Below, one piece after another: positions 1 through 64,000 of a stretch of DNA of 64,000 bases. This DNA is from Coriobacteriia bacterium (lineage in GTDB: Bacteria; Actinomycetota; Coriobacteriia; WRKU01; WQUG01), in contig WRFR01000003.1 of the NCBI GenBank assembly GCA_009778715.1, forward strand, positions 1 through 64,000. The letters are read 5' to 3'. The position numbers were made by a program, and so were the translations under genes. Below the pieces are notes generated by a model, which did no database searches, had not been told where the DNA came from, and was given only the letters and a program-made list of their open reading frames with translations. Positions within the stretch are counted from its first letter, which is position 1, and every line of letters starts with the position of its first letter.

Positions 1-1430
1 TTATACATGCGCACACGGTACTTGGTAGCGCCACTGACTTTTGTCCAGCTGATCGTGAGAGGACTTCCCAGAGCGACCGAGGTAGCTGAAGTCTTTATGT
101 TGGTGGGATTTGAGGCGGGAACTCCCATTGTTTGCGTCACGCCGCTCGTGTTGACATAGGTGACCGGATTATTCCCGGCCATAAACGTACCGGTCAGCAG
201 CTTCTGGATGCCCGCCTCGGTCTGTATCGATGAGTTGTAGGAGAGTTGCTCGAATTCAAAAATGCCGGACGGTGATAAAGCATTGCGGGGATCCATATAG
301 TACGCGACCGCCGCCTGCGAAGCCCGATACCAGGTCCCTGACTCCACCCAAGTGGGAGGCTGAGCTATCATCGGAGAGGAAGCCGCCGCAACCCACCCTG
401 TTGCTGGGGCTGGGACAGCACTCTTTCCCCCTTGCTCATTACTTACCGCAGTATTCCAATCAAGACCGGTATTCAATGGCTTAATAGTCCAGTTTGGGTA
501 CTTGGCTCTCAGGGCCTTCAGATACGGTTGATAACTTGCAGGAAAACCAGCAACGTCAGACCCTGTACCACCTGATATCGCTGTCAAGTAGGCGCCTGAC
601 GAGTCGCCTTGCGCGGCATAGCCCGTTATCCCGTTTCCCAGGGTGACCTTCGCCCAGTTGTATCCACCGACATTGGTTGCATAGTTCCAGGTAACCACCT
701 GGACATTCGCGCCCCTACTCAATGAAGTGATGATAGCGCCACTTGTCGAAGCAGCATTACGAATAGACAAACTTGCAGCGGAAACCGTATAAGGGGTACC
801 CGCGAGAGCAGGCATTCCGTTATATACCGGAACGTAAAAGACCATACCCAGCGAGAGAGCGCCGACACCATTGTAGGCATTATAGGTCGTATTCGCTTCG
901 CTCAAAGGGGCTGCGAGATTCGTCATATACTGATGGGAGTACAAAGCGGAAGGGTTTGACGGGGCGACATTGAACTTCTGAAGATACCTCGAATCCTGGC
1001 CAACGCTGATGTAGGATTCCGCAAGGTAATTTGCGCCACCGACAATAGACTTTTGTGGATCCGTCCATGGACGCCCATAGGTTGTCCCGCTTTTTGCCCA
1101 AATGAGACCATTGATAACAGGCCCGCTTCCTCCGGCGGTTGCCCCAATGTTATAGAAGTTGTAAATGCCGGTATAACCCGAAACAGTCCCGGTAACAGAA
1201 TTGCTTTTCCCCGATCCGATACAAACTTCTTGCCGGATTCTTGAAGCTAGAAAATATGGGTTGGTATTATTTGTAAGAGCAGCCTGCCAGATCAGGTCGG
1301 AATACGTGACCGCCTGGGCTGATGCAGCAATACCAAACATACAAACACAGAAAATAAGTACTGCCAATGCAAACCCAAGAGGTTTACACCTTGGTTTCAA
1401 GTCAAGAATAATGCGGTATGATTTTTTCAT
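1..1430 (-). CDS. Secreted peptidoglycan hydrolase (glucosaminidase-like), cut off at the window edge
   Basis: Open to the left edge, so the C-terminus is missing; 476 codons are visible from ATG at 1430. Residues 1-40 form a signal peptide ending near AQA. Residues 42-205 resemble the catalytic half of clostridial endo-beta-N-acetylglucosaminidases: NPYFLASRIRQEV (E69 is the likely catalytic acid), YNFYNIGA, a YGRPW..KSIVGGA stretch and YSHQYMTNL. Residues 214-275 look like a bacterial SH3 domain. Residues 296-420 (FPASYQPYL, YPNW, AYYMDPRN, FEFEQLSYN, GTFM) match the half that normally precedes the catalytic half. A fibronectin-III-like domain begins near 443. Likely role: cleavage of cell-wall glycan outside the membrane. 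The domain order is reversed relative to the relatives I know. Divergent from the next gene. Confidence 0.75.
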   Translation of the reverse strand, partial: MKKSYRIILDLKPRCKPLGFALAVLIFCVCMFGIAASAQAVTYSDLIWQAALTNNTNPYFLASRIRQEVCIGSGKSNSVTGTVSGYTGIYNFYNIGATAGGSGPVINGLIWAKSGTTYGRPWTDPQKSIVGGANYLAESYISVGQDSRYLQKFNVAPSNPSALYSHQYMTNLAAPLSEANTTYNAYNGVGALSLGMVFYVPVYNGMPALAGTPYTVSAASLSIRNAASTSGAIITSLSRGANVQVVTWNYATNVGGYNWAKVTLGNGITGYAAQGDSSGAYLTAISGGTGSDVAGFPASYQPYLKALRAKYPNWTIKPLNTGLDWNTAVSNEQGGKSAVPAPATGWVAAASSPMIAQPPTWVESGTWYRASQAAVAYYMDPRNALSPSGIFEFEQLSYNSSIQTEAGIQKLLTGTFMAGNNPVTYVNTSGVTQTMGVPASNPTNIKTSATSVALGSPLTISWTKVSGATKYRVRMY

Positions 1431-1510
1431 AGTCAATTCGCCCTATTAGTTAAAGTCAAAACACGTGCAAATTACATTATATGTCGGCGAATAGACATGT
1501 TTGGAGGAAT

Positions 1511-2278
1511 ATGAAAAACTGGTCTCAAATCGTAACACGAGTCGTTTTGGCTCTCATACTCAGTTTTTGTACGATTCTCCCTGCTGAATCTTTTGCCCTG
1601 TCGTCCGGAGCTCCCTATCTCGACCAGCTCAGTGCTGAGGGTGTGACTCTTCAGCCTGTCTTCAGGCCCACGACTTTGTATTACTCAGCTTCAGCCGATG
1701 AACAAACCACAAAGCTTGCACTTCATGCGATCCCCCAAGATCCTTCAACTTCTGTTGAGATCAAAGGAAATCAGGATCTGCACCCTGGGATCAACACCAT
1801 CTATATCGTGCTGACCTCACCGGAAAATACAACCCAAACCTATACGATCACCGTAAATAAAGCGGGAACTGTCAGTACGGGTAGCGCGACCCTTAAGTCA
1901 CTCTCGATCGGGACATGGGAGCTTTCTCCTGTTTTTTCGGCAGGAATCACCTCCTATTCAACAGACGTCGATCAGAACACGGATCATCTTACGATCGAAG
2001 CAATCCCGGAAAACCCCCGAGCACAGGTAACGATATCAGGAGACACACACTTGAGAACAGGAGCAAATCAGATATCGATTGAAGTGGTCTCTAAAGACAG
2101 CTCCTCTACAAAAACCTATACCATCACTGTTAATAAGCCGCCTGTGTCCCCCAAAAACTTGACTCCGCAGGGTAACTTGAAGCCCTTCTACGTAAGATAT
2201 CGACTCCTGTTGCTCGTTGCTGCTCTCATCGTTATACTGCTGGTGGCAGGTCTCATTTTTATGAAGAAAAGACATTAA
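1511..2278 (+). CDS. Membrane-anchored protein with two cadherin-like beta-sandwich domains
   Basis: 255 aa from ATG 1511, which gives a clean signal peptide (MKNWSQIVTRV... to about residue 31) and has GGAGGA just upstream; an in-frame ATG at 1481 lacks a ribosome site and would spoil the signal peptide. Two repeats of the cadherin-like beta-sandwich type (PF12733) follow: each starts LDQLS/LKSLS, has a YY or YST strand, and ends in QTYTITVNK or KTYTITVNK. A proline-rich linker and one C-terminal transmembrane helix (about 230-250) with a KKRH tail anchor it with the domains outside. Such repeats are typical of surface proteins in Gram-positive bacteria. Binding partner unknown; it may act at the wall with the divergent hydrolase. 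Confidence 0.75.
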   Translation: MKNWSQIVTRVVLALILSFCTILPAESFALSSGAPYLDQLSAEGVTLQPVFRPTTLYYSASADEQTTKLALHAIPQDPSTSVEIKGNQDLHPGINTIYIVLTSPENTTQTYTITVNKAGTVSTGSATLKSLSIGTWELSPVFSAGITSYSTDVDQNTDHLTIEAIPENPRAQVTISGDTHLRTGANQISIEVVSKDSSSTKTYTITVNKPPVSPKNLTPQGNLKPFYVRYRLLLLVAALIVILLVAGLIFMKKRH

Positions 2279-2300
2279 GCCTTCAGAATAGGCCCGATCA

Positions 2301-3617
2301 TTACAGCCGCAGGATGTGGTCTCCCGTAAGATCTTTCATCGCATTGCGCGTGTCGAAGACTAGCTTGGCGTGCTCAGAGACCAGCGCATAGTCCACCTCA
2401 GTATGTGCGGTCAGGATCACGACCGCGTCTGCCCGCTCGATCTCGGCGACCGTCAGCGCCACGTTCTCGATCTTATGCCCGTCAAACTGATAGACCGGCA
2501 CAAAAGGATCGTGATAGACAACGTCAGCCTCATGTTCCAGCAGGTGATCGATGACGCTGATTGCCGGGCTTTCCCGCATGTCATCGATGTCAGCTTTATA
2601 GGCTACCCCCAGCACGAGAACGCGCGAGCCAGCCAGTGACTTGCGTTGTGTGTTCAGCGCGGCCATGAGACGGTCAGTCACGTAGTAGGACATGTTTTCA
2701 TTGACCTTGCCAGCCAACTCGATGAACTGGGTATGGAAGTCGAACTCGCGTGCTTTCCAGCTCAGGTAGTAGGGATCAATCGGAATGCAATGCCCGCCCA
2801 GGCCTGGACCCGGGTAAAACGGCATAAAGCCGAAGGGTTTAGTCTTGGCCGAGTCGACGACCTCCCACATGTTGATATCCATGCGCTCGCAGAGCTGTAC
2901 AAGCTCGTTGACCAGCGCAATGTTGACACAACGGTAGATATTCTCGAGCAGTTTGCTCATCTCAGCCGCACGCGCCGTGCTGACAGGCACGACCGTGTCA
3001 AGGAAGCTCGTATAGAACTTGACCGCCAGCTTGCCACTCCGCGACGTCACGCCACCGACGACTTTGGGGGTGTCTTTGGTGTGATGGTCGGGATTACCCG
3101 GGTCGACGCGCTCGGGCGAGAACGCTACAAAAACGTCGCTGTCAAGCGTATGGCCCGCCTTCGTAAGAATCGGCGCAACGATCTCCTCGGTCGTACCTGG
3201 ATAAGTCGTCGACTCAAGCGTGACCAGCGTCTCACCGCTCAAGTGAGGCGCGATCGACTTGGTCGCCTCGACCATGAACGTTACATCCGGGTCCCGCATC
3301 TTATCAAGCGGTGTCGGCACACAAATGGCGATTGCGTCGCACTCAGCCGCTCGGGAGAAATCCGTCGTTGCCTGGACAAGCCCCTCTGAGACCTGACGGG
3401 CGAACAGCTCGCTGTCGACGTCGGCGATGTAGCTCTTCCCCGCTGCTGCCGCCGCAACCTTCTCTTCAGAAATATCAAAGCCGATGACTCTGTGTCCCGC
3501 CTGCGCCATGGTGCTTGCCAGAGGCAGACCTACGTAGCCAAGTCCGACCACTCCATAGACGGCGGTCCCATCCTGCAGCTTCTGCTCCAGGACTTTCCCT
3601 GTTTGATCATCAGTCAC
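2301..3617 (-). CDS. UDP-N-acetylglucosamine 6-dehydrogenase (WbpA/WecC-type nucleotide sugar dehydrogenase)
   Basis: 438 aa, normal length. NAD-binding loop GLGYVGL at residues 25-31; LESTTYPGTTEE near 134-145 is the signature of the UDP-GlcNAc/UDP-ManNAc branch rather than UDP-glucose dehydrogenase; catalytic C277 sits in GGHCIPIDPYYL. It oxidises C6 of a UDP-N-acetylhexosamine twice with NAD to give a uronic acid donor for surface polysaccharide. GTG start at 3617 with GGAGGA upstream. galU lies 21 bp upstream on the same strand, so the two are probably co-transcribed. Substrate (GlcNAc versus ManNAc) cannot be settled by eye. Confidence 0.88.
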   Translation of the reverse strand: MTDDQTGKVLEQKLQDGTAVYGVVGLGYVGLPLASTMAQAGHRVIGFDISEEKVAAAAAGKSYIADVDSELFARQVSEGLVQATTDFSRAAECDAIAICVPTPLDKMRDPDVTFMVEATKSIAPHLSGETLVTLESTTYPGTTEEIVAPILTKAGHTLDSDVFVAFSPERVDPGNPDHHTKDTPKVVGGVTSRSGKLAVKFYTSFLDTVVPVSTARAAEMSKLLENIYRCVNIALVNELVQLCERMDINMWEVVDSAKTKPFGFMPFYPGPGLGGHCIPIDPYYLSWKAREFDFHTQFIELAGKVNENMSYYVTDRLMAALNTQRKSLAGSRVLVLGVAYKADIDDMRESPAISVIDHLLEHEADVVYHDPFVPVYQFDGHKIENVALTVAEIERADAVVILTAHTEVDYALVSEHAKLVFDTRNAMKDLTGDHILRL

Positions 3618-3638
3618 GTTCTTCCTCCATCGTCTCGA

Positions 3639-4544
3639 TCATCCTGTGATCTGGTCCGTTTCCTCACCGCCAGCAGCCAACAGAACAGCGAGAAGCTCCC
3701 GCAGCTCTTCAGCATAGCGCTCGTCACGCAAAGCCAGGGTGATATTTGCCTCAAGCCATGATAATACATTCCCCGTATCAAAGCTGCTTTCTGGCTTAAC
3801 TTCCACAGCATAAAGTGGCTCATCAGCCAAAAGTGCTACCAACGCATCGGTCAACTGGATCTCGCCGCCCTCCCCCGGATCAGTACGCCCTAACAGCTCC
3901 ATCAGGCGCGGGGTCAGAAGATAGCGCCCCATGATAGCCAGGTTGCTGGGAGCCTCCTCAGGCGATGGTTTCTCGACCAGGACGTTTACGCGGTAGCAGG
4001 GCGCGCCCACGCTCGCCTCCATATCGGCCATCGGTTCAACGCCAATGATGCCATAGCGGCTGAGGTGCTCATCAGATACGCGCTCGACCGCAATGACCGA
4101 AGCCCCGGTCTGCTCATAGGCCGCTTGTAGTTTTGGCAGGATATCGCAGTGAGGTACCACGATGTCGCCCAACAACACAAAGAATGGCTCGTCATCAGCG
4201 AAAGCCGCTCCGCAGTGCACCGCATGCCCGAGTCCCAGCGGGGACTTCTGGCGCACGTAGTAGAGCTGCGCCAGACCTGATACCCGGCGAACCGACTCCA
4301 GGTAGGCGCTCCCCTTATCGCTGAGGTTCTGCTCAAGCTCGATCGAACGATCAAAATGGTCTTCAATTGCGCGCTTTCCGCGTCCGGTAACCAGGAGTAT
4401 CTGATCAACTCCGGCAGTAGCTGCTTCTTCGATCACGTACTGCATGATAGGCTTGTCGAGAACCGGCAACATCTCTTTCGGCTGGGCTTTCGTGGCCGGC
4501 AGGAACCGCGTGCCCAGACCGGCTGCGGGGATGATTGCTTTCAT
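3639..4544 (-). CDS. galU: UTP--glucose-1-phosphate uridylyltransferase GalU
   Basis: 301 aa from ATG 4544. The N-terminus MKAIIPAAGLGTRFLPATK is the GalU signature, followed by QPKEMLPVLDKPIMQYVIEEA. Later GalU features: VLLGDIVV (here replacing the more usual LPDD), VEKPSPEEAPSNLAIMGRYLL and GEIQLTDAL. It makes UDP-glucose from UTP and glucose-1-phosphate, feeding surface glycans. A GTG at 4559 is in frame, but ATG 4544 has GTGAGG at a good distance and fits the family start. The C-terminal tail after AEELRELLAVLL is low in conservation. First gene of a pair with the dehydrogenase downstream. Confidence 0.9.
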   Translation of the reverse strand: MKAIIPAAGLGTRFLPATKAQPKEMLPVLDKPIMQYVIEEAATAGVDQILLVTGRGKRAIEDHFDRSIELEQNLSDKGSAYLESVRRVSGLAQLYYVRQKSPLGLGHAVHCGAAFADDEPFFVLLGDIVVPHCDILPKLQAAYEQTGASVIAVERVSDEHLSRYGIIGVEPMADMEASVGAPCYRVNVLVEKPSPEEAPSNLAIMGRYLLTPRLMELLGRTDPGEGGEIQLTDALVALLADEPLYAVEVKPESSFDTGNVLSWLEANITLALRDERYAEELRELLAVLLAAGGEETDQITG

Positions 4545-4572
4545 GCGTGATGACCTCACTTACTTGTATTCG

Positions 4573-4600
4573 CGAATAAAACCTGGCTACCACCGGTAGC
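4573..4600 (-). terminator. Probable terminator after hemL
   Basis: On the minus strand a GCTACC/GGTAGC hairpin with a 3-nt loop (plus-strand 4586-4600) is followed by CAGG and TTTTATT. It lies between the hemL stop and galU. A perfect 12-bp palindrome (TATTCGCGAATA, 4566-4577) overlaps its end. Confidence 0.5.
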
Positions 4601-4612
4601 TTCGTTGCCCTA

Positions 4613-5923
4613 TCAACTGCCACCCGGAGCTGCAAACGACTCGACCGCGATCTCGCTCATGACCTCTTCGGCCGCCGTGATGGCATCCGCGATCTCAGCG
4701 CGTGTCATCGCGAGAGAAGCAAAACAGCATTCGAACTGGCTGGGCGCCAGCCAGAATCCACGATCAAGCATCTTACAGAAGTACTTCGCGTAACGTTCAG
4801 TATCGGCCAGCGCTGCCGTCTTCCAGTCCACAACGGGACCACGAGTAAAAAACAGACAGGTGAGCGCACCAACCTGCGTGCCAAAAGCGGGGATACCCGC
4901 AATGTCAGCTGCCTGTTGCAGGCCGCTGGCGAGCAATTCGCCCTTTTCTTCAAGCTCCTCATAGGTGCCAGAGCGACCCAGGACCTTCATCGTTGCGACG
5001 CCAGCCGCCATGGCGACCGGATTGCCCGAGAGCGTACCTGCCTGATAGACCGGCCCGACGGGAGCCAGGTGCTCCATGATCTCACGCTTGCCACCAAACG
5101 CACCGACCGGAAAACCGCCGCCAATGATCTTACCAAGCGTGGTCAGGTCAGCCGTGACACCGTAATGCTCCTGGGCGCCACCGTAGGCGACCCGAAATCC
5201 CGTGATAACTTCGTCAAAGATGAGCAACGCGCCATGCTCGTCACAGAGCGCACGCAAACCCTCAAGAAAACCAGGCTCTGGTGGCACGCAACCCATATTG
5301 CCCGCCACGGGCTCGACGATAAGCGCTGCGATCTGATCAGGATTGTCTGTAAATGCCGCCTCGACGGCCTCCAGGTCGTTGTAAGGAACCACGATCGTGT
5401 CGCGCGCGGCGCCTTCAGTCACGCCGAGCGTCGAAGGAATGCCGAGCGTCAGCAGGCCGGAGCCCGCCGCAACCAGCAGCGCATCGCTGTGGCCATGATA
5501 GTTGCCATCGAACTTGATGAACTTCTCGCGCCCGGTATAGCCACGCGCCAGACGAAGGGCTGACATGACAGCTTCGGTTCCCGAGCTGACAAAGCGTACC
5601 ATTTCGACCGAAGGAAACGCCGCGCAGACCAACTGGGCTGCCTCAGTCTCAAGTTCAGTTGGCGCGCCATAGGTCGTACCCAGTTCCAGTTGAGCGCGCA
5701 CCGCTTCCAGCACTTCAGGATGGCCATGGCCCAAGATCATCGGCCCCCAGGACTGGACGAAATCGAGATACGTCTTGCCCTCAACATCGGTGATGTGGGC
5801 GCCTTCTGCTTTTGCCACAAAGCGAGGTGTCATCCCTACGCTTTTGTAGGCACGCACCGGCGAGTCGACCCCACCGGGAATATAACGCTGGGCTTCAGCA
5901 AACAATTCAGATGATGTGGGCAT
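4613..5923 (-). CDS. hemL: Glutamate-1-semialdehyde 2,1-aminomutase
   Basis: 436 aa, full length. Class III aminotransferase fold with [16 protein letters not shown] near 113-128, GNYHGHSD near 140-147, the FDEVITGFR stretch at 236-244 and the PLP lysine K265 in [15 protein letters not shown]. It converts glutamate-1-semialdehyde to 5-aminolevulinate, the entry to tetrapyrrole synthesis by the C5 route, in the cytosol. ATG 5923 follows AAAAGGAGCCCCT. HemB and an AhbD-like enzyme lie about 9 kb away, so haem synthesis is scattered over this region. A TACAAT extended -10 element precedes it. Confidence 0.93.
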
Positions 5924-5959
5924 AGGGGCTCCTTTTCAGATGCAATCTTGCCGTTAGCT

Positions 5960-5965
5960 ATTGTA
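5960..5965 (-). promoter_or_regulatory. Putative extended -10 element for hemL
   Basis: Minus strand reads TGATACAAT, i.e. TGn-TACAAT, 37 bp upstream of the hemL ATG; no convincing -35 box is visible. Confidence 0.4.
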
Positions 5966-5993
5966 TCATCGCGCGTAGAATACCACGGCGCCT

Positions 5994-6725
5994 TTACTTG
6001 ATAAGAGACGATATAGCCTTCACAAAATCGTCTTGTGAGATGTTTTGTGCCGTGACCAGAAATGCTGTGTTGCGATATGCAAATGATGCGTAGAGCTCAC
6101 TGGTTTTCCCATCAGTATAATGAGCTATTGTGACATCTGTCCCATTGATCTTTGAAAAAGGCTTGCTGACTTGTACGCTGGGGGGATTCGTAAATAACAA
6201 GGGTTTAACTCCTTTGTTAACAGTTACGCCAAATGATTTGTTGCTCGTGGAATTATTCCCCGTGTCTGTCCAGAGAACGCTATTTTGGTCCCAGTAAACC
6301 TTCCCGAGACCACCATTATCCTTATATATACAGAACTCATCCTTAGTCCTGGACAGTCCCTTTGGAATAGCAGATGGAATAAAATTCACGCCATAATAGT
6401 CGATCATCTCTTGCGTTGTCATCGAGACAATATCATCTTTGGAACCAGCCTGAGGTACAGCAGCAGAAATTAAATTCATATCAGTCTTTATTTCAATGAC
6501 TCTGATATCATTTTTGGGACGGGCTGCATTTGCTGAAGTACTTTGGGCGCCGCTACTACCACAAGATGACATGATAAAAGAGGCAGCCAATAATACAAGA
6601 CACAAGCCTGCTGAAACGCCGACCTTAACGAGTTCATTTTTTGATCTTTTCACTTCATTATTTTGGTGAGACATCTGGCGCAAGCATATGAAATGCGCAG
6701 TTTTTTGTTGTTTTAACTGATACAT
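5994..6725 (-). CDS. Predicted lipoprotein of unknown function
   Basis: 243 aa if it starts at ATG 6725, which has GAGAGG upstream; a TTG at 6752 and an ATG at 6674 are alternatives. The last would give a shorter, more normal lipoprotein signal. A hydrophobic stretch (VSAGLCLVLLAASFI) ends in MSSCGSSG, a lipobox-like site, so the mature part should be tethered outside the membrane. The rest is soluble, with no motif I recognise. The gene is noticeably AT-richer than the flanking haem and nitrite genes, suggesting separate ancestry. It is bracketed by a terminator upstream (6925-6970), so it is probably monocistronic. Confidence 0.6.
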   Translation of the reverse strand: MYQLKQQKTAHFICLRQMSHQNNEVKRSKNELVKVGVSAGLCLVLLAASFIMSSCGSSGAQSTSANAARPKNDIRVIEIKTDMNLISAAVPQAGSKDDIVSMTTQEMIDYYGVNFIPSAIPKGLSRTKDEFCIYKDNGGLGKVYWDQNSVLWTDTGNNSTSNKSFGVTVNKGVKPLLFTNPPSVQVSKPFSKINGTDVTIAHYTDGKTSELYASFAYRNTAFLVTAQNISQDDFVKAISSLIK

Positions 6726-6924
6726 AAGGGAAGGCCTCTCACTTGCTTCCAATCATCTGCCCTATTGTACTACCAAGTGATTAAATCCATTGCTAAACAC
6801 ATGGGTACCAGGCAAATTCGAGCATTTTTTTGCCCACGACAACAGCGCGCACGACAAGCGCAACATCTTCCGAAAGGGAAAGCGTCACACAATGGAGCAT
6901 CCGTGGCAAACGTGTAATGTCATC

Positions 6925-6970
6925 ACAACAAAAGCGCCTGCCCCTCCTTTGGGACAGGCGCTTTTGTTGT
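6925..6970 (-). terminator. Strong bidirectional terminator-like hairpin after nrfA
   Basis: Two 20-nt arms (one mismatch) of the form ACAACAAAAGCGCCTG.CCC pair across a 10-nt loop; the A-rich outer arm gives TTTTGTTGT on either strand. It separates nrfA from the lipoprotein gene; the rest of 6726-7049 shows no gene. Confidence 0.8.
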
Positions 6971-7049
6971 GTCGGGGCTTGATCGCTGGTCGGACGAATC
7001 TCGGCGAGCAGCCCCCTTCCCCGTTATCGGAAAAGCTCCGGCGCGCTCC

Positions 7050-8348
7050 TTACTTCCCCAGCTTCGCCAGCGCTGCTTCCCCTTCTTTGGTCACTTCAAG
7101 TGAGTGATCAAGGCACTTGGTCGCCTCATAAGGATTATGGAGACCTTTGCTATTCTCATTCATGATGAAGTCAAGGAACCACTGCGCCTCACATTCCTGG
7201 GCGCGGATCGGATCTAGCTGCGTATCGGTGTATTTTCCGCTCTTGTTGGCGGCGGCCAGCTGATCTGTAAAGGTGGCCAGCGCATTGCCATCGGTGTTGA
7301 TCTTGGCAATATATTTCGCCTCGGAAGTCTTGATCAGGCTCACGATCGCCGCGTCTCCCCCGCCATGGCAACCCGAGCACACATCCTTGCGGATCTCCGC
7401 CGAATAAAGCGGGCCCGTCATCTTGTGGCTCGTAGCTCCGCTTGCCATTTTCTCCATGTGACAATCGGCACAGGTCAGGCCTGCCCGCCCATGGATGCTG
7501 CTGTCGTTTGCCACCATGTCATATTCCGGGTGTTGGGCTTTGAGCATCTTGGCGCCAGTATTAGGATTAATATGGTCGTAGTATCCGATCTTCTTGTAAT
7601 AGTCAAAGATATCAAAGGGATCCGTCAGCTCTTTGGGCATCGTCACCGCGCCGGTCTTCGGGTCGAAGTAGTACTCGTTATGGCACTGTCCGCAGGCAGC
7701 GTTGGCCGGTTGCATCTGACCGCCCTTGATCTCCTGGGCAAACGCCGTGGTAAACGCCTCCCGGATCGCTCCCAGATACGTCCCGTTGGCGGTCTGCTTG
7801 GTTCGTGACCCCGAGCCCGGATAGTTCTTGTGGCAGTCATAACAAGTGATGGTCTGTGTGATCTTGGATTCCTCAGTCGAGAAAGGAACCTGAGCGAGAT
7901 TCTGCCCGCTTTGCTCGATAAGGGTATATTGGGATGACTTGCAGGCAAAACATACCGAGTTGGACTTCGCACTGATGCGACCGCTCCCCTTGGCGTCAGT
8001 TAAGGCGTCAAGATGGGGGCGCGGCGTGTCGTAGGACTTCGCGAATGCGCTCCCCGCATAGATCGTGTTCAGGAAGGGAAATATCTTGAGATAGCTTTGC
8101 ACCGGTTGTAGCGGTTGCGTATCGGACTCGAACGTGCTGACCTGCTCAGGGAACTTCGACGCCCACTGCGCGGGCAGCTTGACATCGGCGAGCGATTTCG
8201 CGTCAACGAAGGTCTCCGGAGAGGTCGAAGCAACCGTTTGTGCGGTAGTCTTCGGCTTATTCCCGCCGCAGGCGCTGAGCGTCAGTATCCCAGCCGCTAC
8301 GAGCAAAGCGATCGCCCACAATGCCACGATGCGTAGCTTTTTCTTCAT
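7050..8348 (-). CDS. nrfA: Cytochrome c nitrite reductase (ammonia-forming), lipoprotein form
   Basis: 432 aa from ATG 8348 (GGAAGGG upstream); a longer reading to 8411 has no ribosome site. The lipoprotein signal ends LTLSACGG. Five haem sites: one CFACK, the lysine-ligated catalytic haem diagnostic of NrfA, and four CXXCH (CYDCH, CGQCH, CADCH, CSGCH). CGQCHNEYYF and KAQHPEYDM carry the Glu-Tyr and Lys-x-Gln-His that in known NrfA hold calcium and the active-site Tyr and His, so this is the calcium-type enzyme. It reduces nitrite to ammonium with six electrons outside the membrane. No nrfH quinol dehydrogenase is adjacent; the electron donor is unknown. hcp lies upstream on the same strand. 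Confidence 0.9.
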   Translation of the reverse strand: MKKKLRIVALWAIALLVAAGILTLSACGGNKPKTTAQTVASTSPETFVDAKSLADVKLPAQWASKFPEQVSTFESDTQPLQPVQSYLKIFPFLNTIYAGSAFAKSYDTPRPHLDALTDAKGSGRISAKSNSVCFACKSSQYTLIEQSGQNLAQVPFSTEESKITQTITCYDCHKNYPGSGSRTKQTANGTYLGAIREAFTTAFAQEIKGGQMQPANAACGQCHNEYYFDPKTGAVTMPKELTDPFDIFDYYKKIGYYDHINPNTGAKMLKAQHPEYDMVANDSSIHGRAGLTCADCHMEKMASGATSHKMTGPLYSAEIRKDVCSGCHGGGDAAIVSLIKTSEAKYIAKINTDGNALATFTDQLAAANKSGKYTDTQLDPIRAQECEAQWFLDFIMNENSKGLHNPYEATKCLDHSLEVTKEGEAALAKLGK

Positions 8349-8401
8349 GATCCCTTCCTTTCCATTGCAGGACCTCTCCTGTCTCCTGTTTACCCCGCCC
8401 G

Positions 8402-8433
8402 CATAAGGCATACCGGGATCGGTATGCCTTATG
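8402..8433 (-). other. Perfect 13-bp inverted repeat between hcp and nrfA
   Basis: CATAAGGCATACC and GGTATGCCTTATG flank a 6-nt loop; an outer CCCGC/GCGGG pairing extends it. No T-run follows on the minus strand, so it is more likely a processing or stability hairpin, an attenuator, or an operator than a simple terminator. Confidence 0.6.
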
Positions 8434-8445
8434 AGCGGGTAAGAG

Positions 8446-10017
8446 TTACGCTAACGCCCGTGCCAAATCCTCCTCCGGCGTCGAGATCGGTGCGATCCCG
8501 AAGTTCTCGACCAGGAAATTCAGAATATTTGGCGAGACAAACGCGGGCAGGCTTGGGCCTAAGATAATGTTCTTTATGCCCAGGTAGAGCAGCGTAAGCA
8601 GGATCGCGACCGCCTTCTGCTCGTACCAGGAGATGACGAGCGTCAGCGGCAGGTCGTTAACGCCGCACTCAAAGGCTTCAGAGAGCGCGACTGCCACCCG
8701 TATTGCCGAGTAGGCGTCATTGCACTGCCCCATGTCCATGAGGCGCGGCAGGCCGCCGATCTCGCCGAGATCCAGGTCATTGAAGCGATACTTGCCACAG
8801 GCAAGCGTCAGGACGACCGTATCGGCCGGGGTCTGCTTGACGAACTCAGTGTAATAGTTGCGACCCGGCTTGGCCCCGTCGCAGCCACCTACCAGGAAAA
8901 AGTGCTTGATCGCGCCGCTCTTGACCGCGCCCACGACCGTGTCTGCCACGCCGAGCACCGTGCCGTGGCCAAAGCCCGTGAGGAGCTTCGTGCCCCCGTT
9001 GATGCCGTGACCCTGATACGTCTCCTTGTAGCCACCCAACTCGCGCGCTTTGGCGATGACCGGAGAGAAGTCCTTATCCGCAGCGATGTGCGTCATGCCC
9101 GGATACTGCACAACCGCCGTGGTAAAGATGCGATCAGCATAGCTGTCGCGCACCGGCATGATGCAGTTGGTCGTGAAAAGTACCGGCGCAGGCAAATCGA
9201 CGAACTCTTTCTGTTGGTTCTGCCAGGCTGTTCCGAAGTGGCCTTTGAACTGCGGATACTTCTTCAACTCGGGATACGCATGAGCAGGGAGCATCTCGCC
9301 GTGGGTATAGACACTGACGCCGGTACCCTCGGTCTGCTCCAGCAGGAGCTTCAAGTCATGCAAGTCATGGCCGGAGATCACGATAAACGGCCCCGGCTCT
9401 ATCTGCATCGAAACCTCAGTCGGCTCCGGCGTGCCATAGGTCTCCGTATTGGCACGATCGAGCAGCTCCATCGTAGCGTAGTTGGCCTTGCCGGTCTCAA
9501 GCGCGAGCGGAAGCAGTTCGTCCTGAGTTGCAGTGCTGTTGCCCACTGCAGCTAAGCCCTTCGCGAAAAACGCCATGACCTCATCGTCTGTGTAGCCGAG
9601 CTCCAACGCATGGTAGGCATAAGCAGAAATTCCCCGCAATCCCAGGAGAATGAGCGTTTTAAGGGTCCTGATATCCTCGTTTTCCAGCCAGAGGTTGGGA
9701 AGGACAAAATCTGCTGGCGCCGGAAGCCCGCAGAGCTTGGTATACACATCATGCACGCGCTCAATGAGCTTCGTGATGCTGGCATCATCGAAGTTCACGT
9801 TCGTCACAGTGGTAAACAACCCCTCCAGGAACAGTCGATGGGTATCCGCGGTCGGTTGGGCCTTGCCGGACTCGATCGCCTGGGCCAGGGTGATCAGGGC
9901 GCCTGTCAGTTGATCCTGCAAAAGTGCAGTCGCAGGTTTCTTGCCACAGACACCCGACGTATCGCAGCCAGTACCGTGGGCGGTTTGCTCACATTGAAAA
10001 CAGAACATATCGGACAT
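8446..10017 (-). CDS. hcp: Hybrid cluster protein / hydroxylamine reductase
   Basis: 523 aa. N-terminal cysteines C6, C9, C18 and C24 (CFQC, then x8-C-x5-C) form the class I type Fe-S motif usual in anaerobes. Family blocks GHDLHDLKLLLEQT, FTTNCIMP, GGCDGAKPGRNYYTEF and TLACGKYRFND are present, the last two carrying ligands of the hybrid Fe-S-O cluster. The protein reduces NO to N2O (and hydroxylamine in vitro) in the cytosol, defending against nitrosative stress. ATG 10017 follows a good AGGGAG. It sits directly upstream of nrfA and divergent from a Crp/Fnr regulator, which supports a nitrite/NO response module. Confidence 0.95.
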   Translation of the reverse strand: MSDMFCFQCEQTAHGTGCDTSGVCGKKPATALLQDQLTGALITLAQAIESGKAQPTADTHRLFLEGLFTTVTNVNFDDASITKLIERVHDVYTKLCGLPAPADFVLPNLWLENEDIRTLKTLILLGLRGISAYAYHALELGYTDDEVMAFFAKGLAAVGNSTATQDELLPLALETGKANYATMELLDRANTETYGTPEPTEVSMQIEPGPFIVISGHDLHDLKLLLEQTEGTGVSVYTHGEMLPAHAYPELKKYPQFKGHFGTAWQNQQKEFVDLPAPVLFTTNCIMPVRDSYADRIFTTAVVQYPGMTHIAADKDFSPVIAKARELGGYKETYQGHGINGGTKLLTGFGHGTVLGVADTVVGAVKSGAIKHFFLVGGCDGAKPGRNYYTEFVKQTPADTVVLTLACGKYRFNDLDLGEIGGLPRLMDMGQCNDAYSAIRVAVALSEAFECGVNDLPLTLVISWYEQKAVAILLTLLYLGIKNIILGPSLPAFVSPNILNFLVENFGIAPISTPEEDLARALA

Positions 10018-10038
10018 TTCATACTCCCTTTCTTTTGG

Positions 10039-10054
10039 ACGATAGTTCTATCGT
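10039..10054. promoter_or_regulatory. Candidate operator for hcp: perfect 7-2-7 palindrome
   Basis: ACGATAG-TT-CTATCGT, 22 bp upstream of the hcp start and within the divergent region shared with the Crp/Fnr-type regulator gene. Size and symmetry fit a Crp/Fnr dimer, though the sequence differs from the FNR consensus. Binding by the neighbouring regulator is an inference. Confidence 0.5.
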
Positions 10055-10123
10055 AAACGCCATCCATCAAATTGTCTGTTGTTTTTCAAACAAAATGGGG
10101 CACAGATGCGTCATAATAGGGAT

Positions 10124-10801
10124 ATGACAAAAACTGAGAACTATCACTTACTGATCCAACTCTCTCCCCTGTTCCGCGGGATCACCTCAGAGGAACTTGA
10201 GACACTGTTCTCCTGCCTTGATGTGCGCCACCGCAACTGTCGCAAGGGGAGCTATATCTTTTCTGCCGGGCAACATATCACCGACATAGGACTGCTCCTC
10301 TCTGGCCAACTTGACATCCTGCAGGATGATATCTGGGGCAATCGGCGTATCCTTGAGCGCGTGGCTCCTGGGGAAATGTTCGGCGCTGCGTTCTCCTGCG
10401 CCGCAATCGAGCGGATCCCGATCAGCGTCAAGGCGACTCAGCCCTCCGAGGTGCTGCTCTTTGACTATCGCAAGATGGTCACCACGTGCAGCTCTGCCTG
10501 CGAGTTTCACACTCAGTTGATATCGAACATGCTTCAACTGCTCTCGCGTAAGAGCATCGCCATGATGGAGAAAATCGGGAATATCACGCGCCACAGCACG
10601 CGGGAAAAAGTTCTGTCATTTTTATCACAGCAAGCGCAGCTGTGCCAGACTCAGAGCTTTGATATAGCTTTTAATCGCCAGGAACTGGCTGAATACCTGG
10701 CGGTCGATCGGAGCGCGCTTTCCACTGAGCTTGGTCGTCTGCGAGATGAAGGGGTGCTGCGGTTCTCTAAGAACCACTTTGAGCTTCTGAATCAGGCATA
10801 A
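10124..10801 (+). CDS. Crp/Fnr-family transcriptional regulator (HcpR-like position)
   Basis: 225 aa from ATG 10124 (AGGGAT close upstream; upstream ATGs at 10079 and 10106 are poorer). Residues about 15-125 form a cyclic-nucleotide-binding-like sensor barrel (GSYIFSAGQHITDIGLLLSG). A long dimer helix follows, then a Crp winged helix at the end (NRQELAEYLAVDRSALSTEL is the recognition helix-turn-helix). There is no N-terminal cysteine cluster of the FNR type, so it is not an iron-sulphur FNR. Related regulators next to hcp control NO detoxification genes, and this one probably controls hcp and perhaps nrfA. Its last 35 bp overlap the convergent glycosyltransferase gene. Confidence 0.85.
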   Translation: MTKTENYHLLIQLSPLFRGITSEELETLFSCLDVRHRNCRKGSYIFSAGQHITDIGLLLSGQLDILQDDIWGNRRILERVAPGEMFGAAFSCAAIERIPISVKATQPSEVLLFDYRKMVTTCSSACEFHTQLISNMLQLLSRKSIAMMEKIGNITRHSTREKVLSFLSQQAQLCQTQSFDIAFNRQELAEYLAVDRSALSTELGRLRDEGVLRFSKNHFELLNQA

Positions 10802-11708
10802 TTCCTGGGACGTTCGAAGAACGCACGTGTTCGACGAGCGCCGTGATGATATCGGCGTCAACAGCTGGATCAAACTTGCGCGCGAACATCTCTGAGCAGG
10901 ACGCCAGCTCTTCATAGTCACTCATACGCCAGGTATACGGGTTGCCCCGCTCCCAATCGATGCGGCGCGCAGCCGCAGCATGGTCATCATCAAGCTGGTT
11001 GCGATACAGCCGCTCACGAAAAGGAGAATTGTAGACAAGCGTCTGGACGAAGAACTCATCAGGAACAAACGCCCAACGACAATGCGTATGTACCCAGGAG
11101 CGCTGCCCGAGGATAAAGTGCACGCAATCATCGGTCAAGCTGAGCCACTGGGCGCCAGACTGAAGCTGGATATCCTCCTTCCTGAAACGATCCAGGCCAC
11201 GGTACCTTTGAAGCGCAAGTAAGAGGTTCTGGCTCCTCCGCCAGATGTTCATAGTGCGGCCAGCGCGATGTTGAAAAGGATAGTAGCAGCGTACCCGCTC
11301 TTCTTTTTGCCGATTGTCCTCAGGGGTCGTGAAGTGGATGAACTCCTTACCCTGTTTTGCAGAAAAGAAGGCATGTATCTCGTCGGCAGATTTGAGAGGG
11401 AGATCCTGGCCGGACAGGACATGATAGTAAGCATAGGGAGCGTCTTGCGCCTCAGCCGCAGCCTGGAACAAGCGCATCTCCGCCCGCACGAGTGAATAGT
11501 CTCCCCAGACTACTTTCTCAGGCTTGACCAGGGTAAGCTTTGAGTGTTTAACGCAGGGAGCAAAGTCCTGCTCGACGAAAGATCCGGCGCGGGGATCGAT
11601 ATGCAAGAAAAGGTCATTGCGCGCGTCATCAAGAGCTGAGAAGAGCGGCGCAAGCTCTTCGACCGGCCTGTGCGCGATGATCAGGTAAGCATGTTTAGCC
11701 TGCTGCAT
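10767..11708 (-). CDS. Branch-type (core-2/I-branching, GT14) glycosyltransferase
   Basis: 313 aa. The start KHAYLIIAHRPVEELAPLF, then NDLFLHIDPR, YYHVLSGQDLPLKS and FIHFTTPEDN match bacterial members of the beta-1,6-N-acetylglucosaminyltransferase family (PF02485). QWLSLTDDCVHFIL and FVPDEFFVQTL are further family blocks. It would transfer a sugar to a surface glycan in the cytosol; donor and acceptor cannot be told. It starts 6 bp after manC, so it is the third gene of an ahbD-manC-GT14 run. Confidence 0.82.
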   Translation of the reverse strand: MQQAKHAYLIIAHRPVEELAPLFSALDDARNDLFLHIDPRAGSFVEQDFAPCVKHSKLTLVKPEKVVWGDYSLVRAEMRLFQAAAEAQDAPYAYYHVLSGQDLPLKSADEIHAFFSAKQGKEFIHFTTPEDNRQKEERVRCYYPFQHRAGRTMNIWRRSQNLLLALQRYRGLDRFRKEDIQLQSGAQWLSLTDDCVHFILGQRSWVHTHCRWAFVPDEFFVQTLVYNSPFRERLYRNQLDDDHAAAARRIDWERGNPYTWRMSDYEELASCSEMFARKFDPAVDADIITALVEHVRSSNVPGIMPDSEAQSGS

Positions 11709-11714
11709 GGAGAC

Positions 11715-13181
11715 TTAAGTACGCTCGAAATCGTCGGAGTAGCGGATGATGTCGTCCTCACCCAGGTAGTCGCCTACCTGTATCTCGATGATATGAAGGT
11801 CACTGGCGCCGCGATTCTCCAGGCGATGTTTCGTGCCGACGGGGTTATAGACCGACTGGCCTGTCTCGACCTGTATCTCCGTATTGCCCTGCGTGACAAG
11901 CGCGGTCCCTTCGACGACCACCCAGTGCTCGCTACGCCGCTCATGGCTTTGCAGTGACAGGCGTGAGTCCGGCGTCACGACGATCTCTTTGACTTTGAAG
12001 CCCACGCCCTCTTCAACGATTTTCCACGTACCCCAGGGCCGCGCGCTGACCTTTGGCTCACGCAACTCGGGCGCATCCTGCTTTGAGAGCGCATTGACGA
12101 CCAGACGCACATCCTGCGCCCGATCACGGGGCGCCACCAAGGTCGCATCACTCGTGTCGACCACCAGCAGGTCTTTGACGCCCAGGGTTGCGACGAGACG
12201 CTCCGGGCTGTAGATGAGCGTGCCCTGGCTCTCGACCGCTATCCCATCACCGATGATCCGGTTGCCTGACACGTCAGGTTCTGCCAGATCCTCCAATGAC
12301 AGGAGCGAGCCCACATCTGACCAGTCCATCGTTGTCGGTACGACCGCTACGTGCGTGCTGTGTTCGAGCGCCGCATTGTCGAAGCTCACCTTGGGTAGTG
12401 TCTCAAATAGTTGATAGCTGGCGGAACTCAGACGCTCGGCCTCCGGTAGCGCCGCGATCTGGCGCGCGACTTCAACGATCCGTTCGTTGCCCGCCGCCGC
12501 CTCGGCGCCGGTCCCTTGCGCAGCCTCAAGCTCAGCGAGGATCACGCGCGCCTTGGCCACGAGCATACCGGAGTTCCAATAGTAGTTGCCCGCCGCAACG
12601 TAGCGTTGCGCGGTGTCAGCGTCGGGTTTTTCGACAAAAGCCTCAACGGGGCACGCAGTACCAACGGCGCCAACCACTGCTTTGATATAGCCATAGCCGG
12701 TCTCAGGCCGCGTGGGCACCAGACCGATCGTCACCAGTTGGTCGGTAGTCGTGGCAGCTTCGATCGCCACCGTCATGGTGCCGCGCCACGCCTTGCCACT
12801 GTCAACAAGCTGGTCGCTCGGCAGCATCATCACGATGCCATCCGGATCGCGCGCTTCAATGGTCGCTGCTGCAAGCGCCAAAGCCGGCGCGGTGTTGCGT
12901 GGTACGGGCTCAACAAGATAGTTAAGCGCCACATCTGCCAGCTGAGGTTGCGCCAGTAGGTGATTACGGATCTCATCAAGCAGTGTCACCCCCACTACGA
13001 TATCGATTGAGGGGGCCTCTGTGCCGATTATCATACGCGCGCGTTCGATCGTGCCACAGATCAACGAAGTCTCCCCAAAGACCGAAAGCATCTGCTTAGG
13101 AGACAGTTCACGCGAGAGCGGCCAGAAGCGCGTGCCGCTCCCGCCCGCCAGTATGACCGCATACACCTTACTGTCCGGCAA
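11715..13181 (-). CDS. manC: Mannose-1-phosphate guanylyltransferase / mannose-6-phosphate isomerase
   Basis: 488 aa, the length of the two-domain enzyme. The N-terminal nucleotidyltransferase carries AVILAGGSGTRFWPLSRELSPKQ and the pattern FVEKPDADTA; the C-terminal cupin isomerase carries RPWGTWKIVEEG, KEIVVTPDSRLSLQSHERRSEHWVV (cut here for length) and YNPVGTKHRLEN. It makes GDP-mannose. TTG 13181 is the likely start: it has GAGGAA upstream and overlaps the end of the radical SAM gene by 14 bp, implying translational coupling. Together with gmd and fcl in this window it completes synthesis of GDP-L-fucose for the polysaccharide locus. Confidence 0.92.
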   Translation of the reverse strand: MPDSKVYAVILAGGSGTRFWPLSRELSPKQMLSVFGETSLICGTIERARMIIGTEAPSIDIVVGVTLLDEIRNHLLAQPQLADVALNYLVEPVPRNTAPALALAAATIEARDPDGIVMMLPSDQLVDSGKAWRGTMTVAIEAATTTDQLVTIGLVPTRPETGYGYIKAVVGAVGTACPVEAFVEKPDADTAQRYVAAGNYYWNSGMLVAKARVILAELEAAQGTGAEAAAGNERIVEVARQIAALPEAERLSSASYQLFETLPKVSFDNAALEHSTHVAVVPTTMDWSDVGSLLSLEDLAEPDVSGNRIIGDGIAVESQGTLIYSPERLVATLGVKDLLVVDTSDATLVAPRDRAQDVRLVVNALSKQDAPELREPKVSARPWGTWKIVEEGVGFKVKEIVVTPDSRLSLQSHERRSEHWVVVEGTALVTQGNTEIQVETGQSVYNPVGTKHRLENRGASDLHIIEIQVGDYLGEDDIIRYSDDFERT

Positions 13182-14619
13182 GAAGGGTTCCTCGTTCCTC
13201 TATTTCGCGTGCCCGAGCCTCAGCCTTCTCCTCGATGACCTTTGCATGCTCTGCCGCCATCTCGGGCGTCCAACTGGGTGGCACATAGGCGCAGTAGGGT
13301 TCCTCTTCCATGTAATCGCCCGTCAGCGCGAGCGCGCGGGCGCGGCAACCACCGCACACGCCCTTGTACTCGCAGGCGCCGCACTTGCCCTCCAGCTTGC
13401 TGTAATCACGCAGATCATTGAAGACCTTCGAGTTTGTCCAGATCTCCGAATAAGGCTGCTCCTTGACATTACCCAGCTGCTGGTCAAAGTAACCGCAGGG
13501 CTGCACGTCACCAATGTGCGAGATGAAGCTAAAGGTGATGCCGCCCAGACAGCCGCGCGTCATCGCGTCCATGCCGTACTCCTCACGCGTGACCTTTTTG
13601 CCCTCGGCCTTGGCAAGCTGGCGGATGATGCGATAGTAATGCGGACTGTCAGTCGGCTTGAAGTGGAGCGGCGAGGTCTTCTGGCGCTCATAGGCCCAGG
13701 TCAAAGCCTTTTCATAGCCCTCGGGCGGCAGCTCAAGGTCCTCGATCTCACTGCCACGCCCCGTGGGCACTAACATGAAGATATGGAAGGCGTCCACACC
13801 CAGGCGCTCGGCCAGGTCATGGATCTCGGGGAGTTGCTCCGCATTGAGCTTTGTGACAGTCGTGTTGATCTGCACGCCAACACCCGTGGCCTTTGCACGC
13901 TTGATGCCCTCGATCGAGGCGTCGAACGCCCCCGGCTGGCGGCGAAACGCATCGTGCTCTTCAGCGGTCGCGAAGTCGATCGAGACCGAGATGCGCGGAA
14001 TGCCATGCTCAGCCAGCTTATGCGCGATCTCGTCAGTAATAAGCGTAGCGTTCGTACCGACCACCGGCATACAGCCCTTAACGTGGGCGTAGTCAATGAT
14101 CTCCCAAATGTCAGGACGCATGAGCGGCTCGCCACCCGTCAGGATGATGATCGGATTGCTGATGGTCGCGATGTCGTCGATGACCGCCTTGCATTGATCG
14201 AGAGAGAGCTCGCCGGGATAATGGCCAAACTCCGCCGCCGCGCGGCAGTGTACGCATCCCAGATTGCAGCTACGCGTGATCTCCCAGGCGATGATGCGCG
14301 GGGCCTTGACGCCGGGATGAGCCTCCTGGTAAGCCTGAGCCGCCGGGCCGCCGCCCGGCATGAAGCCCATCGAACGCGCGCCTCCGTGACGCTGCCGCTC
14401 GCCTGGGTGACCGCCTGGATGACCCGCAGGTGGCATGCCGCTTGGGTGTCCACCGGGATGTCCACCCGGGTGACTGCCAGCTGTTACCGGCTTGCCTCCA
14501 GCCAACGGAATACCGACCCCGACGGTCTCGCAACCACCGGCGCCGGTCGCCATCGCCTCAGCTATCTCCTGCTCGTCGACCTCGTCGACCTGATCGAACC
14601 CTGCATCGAACTCTGACAT
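13168..14619 (-). CDS. ahbD: AhbD-like haem b synthase (radical SAM/SPASM) with His-Gly-Pro-rich N-terminus
   Basis: 483 aa. The radical SAM motif is C118-x3-C122-x2-C125 within AWEITRSCNLGCVHCRAAAE, and GGEP is at 162-165. The SPASM end has C357, C375, C413, C416, C422, C425 and C443 in the arrangement GKCGACEYKGVCGGCRARA, typical of AhbD, which decarboxylates Fe-coproporphyrin III to haem b in the sirohaem-dependent pathway. Residues 48-79 are an extra segment of repeated GGHPG/GHPSG units with eight histidines, absent from the core family; it might bind metal (inference). hemB is the upstream neighbour and manC overlaps downstream. Another SPASM peptide-modifying role is possible but less likely in this haem context. 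Confidence 0.8.
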   Translation of the reverse strand: MSEFDAGFDQVDEVDEQEIAEAMATGAGGCETVGVGIPLAGGKPVTAGSHPGGHPGGHPSGMPPAGHPGGHPGERQRHGGARSMGFMPGGGPAAQAYQEAHPGVKAPRIIAWEITRSCNLGCVHCRAAAEFGHYPGELSLDQCKAVIDDIATISNPIIILTGGEPLMRPDIWEIIDYAHVKGCMPVVGTNATLITDEIAHKLAEHGIPRISVSIDFATAEEHDAFRRQPGAFDASIEGIKRAKATGVGVQINTTVTKLNAEQLPEIHDLAERLGVDAFHIFMLVPTGRGSEIEDLELPPEGYEKALTWAYERQKTSPLHFKPTDSPHYYRIIRQLAKAEGKKVTREEYGMDAMTRGCLGGITFSFISHIGDVQPCGYFDQQLGNVKEQPYSEIWTNSKVFNDLRDYSKLEGKCGACEYKGVCGGCRARALALTGDYMEEEPYCAYVPPSWTPEMAAEHAKVIEEKAEARAREIEERGTLLAGQ

Positions 14620-14647
14620 TCTTGGCTCCGTTTCTTATTCACTTCTC

Positions 14648-14712
14648 TGTCATTGCGGCCTCCGAGCCGCAATCCCTGTAGCTGAGATCCTCAGGTCAAG
14701 CCCGGGATGACA
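14648..14712. repeat. REP-like palindromic intergenic element
   Basis: Bounded by TGTCAT and ATGACA (14648-14653 and 14707-14712), containing a perfect TTGCGGC-CTCCGA-GCCGCAA hairpin (14653-14672). A related hairpin with ATTCCGGC/GCCGGAAT arms and the same CTCCGA loop in reverse sits at 59285-59306. It fills the gap between hemB and ahbD. Confidence 0.65.
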
Positions 14713-14729
14713 AAGTACCTGACCCTTTG

Positions 14730-15740
14730 TCATCTCTTATACCCGGCAACGCCGGCGTGCGCGGCTTCCCTCATCCAACGCGCGGCGTCCTTCGCGTGAT
14801 ACGTGATGATCATATCGGCACCCGCGCGCTTAAATCCTGTCAGAAGTTCAAGCACAATGCGCTTCTCATCAATCCAGCCACGCTGAGCCGCCGCCTTGAC
14901 CATGGCGTACTCGCCGCTCACGTTGTAGACGCAGGTCGGCATCGCAAAGGCCTCCTTCACGCGCCAAACGATATCCTGAAACGCCAGCGCAGGCTTGACC
15001 ATGACGATGTCAGCGCTTTCCTCGATGTCGAGCTCAGTTTCACGCAGTGCCTCGTCGCCATTGGCAGGATCCATCTGGTACTGGCTACGGTCTCCAAACT
15101 GTGGCGCAGAGTCGGCGGCCTCGCGGAAGGGCCCATACCAAGCGCTGCAGAACTTGGCGGAGTAGGCCATGATCGGCACATTCTCGTAACCCTCGTGGTC
15201 AAGCGCCGAGCGGATCGCCGCCACACGCCCATCCATCATGTCGGAAGGCGCGACCATGTCAGCGCCAGCTGCCGCGTGGCTCACGGCCTCCTGCGCGAGC
15301 AGCTCGAGCGTGACATCGTTTAAGACATAGTTATTCTCGTCAAGCACGCCACAGTGCCCATGGTCTGTGTATTCACACAAGCACACATCCGTGATGACGT
15401 AGAAATCCGGATCATGCTTTTTGATCGCGCGAATGGCCTCCTGCACGATGCCATGCTCAGCATAGCCCTCACTGCCCACAGCGTCCTTGTGCTCTGGCAG
15501 CCCGAAGAGGATTACCGCGCCGATGCCAAGTCCCTTGAGTTCATCGATCTCAGCTGGCAACTGATCAAGTGAGATCTGGAACTGCCCTGGCATACTGCTG
15601 ACCTCGTCGCGCAGACCAACGCCGGGCTTGACGAAGAGCGGATAGATGAAATCCTTGGAACTCAGTGTGTTTTCCCGCACCATCGCACGAATGATAGGGT
15701 TCAGGCGCAGACGACGCGGACGATATTCAGGATACTGCAT
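14730..15740 (-). CDS. hemB: Porphobilinogen synthase (5-aminolevulinate dehydratase)
   Basis: 336 aa from ATG 15740 (AAGGA upstream; a GTG at 15749 is in frame but sits on the ribosome site). Zinc-type cysteine motif [14 protein letters not shown]; Schiff-base lysines in [18 protein letters not shown] and MVKPAL; GGADMV-equivalent block [15 protein letters not shown]. It condenses two 5-aminolevulinates to porphobilinogen. A perfect TATAAT lies 45 bp upstream. It precedes ahbD on the same strand, separated by a palindromic element. Confidence 0.95.
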
Positions 15741-15784
15741 GACGGTCACTTCCTTGTGCGAGTAGATGTACTGACAATATATCC

Positions 15785-15790
15785 ATTATA
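15785..15790 (-). promoter_or_regulatory. -10 element upstream of hemB
   Basis: Perfect TATAAT on the minus strand (GCTATAATGG) 45 bp before the hemB ATG; the -35 region is weak. Confidence 0.45.
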
Positions 15791-15840
15791 GCGAGAGCTA
15801 CCACCGCTCACGCAGAACACTCACAGATATTTGTTCGAGC

Positions 15841-17769
15841 TTACTGCTTGCCAGAATTCGTCTGGACACTGGCGAGGTAATCCGCGATCGGAGGATAAAG
15901 CTCCGCGGCGGTTTTGCCGTTGAAGAACGGGCGCTTGACCTCGGCTGTTGCCCGCTGAATAGCGGGCGCAGATCCGCTGACCACCGCCAGATGTAATTGC
16001 TCGCCCAGTAATGCGGGCGTCACCGGGCCTGTGCTGGCAGCTTGATGAAGCAGCGTGGTAACTGCTGAAAAGTTCGCTGTGTCAGAAGTCTGAAGTGATT
16101 GCATCTGACTTAGTGCGTACTGGGCAAATTGAGTGAAGTTAGGCGTGAAGCCAGTGATATATCCCGGAGCCGTCTGCACAGCCTGGATCTGCTGATTGAG
16201 TTCTTGCTGGTTCGTCGAGAGGAGCAAGCGCATCTGAAGGAGGTAGCACTTGACCATCGGATCGCCCGATGCGGCCTGGTCAACGGACTCCAGCAGGGAA
16301 AGCCCCTGAGCGTCAGCTCCGCCGATGACGATTCCTGGCACGCGCGCCAGCGCGTACTGCTGGCGTGAGAAGAAGACTGCCAGCACCACAAGCGCTATAC
16401 AGCCAGCTACACGCGCAACGACCTTGGCTGCCGAGGGTAAGGCCAGCGCGTCCATCCCTGTCGCCTCCGGGCGCGCGCAGGCAAGGCCCGCCAAAGCCGC
16501 CCCTAACAGGCCACTGGCAAAATGCATCGGCGTCACAAAGAGCGAGAACAGCCAGGCCAGTGCCGCGATCATGCAAGCCGCACGCAGGTCAACGATACTC
16601 CCGGAAGGTCTGTCGCCTGAGGATGAAGTGTTTTCCTTTTTCTTGTGGCCAAACGTCAGGCCAGCTCCCCCTGCCGTGTCCCGCAACCAGAACCACCCGG
16701 CCGCAAGCAGCGCAAGCAGCCCGATCAGGCCCAGCCGTGTCATGATCTCCCAAGGAAGGCTATGAGGCGAGGGCGGGCTATACGCGAGAGGTTCCGTCCC
16801 GATCGTGGCAGTATTCCCATAGATCCAGGAACCAAGGTAGCGATATACGTTGAATCGAAAACCCGCCGGCCCAGAACCCGTCAGAGGCCGGGCAGCGGTC
16901 AAGGCCTCGGAGGCATAAGAGAACTCAATACGAGAGCGGATATTCTCGGAAGTCAGACTCGGCAGATCAGAACGCTTGACGACCAGTCCGCTCACCTGCG
17001 GCAGGAGCGCCGCAACTAACGCCAGGACCAGCAGACCGAGCGCAATGCGCCCACCTATCTGCACACCCTTGCAGAAGCGTCCCTCAGGCAGACCGAAGAG
17101 TTGGGGCCGCACCGCCGCGATCAACAACACTAACGCTCCAACTGAAAAGATTCCCAGCATTCCGTAGCTGATCGCCATGATCGCGACTGCGGCAGCCAAC
17201 GCCGCCACGAACCAAAGGATCACCGGCGCCCGTTTCGCAGCCGTGACCTGACCTGCTCTTCGCATCCCTCTCAAGTCCATCGTTGCAAGCCACAGGGCAA
17301 GCACAGGGATCGGGATAAACGCCGACACATTGTAGGCAGAAGAACCGAACACGTTGACCCAGGGAGTGAAAAAACGCTGATAGAAAGCAACCGCCAATAA
17401 CAGGAGCCCCACCACAGTAACTACACGCAGGGCTGTGCGCACCCAGCGACCCAGGCCAAGGCTTGCCGCCAGTAAGAAAATGGCAGGATAACACAACCAG
17501 AGATAACCTGGCATCTCCCCATACAGGTCATAAAGGAACTGCTGGACGGGAAAGGCGTTGGTCACCAGAGCAAGCAGGAAAGCCGCAGTCACCAGTCCTG
17601 CCGCCAAAACTGCCCCTTTAGCAGGCCGCCGCATCGGCAGCAGCTTTGCACAAGCGAGAGCTGCACAGACCAAGGTCGCCAAGAAAAAACATAGTTGGGC
17701 TTTCTCTACTGTGGGGATCTTGACGATGAGCCAGGCTCCTGGCGCCAAAAACGCAGCCAGCAAGAACAC
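15841..17769 (-). CDS. O-antigen ligase/polymerase-like integral membrane protein
   Basis: About 642 aa from GTG 17769; the frame stays open further upstream but into the cytochrome gene, and no ATG with a ribosome site lies in the gap, so the start is uncertain. Ten or more hydrophobic helices fill residues 1 to about 440. A Wzy_C-like segment is visible: NIRSRIEFSYASEALTAA, PLTGSGPAGFRF, SPPSPHSLPWEIMTRLGLIG. The C-terminal 170 residues are soluble and helical (TPR-like by feel), ending NSGKQ. Such proteins join or polymerise lipid-linked glycans at the outer face. Last gene after the multihaem cytochromes; whether it glycosylates them or serves the sugar locus is unknown. Confidence 0.65.
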   Translation of the reverse strand: MFLLAAFLAPGAWLIVKIPTVEKAQLCFFLATLVCAALACAKLLPMRRPAKGAVLAAGLVTAAFLLALVTNAFPVQQFLYDLYGEMPGYLWLCYPAIFLLAASLGLGRWVRTALRVVTVVGLLLLAVAFYQRFFTPWVNVFGSSAYNVSAFIPIPVLALWLATMDLRGMRRAGQVTAAKRAPVILWFVAALAAAVAIMAISYGMLGIFSVGALVLLIAAVRPQLFGLPEGRFCKGVQIGGRIALGLLVLALVAALLPQVSGLVVKRSDLPSLTSENIRSRIEFSYASEALTAARPLTGSGPAGFRFNVYRYLGSWIYGNTATIGTEPLAYSPPSPHSLPWEIMTRLGLIGLLALLAAGWFWLRDTAGGAGLTFGHKKKENTSSSGDRPSGSIVDLRAACMIAALAWLFSLFVTPMHFASGLLGAALAGLACARPEATGMDALALPSAAKVVARVAGCIALVVLAVFFSRQQYALARVPGIVIGGADAQGLSLLESVDQAASGDPMVKCYLLQMRLLLSTNQQELNQQIQAVQTAPGYITGFTPNFTQFAQYALSQMQSLQTSDTANFSAVTTLLHQAASTGPVTPALLGEQLHLAVVSGSAPAIQRATAEVKRPFFNGKTAAELYPPIADYLASVQTNSGKQ

Positions 17770-17836
17770 GGTCGTCGTTATGGTATGAAGCAGACTCCCG
17801 GAATCTGACTGAGTCGTTGACGCTAAGGCCTGAGCG

Positions 17837-19006
17837 CTAATTCTGGAAATCCCACTTTCCGGTCGTCGGATCCTGCGTATGGCACTCGGTACAAGGCTGG
17901 GCGCCACCGGAAGCTTCTCCGCCTGTCGTATCTTTTGTGTTATGGCAGCGGAAGCACAATGCCAAACCATAGCGGCTAACTGCAGCTGGATGGGTCTGAG
18001 TGAAGTCGCTTGGATGCGGCAGGCGCAATCCATGACAGGCGTCGCAACGCGAGGCGTCAGCTGCGTGGCAGGTATAACACTGGGTCTTTGGATCCGCGGT
18101 GATCAGAGCGTCTGCATTATCGGGCGAAGACCCAGAAGAGGTCATCGTGACCTGCGGAGTATTCATGTGGCAGGTAGCGCACGCATCAGAAGCGTCAGTG
18201 CCGTTATGGCAGATCAGGCAAGTGTTCATCGTGCCGCGCGAAGTAGCGGGACTTTGCGCCGTGGTCATGTTGTGGCAACGGCTGCACTGCATGCCCGCGT
18301 TCAGGGGCTCGGTATGCGACACCGCGATAACATTGCTCCCGCGATTGGTCGACAGAACTTGCTGTGAGATGTTCTTCTTGTGGCAGTTCAGGCAGGCAGA
18401 AGAAGGTACCGTTTGATAGCCCGTTGGATGGCTGTTGGCAGAAAAGCCCGTTACCAGATGCCCGATACGCTGGAAGCTGTTGACGGTATAGCGCGCGAAC
18501 GTGCCTCCGCTCTCGTGGCACTGCGCACAGCTCATGTTCTTATGGCTGCCGGACTGCATGACCGCAATTTTCTTATCATTGCCATGGCAGGCTTTGCAGA
18601 ACATCGACGTCGAGGTCCCTGCTCCGACACTTAACAACACAAGGAACGCTCCGACAATGATGACCAGTACGGTGTAATAACGCTTCCAAGACTTTCGATA
18701 CGCGCTCACTGCCTCGGCCTTCACACTCTGGGGAGAGATCTCGACCGTCTCTTTGCCTGTTTTCTTATCGACTAAGGCATAACGTTCCTGGCGGGAGGTC
18801 ACCGCTGATATGATCATGACCACCGTGAGCACCAGGATCAACACGATCACCAGGATGACCGCGATGACCATCAAAAACATCACAGGATTGAGCCGGGGAT
18901 TATTAAATACCGCTACGATCTGGGACCAGCGCTGATGAATGTCTGCTATCGTGAAGCTGTTGATCGCCTGGCGCCACCATGAGATCGAGAAGAGGTCCTT
19001 CCACAT
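17837..19006 (-). CDS. Membrane-anchored decahaem cytochrome c
   Basis: 389 aa. ATG 19006 shares one base with the upstream stop (TAATG). Two transmembrane helices (about 42-70 and 110-130) flank a charged cytosolic loop; the second leads straight into the first haem site. Ten CXXCH motifs start at C137, C160, C205, C241, C263, C276, C310, C321, C351 and C372. This places about 260 residues of haem domain outside the membrane. Role: electron transfer, probably from quinol or from the dodecahaem partner to an external acceptor (inference). I do not recognise a named family. Confidence 0.85.
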   Translation of the reverse strand: MWKDLFSISWWRQAINSFTIADIHQRWSQIVAVFNNPRLNPVMFLMVIAVILVIVLILVLTVVMIISAVTSRQERYALVDKKTGKETVEISPQSVKAEAVSAYRKSWKRYYTVLVIIVGAFLVLLSVGAGTSTSMFCKACHGNDKKIAVMQSGSHKNMSCAQCHESGGTFARYTVNSFQRIGHLVTGFSANSHPTGYQTVPSSACLNCHKKNISQQVLSTNRGSNVIAVSHTEPLNAGMQCSRCHNMTTAQSPATSRGTMNTCLICHNGTDASDACATCHMNTPQVTMTSSGSSPDNADALITADPKTQCYTCHAADASRCDACHGLRLPHPSDFTQTHPAAVSRYGLALCFRCHNTKDTTGGEASGGAQPCTECHTQDPTTGKWDFQN

Positions 19007-20010
19007 TAGAGTCCCGCACCTCCTGGATGTACATGCGCTGCATGGCAGTTGTCGCAATCGGATTTGGCATGGCAGTTATAGCAGGTCGCCTCGCCAACTT
19101 TTTTCGTCTCTGCGATGTGCGTAGTAAGGAAGTTGGCCGGGTGGGGCATCGGCAGGCCATGGCAATTATCACAGAACTTCTGGTCTGTGTGGCAGGTGTA
19201 ACACTTCTGCCGTGCTGCCGGGTTCGCTGCAACCTTTCCGTGAGTTTGCACGATATAGATATCATGGGGCACCAACGCGCCGTGACAACGGGCGCAGTCG
19301 GACTGGGGGTGGCAGCTCGTGCAAGTACTGAGATCGCCTGCGCCATGCATCTTCTGCCAGTTAACGCCGTGCGTGGTAGAGAAAGTCGAAAGTGTGAACT
19401 TCGAAGCTGCCTGCGCAGCATTCTGCGTGCCTCCTACGTGGCACTTAGCGCAATTACTGGAATCTGTCTGATTCTCATTGTGACAGGCGACGCAGGCGCC
19501 CATGCTGTACGAAACCGGGATCTGAGTACTGAGCAGGTGCCCGGTACCTCCGTGGCAGTCCGTACACTGCTGGCCTTTCGTGCAAGGAACATGCGCAATC
19601 TGCAAGCCCTTTGCGGTGACCATCCCGTTGCTGCCAGTTCCGATCGTATCGGCCTTATGGCACTGCGAACAACTTTCGTTCGAAACGCTCGCCTGTACGG
19701 ACGAAACCGGGAAAATCTTCAAGACCATCCCGTACATGACCGTCTGCCGGAATGCAAACCGCTGTGCAGTCGTGGCCCCTTTATGACACGACTCGCAGGT
19801 CACCCGGTTGTGAGGTCCTTCGTTTTGTGCTTTTGTTTCAGCGGCATGGCAACTGGTGCATCCAGGGGTATAGACCGTTGCCACAACAGCAGGGAGTATG
19901 GCCACCACAGCGATGACCACTACTACTAATGTTACGATCTTGAGCGCAAGCAGTTTGCGCCGAGGCTTGTCCGCCACCACAGCTTTTTGCGGTCGTGTCG
20001 GTTCGCTCAT
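19006..20010 (-). CDS. Membrane-anchored dodecahaem cytochrome c with NapC/NrfH-like N-terminus
   Basis: 334 aa. One N-terminal transmembrane helix (about 22-46) is followed at once by CTSCH. Twelve CXXCH motifs start at C51, C72, C114, C149, C173, C187, C230, C239, C270, C280, C310 and C319. The first part (GCTSCH, HNRVTCESCHKG, QTVMYGMVLKIFP) resembles quinol-oxidising NapC/NrfH proteins, which suggests entry of electrons from menaquinol. The end is a CDNCHAAHVHPGG tail. Translationally coupled to the decahaem gene, 42 bp after the NHL gene. Could be a nitrite- or metal-reduction conduit; substrate unknown. Confidence 0.85.
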   Translation of the reverse strand: MSEPTRPQKAVVADKPRRKLLALKIVTLVVVVIAVVAILPAVVATVYTPGCTSCHAAETKAQNEGPHNRVTCESCHKGATTAQRFAFRQTVMYGMVLKIFPVSSVQASVSNESCSQCHKADTIGTGSNGMVTAKGLQIAHVPCTKGQQCTDCHGGTGHLLSTQIPVSYSMGACVACHNENQTDSSNCAKCHVGGTQNAAQAASKFTLSTFSTTHGVNWQKMHGAGDLSTCTSCHPQSDCARCHGALVPHDIYIVQTHGKVAANPAARQKCYTCHTDQKFCDNCHGLPMPHPANFLTTHIAETKKVGEATCYNCHAKSDCDNCHAAHVHPGGAGL

Positions 20011-20052
20011 GCCTTTCCTTCCTCCGTCAACCTGTACCAGGTTCGAAAATCC

Positions 20053-21318
20053 TTATGATTCCAATTCTACAACATCTTTGCCCGCATTCCTGCGTCGACG
20101 CATCAAAATACGGGAGATGATATAGGCCGCGATAAGCAAAATGATTATCAACAGAGGGATCCAGCAAGCATTGAGAATATCACTGTAGCGACTGAGCAAG
20201 CTTCTCAGCCCGGAATTACTCGAGCCCTGCAAGCGGAATATCTGCACACGGCCCAAGGCCGCCTCACTCTCAACAAAGACGTCCTGTTGGCGGTTATAGC
20301 TGATGTCAGATGGATTCGAGAAAAAGCCATCCTGAACGCCATACTCCCCCCACTTACCCAGGAACTTCCCATTGGATTGTGAGAACGCCGCCACACTGTA
20401 ATCGAACATGTCGATGACGAGGATGCGGTTGTTCGCATCAAGGGTCACACCCATCGGGACCTGCATGTTGGCCGGGAACTTGGCTACCAGATCCTTCTGG
20501 GGGATCTCGGCGCCACCCCTGATGCCAGAGTTGCCCGGCTGCCCGGTATTGACCACCCAGACCCTGTCACCCTTCGCGTCATACTTGCTCAACCGGTTGT
20601 TATAGGTGTCGACCACATAAACATTGTTGTTCGAGTCGAGCACTACGCCAGATACGACATCGAAGTCATCCGGGCCATTGCCCCACCTGCCGACCTGACC
20701 AATCAAGGTCCCGTCGCGCTTGAACGCGGCAAAACCTCCGCGGCTGCCCACAACAAACATCGTCGAATTGGCAGTGACCGACATCGGTAGCTCGACCTGA
20801 AGAGTCTGCTTAAGATGAAAACCCGGGTCGAAGACCAATACCGTATTGTAAGTCTGTTGAGCAACATAGACCCAGCCATCAGGCGCCACTGTGACACGGC
20901 TCGGGTACTGGAAACCCTTACCCTCGGCGCTCTTGGTGACCAGTCGGCGGAAACTTCCGTTCATGTTGTATTCGATCAGGCGGAAATTCGACGCATCAGA
21001 GACCCAGAACGACTGCCCATCAGGGGCGACCGCAACGCTGGTCGGATGCATCAACTGGGATGGTTGGATCCCGAAGCCATAGACCGAGCGAATCCATTCG
21101 ATCCCTTTGACGTTACCGCCCTGCGCGCCTGCGCCGGGACGAAGCAGCGACCACAGCGTGCCGCATGCCGCCAACAACAGGATGATCAACACGACCAATA
21201 TGATGGCGAGTAGCCGCCGCGTACGACGCGTGCCTTGCTCCCCGTCGCCCTCGGGCAATACCTGAACTGCGGAAGTAGCAGGGGCGTCAGCCATTTTGGT
21301 ATCCGGTTCCTGTGCCAT
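20053..21318 (-). CDS. NHL-repeat beta-propeller protein anchored at both ends
   Basis: 421 aa. N-terminal transmembrane helix at about 35-58, C-terminal helix at about 385-408 followed by MRRRR. Between them are six NHL-type blades (VAPDGQSFWVSDASNFRL, VAPDGWVYVAQQTYNTVL, LDSNNNVYVVDTYNNRLSKY, LDANNRILVIDMFDYSVAAF and others). The propeller should lie outside the membrane. NHL proteins often accompany extracellular multihaem cytochromes, where they may act in assembly. Its ATG directly follows the TPR gene's stop with no spacer, so the two are coupled. Confidence 0.8.
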   Translation of the reverse strand: MAQEPDTKMADAPATSAVQVLPEGDGEQGTRRTRRLLAIILVVLIILLLAACGTLWSLLRPGAGAQGGNVKGIEWIRSVYGFGIQPSQLMHPTSVAVAPDGQSFWVSDASNFRLIEYNMNGSFRRLVTKSAEGKGFQYPSRVTVAPDGWVYVAQQTYNTVLVFDPGFHLKQTLQVELPMSVTANSTMFVVGSRGGFAAFKRDGTLIGQVGRWGNGPDDFDVVSGVVLDSNNNVYVVDTYNNRLSKYDAKGDRVWVVNTGQPGNSGIRGGAEIPQKDLVAKFPANMQVPMGVTLDANNRILVIDMFDYSVAAFSQSNGKFLGKWGEYGVQDGFFSNPSDISYNRQQDVFVESEAALGRVQIFRLQGSSNSGLRSLLSRYSDILNACWIPLLIIILLIAAYIISRILMRRRRNAGKDVVELES

Positions 21319-22137
21319 TTAATTACCCTCAGCTTTCTTGAGTCCAGCGTTTGCAGCAACCGCATTCGCATCGCCTGGTGACGTAAATCTCAACGCGTTC
21401 TGGAAGTCTTGTTTTGCCTTATCTTTCTGTCCAAGTCCAAGATAGGCATTGCCGCGGTCTATCATGGCCGACGCATCGGTCGGCTTACCACCCAACCAGA
21501 TGGTCAGGTACTTCACCACGTTGTTCCAGTCCTTCTCTTTCTGGAAGATATCCGAGAGCAGAGAGGCGCTGTTATAGTAATTATCGGGCAGGCCGAAGGC
21601 GACCGCCCAGTTCGTATCGCCACCCTTGGCCTTCTCGTCTTCATAATTCTTCTTCAGGGTAGCCATGACCTGCTGATACAGCTTGATCGCGTCAGCCGTC
21701 CGCCCACTGTTCTGATAGATGTAGGCCTGGCTATAGTTGATCATCTCATTCTGAGTCAAGTCAAAATTCTGGCGCTTGGCCTGCGCAAGGGTCACCTGGG
21801 CGCCCGGGATATCACCGTCATCGACTTGGGTAAAAATCAGCTCGGTGTAGCCCGTTGCATCCTTGTCTGTCGTCACGCTCGCTTTCGCGTTTTGCAACAA
21901 CGCCTGGTTGAGCGTCGCGGGAGGTGCTGGCCCCAGATTGACTGCGCCATTTATGACAGCAAGTATGGCTGCCAGAAGAGCGCCAATAATGACGAGAGCG
22001 ATCCCAAACACAAGGCCTGTTGCGACAGGATCGTGCCAGATGGAAGTACGCCTGCGCTTGCTTGGACGCTTACGCGGCTTACCTGAGTTGGCAGAGATAT
22101 CCTTATCAGTAATCTCCACCACGGACGTATCAGGCAT
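21319..22137 (-). CDS. Membrane-anchored TPR protein, first gene of the cytochrome operon
   Basis: 272 aa. A basic cytosolic N-terminus (KPRKRPSKRRR), one transmembrane helix at about 38-65, then helical repeats of TPR type: AQAYIYQNSGRTADAIKLYQQ, SLLSDIFQKEKDWNNVVKYL and DRGNAYLGLGQKDKAKQDFQNAL. Likely a scaffold for the complex encoded downstream. ATG 22137 follows AAAGGAGC. An extended -10 box lies about 60 bp upstream and no gene on this strand reads into it, so it is probably the operon's first gene. Confidence 0.75.
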   Translation of the reverse strand: MPDTSVVEITDKDISANSGKPRKRPSKRRRTSIWHDPVATGLVFGIALVIIGALLAAILAVINGAVNLGPAPPATLNQALLQNAKASVTTDKDATGYTELIFTQVDDGDIPGAQVTLAQAKRQNFDLTQNEMINYSQAYIYQNSGRTADAIKLYQQVMATLKKNYEDEKAKGGDTNWAVAFGLPDNYYNSASLLSDIFQKEKDWNNVVKYLTIWLGGKPTDASAMIDRGNAYLGLGQKDKAKQDFQNALRFTSPGDANAVAANAGLKKAEGN

Positions 22138-22198
22138 AAAAACTGCTCCTTTGATAGGGTGTTGCGGTCAACAACGTTTTCACAGAAAAAGCAACCTT

Positions 22199-22204
22199 AT
22201 AATA
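22199..22204 (-). promoter_or_regulatory. Putative extended -10 promoter of the cytochrome operon
   Basis: Minus strand TGC-TATTAT about 60 bp before the TPR gene ATG; no clear -35 box, as expected for an extended -10 type. Confidence 0.4.
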
Positions 22205-22252
22205 GCACACTCGCAGCATTGATGGGCAGCGTTTCAAGAATATCTTTTTCAC

Positions 22253-23101
22253 TCACAGCTTAATACTCTCCCCACGCTTCCGGATACGAGCAAGACGTGC
22301 CGCTGCAAGATTCCGCAGATAGATCAGGTCTGCACCGATCGGGCTTTCCCCCGCCGCCAGCTTCGCATCACGGTATTCACGCGCGGTAGCGCGCAGCGCA
22401 TAGCTTGTCCCTCCCAGTTGGTAGTCGACCAGCGTATCGTGCATAAACCGCCAGTCAAGTTGCAGGGGTAGCAGGCGTAGGAACAAGTCATAGTCACCAG
22501 CGATCTTATAGCTGAGGTCGAAACCGCCCGCCTGGCGTACCAGCTCGGTGCGCAGGAAGAGCGCCTGGTGATTAGTCGGCATCGAGCGTGGCAGGCGCTG
22601 ACGCGTGAATTCCGGACGGGCAAGCTTCTTGGCCGCATGGCCATCGATATCGATCAGGTTATAGGCTCCGGCGATGGCATCCGGCTCCCCGTCCAAGTCT
22701 GTTCCGATAGCCTCAGCGACTGCAGACAGGGCGGTCGGTTGATAGCGGTCATCAGCTCCTAAAAATGCGAGATAGCGCCCCCGGGCGCGCGCTAAGCCCT
22801 TATTGAACGCATCATAGATGCCACGATCAGGTTCGCTGATAAGCGTGCAACATCCGGTAGCGAGCAGACCTGGGGCAACACGTTCCTGCCACCTGCGCGC
22901 GATCGCCTGTGTCGCATCCGTACTTGCGCCGTCAATGATAATAAGTTCAAAGTCCGTGCAGGTCTGCGCCGCGAGCGAATCAAGCGCGCCCGGCAACTTA
23001 TCAGCCGCATTGCGCAGTGCCATCACGATCGAGAACAGGGGGGCGCTACCAGGACTATCATGCCTGGACGCCGATATCGGCGACGAAGTTCCTTTGGGCA
23101 T
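22253..23101 (-). CDS. Family 2 glycosyltransferase
   Basis: 282 aa. GT-A fold: PLFSIVMALRNAADKLPGAL, ELIIIDGASTDATQAIARRW, a DRGIYDAFNKGLARARG block and FLGADDRYQP carrying the metal-binding DD. MPTNHQALFLRTEL and AGDYDLFLRL are later family blocks. Resembles WcaA/PssE-like transferases that use NDP-sugars. Its ATG overlaps the fcl stop by one base (TGATG), so it is coupled to GDP-fucose synthesis and could be the fucosyltransferase (inference). Confidence 0.85.
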   Translation of the reverse strand: MPKGTSSPISASRHDSPGSAPLFSIVMALRNAADKLPGALDSLAAQTCTDFELIIIDGASTDATQAIARRWQERVAPGLLATGCCTLISEPDRGIYDAFNKGLARARGRYLAFLGADDRYQPTALSAVAEAIGTDLDGEPDAIAGAYNLIDIDGHAAKKLARPEFTRQRLPRSMPTNHQALFLRTELVRQAGGFDLSYKIAGDYDLFLRLLPLQLDWRFMHDTLVDYQLGGTSYALRATAREYRDAKLAAGESPIGADLIYLRNLAAARLARIRKRGESIKL

Positions 23102-24063
23102 CAGGATGTTCTCCGCGCGAGGTAGTCACCGTAGGCCAGGGCAATACCTTCAGCCAGCAACGTCGTCGCCTGCCACCCAAGGCGATTGATACGTGAGCTG
23201 TCCAGCAGTTTGCGCGGCGTACCATTAGGCTTGCTGGTATTCCATATGATCCGGGGTCGCTCCTCAGTCGGCGCATCCGCGTAAACCACCGCGCGCACTT
23301 GTTCGGCCAGCGCCGCAATAGAAATTTCCTCCCCCGAGCCCACATTGATCCAGCCGCCGATCTCTGCGGCGGTATAGCGCTGCATCAGATAAAGCGCGGC
23401 GGCGGCTATGTCGTCTGCCCACAGGAACTCGCGCAGCGGACTGCCGTCGCCCCAAAGGGTGACTTCAGAGGCGCCCACGCGTTTGGCGTCGTCGAACTTT
23501 GCAATGAGCGCGGGTAACACATGGCCCCCCTCGCGGTCATAGGTGTCATTCAACCCGTAGAGGTTGGTCGGCATCAATGACAGAAACTCCGTGCCATACT
23601 GCTGGTTATAGGCCAGGCAGAGCTTGATCGCCGCTATCTTGGCCAGCGCATACGCGTCATTGGTCGGCTCGAGCGGGCCAGTCATGAGTGCATCTTCGCT
23701 GATCGGCTGGAAAGCGAGCTTAGGGTAGATGCAGGATGAGCCCAGATTGAGGAGCTTCTTGGCGCCGCTGCAGTACGCCGCGTCTATGACGTTGAGCGCG
23801 ATGGCGAGGTTGTCCGCAATGAAGGTCGCGGGTGCGGCACTGTTCGCTCCGATGCCCCCGACCGTGGCCGCCGCCAGGAATACGTAGTCGGGGCGCTGCG
23901 CCTCAAAGAACGCGCGCGTCGCAGCCTGGTCGCGCAAGTCAAGCTCCGCATGCGTAGCAAGCAACAAGTTCTCGTAGCTCGCTTTCTGCAATGCGCGCAC
24001 GAGCGCCGAGCCGACCAACCCCGTGTGCCCTGCTACGTATATCTTGTCAGTAGCGTCCATCAT
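23101..24063 (-). CDS. fcl: GDP-L-fucose synthase
   Basis: 320 aa from the first of two adjacent ATGs at 24063; an upstream TTG at 24084 is also in frame and none has a strong ribosome site. Short-chain dehydrogenase: NADP loop AGHTGLVGSAL, LNLGSSCIYPK, catalytic YALAKIAAIK (YxxxK), and LMPTNLYG. This is the epimerase-reductase of the pathway, turning GDP-4-keto-6-deoxymannose into GDP-L-fucose. The preceding step (gmd) is at 36.5 kb and manC at 11.7 kb. Confidence 0.92.
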   Translation of the reverse strand: MMDATDKIYVAGHTGLVGSALVRALQKASYENLLLATHAELDLRDQAATRAFFEAQRPDYVFLAAATVGGIGANSAAPATFIADNLAIALNVIDAAYCSGAKKLLNLGSSCIYPKLAFQPISEDALMTGPLEPTNDAYALAKIAAIKLCLAYNQQYGTEFLSLMPTNLYGLNDTYDREGGHVLPALIAKFDDAKRVGASEVTLWGDGSPLREFLWADDIAAAALYLMQRYTAAEIGGWINVGSGEEISIAALAEQVRAVVYADAPTEERPRIIWNTSKPNGTPRKLLDSSRINRLGWQATTLLAEGIALAYGDYLARRTS

Positions 24064-24094
24064 AGTATGCCCAGTATAACGCAAGCCTTCCGGC

Positions 24095-26149
24095 TTATGG
24101 GCTGATCAGATAGAGTGTGAGCCAGGACTGGGTCTCAGGCATGAAGACAGAGCGAATCATCTGGTAGGTATGATCCTGCCACACGTATCGCGACAACGGC
24201 CTCTTGCCTGAAAAGTCCAAGATAAGGTCAGGAGGCAGAGCCTTCTTGGAAACAAAACGCGCAGAACCGTCCACCGCTGCCTCGGGCAGAACACTCACGT
24301 CCTTTTTCGCAAGGGGCGTCAACAGAGGGTACAGAGGTTGGGTCTTGATCGCATCCCCTGCCAAACCCACCCGCTTCACCGCTTTCAGGGAAGAGTCCTG
24401 CGCAAGAAAATCTGCCGTGCTGACCAAAGAGGGCGCTAGTGTCTTGAGCGTAAGCTGCGAGCGTGATACATTCCAAAAGCCGACATCCTGACTTCTGCCC
24501 CTGCCAATCAGGCTGGCAGGCAGCAGGGGGCTGGTCGAATTAAAGGCGACAACCAGAACCGCAAGCATCAAGTTGGTGGCAAAGACTGCGCCAAGCGCGC
24601 CCTGCGTCAGTCGAGCAGGTTTTGTTGCCCGGGCCGCAAGCGCCTCGCCAGCGCAGCCAAACGCTGGCGTCAGAGCCATCAGCGGGCCGACCAGCGTGCG
24701 CGTGATATAAGGTTGCCAAGTGATCAGCGTAGCAATACTACAAAACCCCAGGGCAGCAAGCCCCAGATAAACAAGCGCACGGCGCGCAGGCCTAGTTCTG
24801 CGGGCACACGCTATCAGGACGATCAACGAGAAGAGTATCAGCACAGCGGTGAGCGGCGCCGACGCCATGTCATGATTAGTAATCTGGGTATTGAGTGAAT
24901 AAGGAGTCGACCGGGTTTCTTTGTTTGTTGGGGCGTTCAAATCTAAGCCGATGGTACGAACGACAGTTTTTGCCGCAGACAATAAGCGCGCATTGACACC
25001 GGGCACGGGGGTACCAGCTTCCATAAAAGTGTTGCGCACCAACTCTGTCACCAGAGCATTCGGAGTCCGGTCTGGAATCAGTATCTGCGAGTTGCCTTCA
25101 ACATTCACCAGCAAAAAGTCGCCGTGATACTCAAGCGCGTTAGACCCGAACCAACCAGCAACAGGCAGAAGGAAGAGGAGCACCATGATGCTAAGCGTGA
25201 CCAAGGTCAGGCCCTCGCGCCCCATACGTTTTTGCTGAATAACGACCACGACCAGCGCGATGATGAACGGCCAGGTTACTAAGAGCCAGGTGATCTTCGC
25301 CAACAGCCCCAGTCCAGCAACCAGCGCCAGCAAGCAGAGGCGACCGCGCCATGCACGCCCGGAGAGCGCCTGATCACCCAGTCGCAAAATCAGGTAGACG
25401 CTCGCCAACATGAATGCTGCGACCACCAGATCGTACTGGGTGGTCACCGCTTGAAGCAGCGCCATAGGTATCGTTGCCGCAGCAAGCGCGCTGAGCAAAC
25501 AAGCAGTACGTTGGCCACCCAGGCAATGCGTGATTCCTGCGACCAGCAGGCAAGCGAACACGTAAGCGCCCCACTGAACCGTATTGACGAACAGATCGGA
25601 GCCGAAGCTCAAGAGCTTGATCTGTGTAATCGCATAGGCAGCAAAAGGATACGTTGTAAGCTGCTGCCCGTAGCTTGCCGCGAAGGGACTGACCGAACCC
25701 TGCTGGATCCAGAAGAACACGCGCGGCATGATATGCGCCAGACTATCCCAATTGATGACCGGGTAAACAACGGCCTGAAACAAGGTTGTGATGAAGCAAA
25801 GGACCAGCGCCGCAATAAGAACTCGTGAGGTTCGGGAAAAGGTTGCTACATCATTCTTCACGTTCTTCACTTTTTTGAGGACGTAGCACATGAAAGCAGA
25901 TACTCCGCCCGCTTTCCTGAAGCAAAGCATCTCAGCCGCAACGACAAGCGCAAGCCAGCTGAGAGCAACTGTCCACGTACTCAGCAAATGCCCAATTGAC
26001 CATAGTTGCGCGATGAGAATGATCGCAAGCCCGGTCATGCCTACCCCAACGATCAAGGTCTCGCCTAGTGTCGACTCACTCACGATCAGGCGAAAAGCGG
26101 CACAAAAAAGTACGAGCGCAAATACTATAAGAATAGCCAGCATGGTCAA
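24095..26149 (-). CDS. GT-C-type membrane glycosyltransferase (paralogue A)
   Basis: 684 aa, about twelve transmembrane helices. An early extracytoplasmic loop reads YPVINWDSLAHIMPRVFFW with the acidic residue expected for a dolichol/polyprenyl-phosphate-sugar-using GT-C enzyme; QQLTTYPFAAYAITQIKLL and TTQYDLVVAAFMLASVYLIL follow. A C-terminal soluble part of about 120 residues lies outside. Clearly paralogous to the plus-strand gene at 27618-29648. Probably decorates surface glycan or protein with a lipid-carried sugar. ATG 26149 overlaps the upstream gene's stop by 4 bp. Confidence 0.7.
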   Translation of the reverse strand: MTMLAILIVFALVLFCAAFRLIVSESTLGETLIVGVGMTGLAIILIAQLWSIGHLLSTWTVALSWLALVVAAEMLCFRKAGGVSAFMCYVLKKVKNVKNDVATFSRTSRVLIAALVLCFITTLFQAVVYPVINWDSLAHIMPRVFFWIQQGSVSPFAASYGQQLTTYPFAAYAITQIKLLSFGSDLFVNTVQWGAYVFACLLVAGITHCLGGQRTACLLSALAAATIPMALLQAVTTQYDLVVAAFMLASVYLILRLGDQALSGRAWRGRLCLLALVAGLGLLAKITWLLVTWPFIIALVVVVIQQKRMGREGLTLVTLSIMVLLFLLPVAGWFGSNALEYHGDFLLVNVEGNSQILIPDRTPNALVTELVRNTFMEAGTPVPGVNARLLSAAKTVVRTIGLDLNAPTNKETRSTPYSLNTQITNHDMASAPLTAVLILFSLIVLIACARRTRPARRALVYLGLAALGFCSIATLITWQPYITRTLVGPLMALTPAFGCAGEALAARATKPARLTQGALGAVFATNLMLAVLVVAFNSTSPLLPASLIGRGRSQDVGFWNVSRSQLTLKTLAPSLVSTADFLAQDSSLKAVKRVGLAGDAIKTQPLYPLLTPLAKKDVSVLPEAAVDGSARFVSKKALPPDLILDFSGKRPLSRYVWQDHTYQMIRSVFMPETQSWLTLYLISP

Positions 26150-27555
26150 TCAATTCGAGTAGCGCCAGAAGCAACTGTAGAGTCCTGGTCGGCTTTGCTC
26201 AGACATCTTTTCTGATGAAATCCCTTGTGTAAACGGTTCCAATCGACTGTGTAATAACCAAAAAGAAGTAGGGCATAAATAGTTCCAAGATGAGCACGGT
26301 TTGCAAAAAAGTAAACGCCGAAAGTTTGCTCAGCAAAAACAATAAGCCATAACGTTGGAATAAGGGCAATGACCAAAAAGGGAAGATTTTGTACGAGACT
26401 GCTTTTTGTTCCCTGTGCTTTTTTGAAGCAAAAATACCAAACAACGCCTACAGCCAGCAAAAAAACCACTATCGCAATCAAACGTACGGCAACGGACTGA
26501 CCAGCAGTTCCTGGTACAAGCACAACAATATTCCACACGATAGCCTCAAGATGATGCAAGACGGTTGTCGATGCATTTCCAACAAACATCTTCCCCAGTA
26601 TGCGAGTGAACCCATCGCTAATCGCACCGGTATTGCTTGAGAATAAGGCTACAAGAATCCACTTTGCTATCCAAAAGAAAGCGTACCCCACAATCCATAT
26701 CAATATATTCAATATCAGCGCTTTATAGAACTTTTTTCTGGAAGAAACTCCAATAAAGTTCTTGCGGTTTGTTACTGCCAGCATGAGCAACGGCAGTACA
26801 AGAGTAATGACGGGGACAGTAAGAAAATCGATAAAGGAGGTGAACATTCCCAAAAGCAAAAAAGTCATCTTGATCTTTATACCACCTGGTTTCTTATTTT
26901 CGAGAAGAAGGAGCACGATCATTCCAGCGAGAGCGATATAAAACACCCCTACGAACTGAAGGCTAAAGGGCACAATAAAGCAACTTGTCACAAAGAGAGC
27001 CATGGCAAAAAGAACTGCTACTGTTTTCGGATAACCTTTTCTGATAATAAGAAACATAGTTAGAAGGGTCAAGGCAAACAGAAGCAACCCATTAAGAATC
27101 CTGATCGCATTATAGGAAAACAGCTCAAAAAGCGGCCTAAGCAACACTTGGTATCCATGCCAGTAGCGCTCATAGGAAACCAACTCGGTGCTCCTGGAAG
27201 ACCCCATTGTAACCCCAGTGGGCAGTGCGGCAGAATCAACAGCTTTGCCGTGTTGGGCAACCCTGTATCTACTTTGCAAAACAGATTGAAAGATACTCAG
27301 AGAAGGATCCGGAAGGGATTCTGAGAGCATGATTGAATCAGTCACATTATCTCGCTGCCAGTTCTCTGATCGAGTATTCAGACCGAACGCGTCAGGGTAC
27401 CCATCCTCACCGAGTAATTGTCTTTCAGCAGAAATAATATGTGTCGAAGCATTAGCCATTGGCAATAAACGCACAAGATAAAGCGCTGCAAAGCTCAATA
27501 GCAAAAAACCAACAAAGGCACCCAATAGCAGCAGAATCTGCTTCCTTACCTGCAC
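26146..27555 (-). CDS. Polytopic membrane protein of unknown function, AT-rich
   Basis: 469 aa with about ten transmembrane helices; the N-terminal helix is followed by an external segment of about 100 residues (ending SSRSTELVSYERYWHGYQ) before the helical core. Resembles uncharacterised membrane proteins of anaerobic Gram-positive sugar loci; possibly a glycosyltransferase, not provable by eye. It is visibly AT-richer than the two GC-richer GT-C genes beside it, suggesting separate acquisition. Overlaps the downstream GT-C gene by 4 bp (ATGA). Divergent from 27618 across a 62-bp gap that must hold both promoters. Confidence 0.55.
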   Translation of the reverse strand: MQVRKQILLLLGAFVGFLLLSFAALYLVRLLPMANASTHIISAERQLLGEDGYPDAFGLNTRSENWQRDNVTDSIMLSESLPDPSLSIFQSVLQSRYRVAQHGKAVDSAALPTGVTMGSSRSTELVSYERYWHGYQVLLRPLFELFSYNAIRILNGLLLFALTLLTMFLIIRKGYPKTVAVLFAMALFVTSCFIVPFSLQFVGVFYIALAGMIVLLLLENKKPGGIKIKMTFLLLGMFTSFIDFLTVPVITLVLPLLMLAVTNRKNFIGVSSRKKFYKALILNILIWIVGYAFFWIAKWILVALFSSNTGAISDGFTRILGKMFVGNASTTVLHHLEAIVWNIVVLVPGTAGQSVAVRLIAIVVFLLAVGVVWYFCFKKAQGTKSSLVQNLPFLVIALIPTLWLIVFAEQTFGVYFFANRAHLGTIYALLLFGYYTVDWNRLHKGFHQKRCLSKADQDSTVASGATRID

Positions 27556-27617
27556 TTACCACTCCCCAATATCGCGATAAAACCCAACAAAGATAACTGA
27601 AACATTATAATATCTCT

Positions 27618-29648
27618 ATGGCGATTCTTATTCCACTTTGCTTTTTGCTCCTTATGCTCTTTTTGAGCGGTCGTATGATAGGCGGTATACGCTTCGGTTT
27701 TGGCCATGCTTTTACTACTGCGATCATCATGGTCTTTCTCTGGGTGATCATATCGACTGTTGCCCTTTCCTGGGTCCATGCCCTTTCTTTCTGGCCCGTT
27801 CTGTTCTGCTGGCTGGTTCCCTGCCTAGCGCTCCTCGCTCAGCTGAAACATAACAGAGCATCCTGCAAAGACCTGTTCGGCCGACTAAAGAGGATTATCC
27901 GGGGTCATCGGGGTTTGTTCTGGGCTCTTGCCGCAGTGGTAACGATCTTTGCACTGGGCACGTTTCTCAGCGCGACCCTTTACCCCGTCAGTAATGGGGA
28001 TAGCCTGTCCATGCACCTGCCGCGAGTCTTCTTTGCCATCCAGGCACGTTCCGTCGCCCCTTATCCGACTTCGGTGATCCAACAACTCATCACGTATCCC
28101 CTCTGTTCCTGGACGATCACCCAGGTGGTCATCCTTTCCCGCTCATCGTATTGGGCCGTCAACCTGATCCAGTGGGCCTGTTATGTGCCTTCAGCTCTTC
28201 TCTGTGTACTGATTGCCCGTAAAATGCAGGCAGGAGCCAAGGGCCAGGCGATCGCCCTGCTCACCGCCCTGACGGTCACGGGAGCGATCCTGCAGGCGTC
28301 AACGACCCAGTATGACCTTCTCTTTGCCCTTACTGCACTTGCGGCCATCTACTTCTGTCTCTGTCTGATCGCCGCAAAAACTACCTCGGGCCAAACCGTG
28401 CTTATACTTTTGCTTGGGATCTCGCTTGGCGTTTCATTGGTTGCAAAAGTCACTATTGCCCCCTTATTCCTTCCCTTTTTCATCTGGCTGGCGATCATTC
28501 TTTGCAAAACACGCAGCCTGAAAACTGCGCTTCTTAATTGTTTAATGGTTATTTTGCTTGCCGTCGTTGTAGCGTCCCCTTGGTTGATACGCAATGCTGC
28601 GGATTTCAATGGCGACGTTCTTCTCTCGCGCCAGTCATACTGGACGAGCATTCCCGACAAGTCTCCAGGCGCTGTCTGGGCAAATATGTGGCGCGCTTTC
28701 TTCATGGAGTTCAGCACACCGATCGCACGACTGAATCAGGCTTTTGAACAACCTGCCCGAATCATTGGCGGGGCGCTTGGGACCCCCTTGACCAGCACCC
28801 TCGACACAGAGGCTCCCGGACACCATTTTGCCCTCTCTACCTCTGCAAATATCCATCATGACCAGCAAGCTTCCCCTTTCACGCTTTGGTTGATCCTTAC
28901 AGCGCTCATCACGGTGATCATCATGCGCAAATCCCCGCCCCATGCGCGCCCGTATGGTGTTTGCGCTTTGGGGGGCTTTCTTTTGACTGGCACGCTGATC
29001 ACCTGGCAACCCTATCTGGCCCGTACCCTCACACCTGCGCTGATGGCGGGCGCGCCCTTTGTAGGCGTCGTGGCAGAGACCGCCTTTATGCGCCGGTCTG
29101 CAAAAGCAACAATGGCGCGGATCCTTTTTGCGGTGCTGCTCATCGGGTCATTGTCATTAGGCGGTCTTGCTCTTTGCTACAATCGCACAAACCCCCTGCT
29201 CCCTGATAGCTGGCTGGGGCTGCCGGCTCCTTATCCGGCAGGATGGTGGGATACGCCGCGTGAAGAACTTGCTTATAAGGTAACGACCCCTACGCTTGGT
29301 CCCGCAATACAGGCCATGCGGACCTACCTTACTGCTCACAGCCCTCACAATGTGCTCTTCATCGGGGACCGCATTGACACTGATGGCCCAACGTGGCCCC
29401 TCCTGCAGCTCTTTTCTCCCGGGACCGTCGTATCCCAAGCTGGGACAATGATCACGCCTGCCTCCCGGCGCTTCACGCCGACGTGGCACGTAAAAGCCCC
29501 CGACCTGATCGTTTCTCAAGGCACTCAGGAACCAAGCAAAGAGCAACTGGTCTATCAGGGGGTCACCTATGCCCGTTACCGCGCTATTTACGTAGCCGCG
29601 CGTCCCAACTATTACGATGCGCAATGGCTCACGCTTTGGATGCGATAG
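27618..29648 (+). CDS. GT-C-type membrane glycosyltransferase (paralogue B)
   Basis: 676 aa, about twelve transmembrane helices. Shares blocks in order with the minus-strand gene at 24095-26149: YPVSNGDSLSMHLPRVFFA, QQLITYPLCSWTITQVVIL, TTQYDLLFALTALAAIYFCL, ITWQPYLARTL, NRTNPLLPDSWLGL. The acidic loop residue (GDSL here, WDSL there) fits a GT-C catalytic base. The soluble C-terminal part (about 540-676) lies outside. Probably uses a polyprenyl-phosphate sugar. Divergently placed, so the pair may be differently regulated. Confidence 0.7.
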   Translation: MAILIPLCFLLLMLFLSGRMIGGIRFGFGHAFTTAIIMVFLWVIISTVALSWVHALSFWPVLFCWLVPCLALLAQLKHNRASCKDLFGRLKRIIRGHRGLFWALAAVVTIFALGTFLSATLYPVSNGDSLSMHLPRVFFAIQARSVAPYPTSVIQQLITYPLCSWTITQVVILSRSSYWAVNLIQWACYVPSALLCVLIARKMQAGAKGQAIALLTALTVTGAILQASTTQYDLLFALTALAAIYFCLCLIAAKTTSGQTVLILLLGISLGVSLVAKVTIAPLFLPFFIWLAIILCKTRSLKTALLNCLMVILLAVVVASPWLIRNAADFNGDVLLSRQSYWTSIPDKSPGAVWANMWRAFFMEFSTPIARLNQAFEQPARIIGGALGTPLTSTLDTEAPGHHFALSTSANIHHDQQASPFTLWLILTALITVIIMRKSPPHARPYGVCALGGFLLTGTLITWQPYLARTLTPALMAGAPFVGVVAETAFMRRSAKATMARILFAVLLIGSLSLGGLALCYNRTNPLLPDSWLGLPAPYPAGWWDTPREELAYKVTTPTLGPAIQAMRTYLTAHSPHNVLFIGDRIDTDGPTWPLLQLFSPGTVVSQAGTMITPASRRFTPTWHVKAPDLIVSQGTQEPSKEQLVYQGVTYARYRAIYVAARPNYYDAQWLTLWMR

Positions 29649-29739
29649 TGACCGTTTGAGGCCTTCTGGCCACCTCGAAACAGACGGCTCTCTCTGGCCC
29701 CTGAACACGCGCGGCCTCAACAGCGCCTTCGGCGTCAGA

Positions 29740-30531
29740 TTATCGAGAATCTCCGAAGTAGCCCCGGAGCACCGCGGCAAGTTCATCGGCAGGTTGCGCC
29801 GTAGAGCAATACCGCATAAGTAGCGCCGGGTCGCGCCGCCCGTGCACCGTTCCAAACGTTGTCGTGAATGCCCCCGCGAAACCGAATGAACGGATCACAT
29901 TGACGATCTCAGGCGTATAGCTGTCAGGGCCGCCGAAAGGATACGAGAACAAATCAGGCCGGTACCCGCACACCTGGGTCAACAGGTCGACATTATGCTG
30001 GATGTCAGCACGCGCCTCAGCGGGCGACAGCTCCGAAAGGCGCTGGTGAGCGTGGGTATGCGCCCCGATAGTGACCAGGTGGTTGCGGGCGGCTCGGCCT
30101 AATAAGTCCTCATCGACATAGAGATTCGCTGCCTCCGCTTCAGAATAGACGCCTTCGTCCCAGAAGAAGAGTTTCTTTTCAAAGGGCAAGGTCGCAACAA
30201 AGAATGTAGCCGGGATATGATACTGCTCAAGCAGGGGCAACGCCTTCTCGAAGTTGTCCCGATACCCGTCATCGAACGTGATGCAGACGCTGGAGCGCGG
30301 CAGAGGGACGCCCGTCCTGAGAGCTCCGCAGACCTCGAGCAGTGACGGCGTCGCGAAGTTCTCTGCGATCATCGCCAGGTGGGACTCGAACAGCTCAGAG
30401 CTGACGCCCAGATGCTCAGGGTCGGACTGTCCGTCATCGATGATGCGATGATAGAGCAGCACCACCGTACTCCCAAAACGTCGATTGATAAAGTAGCGAT
30501 ACTGCCGGATGGCGAACCTTGGGATCAACAT
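29740..30531 (-). CDS. Polysaccharide deacetylase (NodB domain)
   Basis: 263 aa. NodB fold with VVLLYHRI, VCITFDDGYRDN (metal and catalytic Asp pair near 86-88), and the zinc histidines in IGAHTHAHQRLSELS; YPFGGPDSYTP is the third motif. No signal peptide or membrane helix is visible, so it may act in the cytosol on lipid-linked intermediates, or be exported otherwise. Last gene of a seven-gene run from gmd; its start overlaps the GT4 gene by 7 bp. Confidence 0.85.
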   Translation of the reverse strand: MLIPRFAIRQYRYFINRRFGSTVVLLYHRIIDDGQSDPEHLGVSSELFESHLAMIAENFATPSLLEVCGALRTGVPLPRSSVCITFDDGYRDNFEKALPLLEQYHIPATFFVATLPFEKKLFFWDEGVYSEAEAANLYVDEDLLGRAARNHLVTIGAHTHAHQRLSELSPAEARADIQHNVDLLTQVCGYRPDLFSYPFGGPDSYTPEIVNVIRSFGFAGAFTTTFGTVHGRRDPALLMRYCSTAQPADELAAVLRGYFGDSR

Positions 30532-31910
30532 CGCGAACCTCCCTTTGGCCGACCATTCCCCTGGAGCTGTTGGCGCGCAAAGGATCGCTGGGCATCCTCG
30601 TAGAAAGCAAGATAGCGCTCAGCCATGAGCAAGTGGCTGAGGCGTCCCGCTGCCCAGTCGGCCATCTCTGCACCAAGCGCCCGCGTGCGTACAGGTTCAG
30701 AGAGATAACACTCGATCGCATGGGCCAGGGCTGGCGCATCACAAGCGGGTACCAGCAAGGCGCCTGGACCATCAGGGACACACTCCCGGACTCCTCCGAC
30801 GTCGCTGGCCACCACCGGCAGGCCGCAGGACTCAGCCTCAAGGATCGCCAGCGGCGCGACTTCCGCGCGAGCGCTGTGCACATAGAGGTCACAGGCTTGC
30901 AACGTGGCAGCAAGCTCACGACGATCACTCGTAAACGCAAAGGTCTTCTTTGTGATCATGCCCTCGTCAGCGACGGTATCTCCCGCAGCGCCCATCTGCA
31001 TCAGCACGATCCTTCTCCCGGCGGGAGCAAGCAGGTCGAGTGCCTGGCCAAGCGTCCCTGGATCCTTATAAGGGTTTCCCGTACTGATAGCCGTGTAGGC
31101 TAAGGCGAAGTCGTCCGGCTGCAAGCCAAGGCGGGCGCGCAACTCGCGGCGCTCTTCCTCGCGTGCTGCAGGGTAAAAGATCGACTGATCAACGCCATTG
31201 GGAATTACCCGCGCTTCCACGACCCCTGCGGCCATAATGGACTGCTCAAGTTCACGCAAAGCCCAGGCGGCGGGACTGGTAAGATACAACAGGCTGCGGT
31301 TATAGAGCGCGGCTTTCGTGAGCCAGCTTTTACGCGTCCGGTCAAAGGGAGCGGTCGGCGGATAGTCCTGATGGGGACAACTCCCGCAGCCCGTCCTCCA
31401 CCGTGTGCAGGCAAGAGGGTAGGTACAGCGGCCAGTCCCCGTCCAGATATTGTGCGCGGTGAACACGAGAGGCAGCTGACATGACAGTTCCGGTAGGGCG
31501 CGCATATCAAAGTAGGTGGCAGGATTATGCAGGTGGCACACCTCGGGAGCGACCGAAGTAAGCTCCGAGATGTGGCGGGTCGCAGGAAAGTGGTAGTCAT
31601 CATAGCCCAGCGCTTTGCGCAAGGCGCGCTGCGGGTTTGCGAGCGTCTGCAGGGCGCGCCGCCTGAAGAGGGCCCCAGAGGTGTTCTGGGCAGCTGCGAT
31701 ATCCGGCGCCTTTCGTAAGAACCCTTGCGCCCACCTGCTCTGATAATGCTCATTGGGAAGCGGGGAACACTCATTGTTGGTGGCGTCACGCTGGGTCCCC
31801 ACGAAAAGCGTAGCGTCGTGGCCTAGATCACGATACGCCCGATGCAGATCAAGGGCAACTTGCTCCGAACCTCCGGCCACATCCCTGTATGAGAGCTGAG
31901 TAATGTTCAC
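30525..31910 (-). CDS. Family 4 glycosyltransferase
   Basis: 461 aa. N-terminal MNITQLSYRDVAGGSEQVALDL and a cysteine-rich stretch (RCTYPLACTRWRTGCGSCPH) are typical of a GT4 subgroup from capsule loci. The GT-B core has AYTAISTGNPYKDPGTLGQAL, and the donor-binding region VHSARAEVAPLAILEAESCGLPVVASDVGG carries the E-x7-E pattern. Coupled at both ends (4-bp and 7-bp overlaps). Sugar and linkage unknown. Confidence 0.85.
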   Translation of the reverse strand: MNITQLSYRDVAGGSEQVALDLHRAYRDLGHDATLFVGTQRDATNNECSPLPNEHYQSRWAQGFLRKAPDIAAAQNTSGALFRRRALQTLANPQRALRKALGYDDYHFPATRHISELTSVAPEVCHLHNPATYFDMRALPELSCQLPLVFTAHNIWTGTGRCTYPLACTRWRTGCGSCPHQDYPPTAPFDRTRKSWLTKAALYNRSLLYLTSPAAWALRELEQSIMAAGVVEARVIPNGVDQSIFYPAAREEERRELRARLGLQPDDFALAYTAISTGNPYKDPGTLGQALDLLAPAGRRIVLMQMGAAGDTVADEGMITKKTFAFTSDRRELAATLQACDLYVHSARAEVAPLAILEAESCGLPVVASDVGGVRECVPDGPGALLVPACDAPALAHAIECYLSEPVRTRALGAEMADWAAGRLSHLLMAERYLAFYEDAQRSFARQQLQGNGRPKGGSRC

Positions 31911-32989
31911 GAGCGCCCTCCTGCCGCCAGCGCACTGCGCTCGGTACGGTACTTCAGGCGTAAGAATGTCGCGTAAAGGCGCAAGAGATGCTCATGGGTC
32001 ATGATCAGGCCCAGGAGCCGGGCCTTCAATCCTTCTGAAGGCAGGACGGCGCCCTGGCGAACTTCAGGCCGCCAACCCTTGGCCCGCTCATCCAGATAGC
32101 AGAACGCCGCGTCAAGATAGGCGCGCGTCACCGGCCCATCCGCGAAGCGGAAAAACGGATAAAGTCGGTCGATCAACAGAATACGGCAGGAGAGACTCGA
32201 CAAGGCGCGCATGAGTTCTGGTGATGCCCCCTGCTGCTGCCAATCGGCAGAGACCTCGCGCAGGGAAGCAATGACCTGAAGATAGCTGCTGTCATAGCGC
32301 GACATCAAGGAGTGGACGGGCCTCTGTATATAGTGATACAGCGCGACATCGGCCAACACGATACGCCGCGCCCGCAGCATGAGCCGGGGACAGGTCGCCA
32401 GATCCTCGAAATCGCGGCCCACGGGAAAACAGATATCCTGCTCATCAAATAGCTTACGCAAGAACAGCTTATTGTTCATGCTGAGCGTCGCTGCATTCAG
32501 AAGCGCCGGATGATCCCCGAGCGACTGCCCGTACAGCTCACGTCCCCCCTCATCAGAAACAGATTGGCCGCTTTGCTTACCCTCGAGGTCCAGCTGCGAG
32601 ACCGCGAAACGACAACACGCGATGTCAGCGTCGTCCTGACGGGCAGCCGTGACCAAAGCTTTGATGAAACCGGGCTCGACCCAGTCGTCAGCATCCACGA
32701 AAGCGACCCACTCTCCTGTCGCCTGGCTCAGGCCGGTATTGCGCGTACACGCAAGACCCTGATTGTAAGGATGAACGTGAAGCCTGAGCCTTTCGTCTTT
32801 GTAGCTCGCCAACAGGTCGGCCACCAGCTGCTTTGATGGGCCATCCGAGCCGTCGTCGACTACGATGATCTCAAGAGAGCGCCAGGTCTGGTGCAAAAGC
32901 GAGTCCAGGCAACGCTCCAGGGTAGCGCCGTCATTATGAAACGGCACGATCACCGAAACAAGCGCAGGGGTTTCTGCTCGTGAACTCAT
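31907..32989 (-). CDS. Family 2 glycosyltransferase
   Basis: 360 aa from ATG 32989, which has GAGGTG directly upstream; an in-frame ATG lies 18 bp further up. GT-A motifs: VSVIVPFHNDGATLERCLDSLL, IIVVDDGSDG, CTRNTGLSQATGEWVAFVDADDWVEPGF. The C-terminal 120 residues are helical. Part of the gmd-to-deacetylase run; overlaps the next gene by 4 bp. Confidence 0.87.
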   Translation of the reverse strand: MSSRAETPALVSVIVPFHNDGATLERCLDSLLHQTWRSLEIIVVDDGSDGPSKQLVADLLASYKDERLRLHVHPYNQGLACTRNTGLSQATGEWVAFVDADDWVEPGFIKALVTAARQDDADIACCRFAVSQLDLEGKQSGQSVSDEGGRELYGQSLGDHPALLNAATLSMNNKLFLRKLFDEQDICFPVGRDFEDLATCPRLMLRARRIVLADVALYHYIQRPVHSLMSRYDSSYLQVIASLREVSADWQQQGASPELMRALSSLSCRILLIDRLYPFFRFADGPVTRAYLDAAFCYLDERAKGWRPEVRQGAVLPSEGLKARLLGLIMTHEHLLRLYATFLRLKYRTERSALAAGGRS

Positions 32990-33009
32990 GATCACCTCAG
33001 AGGCCAACC

Positions 33010-33762
33010 TTAGCCCTCTGCCCCATCTGCAAATCCGGTTCCGGTAGTGGCTTCACCAGCAGCGCGCGGCTTTGTGGCGACGCCACATACCAACACCTCA
33101 AAGTCATCGATCCGGACGTCCAGCTCGCGCGCTTTCAGCTTATGGGTCGGGATCCCCTCGATGAAGCTGAGAGCGGCCAGGGCGTTGCCGTACGCCTGGA
33201 TCTCAACGCCTTCAGAGCCAAAGGGCGCCTCCAGTAGTTCTTTCAGACCAAGCGAAGTCAGCCGCCAACGATCCCCCCACCGCTCCATGTCCCAGCGACT
33301 GATCTGGGAGATGCCCGGGACCGTACAGAGCAGCACGCCTCCCGGCGCCAGGATCCGATAGATCTCACACAGCGCCGCAGGCATATCAGGGAGGCAGTGC
33401 AGAGTCTGTGTCAGGATAATACAGTCGAAACTGTTATCAGGCACTTGGGGACAGTCGCTCAGATCCCCGATGATCTGCGCCTCACCCGGTGCAGCTTCGT
33501 GTGAGAAGATGACGCTTTCAGTGACCTTCGTGCCAAAACTCTCGGTGTAGTCCCGGCCGCCGACCTCCAGTACACGACCCGTGATGAACTGCGCTCGTGA
33601 GGACAAAAACGCCTCCAGGTAGTAGCGATCGACCGGCAGGCCAGCATCGAAACCGAAGTTTGCATTGAAGGGCGCCACCTTCCTGAAACTCCCGAAGCGC
33701 ACGAACCTCTGGCGCGCCGCAGCGCGTAAGGCTCTAACGATCTGTATTGGCGTATGAGGCAT
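33010..33762 (-). CDS. Class I SAM-dependent methyltransferase
   Basis: 250 aa. SAM-binding loop GRVLEVGGRDYTESFG near residue 70-85, then DNSFDCIILTQTLHCLPDMPAAL and YRILAPGGVLLCTVPG, the Methyltransf_11-type pattern. Start ATG 33762 directly follows the flippase stop and its ribosome site (AGGAG) lies inside that gene. Probably methylates a sugar of the repeat unit or a lipid-linked intermediate. The glycine-rich C-terminal tail is variable. Confidence 0.82.
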   Translation of the reverse strand: MPHTPIQIVRALRAAARQRFVRFGSFRKVAPFNANFGFDAGLPVDRYYLEAFLSSRAQFITGRVLEVGGRDYTESFGTKVTESVIFSHEAAPGEAQIIGDLSDCPQVPDNSFDCIILTQTLHCLPDMPAALCEIYRILAPGGVLLCTVPGISQISRWDMERWGDRWRLTSLGLKELLEAPFGSEGVEIQAYGNALAALSFIEGIPTHKLKARELDVRIDDFEVLVCGVATKPRAAGEATTGTGFADGAEG

Positions 33763-35346
33763 CTAATTCTCCTTAGGCCTGCTCACCCAGTGCAAGATCA
33801 TCTTCCGCTCCGCCTGGTCGGTGAACACCACCCCTATGATAAGCCAAACAATCACCAATATCCCCACGCAGAGAGCAATCAAGACCCACAATGACGATAT
33901 CTTCAGCGCCCAGCTTACCAGCAAAAACAGGCCGCAACTGAGCGCTATGGCGCAAAGCCCCGGAGCCACAGCCGAAAAGAGCCATGACCTGACATCGATA
34001 CGGGCAATGCGCAGGACCACCCAGATAAAGGAAGCGAACTCACAGAGGGCCGCCACAAAACTCGCCAACGCCACACCGACCAGGCCCCAGGGCCTCACGA
34101 GAAGCAAGGACAGGCCCAGGCCAATCAGGCCAGAAGCCATTGCATAGGGCGTCCACTTACTCATCTTATCCATACTGACCAGCACCGAATCGCCGATGCT
34201 CATAACGGGCCAGAACATCGGTATCGCGAGCAACAGGCGCGCCACGGTCCCAACAGCCGCATACTGAGAGCCGACCCAAAGAGTGATGAAGGTCGGCGCA
34301 CCAATGAAGAGCAACGCGAGAGCGGGGCACAGCAACAGGCTGAGGTAGCGAGAGCCATAGACGAAGGTGTTCTGAACACGTTTGTGCTGGCCGCGCGCTG
34401 TCAGGCCGCTGATATAAGGCAGGATCGTTCCTACCGAAGTGTTGAGCGCCTGGGAAGCAAGAGAGAAAAGCTTGGAAGGCATCTCATACAGCGAGAGCGC
34501 CGCCGCAGAAAGGAACACCCCCAAAACAAGCTTGTCGGATTGCTGCATCACCAAAAAGCTCGTTATCTGTATCAGGAAGAGCGGAAATCCCAGTCTCAGG
34601 AGCTTGCGGACCTCAGGCCGGGGAATGCTTTTGAAAGAAAGCGAGCGCCAGGGCACGGCTCTGAACAGCGCCAGGAGAAACGCGAGCGCGACGACCACCG
34701 ACGCCAGGCCGCTCAGGGTCACCAGGACAAGCGGTCCCCGGCCGCTCACAAGGACGACCACGATCGCCAGCGTCGACCCGATGACGCTGAGAACATTGCA
34801 AAGAGCAAGCGTCCCGTAACGCTGGAAGCCCGCGAGGACCTGACGTGCCGGGGCGGTCACGAAGGTGAGCAGCTGGACGCCAGCCTGGACAAAGAACATC
34901 AGGCGGAGCAACTCTGCCTGCACCTGGGTCACCCGGAACAGGGTATGCGTGTTCGCCCCGATCCAAACCAGCACCGCCGCACCCACGACCGAAAGCAGCG
35001 CGTAGAACTCGAATGCGGCGACCGTCGTACGCGAGAGCGCGCCTTGGTCACCCAGGGCAAGATGGTGCGCCGTCTCTTTTGTGATGATCGAGGTGACGCC
35101 GAAGTCAAACACGGCCAGAGTAGAGACTACGGCGCTGACCAGCAGAAACAGGCCGTAGATCGAGGTGCCGTAATGCTTGAGGAACAGGGGGAATGCGATA
35201 AACGACACCAAAAGTGATACCACCTGGGCGCCGCCCATGTAGATCGTGTTAAGAATGACGCGCCGCTTGCCGCCGGCCTGTGGCTCCGCTGCCTCAGCTG
35301 GCTCCGCCGCTTCAGCTGTTTCAACAAGGGTCGGCTCAGTCGGCAT
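33763..35346 (-). CDS. Polysaccharide flippase (Wzx/MATE-like)
   Basis: 527 aa from ATG 35346, preceded by CAGGGATC and overlapping the upstream gene by 11 bp; a longer reading to 35424 would run inside that gene. An acidic Ala-Glu-Pro repeat N-terminus (about 35 residues) is followed by fourteen hydrophobic helices in the polysaccharide-exporter pattern (NTIYMGGAQVVSLLVSFIAF, YGTSIYGLFLLVSAVVSTL). Translocates undecaprenyl-linked repeat units. No matching Wzy is adjacent; the ligase-like protein at 15.8-17.8 kb is a candidate partner. Confidence 0.87.
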   Translation of the reverse strand: MPTEPTLVETAEAAEPAEAAEPQAGGKRRVILNTIYMGGAQVVSLLVSFIAFPLFLKHYGTSIYGLFLLVSAVVSTLAVFDFGVTSIITKETAHHLALGDQGALSRTTVAAFEFYALLSVVGAAVLVWIGANTHTLFRVTQVQAELLRLMFFVQAGVQLLTFVTAPARQVLAGFQRYGTLALCNVLSVIGSTLAIVVVLVSGRGPLVLVTLSGLASVVVALAFLLALFRAVPWRSLSFKSIPRPEVRKLLRLGFPLFLIQITSFLVMQQSDKLVLGVFLSAAALSLYEMPSKLFSLASQALNTSVGTILPYISGLTARGQHKRVQNTFVYGSRYLSLLLCPALALLFIGAPTFITLWVGSQYAAVGTVARLLLAIPMFWPVMSIGDSVLVSMDKMSKWTPYAMASGLIGLGLSLLLVRPWGLVGVALASFVAALCEFASFIWVVLRIARIDVRSWLFSAVAPGLCAIALSCGLFLLVSWALKISSLWVLIALCVGILVIVWLIIGVVFTDQAERKMILHWVSRPKEN

Positions 35347-36538
35347 GATCCCTGCCCAGTTCCTGATAGAGCGCCGCGTGCGCTTCTGCGCAGCGAGCCC
35401 ATGAGAATTCCCTGGCCCGCTCATATCCGGCCAGCCGCAGCCTCTCCCGCAACCCGGGGTCTTCCAGCAGATCGCCTATCGCGCGGGCCATATCATGGGG
35501 ATCACGCGCGTCACAGTAACAGGCGGCCTCTGACGCGACCTCGTGAAACACTGGGATGTCATTGAGCACACAGGGCGCGCCACAACTCATGGCCTCAAGT
35601 ATTGGTAACCCAAAGCCCTCGTAGAGCGAGGGAAACACGAACGCCTGCGCAAAACGATACAGGTTCTCAAGTTGAGAGTCGGGCGCCTCGCAAAAAACGA
35701 CCCGCCCGGCAAGGCCGCTGCCCTCCAGAAAGCTCTTCTCATCTCTGGAGAATCCTCCGCCTCCAACACAGACAAGCTTCAGCGAGGGGTATTCGGCAGC
35801 AAGCTCAACAAATGCCTGGGTAAAGCTCTCGAAGTTCTTGTAAGCAAGGCGGCTGCCTACGAATAGGAGATAATCGCCCTCGATAAGCGCCGACTCGCTG
35901 GAAGCGGTCCGCGCAAAGCCTTCCGGAGAACTCGACGAGAACGATACCCCATGATGGATCACCGAGCATTTACCTTCGGCCTGCGGATAGAAGCGTATGA
36001 GATCGGCGCGCGTGGACTCAGATACGGCGACAATATGATCCGCCCGCCTGATCATCTGTTCTTTCTGCTGCATGACCGCCGCACCGGGAAGTTTTCCGCC
36101 GAACAACTCATAGATCATGTCGTGGATCGTGACCACGACCGGGTTATCGAACCCCTCCTCAAGCAAAAAAGGGTCATAGTAGGTCGGATGATAGACAGCG
36201 CCAGGATGCTGTGCAAACGTTTTACGCACTGCCCGTTGGTCGAACAGGCTCTCTATCTGCATCAATTTCCCCACGCCCCGCTTACGGTAATGCACCGTGA
36301 GCGATCTCGTCCTGGCACCCAGCATGTGCCCAAGATATTCATTATTCGCCCAAGGCGCCACCACCAGAGGCTGCACTTTTGGATAACTCGCCAGGTTCTT
36401 CACGAGCTCTGCGAAGTAACGGGATATCCCTCCCCACTTCTGCATAACGAAAGCCTGGTGATCATAGACCACCGTCGTGGGCAACCCGGATCGGAGCGCG
36501 CCTGGGGCATCGCACCCTACGCCTTGCCCCGAAGTCAC
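35336..36538 (-). CDS. Family 4 (mannosyltransferase-like) glycosyltransferase
   Basis: 400 aa. GT-B enzyme: [75 protein letters not shown], and the donor motif [23 protein letters not shown]. Close to the WbaZ/WbdB mannosyltransferase type that uses GDP-mannose, which fits the manC/gmd context. GTG 36538 overlaps the gmd stop (GTGA) with GGGAGA upstream. Confidence 0.87.
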
Positions 36539-37590
36539 TGCTCTCCCACAGCTTCGGCCAGATCAGCGTCGACCATCATCTGGCAGAGCTCAGCCAACGT
36601 GACCTGTGGCTCCCAGCCGAGCTTCTCGCGTGCTTTGGCAGCATCGCCGCAGAGCGCTTCGACCTCGGTCGGGCGGAAGTAACGCTCGTCGACGGCGACC
36701 AGTACGCGTCCGGTCCCCGCTTCGATGCCGACCTCGCCCAGTCCGCTACCCTCGAAGCACAGCTCGATGCCAGCCGCCGCAAAGGCTTCCCGGCAGAACT
36801 CGCGTACCGTTTCTGAGCGTCCGGTCGCTACCACGTAGTCATCCGGTATGTCCTGCTGTAACATCAGCCACATGAGTTCGACGTACTCGCCCGCAAAACC
36901 CCAGTCGCGTCGGGCGTCCAGGTTGCCAAGGAATAGCTTGTCCTGCAGGCCGGACTTGATGCGGGCAGCCGCACGCGTGATCTTGCGCGTCGCGAAAGTC
37001 TCTCCACGCAGAGGGGACTCGTGATTGAAAAGAATGCCGTTACAGGCATAGATACCGTAGGCCTCACGATAGTTGATCGTGATCCAGTAAGCATAGAGCT
37101 TGGCCACAGCATAGGGGCTGCGGGGCCGCAAGGGCGTGAGCTCTGACTGGGGGCATTCGGCCGCATCCCCGAAGAGCTCGCTCGTCGAGGCTTGATAGAA
37201 GCGGCAACTCTTCTGGAGCCCGCAGATCCGGATCGCCTCGAGCAGCCTCAGAGTGCCAAGCGCATCGACCTGCGCCGTATATTCAGGCGTCTCGAAACTC
37301 ACCTGTACGTGAGACTGCGCACCCAGGTTGTAGAGCTCGTCCGGCTTGATCTCCTGTATCAGGCGTATCAGGTTGCTCGCATCGGTCAGATCGCCATAAT
37401 GAAGAAAGAATCGAGCTTCAGGATCATGCGGATCCTGATAGAGATGGTCGATACGTGCCGTGTTGAAACTGGAACTGCGGCGCTTGATGCCGTGGACCAC
37501 GTAGCCTTTATCAAGCAGAAACTCCGCAAGATATGCGCCGTCCTGACCGGTGATCCCCGTGATGAGCGCGACTTTCTCTGCTCGTGACAT
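36535..37590 (-). CDS. gmd: GDP-mannose 4,6-dehydratase
   Basis: 351 aa from ATG 37590 (GGGAG five bases upstream; a GTG at 37596 is in frame). NADP loop [46 protein letters not shown], catalytic [10 protein letters not shown] and [16 protein letters not shown] are classic Gmd blocks. It makes GDP-4-keto-6-deoxy-D-mannose, substrate for the Fcl encoded at 23.1-24.1 kb. Head of a tightly packed seven-gene run down to 29740. Confidence 0.95.
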
Positions 37591-37656
37591 GGCCACTCCC
37601 TTTCTTTACAAAAGTCAGTATAGCTGAACAAGCGACTTGGATATAAGATAGTAACC

Positions 37657-38700
37657 ATGATGAGTATCGTCGGTTTCACCCCGCTCTGTTCCATCGTTGT
37701 ACCTCTTTACAACAAGGAACAAGCCATTCGAGGATGCCTGGATTCGATCCGGGCACAGACAGTCTCTTCGGTGGAGATACTGGTAGTCGACGACGGCTCG
37801 ACCGATGGGAGCGTCGCCATCGTTGAAGAGATCGCGCGCGAAGATGACCGGGTAGTCCTTATGCGTGAACCCAACCGGGGACCCGCTGCTTCACGTAACA
37901 TCGGCCTGGGAACTGCCCTTGGCCCGTACGTCTGCTTCCTGGACGCTGACGATAAGCTTGACCCCGTCTTTCTTGAACAGCTCATCGCGCTCATGAAACG
38001 CGAGCATACCGACGTTGCCCGCAGCTCCCAGCTCTTCGTTGAAATCGCTGAAGATGGGACTCCGATAAGCCAGCAAGTCCGCAGCGTAACCGACCGTGCC
38101 CACAGCGTCCCGGGAAGCCAACTCTACCATCGCCTGTTCGCTGACCTTGAGGCGCCGCTCATGCCCGCTCACTCAGCCCTGTATAAGCGCGATTTTCTCG
38201 TGCGCCGCAAACTGAGCTTCAACGAGGAGCTTCGCCATCTCGAAGACGTATTATTCGTCGTCTGCCTCTACGCCTGTGATTCGCGCGTGGCCCTCTCAGA
38301 CCAACCGCTCTATGTCTACCAGCACCAGGCTGCGAGCGCGCTGTCCGAAGATCGGGGCGGATTGGTCGCCGCACTGCCGCCGTTTTCAGCCTCCCTGGAG
38401 ACTCTGGAGAGCAGCAACCCGATCGCTGCCAGCGAACGCCAGTTGCGTCTGCGTTACTGCGCGATCGTGGCCCTGACCGCGCTGACAAGCCCGGTCCCTA
38501 AGAACGATCCGTATATCTTCCGGGATTTTCTGCGCTCAAAGACCGTCGTAAAACTTATCAACGACCTGCACTCCCGGGATCTGCCCAACTCACTTCTGAC
38601 AGCACGCGCATTGGCGCGCCTTGACTATCCCAATCTGCTCAACACCTACTGTTCCGGGCTTGCGCGCGCCCGGAGTATCCGCAAGTTCTGGCGAAGCTAA
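37657..38700 (+). CDS. Family 2 glycosyltransferase
   Basis: 347 aa. FTPLCSIVVPLYNKEQAIRG, EILVVDDGSTDGS, SRNIGLGTALGPYVCFLDADDKLDP give the GT-A nucleotide and metal sites; FNEELRHLEDVLFV is the usual later acidic block. Divergent from gmd across 66 bp, so it is transcribed separately. Possibly a stand-alone modification enzyme of the same polysaccharide. Confidence 0.87.
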   Translation: MMSIVGFTPLCSIVVPLYNKEQAIRGCLDSIRAQTVSSVEILVVDDGSTDGSVAIVEEIAREDDRVVLMREPNRGPAASRNIGLGTALGPYVCFLDADDKLDPVFLEQLIALMKREHTDVARSSQLFVEIAEDGTPISQQVRSVTDRAHSVPGSQLYHRLFADLEAPLMPAHSALYKRDFLVRRKLSFNEELRHLEDVLFVVCLYACDSRVALSDQPLYVYQHQAASALSEDRGGLVAALPPFSASLETLESSNPIAASERQLRLRYCAIVALTALTSPVPKNDPYIFRDFLRSKTVVKLINDLHSRDLPNSLLTARALARLDYPNLLNTYCSGLARARSIRKFWRS

Positions 38701-38717
38701 ACTACGCTTACTCGATT

Positions 38718-38820
38718 AAGAAATCAGAGAGGGCGTGAATGCGAGTTCCGCAGCCGCCTTTTCCCGCATTAGCAAGGTGGCGAGGACTGTTTGAGCAGGC
38801 ACACCCTACTCTGATTTCTT
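38718..38820 (+). other. Large imperfect inverted repeat, possible structured RNA or terminator
   Basis: AAGAAATCAGAG (38718-38729) pairs perfectly with CTCTGATTTCTT (38809-38820), extended by about 8 more pairs with one bulge (AGGGCGTG with CACACCCTA). Inner arms AATGCG/CGCATT (38738/38765) and GCCGCCTT/AAGGTGGC (38753/38774) can also pair but compete. A short T-rich run follows. It lies in the 271-bp gap 38701-38971, which holds no gene. Confidence 0.5.
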
Positions 38821-38971
38821 TGCCCAGACACCGCCTGAACGCGTCAAAATTGTGAAGATTTCTCCATAAGTCCTGTTTTATGCATTTTTCAACCCGATTG
38901 GTAAGGAACGGGTAAGGGACGCCTGCTATGGTGACAGCAAAACACGGCCCCCGAATGAAAGGAAAAGGCAT

Positions 38972-41611
38972 ATGAACGCGTCTCTAGTCCCACTCCGCCG
39001 GCGGCACTTTACCGCATGGTTCCTGATCATCATGATGGTGGTGATGTTGCTCTCACCCCTTACTCCCCGAACCGCCGCTGCGCTCATTCCGCCGGGTAGC
39101 GACGGAACCAACCGCAATCAAGGGAACCCCTATACGAACGGTGACCTGTTCAAAAGCACCGGATCATACTGGATTTTGAATATCAATACGATCCAAATAA
39201 ACGTTGTCGACGACATTGGGTATCGGCCCGCGCCTGCCTGGGATCTCCCGATTGACCTGATGAACTCCTTTGACCCAACACCTACCGCCCCGTTTGAATG
39301 GGGGCTCAGCGATTTCCATTATCGGATCGAGAACACCAGCTCCTATAATCCGCGGGGAATCAATTTTGTGTTACCTGACGTCCTCCACTGTGTACAACAT
39401 GATAACGAGACCACGGCGGAAGGCGTCGGACGCTACGGCGCGCTCTATCTTGTCAACATGACCGAGAGCCAGGGCGTCTACACCGGGCAGTTCCTTTTTT
39501 GGGTGCGCAGCTTTGAACCTCACGACCAGGCGACGGCAGGCGTAAACCTGATCACCATCACCTGGGAAGATGATGGCCATCTCGATCTTCAAAAACAGTC
39601 AGCCAACCCTGCGCTCTCGAACAACAATGCGTGCTACAAGCTAGGCGGCGCTGTCTATTCGGTGTACTCAGACTCAGCAACCACCCAGAAAGTTGCCGCC
39701 CTGACCACTGACGCGAACGGCTACGCCAAAACTACCACCGGCCTGCGTCCTGGATCCTACTGGGTGCGCGAAACAACACCTGCTCCTGGGTATGCGCTTG
39801 ACACGACAGCCTATGCGACCACCGTTAAACCGGGTGAAACGGTGCGGGTGAACAGCGCGAGCGGTGGTATTGTCAAAGATAAGCCGCAGAATAACCCCGC
39901 CAAGATTTTCATTGGCAAAGTCGATGCCGAAACGACCAGGAACCTGCCCCTGGGCAGCGCCTCACTTGCGGGAGCGCAGTTTGAGGTCAAATACTACGAC
40001 GGCTACTATACGGCAGCGAACCTTCCGGCTGCCCCCCTGCGAACCTGGATCGTCGAGACGGGAAAAGATGGGGCTGCGACCCTGAGCAAGGATTCCATCG
40101 TGGGCGGAGATGTGCCCTACACCTCTTCGACCGGAGCTGTGACCCTGCCCCTGGGCACCATAAGCATCCAGGAGATCAAAGCGCCAGATGGCTATCTCCT
40201 GGGTAAACGCCCTCTCTTCATCCGCCAGATCACTTCTGACGCAACGGTCGAATCAGTAAACACCTACAATGCCCCGGCTGCTCCCGAACAGGTAAAACGC
40301 GGCGACCTCCAGCTTCTCAAGGCGGCTGCCGTCAGCTATAAGCGCATGGCGCAGGTACCGTTTTCGATAACGTCTGCCACTACCGGTGAAAGCCACACGA
40401 TCGTGACCGACGCCAACGGTCACGCTTCAACCAGCAACTCCTGGAACCCCCATAGCCGCAGTACCAACGCAGGTAAAACCGACGAAGATGGCGTGTGGTT
40501 CGGCATCGATCATGATGGCAACACCGCCCCGGTTAACGATGCGCTTGGCGCTCTTCCTTATGACACCTACCATATCGAAGAGCTGCCTTGCGCTGCAAAC
40601 GAAGGCTACCAGCTGATCGCGCCATTCGATGTAACGATCAGCCGCGACACCTACGAAGTGGATCTGGGGACCCTGACCAACATCGCTCCGGCGATCCCTG
40701 AGATCGGCACCCAGGCGATCGACGCTGACAGCAAGACCCAGAACATGATCGCGGGGAAAGATGCCACGGTGATAGATACCGTCAGTTACAAAAATCTTGA
40801 AGTCGGGCGGGAGTACCGCATCACAGGCGCCCTGATCAACCAATCGACCGAGTCAACTTTGACCGTCAGCGGGCGCCCAGTCACAGCGCAGGCGACCTTT
40901 AGCCCTGCGGCGCCCGAAGGTACCGTCAAAGTCACGTTCAAGTTTGATGCTTCTGCTTTCGATGACACCCGTATCGTGATCTTCGAGTCATTGTCCCTTG
41001 GGGGAAAGACTGTCGCGACCCATGCCGAACTCAGCAATGGCTCCCAGACCATACGGATCGCCTCACCCCTGATCCGCACAACCGCGACCAAGCAGGACAG
41101 TGATGCAAAGGTCGTCTCTGCTGATAAGCTCGCGGGCATCACCGACACAGTGTTATATAGCGAACTCATTGCGGAAAGAACCTATGAGATCCACGGAGTC
41201 CTGATGGACAAGCACACGGGCATGCCGGTGATCTCTGGTGGCAAAGAAGTCAGCGCCAGCAAAACATTTATCGCTGATGCGACCTCTGGCACGGTCACCC
41301 TTGACTTCAGTTTTGACGGCCGCGCACTGGGCGGCCATGACGTAGTGGCCTTTGAGACGGTCAAGTACAAGAAAACTGAGATCGCTGTCCATGCTGATAT
41401 CAATAACGAAGGACAAACGGTCAGGGTTCTGGCGCCACTGGCGGCGCCGACACCGACGCCAACGCCGACACCCGCCGTTTCAAAGCCGAAGTTATCTTCT
41501 GTGCCGTCGACCGGTGAGGCAACACATCCGCTCATCGCGCTGGCAGCCCTGCTTGGCCTGTCTGGTGTGATCCTGGCAGGAGCCCTGTTCCGTAAGAAGC
41601 GAGTAGCCTAA
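38972..41611 (+). CDS. VaFE/SpaA-repeat surface protein with LPXTG-like sorting tail
   Basis: 879 aa, ATG preceded by AAAGGAAAAGG. Signal peptide about 1-38. Residues about 40-200 form a unique N-terminal adhesin-like part. Then come SpaA-like (Cna-B) domains starting near NNNACYKLGGAVYSVYSD, AKIFIGKVDAETTRNLPLGS and GDLQLLKAAAVSYKRM. Two VaFE-type repeats follow (IGTQAIDADSKTQNMIAG to RIVIFESL; RTTATKQDSDAKVVSADK to VVAFETV), the kind that form intramolecular isopeptide bonds. A (TP)n spacer, the variant sortase motif VPSTG at about residue 844, a hydrophobic helix and an RKKR tail complete it. It should be wall-linked by a sortase, but none is in the window. Confidence 0.85.
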   Translation: MNASLVPLRRRHFTAWFLIIMMVVMLLSPLTPRTAAALIPPGSDGTNRNQGNPYTNGDLFKSTGSYWILNINTIQINVVDDIGYRPAPAWDLPIDLMNSFDPTPTAPFEWGLSDFHYRIENTSSYNPRGINFVLPDVLHCVQHDNETTAEGVGRYGALYLVNMTESQGVYTGQFLFWVRSFEPHDQATAGVNLITITWEDDGHLDLQKQSANPALSNNNACYKLGGAVYSVYSDSATTQKVAALTTDANGYAKTTTGLRPGSYWVRETTPAPGYALDTTAYATTVKPGETVRVNSASGGIVKDKPQNNPAKIFIGKVDAETTRNLPLGSASLAGAQFEVKYYDGYYTAANLPAAPLRTWIVETGKDGAATLSKDSIVGGDVPYTSSTGAVTLPLGTISIQEIKAPDGYLLGKRPLFIRQITSDATVESVNTYNAPAAPEQVKRGDLQLLKAAAVSYKRMAQVPFSITSATTGESHTIVTDANGHASTSNSWNPHSRSTNAGKTDEDGVWFGIDHDGNTAPVNDALGALPYDTYHIEELPCAANEGYQLIAPFDVTISRDTYEVDLGTLTNIAPAIPEIGTQAIDADSKTQNMIAGKDATVIDTVSYKNLEVGREYRITGALINQSTESTLTVSGRPVTAQATFSPAAPEGTVKVTFKFDASAFDDTRIVIFESLSLGGKTVATHAELSNGSQTIRIASPLIRTTATKQDSDAKVVSADKLAGITDTVLYSELIAERTYEIHGVLMDKHTGMPVISGGKEVSASKTFIADATSGTVTLDFSFDGRALGGHDVVAFETVKYKKTEIAVHADINNEGQTVRVLAPLAAPTPTPTPTPAVSKPKLSSVPSTGEATHPLIALAALLGLSGVILAGALFRKKRVA

Positions 41612-41663
41612 ATTTTGGAACTCCTGCGGGAACGACGCCAGGCGGCAAATAGACCCGAAGAAA

Positions 41664-43616
41664 CTACAAAAGCATGATGTCATCCCTGGTCAGTGTCCCT
41701 GCCTCAAGGGCGCTGACCAGGCGTTCATAGGTGCGCGCGTCCAGCGGGGCTTCAGACAAATGTGTGACCCGCAGGATGCGCTCAGCACTGGTCGGCTCAA
41801 GTTCTTCGCCTTCAGAAGTCAGACTCTCGTGGAGTTTTTCCCCGGAGCGCAGACCAACGATCTCGATCTCTGCTGGCACACCGGACAGCGCGATCATCTT
41901 GTGCGCAAGGTCGAGAATACGATGGGATTCGCCCATCTCAAGCACGAAGACGTCACCTGCCGTGCCAATGGCCTGCGCCTGCAAGACCAGGCGCGCAGCC
42001 TCGGGAATCGTCATGAAAAAGCGCGTAACCTCCGGGTCGGTCACGGTGATCGGGCCTCCCCGGCGCAGCTGGTCTTCGAAGATCGGCACGACCGAGCCCC
42101 GTGAACCCAGCACATTGCCGAAACGTACCACCACACAGGTCATCGTGGTCGACGCGGAATGGGACCCTGCATCTTCGGCCTGGCTCTTTTCCAGCGTGGA
42201 AAGATCGGTCGTGTCAGTATCGGCCGCATCCTGGATATCCTGATTCTGATCCTGATTCTGATCCTGATCGGCTGCAGCGCTTTGCGTAAAAGCAAGCATA
42301 AGGCGCTCTGCCAATTGCTTCGTTTTGCCCATGACGTTGATCGGGGCGACTGCCTTGTCGGTCGAGATCAACACGAAACGCTCTGCACCGACCTTTGTCG
42401 CCGCTTCCATCACGTTCGCCGTGCCAATAACATTACTCCGCACCGCCTCGATCGGTTCGAGTTCCATGAGCGGCACCTGCTTGTAAGCGGCCGCGTGCAA
42501 AATCACACTCGGCCTGGTTTCCGCGAACACGCGCAGCAGCTTGCGGCGGTCACGGATGTCGACCAGGCACATCTGCGCAACGCCCTCCTCCATCGCCTCA
42601 AGCTCGAAAAAGAGTTCGTACAAACGGCTTTCATCGATCTCTGCCAACACCAGGCGCGCGGGATGCAGTTTCATGATCTGGCGGCAAAGCTCTGAGCCGA
42701 TGCTTCCCGCCGCCCCAGTCACCGCCACGCATTTGCCCGCTATCGTGGCCGCGACTTGCTCGCTGTCGATGGGTGTCAGTTCACGGCCCAGCAGATCCTC
42801 TACGTCCACCTTGCGCAGATCAGCAGCGCGTACCTCCCCGGTTTCTATCACAAGTTTGGGCATGATACGCGTGGCCAGCCCAAGGGCCGCCGCCCGGTTC
42901 AACAGGGCACGAACAGTCCCATCAGGCGCTGAGGGCAACGCGACAAAAAGTTGCTGGATATCGTAGGTCGCAACAACCTCTTCAAGCTCATCAAGGTCCC
43001 CGACCACCGGAACACCGCCCAGGCGATTTCCCTTAATGCGCTCGTTATCGTCAAGAAAACCGACGACCTGGAACGCCAGCCCCGTACGCGCCTGGACATC
43101 ACGCAATAACAGTGAACCCGCACTCCCCGCGCCGACGATCAGGGTGCGCATACCCTCATGACGCCCGGCAGCCCGCACATAATGAGCAGCTCGTACCGAC
43201 AGGCGGATGCCCGCCAGTGCGATAAATACGAAGACCGCTTGAATCAGGACGACCCCTAATGGCACAATGCGCTGCCCGCTATTAAGCAGCCCGGCCGCAA
43301 CATCGGCCAGGGTCAGTACCGCCGCGCTGCACAGCACGGCGCCAGCGCAGCGCAGCATGGTGTCGACCCCTACATAGCGCAGTACCACTCGATACAGTCC
43401 AAAAAGCGCGACAGCTACGACATACACCACCACCGAAGCGGCAAACGCCACCAGCAAGTAGCGCCCGTAAGCATGAGGAATACGCAGCTCGAAACGCGCC
43501 AGGTAGGTAATGATAGTCGCGAGTAAAATACCGGCGACATCAAGTACCACCAATACCAGTTGCCAGGTCAGGCGTGTCGCCCGCAGGCGCCGGAACCAAT
43601 CCAGAAGTCGCCCCAT
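41664..43616 (-). CDS. CapD/PglF-type nucleotide-sugar 4,6-dehydratase with membrane domain
   Basis: 650 aa. Four N-terminal transmembrane helices (about 15-140), a CoA-binding-like Rossmann domain (GAGSAGSLLLRDV, 162-174), then the catalytic short-chain dehydrogenase domain: VTGAAGSIGSELCRQ (299-313), LHAAAYKQVPLME, ISTDKAVAPINVMGKTKQ with the Met-x3-Lys pair that replaces YxxxK in this family. Likely UDP-GlcNAc 4,6-dehydratase, first step to bacillosamine-type sugars; the DegT aminotransferase downstream of its neighbours fits. Odd: residues about 445-492 are an inserted Asp/Gln/Asn-rich low-complexity segment encoded by hexanucleotide repeats, right before the conserved VVRFGNVLGSRGSVVP. 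Confidence 0.88.
   Translation of the reverse strand: MGRLLDWFRRLRATRLTWQLVLVVLDVAGILLATIITYLARFELRIPHAYGRYLLVAFAASVVVYVVAVALFGLYRVVLRYVGVDTMLRCAGAVLCSAAVLTLADVAAGLLNSGQRIVPLGVVLIQAVFVFIALAGIRLSVRAAHYVRAAGRHEGMRTLIVGAGSAGSLLLRDVQARTGLAFQVVGFLDDNERIKGNRLGGVPVVGDLDELEEVVATYDIQQLFVALPSAPDGTVRALLNRAAALGLATRIMPKLVIETGEVRAADLRKVDVEDLLGRELTPIDSEQVAATIAGKCVAVTGAAGSIGSELCRQIMKLHPARLVLAEIDESRLYELFFELEAMEEGVAQMCLVDIRDRRKLLRVFAETRPSVILHAAAYKQVPLMELEPIEAVRSNVIGTANVMEAATKVGAERFVLISTDKAVAPINVMGKTKQLAERLMLAFTQSAAADQDQNQDQNQDIQDAADTDTTDLSTLEKSQAEDAGSHSASTTMTCVVVRFGNVLGSRGSVVPIFEDQLRRGGPITVTDPEVTRFFMTIPEAARLVLQAQAIGTAGDVFVLEMGESHRILDLAHKMIALSGVPAEIEIVGLRSGEKLHESLTSEGEELEPTSAERILRVTHLSEAPLDARTYERLVSALEAGTLTRDDIMLL
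42241..42270 (-). repeat. Hexanucleotide tandem repeat inside the CapD-like gene
   Basis: Five TGATYC units (TGATTC, TGATCC alternating, last TGATCG), preceded by a degenerate ATATCC. Each unit codes for two residues (Asp-Gln or Asn-Gln), so copy-number change would keep the frame. Confidence 0.85.
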
Positions 43617-43641
43617 TATTCGTTCTCCCCTATCGTTCTGT

Positions 43642-44904
43642 TCATACGCCTTGCCCTATCGCTTTGCTCAGCACTTTACGTGCAGCAGCGGCTATATCTG
43701 CCATATCGGCCTCATCCAGTGTCGGGTGCACAAAGAACGCCAGTGACCGCTCATCAGCACAGTGCGCGCCGGGAAGATCAGCATCCTGGGCTACGCCCAA
43801 TGTTGCAAACGCAAGCTCACGCCCGATCAGCGCACAGGCGCCAAACTGGACCGGCGCCCCTTCCGCCACGATCGCATCGATCACTCGGTCACGATCCCAG
43901 CCAGGCGCCAGGCTTGTGGGATCTAGTAGGAAGTACAGGCGATAGTACGCATGCTCGCTGCCAAGCTCGCGCTCAGCCGGGGAAAGTACAGCGGGCTTGA
44001 GTGCGGGAGCGAAATCCGCCAGCTCGCGCACCAACAGTTCCGCATTGTGCGTCCGCTGCTCATGCCATGCCGGGACGTAACGCAGCAGCACACGCCCCAA
44101 CGCCCCCTGCGCCTCGGTCAGGCGCGCATTCATGCCGAAGCTATCACTCAGATACTTGAACTGCGAACTCCGCTCTTGCACCTGAGCGCTCTCTGAGCGA
44201 GCCATCGCATGGCCATGGTCACGATACGCCCACGCACGGCGGTAGGCTTCTTCCTGATGCTCGCCTGCGGTATAGCAGATTATGCCGCCTTCGCCCAACG
44301 GCAGTACCTTGTCCTGGCAAAACGAGAAGCAGCTCGCGTGCGCAGCAGTCCCGACGGGGCGCCCTTTGTAGCGCGCTCCCTGTGCCTGCGCGCAGTCCTC
44401 GAGGACGACCAGGCCGAGCTGGTCGGTCAGCTCGCGGATCGCTGCGACCGGAGCCGGATAGCCACCTACATGCACCACAATGACCGCGCGGGTCCGTGGC
44501 GTCAGGCACTTTGCCACTGAGAGCGGCGTAAGCGCGCTGGTCCTCGGATCGATATCTGCGATGATCGGCGTCGCCCCTGTCGCTACGACCGCTCCGGCCG
44601 TCGCGATGAAGGTACGTGAAGGAACGATGACCTCGTCGCCTGCGCCGATACCGAAGCTTCGGAGCGCAAGCTCCAGGGCGAACGTACCATTGGCGACGGC
44701 CAGGGCATGCTCCATCTCCTGTGCCTGCGCGAACTCAGCCTCAAACTGGCGTGCTTCTGTGCCGGTCCAGTAGTTGATCCTGCCACTGCGCAGAACAGCA
44801 GCGACAGCCTCTACCCCCTCTTCAGGGATCTGCGGCCAGCCTGGAAGGTCACGCGTGATCGCCGGTGTGCCGCCATCGAGCGCCAACCTGTTCATGTCAC
44901 TCAT
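43642..44904 (-). CDS. DegT/DnrJ/EryC1/StrS-family sugar aminotransferase
   Basis: 420 aa. PLP enzyme with GRINYWTGTEARQFEAEFA, NGTFALELALRSFGIGAGDEVIVPSRTF (split here), VVLEDCAQAQGA and the Schiff-base lysine in SFCQDKVLPLGEGG. FGMNARLTEAQGALG is the usual C-terminal block. It transaminates a keto-sugar nucleotide, plausibly the 4-keto product of the CapD-like enzyme, giving an amino sugar. It lies 25 bp upstream of that gene on the same strand, supporting a two-step pathway. Confidence 0.9.
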   Translation of the reverse strand: MSDMNRLALDGGTPAITRDLPGWPQIPEEGVEAVAAVLRSGRINYWTGTEARQFEAEFAQAQEMEHALAVANGTFALELALRSFGIGAGDEVIVPSRTFIATAGAVVATGATPIIADIDPRTSALTPLSVAKCLTPRTRAVIVVHVGGYPAPVAAIRELTDQLGLVVLEDCAQAQGARYKGRPVGTAAHASCFSFCQDKVLPLGEGGIICYTAGEHQEEAYRRAWAYRDHGHAMARSESAQVQERSSQFKYLSDSFGMNARLTEAQGALGRVLLRYVPAWHEQRTHNAELLVRELADFAPALKPAVLSPAERELGSEHAYYRLYFLLDPTSLAPGWDRDRVIDAIVAEGAPVQFGACALIGRELAFATLGVAQDADLPGAHCADERSLAFFVHPTLDEADMADIAAAARKVLSKAIGQGV

Positions 44905-44999
44905 CGGAACTTTCTTCTTCCTTGTCTGCCTCCGCGGATAACGCCTATAGTCCGCGCACAGAGTATCGGTGTTTGTTGCGCCACATTCGCCTCCCTCTC

Positions 45000-46229
45000 C
45001 TATTTTATCTTTTGCGCGAACGTAGCCAGATCATCGGACGCGTTGATCCGCACTCGCGGTAAGGCCATTGGATTGAGGCCGGGATAGACCTTTCCCACTC
45101 CGGTCGTGAGAGCAAGCTCATAACCTTGGCTCGCAAGCACTTGCTCGTCGCGCTGCGTATAATCGCGGCCCGGACGTCCGTAAGGATAGCAAATGACCTT
45201 GGTCGGCCCCAGTACCTGAGCCTCTCGTACGACATCAGCAATAATTTGAGCATCGGTTGCAATCGTTATCTCCCCATTACCCTGCGGATCACGGTAATGC
45301 AGGTTATAGGTGTGCGACTCGAAGTCCACAGAGGCACGGTCATAAGACGCAAGATTGATCTGGTACTTGGCGACGTTGGTCCCGATGATAAAGCCCGTCA
45401 TATATACCTGATGCTGTTTGACCGCCGGCAGCGCTAAGCTATAGAAACTCGGCATCCCGTCATCACTTGTTAACACGATACTCTTCGCTGGAAGCCGTAT
45501 CTTGCCCTGAACGAATGCCAGAACCTCGTTCCAATGGGGAAAGTAGTAATGCTGCGCCTTGAGGTATGCAAGCTCTTCTGAAAACCGCCCGATCTCCATA
45601 TGGTTCTGCGGGATATCTGTCCCCGCTGTCTGCCCTGCAGACGCGTCATAGAATTCATGATACATGAGCACCGGAAGACCCGCGACGCTGCGATCAACGC
45701 CCTTTGGAGCAGGCTCAAAGCGTGCATAGAGCGTGGTGTTGGCAGAAGTCGAGATCCGATCGAGCATACTATTATCGATACAGGTCGCCGTCGTATCGTT
45801 TGAGGGACCCGTATACCACCCGACAAAGCGCTTATCGTTCAGGACGGCATAGGGAAGCCTGGCCGGCGCCGCACCCACGGGATTCGTGATCTTTGTGGGA
45901 GTGACCTGTGCTTCAGCATTCCCGCTCACATCAAGTGTGATGGTATAGGTCGCAGGAGCCGATTCCTGCTTTATTGGCTCTCGCGCAGCAGTTTGTTGCC
46001 TGGAAGCTGAAGGCGCCGGGGTGTGATGAGCGCTGCTTAGAATCAAAGCCGCTCCTCCTGCGGCCAGCAAAACTACCAGCAGTGCTGACCCGACCAGAAT
46101 GCGGCGTTTGCGCACGCGCGCCTTATGGGCCGCTTGGCGCTGGCGCCGCGCCATGCGCGCATCGGGTTCTCCTGCGCTATTGATGCCAGGAGCCTGCTGA
46201 CGCTTGTTTTGTCCGTCGCGTTGTGTCAT
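45000..46229 (-). CDS. Membrane-anchored polysaccharide deacetylase with an InlB/Flg_new-type repeat domain
   Basis: 409 aa. A basic N-terminus is followed by a transmembrane anchor at about 44-66. A bacterial repeat domain of the Listeria-Bacteroides type follows (DVSGNAEAQVTPTK to RFVGWYTGPSNDTT to NTTLYARFEP, about 98-172). The NodB-like domain has PVLMYHEF, VLTSDDGMPSFY (the DD pair kept, but Thr-Phe replaced by Thr-Ser), SHTYNLH and CYPYGRPGRDYTQRD. It should act outside the membrane on wall or capsule N-acetyl sugars. ATG 46229 shares its A with the stop of the ATP-grasp gene (TAATG). Confidence 0.8.
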   Translation of the reverse strand: MTQRDGQNKRQQAPGINSAGEPDARMARRQRQAAHKARVRKRRILVGSALLVVLLAAGGAALILSSAHHTPAPSASRQQTAAREPIKQESAPATYTITLDVSGNAEAQVTPTKITNPVGAAPARLPYAVLNDKRFVGWYTGPSNDTTATCIDNSMLDRISTSANTTLYARFEPAPKGVDRSVAGLPVLMYHEFYDASAGQTAGTDIPQNHMEIGRFSEELAYLKAQHYYFPHWNEVLAFVQGKIRLPAKSIVLTSDDGMPSFYSLALPAVKQHQVYMTGFIIGTNVAKYQINLASYDRASVDFESHTYNLHYRDPQGNGEITIATDAQIIADVVREAQVLGPTKVICYPYGRPGRDYTQRDEQVLASQGYELALTTGVGKVYPGLNPMALPRVRINASDDLATFAQKIK

Positions 46230-47569
46230 TACTGGCGCCTATCCAATAGCGCTTCGATGGCGTCAACCCCCAGGGCGGCAATGCCGTGTTCCGAGGCGAC
46301 CTCTGCGCGCTCCCCAAAGGAGTCGTCAACATAGAGAGCGTGTGCGCCCGGCGTAATGTAGTTGGCCTTGGACTGCCCTGCCGGCACCTGTATCAACGCC
46401 ACAAACAACGCCGGATCAAGACGGCAAACCCCCAGCACACCGCGCAGGTCGTCTTCTGTACCCGGATAGCGGGTCACCAGCGTGACCGGGATCTTCTTGT
46501 TCGCGCACTGATACAGCAGGCTGACTGCCTCCAGGTTGACGCCGGGAATGCGATGATCGACGATCGTATCATCGAAGTCGATATAAAGCTCGTCAAACTC
46601 ATAGGGCAGCCGGTAGCTGTTTGCCAGCGCCCTGCTGACCTCGACCTGGTCGAACTGACGCGCAGGCTCGGTCGTATGCCCCAGCGCATCCCAGATCGCC
46701 ATCAGGGGCAAGTTCGCCCCGGCGGCGCGATCAACACACATGGTGCCCGCGGTGCGGGTCGCCACCTCAAGCAAGCGATAAGCCCCCGCCTCGTCACGGC
46801 GCAGCTGGAAGAACCAGACCCCGTGCAGGCCCAACGGCCCCAGCCGATCCTGAATAGCCTGGGCGATCTCGCGCGCCTCAGTATCATCTGGCAGAGAAAT
46901 ACTGCGCACCGCGATGCCGTTCTTGATGCGCACCCGCTGGCGCGATTCAGCGTAGCGCAGGCCGCGCTCGTCAGAGAAGCAATCGACGGTGACTTCGTCG
47001 CCGGGCAGGTACTGGCAGATGACCTGGGGGCAAGCCGCACGCGCCGCCGCCTCCAGCTTGCGCTCGAGCGTGGCGCGGTCATGCACCACGTGAAAGCCCT
47101 CGGTGCCCTGCCCCACCGCCGGTTTGATGATCACGGGAAAATCAGCATCAGCCACCTCGTCGGCATCCGCATAGATTCGTGGCAGGAAATCGCAGCCTTG
47201 CGGGCTGCTTGCCAGCGTCTCATACGTCAGGCGCTTGTTGCGGCAGATACGCGCGACCTCCAGCGACGAGCACACCACGGTCGCAGGCAGCTCGTCGGTG
47301 TTTTCCAGCAGGCGCAACGCCGCCTCATCATTGGCCGGCATGACCAGGTCGATCTCCTGGGTAAAGCAGATCCGCGCCATGTCGCGCCCGAAGTTCTCAT
47401 CATCCATCCAGGGCGCGTCACCCACGTAGTGCGCGTAGCAGAACTCGCCCGGCCCCGCCGCTGACGAAGCTCCGACCAACGTCACAAAGGGAATATCTTT
47501 GAGCGAGCGAAATATCTCCAGGCCGATCTCTGACCCACAGGGGTAGACCAGCACACGCAGTTGCTGCAC
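46229..47569 (-). CDS. ATP-grasp ligase fused to a HAD-like phosphatase domain
   Basis: 446 aa. Residues 1-110 are a CarB-like preATP-grasp fold; 110-300 are the ATP-grasp domain (FPVIIKPAVGQGTEGFHVV, QYLPGDEVTVDCFSDE, LLEVATRTAGTMCVDR). Residues 325-446 form a HAD-type domain beginning LYIDFDDTIVDHR (D331, D333) and ending ALYVDDSFGERAEVA. The ATP-grasp part would join a carboxylate to an amine or similar; the substrate is not predictable. GTG 47569 has a near-perfect AGGAGG at ideal distance, and a TATAAT box lies 40-50 bp upstream. Heads the unit leading into the deacetylase and aminotransferase genes, so a role in sugar or wall-precursor modification is plausible. Confidence 0.75.
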   Translation of the reverse strand: MQQLRVLVYPCGSEIGLEIFRSLKDIPFVTLVGASSAAGPGEFCYAHYVGDAPWMDDENFGRDMARICFTQEIDLVMPANDEAALRLLENTDELPATVVCSSLEVARICRNKRLTYETLASSPQGCDFLPRIYADADEVADADFPVIIKPAVGQGTEGFHVVHDRATLERKLEAAARAACPQVICQYLPGDEVTVDCFSDERGLRYAESRQRVRIKNGIAVRSISLPDDTEAREIAQAIQDRLGPLGLHGVWFFQLRRDEAGAYRLLEVATRTAGTMCVDRAAGANLPLMAIWDALGHTTEPARQFDQVEVSRALANSYRLPYEFDELYIDFDDTIVDHRIPGVNLEAVSLLYQCANKKIPVTLVTRYPGTEDDLRGVLGVCRLDPALFVALIQVPAGQSKANYITPGAHALYVDDSFGERAEVASEHGIAALGVDAIEALLDRRQ

Positions 47570-47611
47570 GCAACGCCCTCCTTAATGAAATAGAACGGGT
47601 ATCGTTTCTCT

Positions 47612-47617
47612 ATTATA
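47612..47617 (-). promoter_or_regulatory. -10 element for the ATP-grasp gene
   Basis: Perfect TATAAT on the minus strand inside a CTCTATAATAGAG near-palindrome, about 45 bp before the GTG start; -35 weak. Confidence 0.45.
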
Positions 47618-47644
47618 GAGCGTTAGAGGGCGACGATGAGGGTT

Positions 47645-48376
47645 TCAGTCAAGCTCCTCGTAGTCATCATCAGCAGCTTTGGCATCCTCTTCTGCCGCAC
47701 GAGCGGCAGCCGCAGCACGCTTCGCAGCCTCGACCTGCTCAGCCTTGACCTTCTCCAGCATTTCAGGAGCCAGCGCCACGATCTGCTGCGCGCGCTTCTG
47801 CAACATCCCCTTGCCTTGCTCAGCGTCGAAAATGAACAGGCGCACCACGCCCTCTTTCACGCTGTCGGCCACTTTACCGTTGTTCAGCATGTCGCACAAA
47901 TAGTTCAGCATCGTCATGTACTCAGGATCGCCATGGTAACACCGCAGCGCGCCGCTCAGATACTCCCATACCGTTTTCGATCTCGTCTCCGTCGTAGCGC
48001 CAAAGTGGCACAGAACCTCAAAGGCTTCCTGGCGCACGATCTTGGATTCCTCGTCATAGAGGCAGTCGTCAAGCTGATAGAGCGCCTTGGCCACCACGGG
48101 GCCATGATGCGGCACGAAACAGTCCAATACCACCAAAATGTTATAGCGCGTGAACGACTCAGGGCGATCCAGCGCGTCAATGATCTCTGAGCTCAAGTCG
48201 ACCAGCAGGTCGGCGTCACGATGCGCGACTTCCTGCAGGATGTCTGAGGCATACTCCCGCAACGCCCGCGTGGGCGCCCCCAAGGCATCGGCCAGTTCGC
48301 GGCGCGTCTTCATCCGGCGTATCGCGCCGTCGATGACTTCGTCTTTGTCAGTCTCTATCGTAAAACTGTACTTCAT
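47645..48376 (-). CDS. HEAT-repeat protein of unknown function
   Basis: 243 aa. Alpha-helical repeats of about 40 residues ([69 protein letters not shown]) resemble HEAT/armadillo units. The end is an Ala/Glu-rich helix ([19 protein letters not shown]) with an acidic DDDYEELD tail. No signal or membrane segment, so cytosolic. The start overlaps the leuD stop by 4 bp (ATGA), so it is made together with LeuCD. Why is unclear; scaffolding or assembly of the Fe-S enzyme is only a guess. Confidence 0.6.
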
Positions 48377-48900
48377 TTCTGTTCTTTCTCGAACGCAAAC
48401 GTACCATGCTTCCGGATATGGGCTGCCAAACCGCCGTCTTCCAGAAGTTGGGTCATGACCGGCGGCAAGGGAGCGAACGTGAGAGAATCGCCCTTTATAT
48501 TATTATGAACGACTCCCGTCGCCAGGTCGAGTCTCAATTCGTCACCGGCATCGATCTGATCGGTATCGCAAATCACGACCGGCAGCCCGGTATTGATGGC
48601 ATTGCGGAAGAAAATGCGCGCGAAACTCTTGGCAAGTACGGCTTTAGTGCCCGCGTTGAGCAGAACCAGCGGCGCTTGCTCGCGCGAACTGCCACAGCCA
48701 AAGTTTGTGCCCGCCACCAAAAAGCCGCCGCCCGCCTGCTGAAGCTTGTCATAGTAGTCAGGGTCAAGCTCCTCCATCGCATGGACCGCCATGGCCTTCA
48801 TGTCAGTGGACTGGAACTTGTACTTTCCGGCGATGATGTAGTCGGTGTTGATGTCATTGCCATACTTAAAGGCTGGCGCGATAAGTATCGGAGTACTCAT
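48373..48900 (-). CDS. leuD: 3-isopropylmalate dehydratase small subunit
   Basis: 175 aa. Swivel domain of the aconitase family: [17 protein letters not shown], the active-site loop [17 protein letters not shown], and [17 protein letters not shown]. With LeuC it isomerises 2- to 3-isopropylmalate in leucine synthesis. Length fits the short bacterial/archaeal form (about 165-175 aa) that pairs with 420-aa LeuC. Because that class includes homoaconitase and 2-methylmalate (citramalate pathway) enzymes, substrate is not certain. 16 bp after leuC. Confidence 0.85.
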
Positions 48901-48916
48901 GATGGTGACTGCTTTC

Positions 48917-50179
48917 TTATTCGAAGTACGGACGCGGGTCGTTGATGTGGCCTGCCAGCACGCTGGCGGCTACCGTGGCGGGACTGCCCAGGTAAATGAA
49001 CGCATTGCTGTTGCCCATGCGCCCCTTGAAGTTGCGGTTTGCTGTGCTGATAACATTTTCGCCATCGCTGGGCACGCCGTTATGCGTGCCAACACAGGGC
49101 CCGCAACCCGGCGTGACAATACAGGCGCCCGCCTCGATGAAAGTCTGAATAAAGCCCGCGGCGATCGCGTCCAGGAAGATATCCTTGCTGGCCGGAGCCA
49201 CCACCAGGCGCACGCCCGGGGCCAGCTTGTGGCCCTTGATGATGTGCGCGGCGATCGCGAAGTCCTCCAGGCGCCCGTTGGTGCAGGTGCCCAGCACGCC
49301 CTCAGCGATGGGCGTCGGGGGCAGGTCGGAGAGCGGGACCACATTGTCGACCGTGTGCGGACAGGCGATCTGAGGCGCCAGGTCGCTGACGTCGATCTCG
49401 ACGGTGCGCTCGTAGATCGCGTCCGGGTCGGGGGCGACGGGGTGTGACTCGCGTGTGCCGTGCGCCGCGACCCACTCCAGAGTCTTGTCATCAGCAACCA
49501 TGAGTCCCGCCTTCGCGCCCAGCTCGATTGCCATGTTGCTGATGGTCATGCGCGCCTCGACTGAGAGCGTGTCGATGACCGGGCCGGAGAACTCCAATGC
49601 CTCATAAGTTGCCCCATCAGCGCCAAGTTGGCCCGTCAGATACAAGATGAGATCCTTGGCAAATACGCCTTTTGGAAGCGTGCCGGTAAAGATCACTTTG
49701 ATCGTACGCGGCACCTTGAACCAGAGCTTGCCAGTAGCCATAGCCGCCGCGCCATCCGTCGAGCCCACGCCCGTCGAAAACACATTGAGCGCGCCATACG
49801 TGCAGGTATGGCTGTCACAGCCGACCACCAGGTCACCCGGAACCACATGACCCTGCTCGGGCAGAAGCTGGTGGCAAACACCGCAACCGACGTCGTAGAG
49901 GCGCGCGCCGCTGGCGGCGGCAAAGTCGCGCATCTGCTTGTGCAGCGCGCTGACCCCCTCAAGCGGGCTGGGACTGGAGTGGTCGATGACCAGCGCGACC
50001 TTAGTGGGGTCGAAAACCTTGTTCTCGAAGCCCATGGCTGCAAGCGCCTTAATGGCGAGCGGCGAGGTCCCATCCTGTCCCATGACGAAGTCGACGTCTG
50101 CGATGACAATGTCGTCAGCATAGACGTCATGGCCCCCGTGGCGGGAGAAAATCTTTTCTGCAATAGTTTGACCGGGCAT
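48917..50179 (-). CDS. leuC: 3-isopropylmalate dehydratase large subunit
   Basis: 420 aa, the short LeuC form. Fe-S ligands in [13 protein letters not shown] and in [23 protein letters not shown] and [13 protein letters not shown] are family blocks. ATG 50179 follows AAGGAG. No leuA or leuB is nearby, so leuCD stand alone with the HEAT protein. Use in leucine or in the citramalate route to isoleucine is possible. The 5' leader is about 80 nt from a TACAAT box. Confidence 0.88.
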
Positions 50180-50262
50180 AGGCAGCTCCTTGTTATGCTC
50201 AAAAGATGATGATCAACTGCAGTGACGCACCCTCAAGAGAGATCATCAAAAGTGAAGCTTTT

Positions 50263-50268
50263 ATTGTA
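50263..50268 (-). promoter_or_regulatory. Putative -10 element upstream of leuC
   Basis: TACAAT on the minus strand (CGCTACAATAAA), 84 bp before the leuC ATG; no clear -35, T-box or other leader structure seen. Confidence 0.35.
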
Positions 50269-50327
50269 GCGTAAAGCACTCATAAACACACACCACACGA
50301 CTATGCTACACTGGATATCCGCAAAAG

Positions 50328-50404
<77 letters not shown>

Positions 50405-50413
50405 CAAAGCCGC

Positions 50414-50456
50414 AGGTCAGAGGATAAATTGAAAGCTTCTGGCCTGTTTTTATTTT
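50414..50456 (+). terminator. Terminator of tRNA-fMet
   Basis: AGGTCAGA (50414-50421) pairs with TCTGGCCT (50438-50445) with one G-T pair, followed by TTTTTATTTT. Confidence 0.65.
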
Positions 50457-50491
50457 GGGCAAAAATGCCCAGGTGGGCAATAAGTGGGCAA
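50456..50491. repeat. Clustered GGGCA repeats next to the attachment gene (candidate integrase arm sites)
   Basis: TGGGCA (50456-50461) and TGCCCA (50466-50471) form an inverted pair; two direct GTGGGCAA copies follow at 50473-50480 and 50484-50491, 11 bp apart, i.e. about one helical turn. Confidence 0.5.
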
Positions 50492-50512
50492 ACTTTGAAG
50501 GAAGAAGCACGG

Positions 50513-51094
50513 TTATTTGCTAACAACAGTCCCGAAGGGACTTATTAGCTTCAGGCCAATAAGAAGCGCAATCACTGTTGCAACAACAAACAAAGCAATA
50601 AGTACATTAGGCACCCATATCTCTCTTGATGTGAAAGAGCGATAGGTTTTGGGGTTTTCGCCGGACTCTAAAGCCTTCCACTCGGCAGCATAAATCGAAG
50701 CCTTAAGATGGCTTTCAAGCGTATTTATGACTTTAAACTTCCCCTTATTGAGCTGACCAAAAGAAATGATTAAGCTTCGCCACGCAAAGGAAAAAATTCC
50801 GCCGGTAATAGTGAGAAACGCCACACCGAACGCAGTAAGAGAAGTATCACCCGAACCTTTAACAAGTAAACCAATAGCAGTTAGTAAAGCACCATTCACA
50901 GTTAGAAAAAATGTATTGACGGTTTGTCTTCGAGCGACTAGATTCTCTGAACTTTCCACCATCATTTTATACAAATCAGTAATGCGCTGTTCATCTTCTT
51001 CCGGAGAAGGGGTGCCCATTGGGAATAATGTATCCAGGAAATCTTCTTCTGTTTTCTTGGTTAAGGTAGTAATGGTTTTTCGTTTCACCATCAT
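50513..51094 (-). CDS. Three-TM membrane protein, putative effector of the TIR module (SLATT/RipA-like)
   Basis: 193 aa. A charged cytosolic N-terminus (1-58) contains EEDEQRITDLYKMMVESSE and ARRQTVNTFFLTVNGALLTAIGLLV, reminiscent of SLATT or RipA-type small membrane proteins found beside bacterial immune genes. Helices at about 60-80, 88-106 and 161-183. No SLOG, SIR2 or macro domain is present, so it is not a standard ThsA. Two ATGs in tandem (51094, 51091) directly follow the stop of the TIR gene, implying coupling. Likely role: membrane disruption on receipt of a TIR-made nucleotide signal (inference). Confidence 0.55.
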   Translation of the reverse strand: MMVKRKTITTLTKKTEEDFLDTLFPMGTPSPEEDEQRITDLYKMMVESSENLVARRQTVNTFFLTVNGALLTAIGLLVKGSGDTSLTAFGVAFLTITGGIFSFAWRSLIISFGQLNKGKFKVINTLESHLKASIYAAEWKALESGENPKTYRSFTSREIWVPNVLIALFVVATVIALLIGLKLISPFGTVVSK

Positions 51095-51478
51095 CTACGT
51101 CCATCCAAAAAGCTTTTGAGTTATTAACGCGAAATCCCACCGGACAACATCTGAAGAAGATAGACCATTTGGGATAATATGCGTTTCATCACTATTGATC
51201 TGAATCCCAAAAAGGTAATGACCCTGCCTGGTTGTTTCAGCAATCTCCCATAATACTGCATCCGATTTCCATGTTGTCGCACCAATAAGAACGATGGTGC
51301 CCTTTGTGCGCGAAATTTTTTCAGAGCACTTTGTCTTCCATTGCGCATCGAAAGGATCCTTCACCGAATAGTCGTAAAACTCAATATCATTTCTTGAATC
51401 CTTCGCTTGTTGAGATAAGAAATCACGCGCCCAGCGATCCTCCATTTCAAAACTAATAAAAGCACGGGGTTGCGCCAT
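51095..51478 (-). CDS. Small TIR-like (MTH538/ThsB-type) protein 2
   Basis: 127 aa. AFISFEMEDRWARDFLSQQA, EFYDYSVKDPFDAQWKTKC, TIVLIGATTWKSDAVLWEIAE match the MTH538 TIR-like fold used by Thoeris ThsB sensors. E78 in LWEIAE sits where the NADase glutamate is expected. ThsB proteins detect phage and convert NAD to cyclic ADP-ribose-type signals; whether this one does is not shown. ATG 51478 follows AAAGGAA. Sits 30 bp after TIR protein 1 and abuts the membrane protein gene. Confidence 0.75.
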   Translation of the reverse strand: MAQPRAFISFEMEDRWARDFLSQQAKDSRNDIEFYDYSVKDPFDAQWKTKCSEKISRTKGTIVLIGATTWKSDAVLWEIAETTRQGHYLFGIQINSDETHIIPNGLSSSDVVRWDFALITQKLFGWT

Positions 51479-51508
51479 GAGAGTTCCTTTCGGTTACTGA
51501 ACTTAATA

Positions 51509-51883
51509 TCACCAAAGCTCCCTAATCGCAGCAACTATAGACTCAGTACTCCAATTGACTGTCTTGTCAGCGTCTTGGGCAGCAACTGAAATCCGTTCTG
51601 CACCATAGGGTCTTATTGCAAGAATAGGTTTATCATATTTCTTGGCCCATCCAATTTCCTTTTTGATTGAATCACTATATGATGCATATACTCCCGCAAT
51701 AAAGACAAACATGCTGCAATATTTAATAGCGCTTTCAACATCACTAAAGCTATCCCGCGGGTTACTCTTCGTGACCGAATAATCTGTGTATGAAAAGTTG
51801 CTCCTATTCTCAAGAAGCTTCATCAACCTGTCATAGTCATCTGAATAATTCCATGAATGGCTTACAAATATGTTTTTAGACAT
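51509..51883 (-). CDS. Small TIR-like (MTH538/ThsB-type) protein 1
   Basis: 124 aa from ATG 51883, which has GGAGGAAAGCT upstream; a longer start at 51904 lies on the wrong side of that site. NIFVSHSWNYSDDYDRLMKLL, YTDYSVTKSNP, MFVFIAGVYASYSDSIKKEIGWA and DKPILAIRPYGAE are typical of ThsB-like TIR domains. E76 in KKEIGWA is in the position of the catalytic glutamate. First gene of a three-gene minus-strand unit; a TATAAT box (51923-51928) lies 40 bp upstream. AT-rich relative to the chromosome. Confidence 0.78.
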   Translation of the reverse strand: MSKNIFVSHSWNYSDDYDRLMKLLENRSNFSYTDYSVTKSNPRDSFSDVESAIKYCSMFVFIAGVYASYSDSIKKEIGWAKKYDKPILAIRPYGAERISVAAQDADKTVNWSTESIVAAIRELW

Positions 51884-51922
51884 AGCTTTCCTCCAGAATT
51901 GCATCTGATTCTATTACCGTCC

Positions 51923-51928
51923 ATTATA
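51923..51928 (-). promoter_or_regulatory. -10 element of the TIR operon
   Basis: Perfect TATAAT on the minus strand (AGTATATAATGG), 40 bp before the first TIR start; -35 not convincing. Confidence 0.45.
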
Positions 51929-52038
51929 TACTTTCGCCAAGATAACAAGCTGTCATCGACTTTGCAGATGCGCCCAGATGGTTCGCCCCAGCATAGCTGG
52001 GTCAATAACACAAACGCTAATCTCTCCCACTTCACAGT

Positions 52039-52044
52039 TATAAT
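52039..52044 (+). promoter_or_regulatory. -10 element of the type III R-M operon
   Basis: Perfect TATAAT 31 bp before the mod ATG; no good -35 box seen. Confidence 0.4.
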
Positions 52045-52074
52045 GAATTAGTCACAATCGCTGAAGGAGAGTGG

Positions 52075-54200
52075 ATGTCAAAGCTCACGGATTTGATCGG
52101 GAGAGTAGCGCAGAAAGATCCTGCGCTTGCAGAGGAGTTGCGCAAGGAGTTCGCGGTCTATGCGAACCGGCGTGTCTTTGGTTTGAACTTTGAGCGGCAC
52201 ATGCCCGAAACTGTAAGACTTTATGATCGTCCGATCCGTCGCGGTGACAAGGTGAATATCCTCCCAGCACGAGGTGAAAAAGAGAAAGTTGAAAACAAGC
52301 GGATCTGGCTCGTCAAGTCGATTTTAGAAAAAGCTGAGGGTACGTTTGCCACGCTTGCGCCCGTCGGCGCAAATTTTGACCAGGAAGAGCCCCCCCCCCT
52401 CAGATTTCCGTTAATGATCTGGTAACTGTCGCTGCATTTTCAGAGCCAATCTACCCCGGCCTGCAGGAGACCGGGCGGGTTGAGCGTGGTGGGAATAAAC
52501 CTTACCAGGTGATCATCAATGGCGAGAACTTTCATGCCCTCGAAACGCTTCTCTATGCTTACGAAGGCAAGGTTGACTGCATCTATATTGACCCACCCTA
52601 TAACAAAGGGGCCAAAGATTGGAAGTACAATAACGACTTTGTTGACAGCGAGGATGCGTATCGCCATTCAAAATGGCTTGCATTTATTGAGCGACGGCTT
52701 AGGTTAGCAAAACGCCTGCTAAATCCGGAGAATTCAGTCTTGATAGTAACGATTGACGAAACGGAGTATCTGAGGCTTGGGCTTTTACTTGAACAAATTT
52801 TTACAAACGCGCAAATCCAAATGATAAGTTCTGTAATCAACCCGAGCGGTGCAAAAAGAGCCGGCTTGTTTTCGCGTTCTGATGAATACATTTTTATGGT
52901 TGTACTTGGTGCTGAAACCGTACAGTACTTTGCTGAGGGCGGAGACCCGAAGGAGAAGCGCTGGTGGTACCTGAGAAGAACTGACCTTTCTTCACGACGA
53001 GGCACAAAAAAGGGTGGCGTGCGCCAGTTTTATCCAATCTATGTCTCGCCTTTAACAAATAGGATAGTACATATCGGGGAAGCTCTTGCGCCGGGTGTTG
53101 ATCGGAGTAGTGTGCCAAGAGTAGAGGGTGCAGTGCCAGTCTTCCCTGTCAGAGAAGATGGGATAGAAATGAACTGGGGTTTAACAGCCCCGTCATTACA
53201 AAGACTATATGATTACGGCTTCGTGCGTGTGTCTCCTGGACATGATTACCAACCCTACATCTTCAAATATCTTTCTGAGGAGACGGTCGAGAAAGTTGAG
53301 AGTGGTGAGCTCTCAGTTATCGGCTCTCGTGAAGATGGATCCAAAATTGTTGTGTCTGATGAGGGGAAAATAATTAGGCCAACAACAGCTTGGAGTGTGT
53401 CCAGTCATGATGCCGGGCAATATGGAACCAGCCTATTGGGCGCGTTGATTCCCGGCCGCCGTTTTCCGTTTCCAAAATCGCTCTATGCGGTCGAGGACGC
53501 ATTACGGTATTTTATCGGGAAGAAACCTAGCGCGCTCATTGTTGATTTCTTCTCAGGTTCAGGAACGACTGCGCACGCAGTCATGCGGCTTAACCATCAT
53601 GACGGGGGACAACGCAGGTGCATCTGCATCACGAATAATGAAGTTTCAGCAGGGGAGCAAGAGATATTTCTCAAACAGATGCTTCGACCAAGTGATGATG
53701 AATGGAAAGCACTTGGCATCTGCGACTATATTACCAAGCCGCGTATCACTGCTGCCATTACTGGCAAAACACCAGAAGGCAATGATATCAAAGGTGACTA
53801 TTTGTTTACTGACGAGTTCTCAATGGTGGAAGGCTTCGAGGAGAACGCGATCTTCTATAACCTAACCTATCAGGATGAACTCAGCGTTGAGCTTGATCGC
53901 GCATTTGCTGAGATCGCTCCATTACTTTGGATGCGTGCTGGTTCGCAAGGCCGCTGCATTTCTGAACGCAAGGCAGACTTCGATATTGCTAAGAACTATG
54001 GCATTCTCTTTGACTACCATGCCGCCAACGCATTTCTTTCAGCATTGAGTAATAGCGCCGGCGTAAAGATAGCTTACATCGTCACTAACCAGGACTCCCG
54101 CTTTCAGGACATCGCTCAGAAGCTTCCAGAGGGCATCAAGTCGATCAGACTTTACGAGTCCTATATCCGTTCCTTCAAGATCAACCAGGGAGAGGCCTAG
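52075..54200 (+). pseudogene. mod: Type III DNA methyltransferase (Mod), frameshifted at a poly-C tract (possibly phase-variable)
   Basis: Two frames make one gene. The first (52075-52425) begins MSKLTDLIGRVAQKDPALAEE with AAGGAGAG upstream and covers the conserved Mod N-terminus; it stops soon after the C-tract. The second, in the +1 frame, continues QISVNDLVTVAAFSEPIYPGL, then RVERGGNKPYQVIINGENFHALE and the methyltransferase core. Motif IV is IYIDPPYNKGAKDW and motif I follows much later as VDFFSGSGTTAHAVM, i.e. a beta-class N6-adenine enzyme; the recognition domain lies between. With 10 C's the gene is off; 11 or 8 C's restore about 708 aa. An internal ATG at 52509 could make a shorter product. 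res follows by 5 bp. Confidence 0.85.
52390..52399 (+). repeat. Homopolymer tract of ten C in mod
   Basis: Ten C's between GAAGAG and TCAGATT, exactly where the reading frame of mod changes. In this state the frame ends 26 bp later at a TAA. Confidence 0.9.
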
Positions 54201-54205
54201 ATCAT

Positions 54206-56749
54206 ATGCGTTTCACGCTTAAAGACTTTCAGGAAGAAGCGGTCCGCACGCTCATGCAAAAGCTGCAAAGGGCAAAGCTTCTCTACTCGCAATCAGACGC
54301 GTCGGTAAGCCTGACGCTTTCCGCAACCACTGGGTCTGGCAAGACAGTCATGGCGTCGGCGGTAATCGAAAGCCTGTTCTTTGGTTCTGACCGCTACAAC
54401 TTCGATGCTGATCCAAGCGCCGTGGTGCTCTGGGTCACTGATGATCCCTCGCTCAACGAGCAAACGCGCTGGCGTTTCTATCAGTCTTCTGAGCTGATCG
54501 ACTTACCCCGCCTGGAAATCATCAATGACGGTTTCGACCAGGAAACCTTTGATCCGCAGAAGGTCTATTTCCTCAATCGGCAGAAGCTGGCAATCTCCTC
54601 AAATTTGGTTAAGCACAAGGATGATCGCGCTTTCACGCTTTGGGAGACGATTCAGAATACCATCGAGGACAGCAGCAGAACGCTTTACATGATCCTCGAT
54701 GAGGCGCACCGAGGGCTTAGGTCAGGGACGTCTGCCAGCGATGACTCCGCTCGCCAAAGCATCTATGCCCAGTTGATTGACGGCGCTGATGGCAGAAGCC
54801 CTATGCCGATTGTGCTGGGAATGTCTGCTACCATTGATCGATTCTCGGATGCAATGCAGTCGCGAAACCGTGAGCTACTGAGCGCCGTAACCGTTGACCC
54901 GAAAGACGTACAGGCTTCGGGGCTTCTGAAGGATACCATCACCTTGCTGATCCCTGATGAGCGTGGTTCTTTTGACGCGGTACTTCTTAAGGAAGCCTGT
55001 GCCGCTCTGCTGGAATCAAAGCACCACTGGGAGCAATACACTCTGGAGCAAAACCTGCCAGAAGCCGTAAATCCACTGATGGTGTTGCAGGTGCCAAACC
55101 TGGTTAGCGATGATGAACTGTTCTTACTTTGCGAGCAACTGACAGCAGCGATGCCTGGTCTCGATCCACATATCTCCTTTGGACACGTGCTGGGGGATCG
55201 TGGCGACATAATCATCGGCGGCACTAAGTATTTGATCCGCCATGTCTCGCCGCAAAACGTGCAGGACGATGTCTCCATCACGGTGCTGTTTGCCAAAGAA
55301 GCAGTCTCGACCGGTTGGGATTGCCCCCGTGCAGAAGTGTTGTTCTCGCTGCGCCCCGGACAGGATAAGACCTACATTGCTCAGTTGATAGGGCGTATGG
55401 TGCGCACTCCACTGGCGCGGCGTATCGACGGCAACGACATTCTCAACTCCGTATCTTGCTTCTTGCCACGCTTCAACAAGGCCACCACGCAGGAGGTTGC
55501 TCAATACCTGACCGGAGACCTCACCTTTGATGATTCGATCTCGCAGATGCCTGACCGCAAGGTGCTTACTTCGCCGGTCACCCTTGTTTGGGATGATGAT
55601 TTGGGCGAAGAGGTACGTGCTGCGTTTGAAACGCTACCGACCATGCTGGTGCCTCGCCCTATCGGAAACCAAGTTGACCGCTTATTGAACCTGACGGGCA
55701 AGTTGGCAGTATATGACATCGACACAAATGCTGATGCAGAAGCAAAGGCGTTTCTGATACGACTTATCAACTCTCAAAGAGTTTTGGCTGGCGACAAGTA
55801 CGATAGGGCTCTCCAGGAAGTTTACGCTGCTCGTACCTCAGTTACAACGGTGTCTCGCCTGACGGGCGATGCCAAAGTGTCCTCCAGCAGCGTGGCTGCC
55901 GACAGAGCGATTATTGAGGAAGGATTCGCGGCAGCCGGGCGCGCGCTGTGCCGTGAGGCAACCATTGAATATCTTAAGTATGTAGTTGACCATCAAGACG
56001 TTCCAGATGAACTGGATGCAAAAGCCGAAGTTGCCGCAGTTGCGCTTGTTCCCGAGATCCTCGATGAGATTAACGATTCGTGTAACGATTATGCAGTCAA
56101 CCTGTTCGCCACCTATCGAGATAAGATATATGGCCTTGATGATGCTGGCCGTGCTGCGTTTGATGAGGTACGTGCGCAAGCCATTGATCCGCAAGAGACT
56201 CTCATTGTTGTTCCGCAGACCGAGCTAGTCAACTCTTGCCAAGTAGTTGGTGAGAACAGTGAACCGTTGCCGTTGGTATCGAAACATGTGTTATCACTTG
56301 AGGATACGAAGCTCGTTCCTGTTAGCCTCAATGACATCGAATCCCGTGTTGTTGAAAAGGAGCTGGCACGTGACGACACTGTAGCTTGGTACCGCAACCC
56401 TTCTGGATCATCAAAGTCTGCCCTCCAAATTCCGTGGAAAGATGGGAGCAAGTGGCGAGCGATGCAGCCAGACTTCATCTTCTTCTCACGCATGGCGGGT
56501 GGAAGTATTAAGCCATCGATCATCGATCCACATGGCAGTTATCTCGGCGATGCCCTTGGCAAGCTGAAAGGCTTTGCAGCCTACGCAGAGCAATACGGAG
56601 CCGCTTTCAAGCGTCTGGAATCAGTCGATACGGTGGATGGGAAAGACTTCTTCCTTGATCTGAAAGACGCAGCTGCCCGAGAGGCGATTCTACAGAATAA
56701 TTCTGAGAATGCGGCCAGCATTTATCGCGAACTAGGAAAAGCGTATTAA
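54206..56749 (+). CDS. res: Type III restriction subunit / DEAD-box helicase (Res)
   Basis: 847 aa. Superfamily 2 helicase: FTLKDFQEEAVRTLM, Walker A ATTGSGKT (41-48), LWVTDDPSLNEQT, Walker B LILDEAH equivalent MILDEAHRGL, GMSATI, and motif VI QLIGRMVRTPLARRI. The C-terminal part has QPDFIFFSRMAGGSIKPSIIDPHG, a region where related Res proteins carry the nuclease fold, though the lysine of PD-(D/E)xK is not obvious to me. Cuts DNA in an ATP-dependent way when bound to Mod. With Mod off, Res should be inactive, which avoids self-damage. Overlaps the convergent membrane gene by 4 bp. Confidence 0.85.
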   Translation: MRFTLKDFQEEAVRTLMQKLQRAKLLYSQSDASVSLTLSATTGSGKTVMASAVIESLFFGSDRYNFDADPSAVVLWVTDDPSLNEQTRWRFYQSSELIDLPRLEIINDGFDQETFDPQKVYFLNRQKLAISSNLVKHKDDRAFTLWETIQNTIEDSSRTLYMILDEAHRGLRSGTSASDDSARQSIYAQLIDGADGRSPMPIVLGMSATIDRFSDAMQSRNRELLSAVTVDPKDVQASGLLKDTITLLIPDERGSFDAVLLKEACAALLESKHHWEQYTLEQNLPEAVNPLMVLQVPNLVSDDELFLLCEQLTAAMPGLDPHISFGHVLGDRGDIIIGGTKYLIRHVSPQNVQDDVSITVLFAKEAVSTGWDCPRAEVLFSLRPGQDKTYIAQLIGRMVRTPLARRIDGNDILNSVSCFLPRFNKATTQEVAQYLTGDLTFDDSISQMPDRKVLTSPVTLVWDDDLGEEVRAAFETLPTMLVPRPIGNQVDRLLNLTGKLAVYDIDTNADAEAKAFLIRLINSQRVLAGDKYDRALQEVYAARTSVTTVSRLTGDAKVSSSSVAADRAIIEEGFAAAGRALCREATIEYLKYVVDHQDVPDELDAKAEVAAVALVPEILDEINDSCNDYAVNLFATYRDKIYGLDDAGRAAFDEVRAQAIDPQETLIVVPQTELVNSCQVVGENSEPLPLVSKHVLSLEDTKLVPVSLNDIESRVVEKELARDDTVAWYRNPSGSSKSALQIPWKDGSKWRAMQPDFIFFSRMAGGSIKPSIIDPHGSYLGDALGKLKGFAAYAEQYGAAFKRLESVDTVDGKDFFLDLKDAAAREAILQNNSENAASIYRELGKAY

Positions 56750-57258
56750 ACGTTTTCGTTTGCATCATCTTTGCTATTAGCATTTAGCTTTACTGCTTTA
56801 CGTTCAGCATGCATCCGCTTAATCTCTTGCCAAAGATCTTTTACCATGAAGATGATCATCAAAATAGTCAGTATTCCAGCTAGTACAAGACAAAGAATAA
56901 CAAGCCAGAGAATATCCTTCTCAGTGTTTGTGCGCACCCCCAACACCGCAAATGCATACGCAAGAAATACAAAGATTAGAATCCCGGATAGAAGGGCTGT
57001 AATTGAAGAATTTGGATTACTATTTGAAAATTCAAGCACCTTCCTATCAATTCTACTTTTTAGTTTCTTTCGAGTTTCTGGCGATAATTCTGAGCCCATA
57101 TCGAGATAGATTTTAACTTCAGACAACAATCGATTCCGCCCTATCCAGAACCCAAGAGCAGCGATAATGCCAGAAGAAACTGCAGCCACAATTGCAGCCC
57201 AAAAAACTCCACTGGTTGCAACTCCCGAAACTAACCCTGCTGTTGCTGTTGTTTCCAT
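56746..57258 (-). CDS. Small membrane protein of unknown function
   Basis: 170 aa from ATG 57258 (GGAG upstream; an earlier in-frame start gives nine extra residues). Hydrophobic helices at about 12-40, 86-108 and 116-140; the middle segment LSPETRKKLKSRIDRKVLEF is basic and cytosolic, as is the C-terminus. No family recognised. Its size and place beside R-M and DUF2513 genes suggest an accessory or defence role, which is a guess. 54 bp downstream of the DUF2513 gene on the same strand. Confidence 0.5.
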   Translation of the reverse strand: METTATAGLVSGVATSGVFWAAIVAAVSSGIIAALGFWIGRNRLLSEVKIYLDMGSELSPETRKKLKSRIDRKVLEFSNSNPNSSITALLSGILIFVFLAYAFAVLGVRTNTEKDILWLVILCLVLAGILTILMIIFMVKDLWQEIKRMHAERKAVKLNANSKDDANENV

Positions 57259-57312
57259 AAATCGCAATCTCCTACCACGCATCAAACTTGCCTGAAATCA
57301 TTATCGTCTAAG

Positions 57313-57684
57313 CTAGTGTTTAGAGGTGAGCCCCCGTACTGCGCCACTCACTGCAGCTTCTAATGTCGCAAGAAGAACCGTCGCCAATGCGCCGGAGAAT
57401 TTTTCTTTCACTCTATGCCAAGCAGTATCATCTCTTAACGCATCAAGAAAACTATGGCCGCTGGGAGTAAGTTTGATACTACTTATTCTAATGGTCCTCC
57501 CGCCCTGATGGCCACCGAGAGACTTACCCTCAATGTAGCCCTCCCCAATGAGTTGTTCCAAATTGTAGATGAGCGCATCATGATCTGTCTCCAAAGATTT
57601 GAAATCAGAGTCTTGAAAGCTTGGCTTTTCACATTGCTCCATATAAAGCAAAATATTCCTCATCAAGTCTATGTTGCGTTCCAT
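57313..57684 (-). CDS. DUF2513-family protein (winged-helix-like)
   Basis: 123 aa. MERNIDLMRNILLYMEQ, NLEQLIGEGYIEG and IRISSIKLTPSGHSFLDALRDD match the DUF2513 pattern, small wHTH-like proteins common on phages and islands. The last 30 residues (ALATVLLATLEAAVSGAVRGL) are an extra amphipathic or hydrophobic tail. Function unknown; could regulate the membrane gene downstream. Nothing recognisable lies in the 223 bp between it and the relaxase gene except degenerate CGACCAT repeats near 57888-57910. Confidence 0.7.
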   Translation of the reverse strand: MERNIDLMRNILLYMEQCEKPSFQDSDFKSLETDHDALIYNLEQLIGEGYIEGKSLGGHQGGRTIRISSIKLTPSGHSFLDALRDDTAWHRVKEKFSGALATVLLATLEAAVSGAVRGLTSKH

Positions 57685-57907
57685 CTTATTCCTCCATCTG
57701 TTTGCGTGATTGCCAAAACATCAATATCTCTATGTGTTACATTCTAGCAAGCCTGTGCCATTAGCAAGGCCATTACAGTCACCAGCCATCGGAGCATATC
57801 CACGTTCCACCTGCAGTTATGAGGGTTATCCCCAGTTTTCACTACTTCTTTTCCAAGAAGTAATCCTTATGCGAACGCACCGACCATCATCGACCATACT
57901 CGACCCA

Positions 57908-59155
57908 TTATCGCCCCCGGTCTCTATTCTGCATACGCTCTTTCGACTGCGACGTGAAACCCTCGATACGTTCATCCAAGTCAAACTCGCGTTCTGCAAT
58001 AGCTTCGCAATCGCGGACTTTGAGGCGGAGTTCTTTCAGCTCGTAGCCAATGTCTTTGAGGCACTGCTTGGCTTCGGCTTGTTTCTCGGGGTCACTGGTT
58101 TTGGCAGCTACTTTGTAGAGATGATTACGCTCTTTGATGATCGGCGGGATCTTCTGTTGCTGTTTGAATTTGAATTCCAGGAGCTTCGTGAGGGTGTCGA
58201 GTAGGTTTTCTGCGAGCAATTCGAGTTGGCGCAGGATCGTTTCTATCGTCGCGATCTCAGCACGTAGTTCGGGAGCGAGCAGCTTCATGGGGATCGCTGA
58301 GTAAGCGGTTATTAGCAGGGCATAGTGGTAGTGCTGGCGGATCAGGCCTTGGTGGGGATATTCGCTCACTTTCTGGTTGATCTGGCGCAGGGTCTCGGGC
58401 GATAGCGTTTGGCGTGGGTCTCCAGGAGCGCCTTGGCGGGAGTTGGCTGAAAGCTGGCGCAGAATGTTTGCTGTTGAGTACTGTTCGCCGAAGTGGCGGG
58501 CGGGGCGCATGAAGCGCTCGCGGCCGGCGGCCTTAATGCTGAGTTCTTTTCCTGGTTTAATCTCGTAGCCCATCTGTTGCAGGTGGCGGACGAAATCCTT
58601 TTGGCTGCGGGAACAGTTGACGGCGTAGTTGATGTCGAGGCGAACGAGTTCCTTGGCGGTTGGCTTGCCGTCGCGGGAATCTTTCCAGTCGGCGTAGGTC
58701 TTGGTCTTTTCCTGGGCAGGCTTCTTGATGACACTGAGCTGGTACTCGTGGCAGAGCCGGTCGCTGGCTTCGCGGAATGCGCGGTAGGCTGCCTTGTTGT
58801 GGTTGTAGCGATAGCCGTCGGTATGCGATACCGAGTTCCACATGAAGTGGTTGTGAATGTGATTCTCGTGATCAGTGTGCGTTGAGACCAGCACCTGGAA
58901 TCTGCGACCTAGCACGCGCTCGGCGAGTTTGACGCCGATCTCGTGGGCAGCCTCGGCGTTTACCTCGCCTTCGGCAAACGATTGGTAGGCATGGTAAGCG
59001 GTGATGCCGCCGGGCTTTCCGTACTGCGCCTTAACTGCCTCCATCTCCATCACGGCGGTTTCCGGTAGGCAGTTAACGCCGGTGACGAGAATGCCACCGG
59101 CGGTCTTGTCGGGATTGGTGATGTAGCTGACGAGCTTGGGTAGCGGTCCTGTCAC
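57908..59155 (-). CDS. Relaxase / mobilisation nuclease (MobA/VirD2 type)
   Basis: 415 aa. LPKLVSYITNPDKTAGGILVTGVNC at the start, YHAYQSFAEGEVNAEAAHEIG, and the metal-binding HENHIHNHFMWNSV are hallmark blocks of the MOBP relaxase domain; YRFREASDRLCHEYQLSVI-like text follows (FREASDRLCHEYQLSVI). The expected catalytic Tyr is probably Y10 in VSYITNP. The C-terminal half is helical with coiled-coil character. It nicks oriT to start conjugal transfer. GTG 59155 overlaps the MobC-like stop (GTGA). Confidence 0.85.
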   Translation of the reverse strand: MTGPLPKLVSYITNPDKTAGGILVTGVNCLPETAVMEMEAVKAQYGKPGGITAYHAYQSFAEGEVNAEAAHEIGVKLAERVLGRRFQVLVSTHTDHENHIHNHFMWNSVSHTDGYRYNHNKAAYRAFREASDRLCHEYQLSVIKKPAQEKTKTYADWKDSRDGKPTAKELVRLDINYAVNCSRSQKDFVRHLQQMGYEIKPGKELSIKAAGRERFMRPARHFGEQYSTANILRQLSANSRQGAPGDPRQTLSPETLRQINQKVSEYPHQGLIRQHYHYALLITAYSAIPMKLLAPELRAEIATIETILRQLELLAENLLDTLTKLLEFKFKQQQKIPPIIKERNHLYKVAAKTSDPEKQAEAKQCLKDIGYELKELRLKVRDCEAIAEREFDLDERIEGFTSQSKERMQNRDRGR

Positions 59156-59265
59156 CTTCCGACATAGGCGGAGCGCGTCAACTGCGAGCGCCGCGCCATC
59201 GTGTCGAGATGACGCAGCTCCCGGGGATTGAGGCGGATGCTGATCTGGGATTCACGCGCTCTCAT
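59152..59265 (-). CDS. Minimal MobC-like ribbon-helix-helix peptide
   Basis: 37 aa, too short for most gene finders. ATG 59265 has a perfect GGAGG at the right distance. The sequence (ISIRLNPRELRHLDTMARRS, then SRSAYVGR-like LTRSAYVGR) is the ribbon-helix-helix half of MobC relaxosome proteins; the remaining C-terminal part of normal MobC (about 60-100 aa) is missing. It probably binds oriT with the relaxase, and its stop overlaps the relaxase start. Confidence 0.65.
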   Translation of the reverse strand: MRARESQISIRLNPRELRHLDTMARRSQLTRSAYVGR

Positions 59266-59284
59266 GAGTATGCCTCCTTCCTAG

Positions 59285-59369
59285 ATTCCGGCTCGGAGGC
59301 CGGAATGACGGGCTGGGTAGGATGACCAGGCTAGTGGATTGCCACGTCGCTTCGCTCCTCGTAATGACA
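59285..59369. repeat. Two REP-like intergenic repeat units
   Basis: ATTCCGGC-TCGGAG-GCCGGAAT hairpin (59285-59306) followed by TGACG, then an ATTGCCACG...CGTAATGACA unit (59338-59369) of the widespread ATTGC...GCAATGAC type. The first is an inverted relative of the element at 14648-14712. Confidence 0.6.
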
Positions 59370-59382
59370 ATGTGGGTGCGGT

Positions 59383-59462
59383 CCCCAACGTATGTTGGGG
59401 TGGAACCAGGCGCGGCAGCGGCCTGGCAAGCGGGTAAGGATAGCCGAATCCATTGCTTGCCA
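59383..59462. other. Candidate oriT region
   Basis: Lies upstream of the mobC-like/relaxase genes. Holds a perfect CCCCAAC-GTAT-GTTGGGG hairpin (59383-59400) and an 8-bp inverted repeat TGGCAAGC (59424-59431)/GCTTGCCA (59455-59462). Position and repeats fit an origin of transfer; no nick site identified. The rest of 59266-59546 holds no gene. Confidence 0.4.
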
Positions 59463-59546
59463 GAACATTTCCCGGAGTCTGCGCTGCTGGGGATTCCACC
59501 GTCCGAAAAGGGGCAGCGCCCGCCTCCGGCGCGTCCCGCTCTCTTG

Positions 59547-59798
59547 TTAGCGCAATACATTCATGCGGCCTTTCTGCTTCAGGTAGCTGACCAGCTTGCG
59601 CTCGTTGATGAGCAGCTTCTTGGAGCCGATGCGCATGCACACATCCGGCGGCAACTGCCCCGCCCACTTATAGGCGGTGGTGCGCCCGATGCCGAAGTGC
59701 TCCTGAAGCTCGGCTATCGTGATCCACGCGCATGGCGCGTCGCTGGGGCGCTGCGCCGTCTGGCTTTCGGGAGCGGTCTGTTGGGTGGTTATGGTCAC
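59547..59798 (-). CDS. Excisionase-like helix-turn-helix protein
   Basis: 83 aa. GTG 59798 follows AGGAGACACGA. The core AWITIAELQEHFGIGRTTAYKWAGQLPPDVCMRIG (split here for length) is a MerR/AlpA-type winged helix of the excisionase family (HTH_17). LINERKLVSYLKQKGRM is the C-terminal helix. Such proteins steer integrase towards excision or regulate mobilisation genes. It lies between the mobilisation genes and the divergent zinc-ribbon gene. Confidence 0.75.
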   Translation of the reverse strand: MTITTQQTAPESQTAQRPSDAPCAWITIAELQEHFGIGRTTAYKWAGQLPPDVCMRIGSKKLLINERKLVSYLKQKGRMNVLR

Positions 59799-59833
59799 TC
59801 GTGTCTCCTGTCTTCTCGTTGTTTCTGCGATTG

Positions 59834-59873
59834 ACTGGTATCAGGTTCTCATGTTCAGATATACTGGTACAGG
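59834..59873. promoter_or_regulatory. Direct repeats in the divergent xis/zinc-ribbon region
   Basis: ACTGGTATCAGG (from 59834) and ACTGGTACAGG (59863-59873) lie 29 bp apart, upstream of both divergent genes; possible operator. Confidence 0.35.
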
Positions 59874-59927
59874 CATTATTTACAGTATATTATGTAATTC
59901 TTTTCACGGCGGTTTCAGGAGGTTTTA

Positions 59928-61139
59928 ATGCGTTATATGTTTGATCCGAGGACAGGGCGAGTGCGCGGCGCCTTTGAAGTGAACTATGACTTCGAGGGTG
60001 AAGAACTTGAGGATGGCAACTTCGAGACCGATCTTCTGGCATTCAGGTATGCTAAGGAGCAGGATCGCCGGGGGCCTGTCGCCGACCGCACGCAGCTCTA
60101 CATCGACTTCGCCAACATCGCGTGGCCGCCTTCGCTGCCCCTGCTGGAAGAGAGCTACACCGTCTTTGATAAGCGCATTGCTTTCCAGCTTCCTCAGCCG
60201 GATGAAACTACCTGCGATGAGAATCGCCTCTGTGAGTTCGCCGAAGCTTACGGCCCTCTCTTCGGCGTCTTCGACGAGGGGGTCGGACATATCACCCCGG
60301 AGAAAATCCTGGAGCCAGAGAGCTGCTGGTATGATGCTGCCAAAACGCTGAGCCTAGCCGTCCGTATCCAGGCTTACCTCGCCGGACGCGCCAAAGCCAG
60401 CGACCTCGACGACGCGATTCACTTCATCTTACACTCCGGATCCGGCGATAAGGACTTCTACTGGGAGTGCGCCAGCTTCTATCCCAGCGATCTTGATCGT
60501 CCATACTGGGACATGCTTGAACTGTCCGAAGAAGAACAGGGGCGGCTGTTCCTGCCCGCAAGCGAGGCGGCTTGGCCTGGCCTGACGTTTCTGACTCGCT
60601 TCGACCCCCGTGGCCCTGGCAAGTGGAATCACTCAACCCTGGGCGTCTCCGCAATCCCTGATAAGCTGACCGGGCGCACCGTCCCCTATGCCTACACCAC
60701 GTTCAGCTACCTGGCGAGCAAACCAGAGACCGAGAACCTCGCCCGCGTCCTTGCCGGCCACCTCCTGCGCGGACTCGTGTTGCTGCACACTCACCGCGTC
60801 CACCACGACCTGCTCGACGGCTTCTTTGGCGTGGTCTACAACAATCTACTTGAACGCCTCTGGATGGACTTCGCCGCCGATGCCGCTCTCGGCAAGCTGG
60901 GCGTCTGCGCCCAGTGCGGCAAGGTCTTCGAGGCCCTCTCAGAGCGCCGCGACGTTAAGCGCTACTGCTCAGTCACCTGCCAAGCCAACGCCAAGTCCAC
61001 CCGCCAATACCGCCGCCGCAAAATCCGCCAGCTGGCAGAGGAGCTGGGCAGGAAGCCAACCCTGGAGGAGGTGCAGAACGCCGGTTGGAATTTCGTAGCC
61101 ACCGAAGAGCTGATCGATGCGGCACTGGAGAAATCGTAA
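59928..61139 (+). CDS. Unknown protein with C-terminal CGNR-like zinc ribbon
   Basis: 403 aa; ATG has a perfect AGGAGG at ideal spacing. Residues 1-320 show no motif I know: acidic, mixed alpha/beta, with EESYTVFDKRIAFQLPQPDE and LLRGLVLLHTHRVHHDLLDG. Near the end CAQCGKVFEAL-x7-KRYCSVTCQANAK is a four-cysteine zinc ribbon followed by a basic RQYRRRKIRQLAEELG helix, like CGNR-type DNA-binding fingers. Probably a DNA- or RNA-binding regulator of the element. It is GC-rich, unlike the TIR genes. A large palindrome (61257-61292) follows. Confidence 0.6.
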   Translation: MRYMFDPRTGRVRGAFEVNYDFEGEELEDGNFETDLLAFRYAKEQDRRGPVADRTQLYIDFANIAWPPSLPLLEESYTVFDKRIAFQLPQPDETTCDENRLCEFAEAYGPLFGVFDEGVGHITPEKILEPESCWYDAAKTLSLAVRIQAYLAGRAKASDLDDAIHFILHSGSGDKDFYWECASFYPSDLDRPYWDMLELSEEEQGRLFLPASEAAWPGLTFLTRFDPRGPGKWNHSTLGVSAIPDKLTGRTVPYAYTTFSYLASKPETENLARVLAGHLLRGLVLLHTHRVHHDLLDGFFGVVYNNLLERLWMDFAADAALGKLGVCAQCGKVFEALSERRDVKRYCSVTCQANAKSTRQYRRRKIRQLAEELGRKPTLEEVQNAGWNFVATEELIDAALEKS

Positions 61140-61256
61140 GATTTACACCGACATCTTCACCGACATTTACACCGTCACCTCATGCCAGGACCTCACATAT
61201 TGCCCTAAGCAGCCACCCTGAGCTATTCGGAAACCCCGAACAGGTGCTTTCGCTCG

Positions 61257-61292
61257 TGTCAAAAGGTTGACATAAGTGTTAACCTTTTGACA
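61257..61292. other. 16-bp inverted repeat between the zinc-ribbon and AbiE operons
   Basis: TGTCAAAAGGTTGACA and TGTTAACCTTTTGACA around a TAAG spacer, one mismatch. It sits between convergent genes, so it may be a bidirectional terminator, but each arm begins TGTCAAAAG exactly like the AbiE operators at 63006-63092. Confidence 0.6.
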
Positions 61293-61298
61293 TCCCAA

Positions 61299-61643
61299 CT
61301 AACCGAAAAAGCAGCAGAACTGGTCTTCTTTCACAACCTGCACCAAGTCTTCTAGACACGGTGTTGTCTCAGCAAGATCGTAACTATGCCACTTCAAATC
61401 TGCTCGCATCCAGTAAAGCTCCCATTCGTCGCGAGATCGAGTGTACCTGAACCGCGCAACACCAAGGTGAGTCCAGTCGCCCACACCTTTCCAGGGAGGA
61501 CGGTTCTCCCATATGGTGACCGCATGGCCATCAACCTCATAAGTAAAAGTCAACTGATCGGAAAGCTCCGGCGGAGAAATCGACTCACAATATCCTCCAA
61601 CCGTTTTCTTGATTTGTGCCAATTCGAGTTCACTGAATGCCAT
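61299..61643 (-). CDS. DUF3024-family protein, third gene of the AbiE operon
   Basis: 114 aa. AFSELELAQIKKTVGGYCE, a hydrophobic strand LTFTYEVDGHAVTIWENRPPW, and VARFRYTRSRDEWELYWMRADLKWH match the DUF3024 pattern, a small cytosolic family of unknown function. It starts 3 bp after the abiEii stop, so it is co-expressed with the toxin; a role in modulating it is possible but unproven. CCFFG terminus. Confidence 0.7.
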   Translation of the reverse strand: MAFSELELAQIKKTVGGYCESISPPELSDQLTFTYEVDGHAVTIWENRPPWKGVGDWTHLGVARFRYTRSRDEWELYWMRADLKWHSYDLAETTPCLEDLVQVVKEDQFCCFFG

Positions 61644-61646
61644 GAC

Positions 61647-62477
61647 CTATTCCGCCTTATCAATCGTAGCGATAAACTCATTAACCCACATCACAGCTTC
61701 GTCTACAGTGCTAAGTACTTCCAATCCATCAGCTTGCTCATTGTAAAGGGACTCCCACCCTTCACTCTTTACAACAACAGGAGGCCACGTTTGCTTCCTC
61801 CGCAAGTCGAAGAGTCGCTGGCAGGTGTCTTTCACCAGCCTATAATCAATAGTTTCTCTTTTGGCTATCAGCTGCAGGTCAACCAGATCATGAGCACGCT
61901 CGCTACCTTCATCACTCAACCCATGGAGCTTCTGGGCTATCTGGTGATGAATTGGCATGAGCGCCACCGGTTCAGGCGCGGGAAAACCAAGCTGCTCAAA
62001 GATAGCAACGATTTCTGGCGAGATCGAATACTCGGGATCGTCTGTATCGCCAACCTCATCATGACCAACTTCAAGCTGCACCGTTAACCAAGGCGTGCCG
62101 TTATAGGCCATCTTAATATCAAAGGGCTGCATGATGTACTCAGCAGGAACGTTCATTGGCTTTGGCGGCTGCAAGCGAACAACTCTGCCAGTAAACCCAT
62201 TCCAGCCTTCTGCCAAAGCTGTGTCAAGTTCCTGGATAAACACCTCCAGATCTTCCGCTCTTACTGCATCAAGATCACGAGTGAACCGCGTTGCGCTGTC
62301 TCCATATCGGAATTTAAGCGAAGTACCTCCCTTAATGGCCCCCTTGGGCAGAAGCTGTCCGACTACGGTATTCGCGATTGTCTTTCTCGCGCGCGAAAAT
62401 GGTTCGCCTCTGCCGAACAATCGTGCAATGGCTTCATCAAGATTGCGTCTGCTATTTGGTGGTGTTTTTTCTGGCAC
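61647..62477 (-). CDS. abiEii: AbiEii-type nucleotidyltransferase toxin
   Basis: 276 aa. Nucleotidyltransferase motif GGTSLKFRYGDSATRFTRDLD carries the GG(T)S and the DxD-equivalent residues; FDIKMAYNGTPW and HHQIAQKLHGLSDEGSERAHDLVDL are later AbiEii blocks. AbiEii inhibits growth during phage infection by modifying tRNA or other RNA ends in characterised relatives. GTG 62477 has AAGGAG upstream and overlaps the antitoxin gene by 26 bp, as is normal for the pair. Confidence 0.88.
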   Translation of the reverse strand: MPEKTPPNSRRNLDEAIARLFGRGEPFSRARKTIANTVVGQLLPKGAIKGGTSLKFRYGDSATRFTRDLDAVRAEDLEVFIQELDTALAEGWNGFTGRVVRLQPPKPMNVPAEYIMQPFDIKMAYNGTPWLTVQLEVGHDEVGDTDDPEYSISPEIVAIFEQLGFPAPEPVALMPIHHQIAQKLHGLSDEGSERAHDLVDLQLIAKRETIDYRLVKDTCQRLFDLRRKQTWPPVVVKSEGWESLYNEQADGLEVLSTVDEAVMWVNEFIATIDKAE

Positions 62478-63003
62478 CTTTGATCTCCTTTGTTAGTTCC
62501 TTTGCTTCCTTCTCAGACACTAGGCCTTGTATTCGCGCATCTTCAATAGCTGGAAGTAGCCGCTCGGTCATCACCGTCGTTTGGCTAGTTCTGAAAGCAT
62601 CCGCAACGCTTTGCGATGGAACGCCAGAGTAACGAGTCACTTCAGTACCAGCTTTTGCTGGCACCACTGCGATATAAGATGGCAACTTCTTTCTGAGCCT
62701 TGCCGGAGTTGCAATCTTTACTTTTCTGGGATTCACTAAGGCAAGGTCAAACATCGCCAGAACCGATTCCCCGTAGATATAGGCATCGCTTCCGACTAAG
62801 GCTGCCGCCTCGGCGTATCTATCAAGCTCCGTTGGCACATAATGTGTAAGTCGATATACCCCGTGTCCGGCACGAATTAGTTTTCCGCGTCTGGCTATCT
62901 TCACTAAGTCGGCATTAGGCACACCCAGAGCACGCGCCTCAGTAGCAGTAATAAGACCGTTGTTGTCAACAGCTTGTTCATATATGCGATCATAGTACGT
63001 CAT
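62452..63003 (-). CDS. abiEi: AbiEi-type antitoxin and autorepressor
   Basis: 183 aa from ATG 63003. The N-terminal winged helix (DRIYEQAVDNNGLITATEAR, DLVKIARRGKLIRAGHGVYRL) binds DNA; the C-terminal part (SQSVADAFRTSQTTVMTERL) is typical AbiEi. No ribosome site is seen, but a TTGACA...CATACT promoter places transcription at or next to this ATG, so the mRNA may be leaderless. Upstream in-frame ATGs to 63129 would lie inside the operators. AbiEi proteins repress their own promoter by binding inverted repeats; two such repeats sit directly upstream. Confidence 0.85.
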   Translation of the reverse strand: MTYYDRIYEQAVDNNGLITATEARALGVPNADLVKIARRGKLIRAGHGVYRLTHYVPTELDRYAEAAALVGSDAYIYGESVLAMFDLALVNPRKVKIATPARLRKKLPSYIAVVPAKAGTEVTRYSGVPSQSVADAFRTSQTTVMTERLLPAIEDARIQGLVSEKEAKELTKEIKGARKNTTK

Positions 63004-63005
63004 GT

Positions 63006-63035
63006 CAAAAGTATGCCATTTATGGCATACTTTTG
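63006..63035. promoter_or_regulatory. AbiEi operator 1: perfect 30-bp palindrome
   Basis: CAAAAGTATGCCAT-TT-ATGGCATACTTTTG, 14-bp perfect arms, immediately upstream of the abiEi start and covering the -10 element and the edge of the -35. Confidence 0.8.
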
Positions 63036-63039
63036 TCAA
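63010..63039 (-). promoter_or_regulatory. abiE promoter
   Basis: Minus strand TTGACA (63034-63039), 18-bp spacer, CATACT (63010-63015); the start point would fall on or beside the ATG at 63003. Confidence 0.6.
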
Positions 63040-63062
63040 CTCCGCGATGAAGGCATACCTGT

Positions 63063-63092
63063 CAAAACTATACCGTTTATGGCATACTTTTG
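63063..63092. promoter_or_regulatory. AbiEi operator 2: imperfect copy of the palindrome
   Basis: CAAAACTATACCGT-TT-ATGGCATACTTTTG; right arm identical to operator 1, left arm with three changes. Centres of the two operators are 57 bp apart. A TATAGT -10-like box lies within it on the minus strand. Confidence 0.7.
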
Positions 63093-63115
63093 ACACTGCA
63101 CACATCTGTATCTGG

Positions 63116-64000
63116 CTACTTGCCGTCATCCTTTCTAAATATCACACCACCGATAGTGTCAGCGGCGTCGCGGTCGTTAGCGGCTATGGCGTGGGCATAA
63201 ATGTCCATCGTCAGGCTGGCGGTAGAGTGGCCGAGGCGGTGCTGGACGGTCTTGATGTCGGCGCCGTTACCGATGAGAAGAGTGGCTTGGGTATGGCGCA
63301 GCTCGTGAAAGTTGTAGCCGTGGTAGCCGCTGCGTTTGACGTGGCGTGTGCCACTGGGGTCGGTGTAGATCTCCTCATGCTCGAAGTAGCCAAGACCGAT
63401 GTCGGCGAAGAAGTCGCGGCGCCAGCGGGAGAAGTTGTTGGGATCGCTGATAGCTCCCAGCTCGTTGGTGGCGAGCGGGGTTGCTGGTGTTTGCTCCAGG
63501 CCCATCGCCTCCAGCTCTTCGCGCTGCTTTTGCTTCCAGCGGCTGAGGAACTCGACTGTTTCGTCATCGATACCGATCCAGCGGTGAGAGTTCTCGCTCT
63601 TGGGCTCACGGAAAGTCATGTCGTTGGCAAGCTGCTGGGCGATGTAGATGCGCTTGTTGTCCAGATCAACATGCTTCCAGGTAAGCCCCAGCGCTTCCCC
63701 GCGCCGGATACCCGTTGCCAGTCCCAGCCACATGGCCACCACTCTGCCAGACTGCTCTTCCTTGCGCAGTGCATCGGCGAGTTTCATGGCGTCTTCGATC
63801 TGCAGGCTGCGGCGTTCCCTGGACTTTGGTCGGGAGAGCTGGATGAGGTCACAGGGATTGCGGACGATGATTTCTTCGAGCACCGCCTGTTTGAGGACCT
63901 GCCGGAGCTTGGCGTGTATCTTGTGGAGCTGACTGCGAGATACGTTACTGTCAGCGCGCAGTTTGGCGTAAGTCTCGTTGAGCATCCCGGTGGTGAGCTT
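63116..64000 (-). CDS. int: Tyrosine-type integrase (N-terminus outside window)
   Basis: The frame is open to the right edge (KLTTG precedes the ATG at 63985), so the arm-binding domain is missing. Visible: core-binding helices (SRSQLHKIHAKLRQVLKQAV), then catalytic R in TGIRRGEALGL, K in FREPKSENSHRW, H-x2-R in FHELRHTQATLL, H in RLGHSTASLTMDIYAH with the nucleophile Tyr. A YTDPSGTRHVKRSGYHGYN insertion precedes the HxxR box. It should catalyse integration at tRNA-fMet. Lies at the far end of the element from the tRNA, as expected if the second att site is just beyond 64000. Confidence 0.9.
   Translation of the reverse strand, partial: KLTTGMLNETYAKLRADSNVSRSQLHKIHAKLRQVLKQAVLEEIIVRNPCDLIQLSRPKSRERRSLQIEDAMKLADALRKEEQSGRVVAMWLGLATGIRRGEALGLTWKHVDLDNKRIYIAQQLANDMTFREPKSENSHRWIGIDDETVEFLSRWKQKQREELEAMGLEQTPATPLATNELGAISDPNNFSRWRRDFFADIGLGYFEHEEIYTDPSGTRHVKRSGYHGYNFHELRHTQATLLIGNGADIKTVQHRLGHSTASLTMDIYAHAIAANDRDAADTIGGVIFRKDDGK

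Follow-up and report, generated by a model that had tools for sequence, protein, structure and literature searches.

The operon at positions 15841-22137 of the window, the 64,000-nucleotide stretch of DNA that was analysed, probably serves on the membrane side of an extracellular electron-transfer system, as a module that charges exported cytochromes and provides a scaffold for them. The basis for this reading is gene content, synteny across the class Coriobacteriia, co-occurrence, folds and protein families. Electrons, we infer, come from the quinol pool and would enter two NrfH-like membrane-anchored cytochromes, here called cytA and cytB. Their 22 haems could carry the electrons across the Gram-positive wall zone and pass them to secreted cytochromes with six or seven haems. 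These in turn would carry them to an extracellular partner, or from one in organisms that take up electrons. Docking or assembly of the exported cytochromes, which in this genome would be supplied from two other contigs (C11 and C5), is most likely the role of the TPR and NHL proteins, both membrane-anchored. The fifth protein has a predicted WaaL fold and probably acts outside the membrane, transferring a lipid-linked glycan onto a component of the system or another surface acceptor.

The operon and its surroundings

The five genes of the original prediction (TPR, NHL, 12-haem cytochrome, 10-haem cytochrome and a ligase-like protein) are all present in the open reading frame listing of the window, head to tail on the minus strand. 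Transmembrane (TM) segments are predicted.

21319..22137, minus strand: TPR protein, 272 aa; one N-terminal TM segment; Pfam TPR_2 2.5e-09
20053..21318, minus strand: NHL beta-propeller protein, 421 aa; two TM segments, one near each end (N and C); PF01436 4.2e-16
19006..20010, minus strand: cytA, cytochrome with 12 CXXCH motifs, 334 aa; one N-terminal TM segment; NrfH-like N-terminal region
17837..19006, minus strand: cytB, cytochrome with 10 CXXCH motifs, 389 aa; two N-terminal TM segments; NrfH-like region
15841..17844, minus strand: membrane protein with a predicted O-antigen-ligase fold and a C-terminal TPR domain; start approximate

The 22 CXXCH motifs of the two cytochromes are far more than occur in shuffled sequences. 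The 12 motifs of cytA compare with a shuffle mean of 0.12 and a maximum of 2, and the 10 motifs of cytB with a mean of 0.03 and a maximum of 1. The start and stop contacts described earlier for the first four genes hold for the TPR and NHL genes, where the stop abuts the ATG, and for cytA and cytB, which overlap in TAATG, but the NHL gene and cytA are separated by 42 bp. The TPR protein has a syntenic homologue in a genome of the same genus, with 66% identity. For the ligase-like gene, the listed ATG (18033), about 197 bp within cytB, is an unlikely start. Homologues of this gene begin directly past the cytB stop, which places the start near 17.76-17.84 kb at a non-ATG codon. At the operon, no promoter or terminator signal rose above shuffled background.

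The host genome is 1.73 Mb in 48 contigs, and several other features of the window were observed. Haem biosynthesis genes are found near the operon (4613-5923 and 13168-15749). They encode HemL (assigned by translation), HemB and an AhbD-like radical SAM protein, which falls just under the NCBIfam cut-off (498.3 vs 500 bits) and hints at the sirohaem route. The HemB/AhbD neighbourhood is not repeated beside the cassette in the genome of the same genus. A surface protein at 38972-41611 has SpaA and T-Q ester domains and an LPxTG-like end (VPSTG). The region at 52509-63985 is probably mobile, with type III-like restriction genes, a MobA-type relaxase, an AbiEi/AbiEii pair and a phage-type integrase.

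A class-wide cassette and its probable secreted partner

The operon is a form of a cassette that recurs in Coriobacteriia in the order TPR, NHL, secreted hexahaem cytochrome, cytA, cytB and, in some cases, the ligase-like gene. After removal of duplicates there were 65 distinct cytA neighbourhoods, and 49 had enough flanking sequence for gene content to be scored. Among these 49, the NHL gene is present in 47, cytB lies directly 3' of cytA in 46, a secreted-type cytochrome with four to eight haems is found in 44, and a TPR protein or a single-TM protein of similar size in 42. The synteny search proposed with the original prediction thus shows that the set is kept, with NHL, the secreted hexahaem cytochrome and cytB all present in 41 of the 49. 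An extracellular conduit calls for anchored cytochromes encoded with a secreted one; these 41 cassettes have that arrangement, while in the genome of the window the two are unlinked. The ligase-like gene is found in six of the 49. Across 59 related genomes, counting the genome of the window, NHL homologues are present in 35 (E <= 1e-10) and cytA homologues in 34. In the same-genus genome G002, one locus (L031) has two tandem cassettes and, after them, genes for two secreted cytochromes, one with 6 haem motifs and one with 7. Related cytochrome loci L098, L131 and L105 have very large neighbouring open reading frames, with about 52, 43 and 30 haem-type motifs each.

The distribution of the secreted hexahaem family suggests that it is the natural partner of cytA and cytB. 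Both cytA and the family occur in 34 of the 59 genomes, cytA alone in none, the family alone in one and neither in 24. The family is therefore present in 34/34 cytA carriers and 1/25 of the other genomes. The Fisher p-value of 1e-15 overstates independence because the genomes are related, but the contrast with NrfA, which shows no association with cytA over the same 59 genomes (p 1.0), stands.

This contrast bears on an alternative reading, in which the operon is an anaerobic relay that involves no extracellular transfer: its cytochromes would pass electrons to a reductase, soluble or in the membrane, such as the NrfA encoded 10 kb away. In its favour, the window encodes NrfA (PF02335 2.4e-67) and Hcp at 7050-10017 with no NrfH gene next to NrfA, and cytA and cytB resemble NrfH. 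However, the distribution of NrfA is independent of that of the cassette, and what does track the cassette is the gene for a secreted hexahaem protein lacking CXXCK. The haem numbers of cytA and cytB are also far above that of NrfH. A relay of this kind is highly improbable. The original prediction had named a soluble acceptor such as nitrite as the finding that would overturn it, and the link between NrfA and the cassette was rejected. The NrfA of the window has five haems including CXXCK; its gene and that of Hcp are both on the minus strand and neighbour a Crp/Fnr-type regulator (7050-10801). A second NrfA is found on contig C40 of the same genome.

The window operon has no hexahaem gene between NHL and cytA, and the same is true of the first cassette of the same-genus relative. 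The genome of the window instead has three 7-haem homologues on other contigs (C11:21850-23256, C11:29523-30977 and C5:32904-34403). Both of the genes on C11 adjoin a second TPR-NHL locus, which is without cytA and cytB. The exported cytochrome lies outside the window operon, so its partnership with cytA and cytB in this genome is drawn from the relatives. The NHL protein of the second locus (C11:16165-30989; L054, L055) has a proline-rich N-terminal stretch with an Extensin-like match.

Members of the hexahaem family have a signal-like N-terminus and six invariant haem motifs, some of them CX4CH; those nearest the window have a seventh. Six further histidines are invariant (H87, H104, H165, H179, H310 and H377 in the first aligned sequence), the number expected if six haems have bis-His ligation. 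One invariant histidine lies just upstream of the first haem motif.

The preferred reading, a membrane module that serves exported cytochromes, can be extended by supposing that the secreted hexahaem proteins polymerise into filaments, in principle as OmcS and OmcE do, with the TPR and NHL proteins as the assembly machinery. OmcS and OmcE of Geobacter are likewise secreted multihaem cytochromes, a likeness that concerns the unlinked partner family, and OmcS is a hexahaem protein with a bis-His pattern, as in that family. The six haems with their six further histidines would fit this extension. So would a locus of Geoalkalibacter ferrihydriticus (Ga0056053_02426-31) in which genes for two NHL proteins and a putative quinol cytochrome accompany an OmcE homologue (PMC12016550). 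Against it, sequence searches relate the hexahaem family to none of the filament cytochromes in the PDB. Searches with single proteins (phmmer) gave no PDB match, and the family profile gave weak matches to other cytochromes and none to a filament cytochrome at E <= 10. An AlphaFold2 model of the heptahaem partner protein was too poor for fold comparison (pLDDT 43.8). Filament formation is hypothetical here and on balance unlikely.

The anchored cytochromes and the ligase-like protein

The anchored cytochromes resemble NrfH, but they are much larger in haem content. Profiles built from 32 cytA and 29 cytB sequences were searched against the PDB with hmmsearch, and NrfH (2J7A) was the best match of both (E 5.5e-12 for cytA and 1.7e-12 for cytB). 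The cytB protein also matches TIGR03153 (1e-7). Both have an N-terminal TM helix before the first haem followed by a four-haem NrfH region, as in the NrfH/NapC quinol dehydrogenases, which have 4 haems compared with 12 in cytA and 10 in cytB. The methionine that serves haem 1 in NrfH, just after the first CXXCH, is not conserved, and its position is variable in the 32 cytA and 29 cytB sequences. The earlier claim of NapC/NrfH-like N-termini that accept electrons from quinol is thus borne out for the family relationship, while quinol oxidation by cytA and cytB is put forward as an inference since the methionine is not kept. For cytochrome assembly, the genome has three Cytochrom_C_asm matches (CcsA-type proteins), and ResB was not found in it.

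The last gene encodes a protein whose predicted fold matches WaaL. It had been described as Wzy_C-like, and this holds for the fold but not for the sequence, as the Wzy_C score of 22.7 bits is below the Pfam cut-off of 31.7. There was no match to PglL_A (PF15864) up to E 0.1, none of the sequence profile to the PDB, and none below 0.001 with Foldseek alone. The AlphaFold2 model, made from seven sequences, has a pLDDT of 73. When it was compared with VIA-align, WaaL (7TPG) ranked first with Z 18.4 over 357/403 residues (rmsd 5.4), and the next rows were at Z 11 or below (RodA 10.5, FtsW 10.0). Residues ~490-667 of the model match TPR proteins, a C-terminal domain added to the fold of the WaaL/PglL glycan transferases. 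The periplasmic His motif H-S-x9-G-xx-G, which it has in common with these transferases, is kept in 7/7 homologues. WaaL and PglL have R215, R288 and H338 in common (E. coli WaaL numbering; PMC3643930), and the invariant R305, R330 and H361 of the ligase-like protein are candidate equivalents.

The WaaL-fold gene may have come along with the neighbouring polysaccharide cluster (22-47 kb), as a passenger unlinked to the cytochromes. This is a real possibility, although its chances appear somewhat below even. A cluster of glycosyltransferase and sugar-nucleotide genes is directly upstream of the operon, and the low frequency of the gene, six of 49 cassettes, is in keeping with a passenger. On the other hand, about 10 of the 65 distinct cassettes, counting those with short flanks, have this divergent gene immediately after cytB, and they come from at least four families. 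Furthermore, G002 has a separate canonical Wzy_C (71 bits) upstream in its glycan cluster. PglL genes often adjoin the genes of their protein targets (PMC3643930), and by analogy a cytochrome-linked acceptor is plausible for the ligase-like protein. Ser and Thr make up 19.2% of the hexahaem proteins in cassettes that have the ligase gene and 18.0% in those that lack it, a difference so small that it gives no hint of glycosylation of those proteins. A more complete scheme can be drawn in which this is a class-wide Gram-positive operon for secreted polymeric cytochrome wires: TPR and NHL would assemble the wires, cytA and cytB would charge them, and the WaaL-fold-TPR enzyme would O-glycosylate them in some lineages. 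The scheme as a whole is very doubtful.

Electrode expression and known systems

One cassette can be linked to gene expression on an electrode. On a thermophilic biocathode, strain EMTCatB1 was the dominant organism. Under closed circuit one of its multihaem genes, 1d0125, ranked within the top 10% of transcripts; this gene is not named in the differentially expressed cluster (PMC7943316). Genes in the first 400 kb of EMTCatB1 were counted per strand with a simple gene finder, so that the mapping is by ordinal and not by accession. Direct-strand ordinals 31-37 are V-ATPase subunits and 43 is GroES, in agreement with 1d0031-37 and the chaperone 1d0043 of the paper (PMC7943316). Ordinal 125 falls on the NHL gene and 126 on the hexahaem gene (BDLO01000001.1:148093-149187); cytA and cytB come next and were skipped by the finder. 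In the first 312 kb there is no multihaem open reading frame on either strand besides those of the cassette. The agreement in ordinals and the lack of other multihaem genes indicate that 1d0125 corresponds to a cytochrome gene of the cassette, with the hexahaem gene as the most likely candidate.

The cytochromes of EMTCatB1 were proposed to function in electron uptake (PMC7943316), and the module could mainly take up electrons from extracellular donors. The direction of electron flow cannot be read from sequence, but most carriers of the cassette are not known cathode organisms, and a main role in uptake seems distinctly unlikely. The original prediction of a Gram-positive route from menaquinol to the cell surface gains from the tie to secreted multihaem cytochromes and from the probable expression of a cassette gene in electrode-grown EMTCatB1, and it needs revision in that the likely exported carrier is encoded elsewhere.

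The presence of the cassette does not appear to track reduction of Fe(III) oxides. Ferrihydrite is reduced by Parvivirga hydrogeniphila but not by Anaerosoma tenue; their published assemblies are 1,840,996 bp in 9 contigs and 2,107,022 bp in 6 contigs, respectively (PMC9686372). Two genomes that fit these species in size and contig number (G017 and G024) both have the cassette. If they have been identified correctly, the cassette is not sufficient for reduction of metal oxides.

Similar gene clusters have been described in other organisms. In the Anaerosomatales, a cluster found in both isolates (MCK8115470-72 and MCL4078710-12) encodes two putative quinol-oxidising multihaem cytochromes and an MtrA homologue (PMC9686372). 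It is probably part of this cassette; the description mentions no NHL, TPR or ligase-like genes and no class-wide synteny. In the Gram-positive Dethiobacter alkaliphilus, clusters with several multihaem cytochromes and a putative quinol-oxidising cytochrome also contain genes for NHL- and TPR-repeat proteins, and several of the cytochromes are upregulated on ferrihydrite (PMC10376724). The likeness is one of description, and in the passages covered neither the fixed TPR-NHL-hexahaem-cytA-cytB order nor a ligase-like gene is described. The Geoalkalibacter locus is likened to the cassette by gene content; it is from a Gram-negative organism and has an MtoA-type cytochrome (PMC12016550). NHL proteins are also found near possible outer-surface cytochromes in Desulfovibrio ferrophilus (PMC9769857). 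The fixed six-gene arrangement, the class-wide co-occurrence and the ligase-fold member were not found in the literature searched, which covered few subscription papers.

The passage of electrons through the Gram-positive wall is poorly known. The recurring gene set in Coriobacteriia names a likely membrane base, scaffold and secreted carrier, and one cassette is linked to expression on a cathode. For work in cultured Anaerosomatales, the cassette provides a short list of genes with which it can be tested whether NHL and TPR proteins serve in cytochrome assembly.

Follow-up and report, generated by a model that had tools for sequence, protein, structure and literature searches.

We found that the mod gene of a type III restriction-modification operon, carried by an island in tRNA-Met of a Coriobacteriia bacterium, is broken between two reading frames at a tract of ten C's, and this gene is best explained, with considerable confidence for a sequence-based prediction, as a slipped-strand ON/OFF switch. 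The window is a 64,000-nucleotide stretch (assembly GCA_009778715.1, contig WRFR01000003.1, positions 1 to 64,000), and positions refer to it unless a contig is named. Support comes from the frame break at the C10 tract, the intact halves and partner gene, the G/C tracts in other mod genes of the class, the differences in length and frame between orthologous tracts, and the lack of detectable MutL or NucS.

The mod gene (52075–54200, plus strand) spans two frames. Its 5' part (52075–52425) starts at an ATG at 52075, which is preceded by the Shine-Dalgarno sequence AAGGAG, and runs for 116 codons before a stop at 52423–52425. The 3' part (52380–54200) lies in another frame and comprises 606 open codons with a stop at 54198–54200. 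Only 43 nt (52380–52422) are open in both frames, and the frame change necessarily lies inside this overlap, which contains the C10 homopolymer (52390–52399), the presumed slippage site. The split at ten C's described in the initial annotation is thus confined to a short segment holding the tract. By arithmetic, the frames are joined whenever the tract has 3n+2 C's: 708 codons result from 11 C's, as the initial annotation had claimed, but 707 from 8 C's, for which it had claimed the same product. The repeat length, as read from the sequence, thereby decides between full-length and truncated Mod. A promoter scan 5' of mod returned scores no better than those of shuffled sequences.

The tract is exceptional in its surroundings. 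C10 is the sole G/C run longer than 6 in the window and the sole one longer than 7 within 464 kb sampled from the genome, where the next longest is 7; about 0.1–0.35 runs of at least 10 are expected by chance per whole 1.73-Mb genome. Within the protein, the site corresponds to a variable linker directly ahead of the conserved segment 'DLVVVAEF'.

Both halves of mod have the features expected of one enzyme, as had been noted initially. A single PADLOC MTase_III profile, PDLC03645, covers both: its positions 1–82 align with the 5' part (E 2e-24) and its positions 107–709 with the 3' part (E 4e-202), so that the latter reaches the profile end. The 3' part forms the N6/N4 methyltransferase domain (PF01555, E 1e-18), and both catalytic motifs are intact, DPPY at 52590–52601 and FFSGSGTT (FxGxG) at 53547–53570. 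The beta-class methyltransferase motifs and the matches to the type III model identify the gene as a type III mod. Moreover, no second stop or frameshift was found in the roughly 708 codons of mod, and the adjacent res gene is likewise without a lesion. This integrity of mod, its motifs and res argues against plain inactivation, in which a fixed frameshift would be turning mod into a pseudogene; the assembled tract does leave mod out of frame, and loss is common among restriction genes of mobile islands, yet we consider this explanation very improbable.

Downstream, res (54206–56749, plus strand) begins 6 nt past mod and encodes an intact protein of 847 aa with a Walker A motif (54326–54346), a DEAH box (54698–54709) and a QPDF...IDPHG segment (56465–56536). 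The helicase domain matches PF04851 (E 1e-14). Where the nuclease motif PD-(D/E)xK would be expected, Res has PDF...IDPHG instead. A Res homologue is present in 79 of the 80 loci of relatives that we compared, and DPHG-type motifs gave 64 matches among these loci; from this distribution, the motif is read as a marker of this Res subfamily. The operon resembles type III systems of the EcoP1I/EcoP15I type in its Mod with DPPY before FxGxG, its DEAH helicase Res and its adjacent genes, but those enzymes carry PD...(D/E)xK in Res, whereas the Res studied here has PDF...DPHG.

Type III Res requires Mod both for recognition and for cutting. In the proposed mechanism, slipped-strand mispairing at C10 would move Mod between the full-length form (3n+2 C's) and a 116-residue stub. 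With the assembled C10, translation from the normal start would meet a stop 23 nt past the tract, the methylase domain would remain untranslated, and the system would be OFF. Given this dependence of Res on Mod, switching OFF would be safe for the entire system: OFF cells would lose methylation and restriction together, without self-restriction. Additionally, an internal GTG at 52509 could serve as the start of a shortened Mod with both catalytic motifs. Strict OFF is the more likely outcome, because the ribosome-binding site of this GTG looks poor. We infer that switching occurs within this species, that methylation is lost when the system is OFF and that the cell benefits. Bet-hedging in phage defence and a methylation-controlled regulon are candidates for the benefit, and both fit equally well. 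A phase-variable mod does not imply a phasevarion, that is, a switched methylome that regulates genes.

To place the tract among homologues, we compared 80 genomes whose mod is 49–58% identical to that of the window, 79 of them outside Coriobacteriia. A single open frame crosses the spot equivalent to C10 in about 78 of the 80 (the exceptions are loci L043 and L057), and none of the 79 mod genes from outside the class contains a G/C run of at least 8. Judging from these genes, C10 is a feature of this genome's own mod and not of its outside relatives. The comparison also bears on a sequencing or assembly miscount, in which the true number of C's would be in frame and mod stably ON. Homopolymers are prone to error, this draft assembly has 48 contigs, and some of its G/C tracts are located at contig ends. 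However, a miscount by one or two C's would leave a slippage-prone site for which no comparable C-tract exists in the 79 outside relatives. Moreover, long frames are intact around 51 of 64 sampled G/C runs of 6–7, so homopolymers do not generally break frames in this assembly, and like breaks occur in two independent genomes of the class (G106 and G304, below). We therefore regard a miscount as very improbable.

The class was identified as Coriobacteriia from one of its members, G050, whose locus is identical to the one in Collinsella sp. An7. Within Coriobacteriia, mod is present in 15 of 400 genomes, and its 5' part is readable in 13, the window included. Six of these 13 genes, from three families, have a G/C run of 9–11 within the 5' third or directly ahead of it, with the reservation that the assemblies of the tract-bearing genes may hold miscounts of their own. 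Besides the out-of-frame C10 of the window genome, G106 has a G10 that is out of frame (98 + 631 codons), while G166 and G247 share its site and carry a G9 that is in frame. In G304, from another family, a G9 near codon 139 is out of frame (149 + 638 codons). In G026, a G11 lies just 5' of the ATG, within the ribosome-binding region. Fisher's test of the class mod genes against the 79 outside relatives gave p 2e-6, uncorrected for kinship, and p 1e-4 when the related trio of G106, G166 and G247 was counted once, which allows for kinship only so far. This comparison, which drew on other species of the class with one genome per species, yielded homologues with G9, G10 and G11 tracts, and where orthologues share a tract site, its length and frame vary among them.

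The flanks of the tract in G106 diverge by about 7–12% from those in G166 and G247, while the tract is kept and its length is 10 in the former and 9 in the latter two, the pattern that would be expected of a maintained, length-variable switch. That homologues have kept such tracts while their species diverged also speaks against inactivation of the window gene. Similarly, orthologue tracts of 9, 9 and 10, in and out of frame, are what DNA slippage predicts, and they argue against recoding, in which -1 ribosomal frameshifting or transcriptional slippage would yield some full-length Mod from a constant C10. The required shift is indeed -1, and C CCC CCC, as read from the sequence, has the formal pattern of a slippery heptamer, but the frame relation at a recoding site should stay constant, and other runs of such size occur in unrelated genes and in intergenic DNA. 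Recoding accordingly appears to be the least probable of the alternatives.

Searches for further members of these groups were negative. The mod gene is absent from the eight other members of the window genome's own family; no G106-type orthologue was found in G106's genus beyond the three, and no new mod in G106's family. The window tract with its flanks had no match in viral contigs. A search of viral contigs for the G106 tract pattern returned only unrelated chance matches, which were rejected. Separately, at loci L119, L120 and L121 (G247, G166 and G238, respectively), which belong to three class genomes of two families, mod consists of two ORFs that part around profile position 271–300, suggesting a natural two-subunit form.

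The operon lies on a mobilizable island of about 14.3 kb in tRNA-Met, which occupies 50328–64000 of the window and extends to position 64682 of contig C3. The tRNA-Met gene (50328–50404, plus strand) is the attachment site, and an exact copy of 49 bp from its 3' half lies at C3 64634–64682, beside a gene for a tyrosine-recombinase-like integrase (63116–64000 and on to about C3 64454, minus strand). The island is recognized by this repeat together with the integrase-like gene, whose family was assigned by reading of the sequence and not by a profile. In addition to the integrase-like gene and the type III operon, the island carries a MobA/VirD2-type relaxase gene (57908–59155, minus strand), two TIR-like genes, an 8xMP gene and AbiE-type genes. 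Beside mod, at 50513–51904 on the minus strand, the two TIR genes, which are adjacent and of the ThsB type, and the 8xMP membrane-protein gene possibly form a further, TIR-based defence cluster. Three 36-nt palindromic repeats (TGTCAAAAG...CTTTTGACA) surround the AbiE-type genes at 61257–63095 and are probable operators.

Long G/C runs also occur elsewhere in this genome. Nine runs of at least 9 were counted, against about 0.9–1.8 expected, although the position of several of the nine at the ends of contigs makes these less reliable. One of them, a G11 at position 41224 of contig C9 (locus L141, 5198–6575), breaks a 449-codon membrane-protein gene eight codons past an ATG with the Shine-Dalgarno sequence AGGAAGG. 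Judging from the N-termini of paralogues, the frame 3' of this G11 seems to need an extension of about such a length, and the tract is likely to be another on/off switch. The initial proposal of a phase-variable mod thus gains support from this second broken gene as well as from the G9, G10 and G11 tracts of class mod genes and the differences in length and frame between orthologues. Furthermore, a gene at a contig end that exceeds 1600 codons and encodes a secreted Rhs-type protein has a C16 at its N-terminal end, and a G11 is located 5' of a YfhO gene. G/C runs at the ends of contigs C13 and C34 look like assembly ends and were excluded as evidence. Runs of exactly 8 were given no weight as switches, as about 6–9 are expected by chance; such runs are also found in a TagF-like gene and in genes for secreted proteins.

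At the level of the class, runs of at least 9 are present in 277 of 300 genomes and exceed 100 in some, these being raw counts that include GC-rich genomes. In G006, a member of the same family (loci L231–L240), we observed many intergenic G/C runs of 11–12, some of which are directly before start codons or 5' of surface-protein genes. Whether Coriobacteriia use long poly-G/C tracts as class-wide contingency switches of surface genes and type III methylases, with the tracts in mod arising independently in several families, is a question on which we see the chances as even.

The repair capacity of the class is compatible with frequent slippage. MutL was detected in none of 60 class genomes but in 11 of 14 controls; for NucS, the same number of class genomes gave no convincing match and five weak partial matches, while 7 controls were positive. 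These results agree with a previous report that all analysed Coriobacteriia are without NucS and MutS-MutL (PMC5290159). Because the class is without both known mismatch-repair systems, slippage should be frequent, and the missing repair may lie behind the frequent long G/C tracts.

Switches of this kind, and phasevarions governed by them, are known from other type III mod genes. Simple repeats occur in 17.4% of the type III mod genes in REBASE (PMC7394358). The window gene resembles the phase-variable modA, modB, modD, modH, modM and modS in that a simple repeat inside the gene sets the frame of the methylase domain, but it differs from them in its Coriobacteriia host without known mismatch repair, its assignment to the PDLC03645 subgroup and its C10 mononucleotide tract. 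Within the phylum, the sortase pili of Bifidobacterium breve (bbr_0113, bbr_1889) are controlled by a G10/G11 tract that splits the gene and by slippage that joins it, as followed by maximum-depth sequencing (PMC9187656). The likeness lies in an actinobacterial gene split at a G/C tract, with slippage predicted in the present case; the difference is that the B. breve switch acts on pilus genes in another class of the phylum, whereas here a methylase gene is affected. The initial statement that such poly-C control is unfamiliar for a bacterium of this type consequently holds for Coriobacteriia in the literature searched, but not more broadly, given the G-tract switches of B. breve. That literature, which left out the main survey of type III mod genes, yielded no report of phase variation in Coriobacteriia, and a poly-C mod switch is apparently undescribed for this class.

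If the proposed switch is true, populations would be mixed for restriction and DNA methylation in a class from which phase variation is not known. Such mixed populations would affect phage susceptibility, gene uptake and possibly gene expression. Moreover, the absence of mismatch repair would offer a simple, testable reason for the frequent long G/C tracts in Coriobacteriia.
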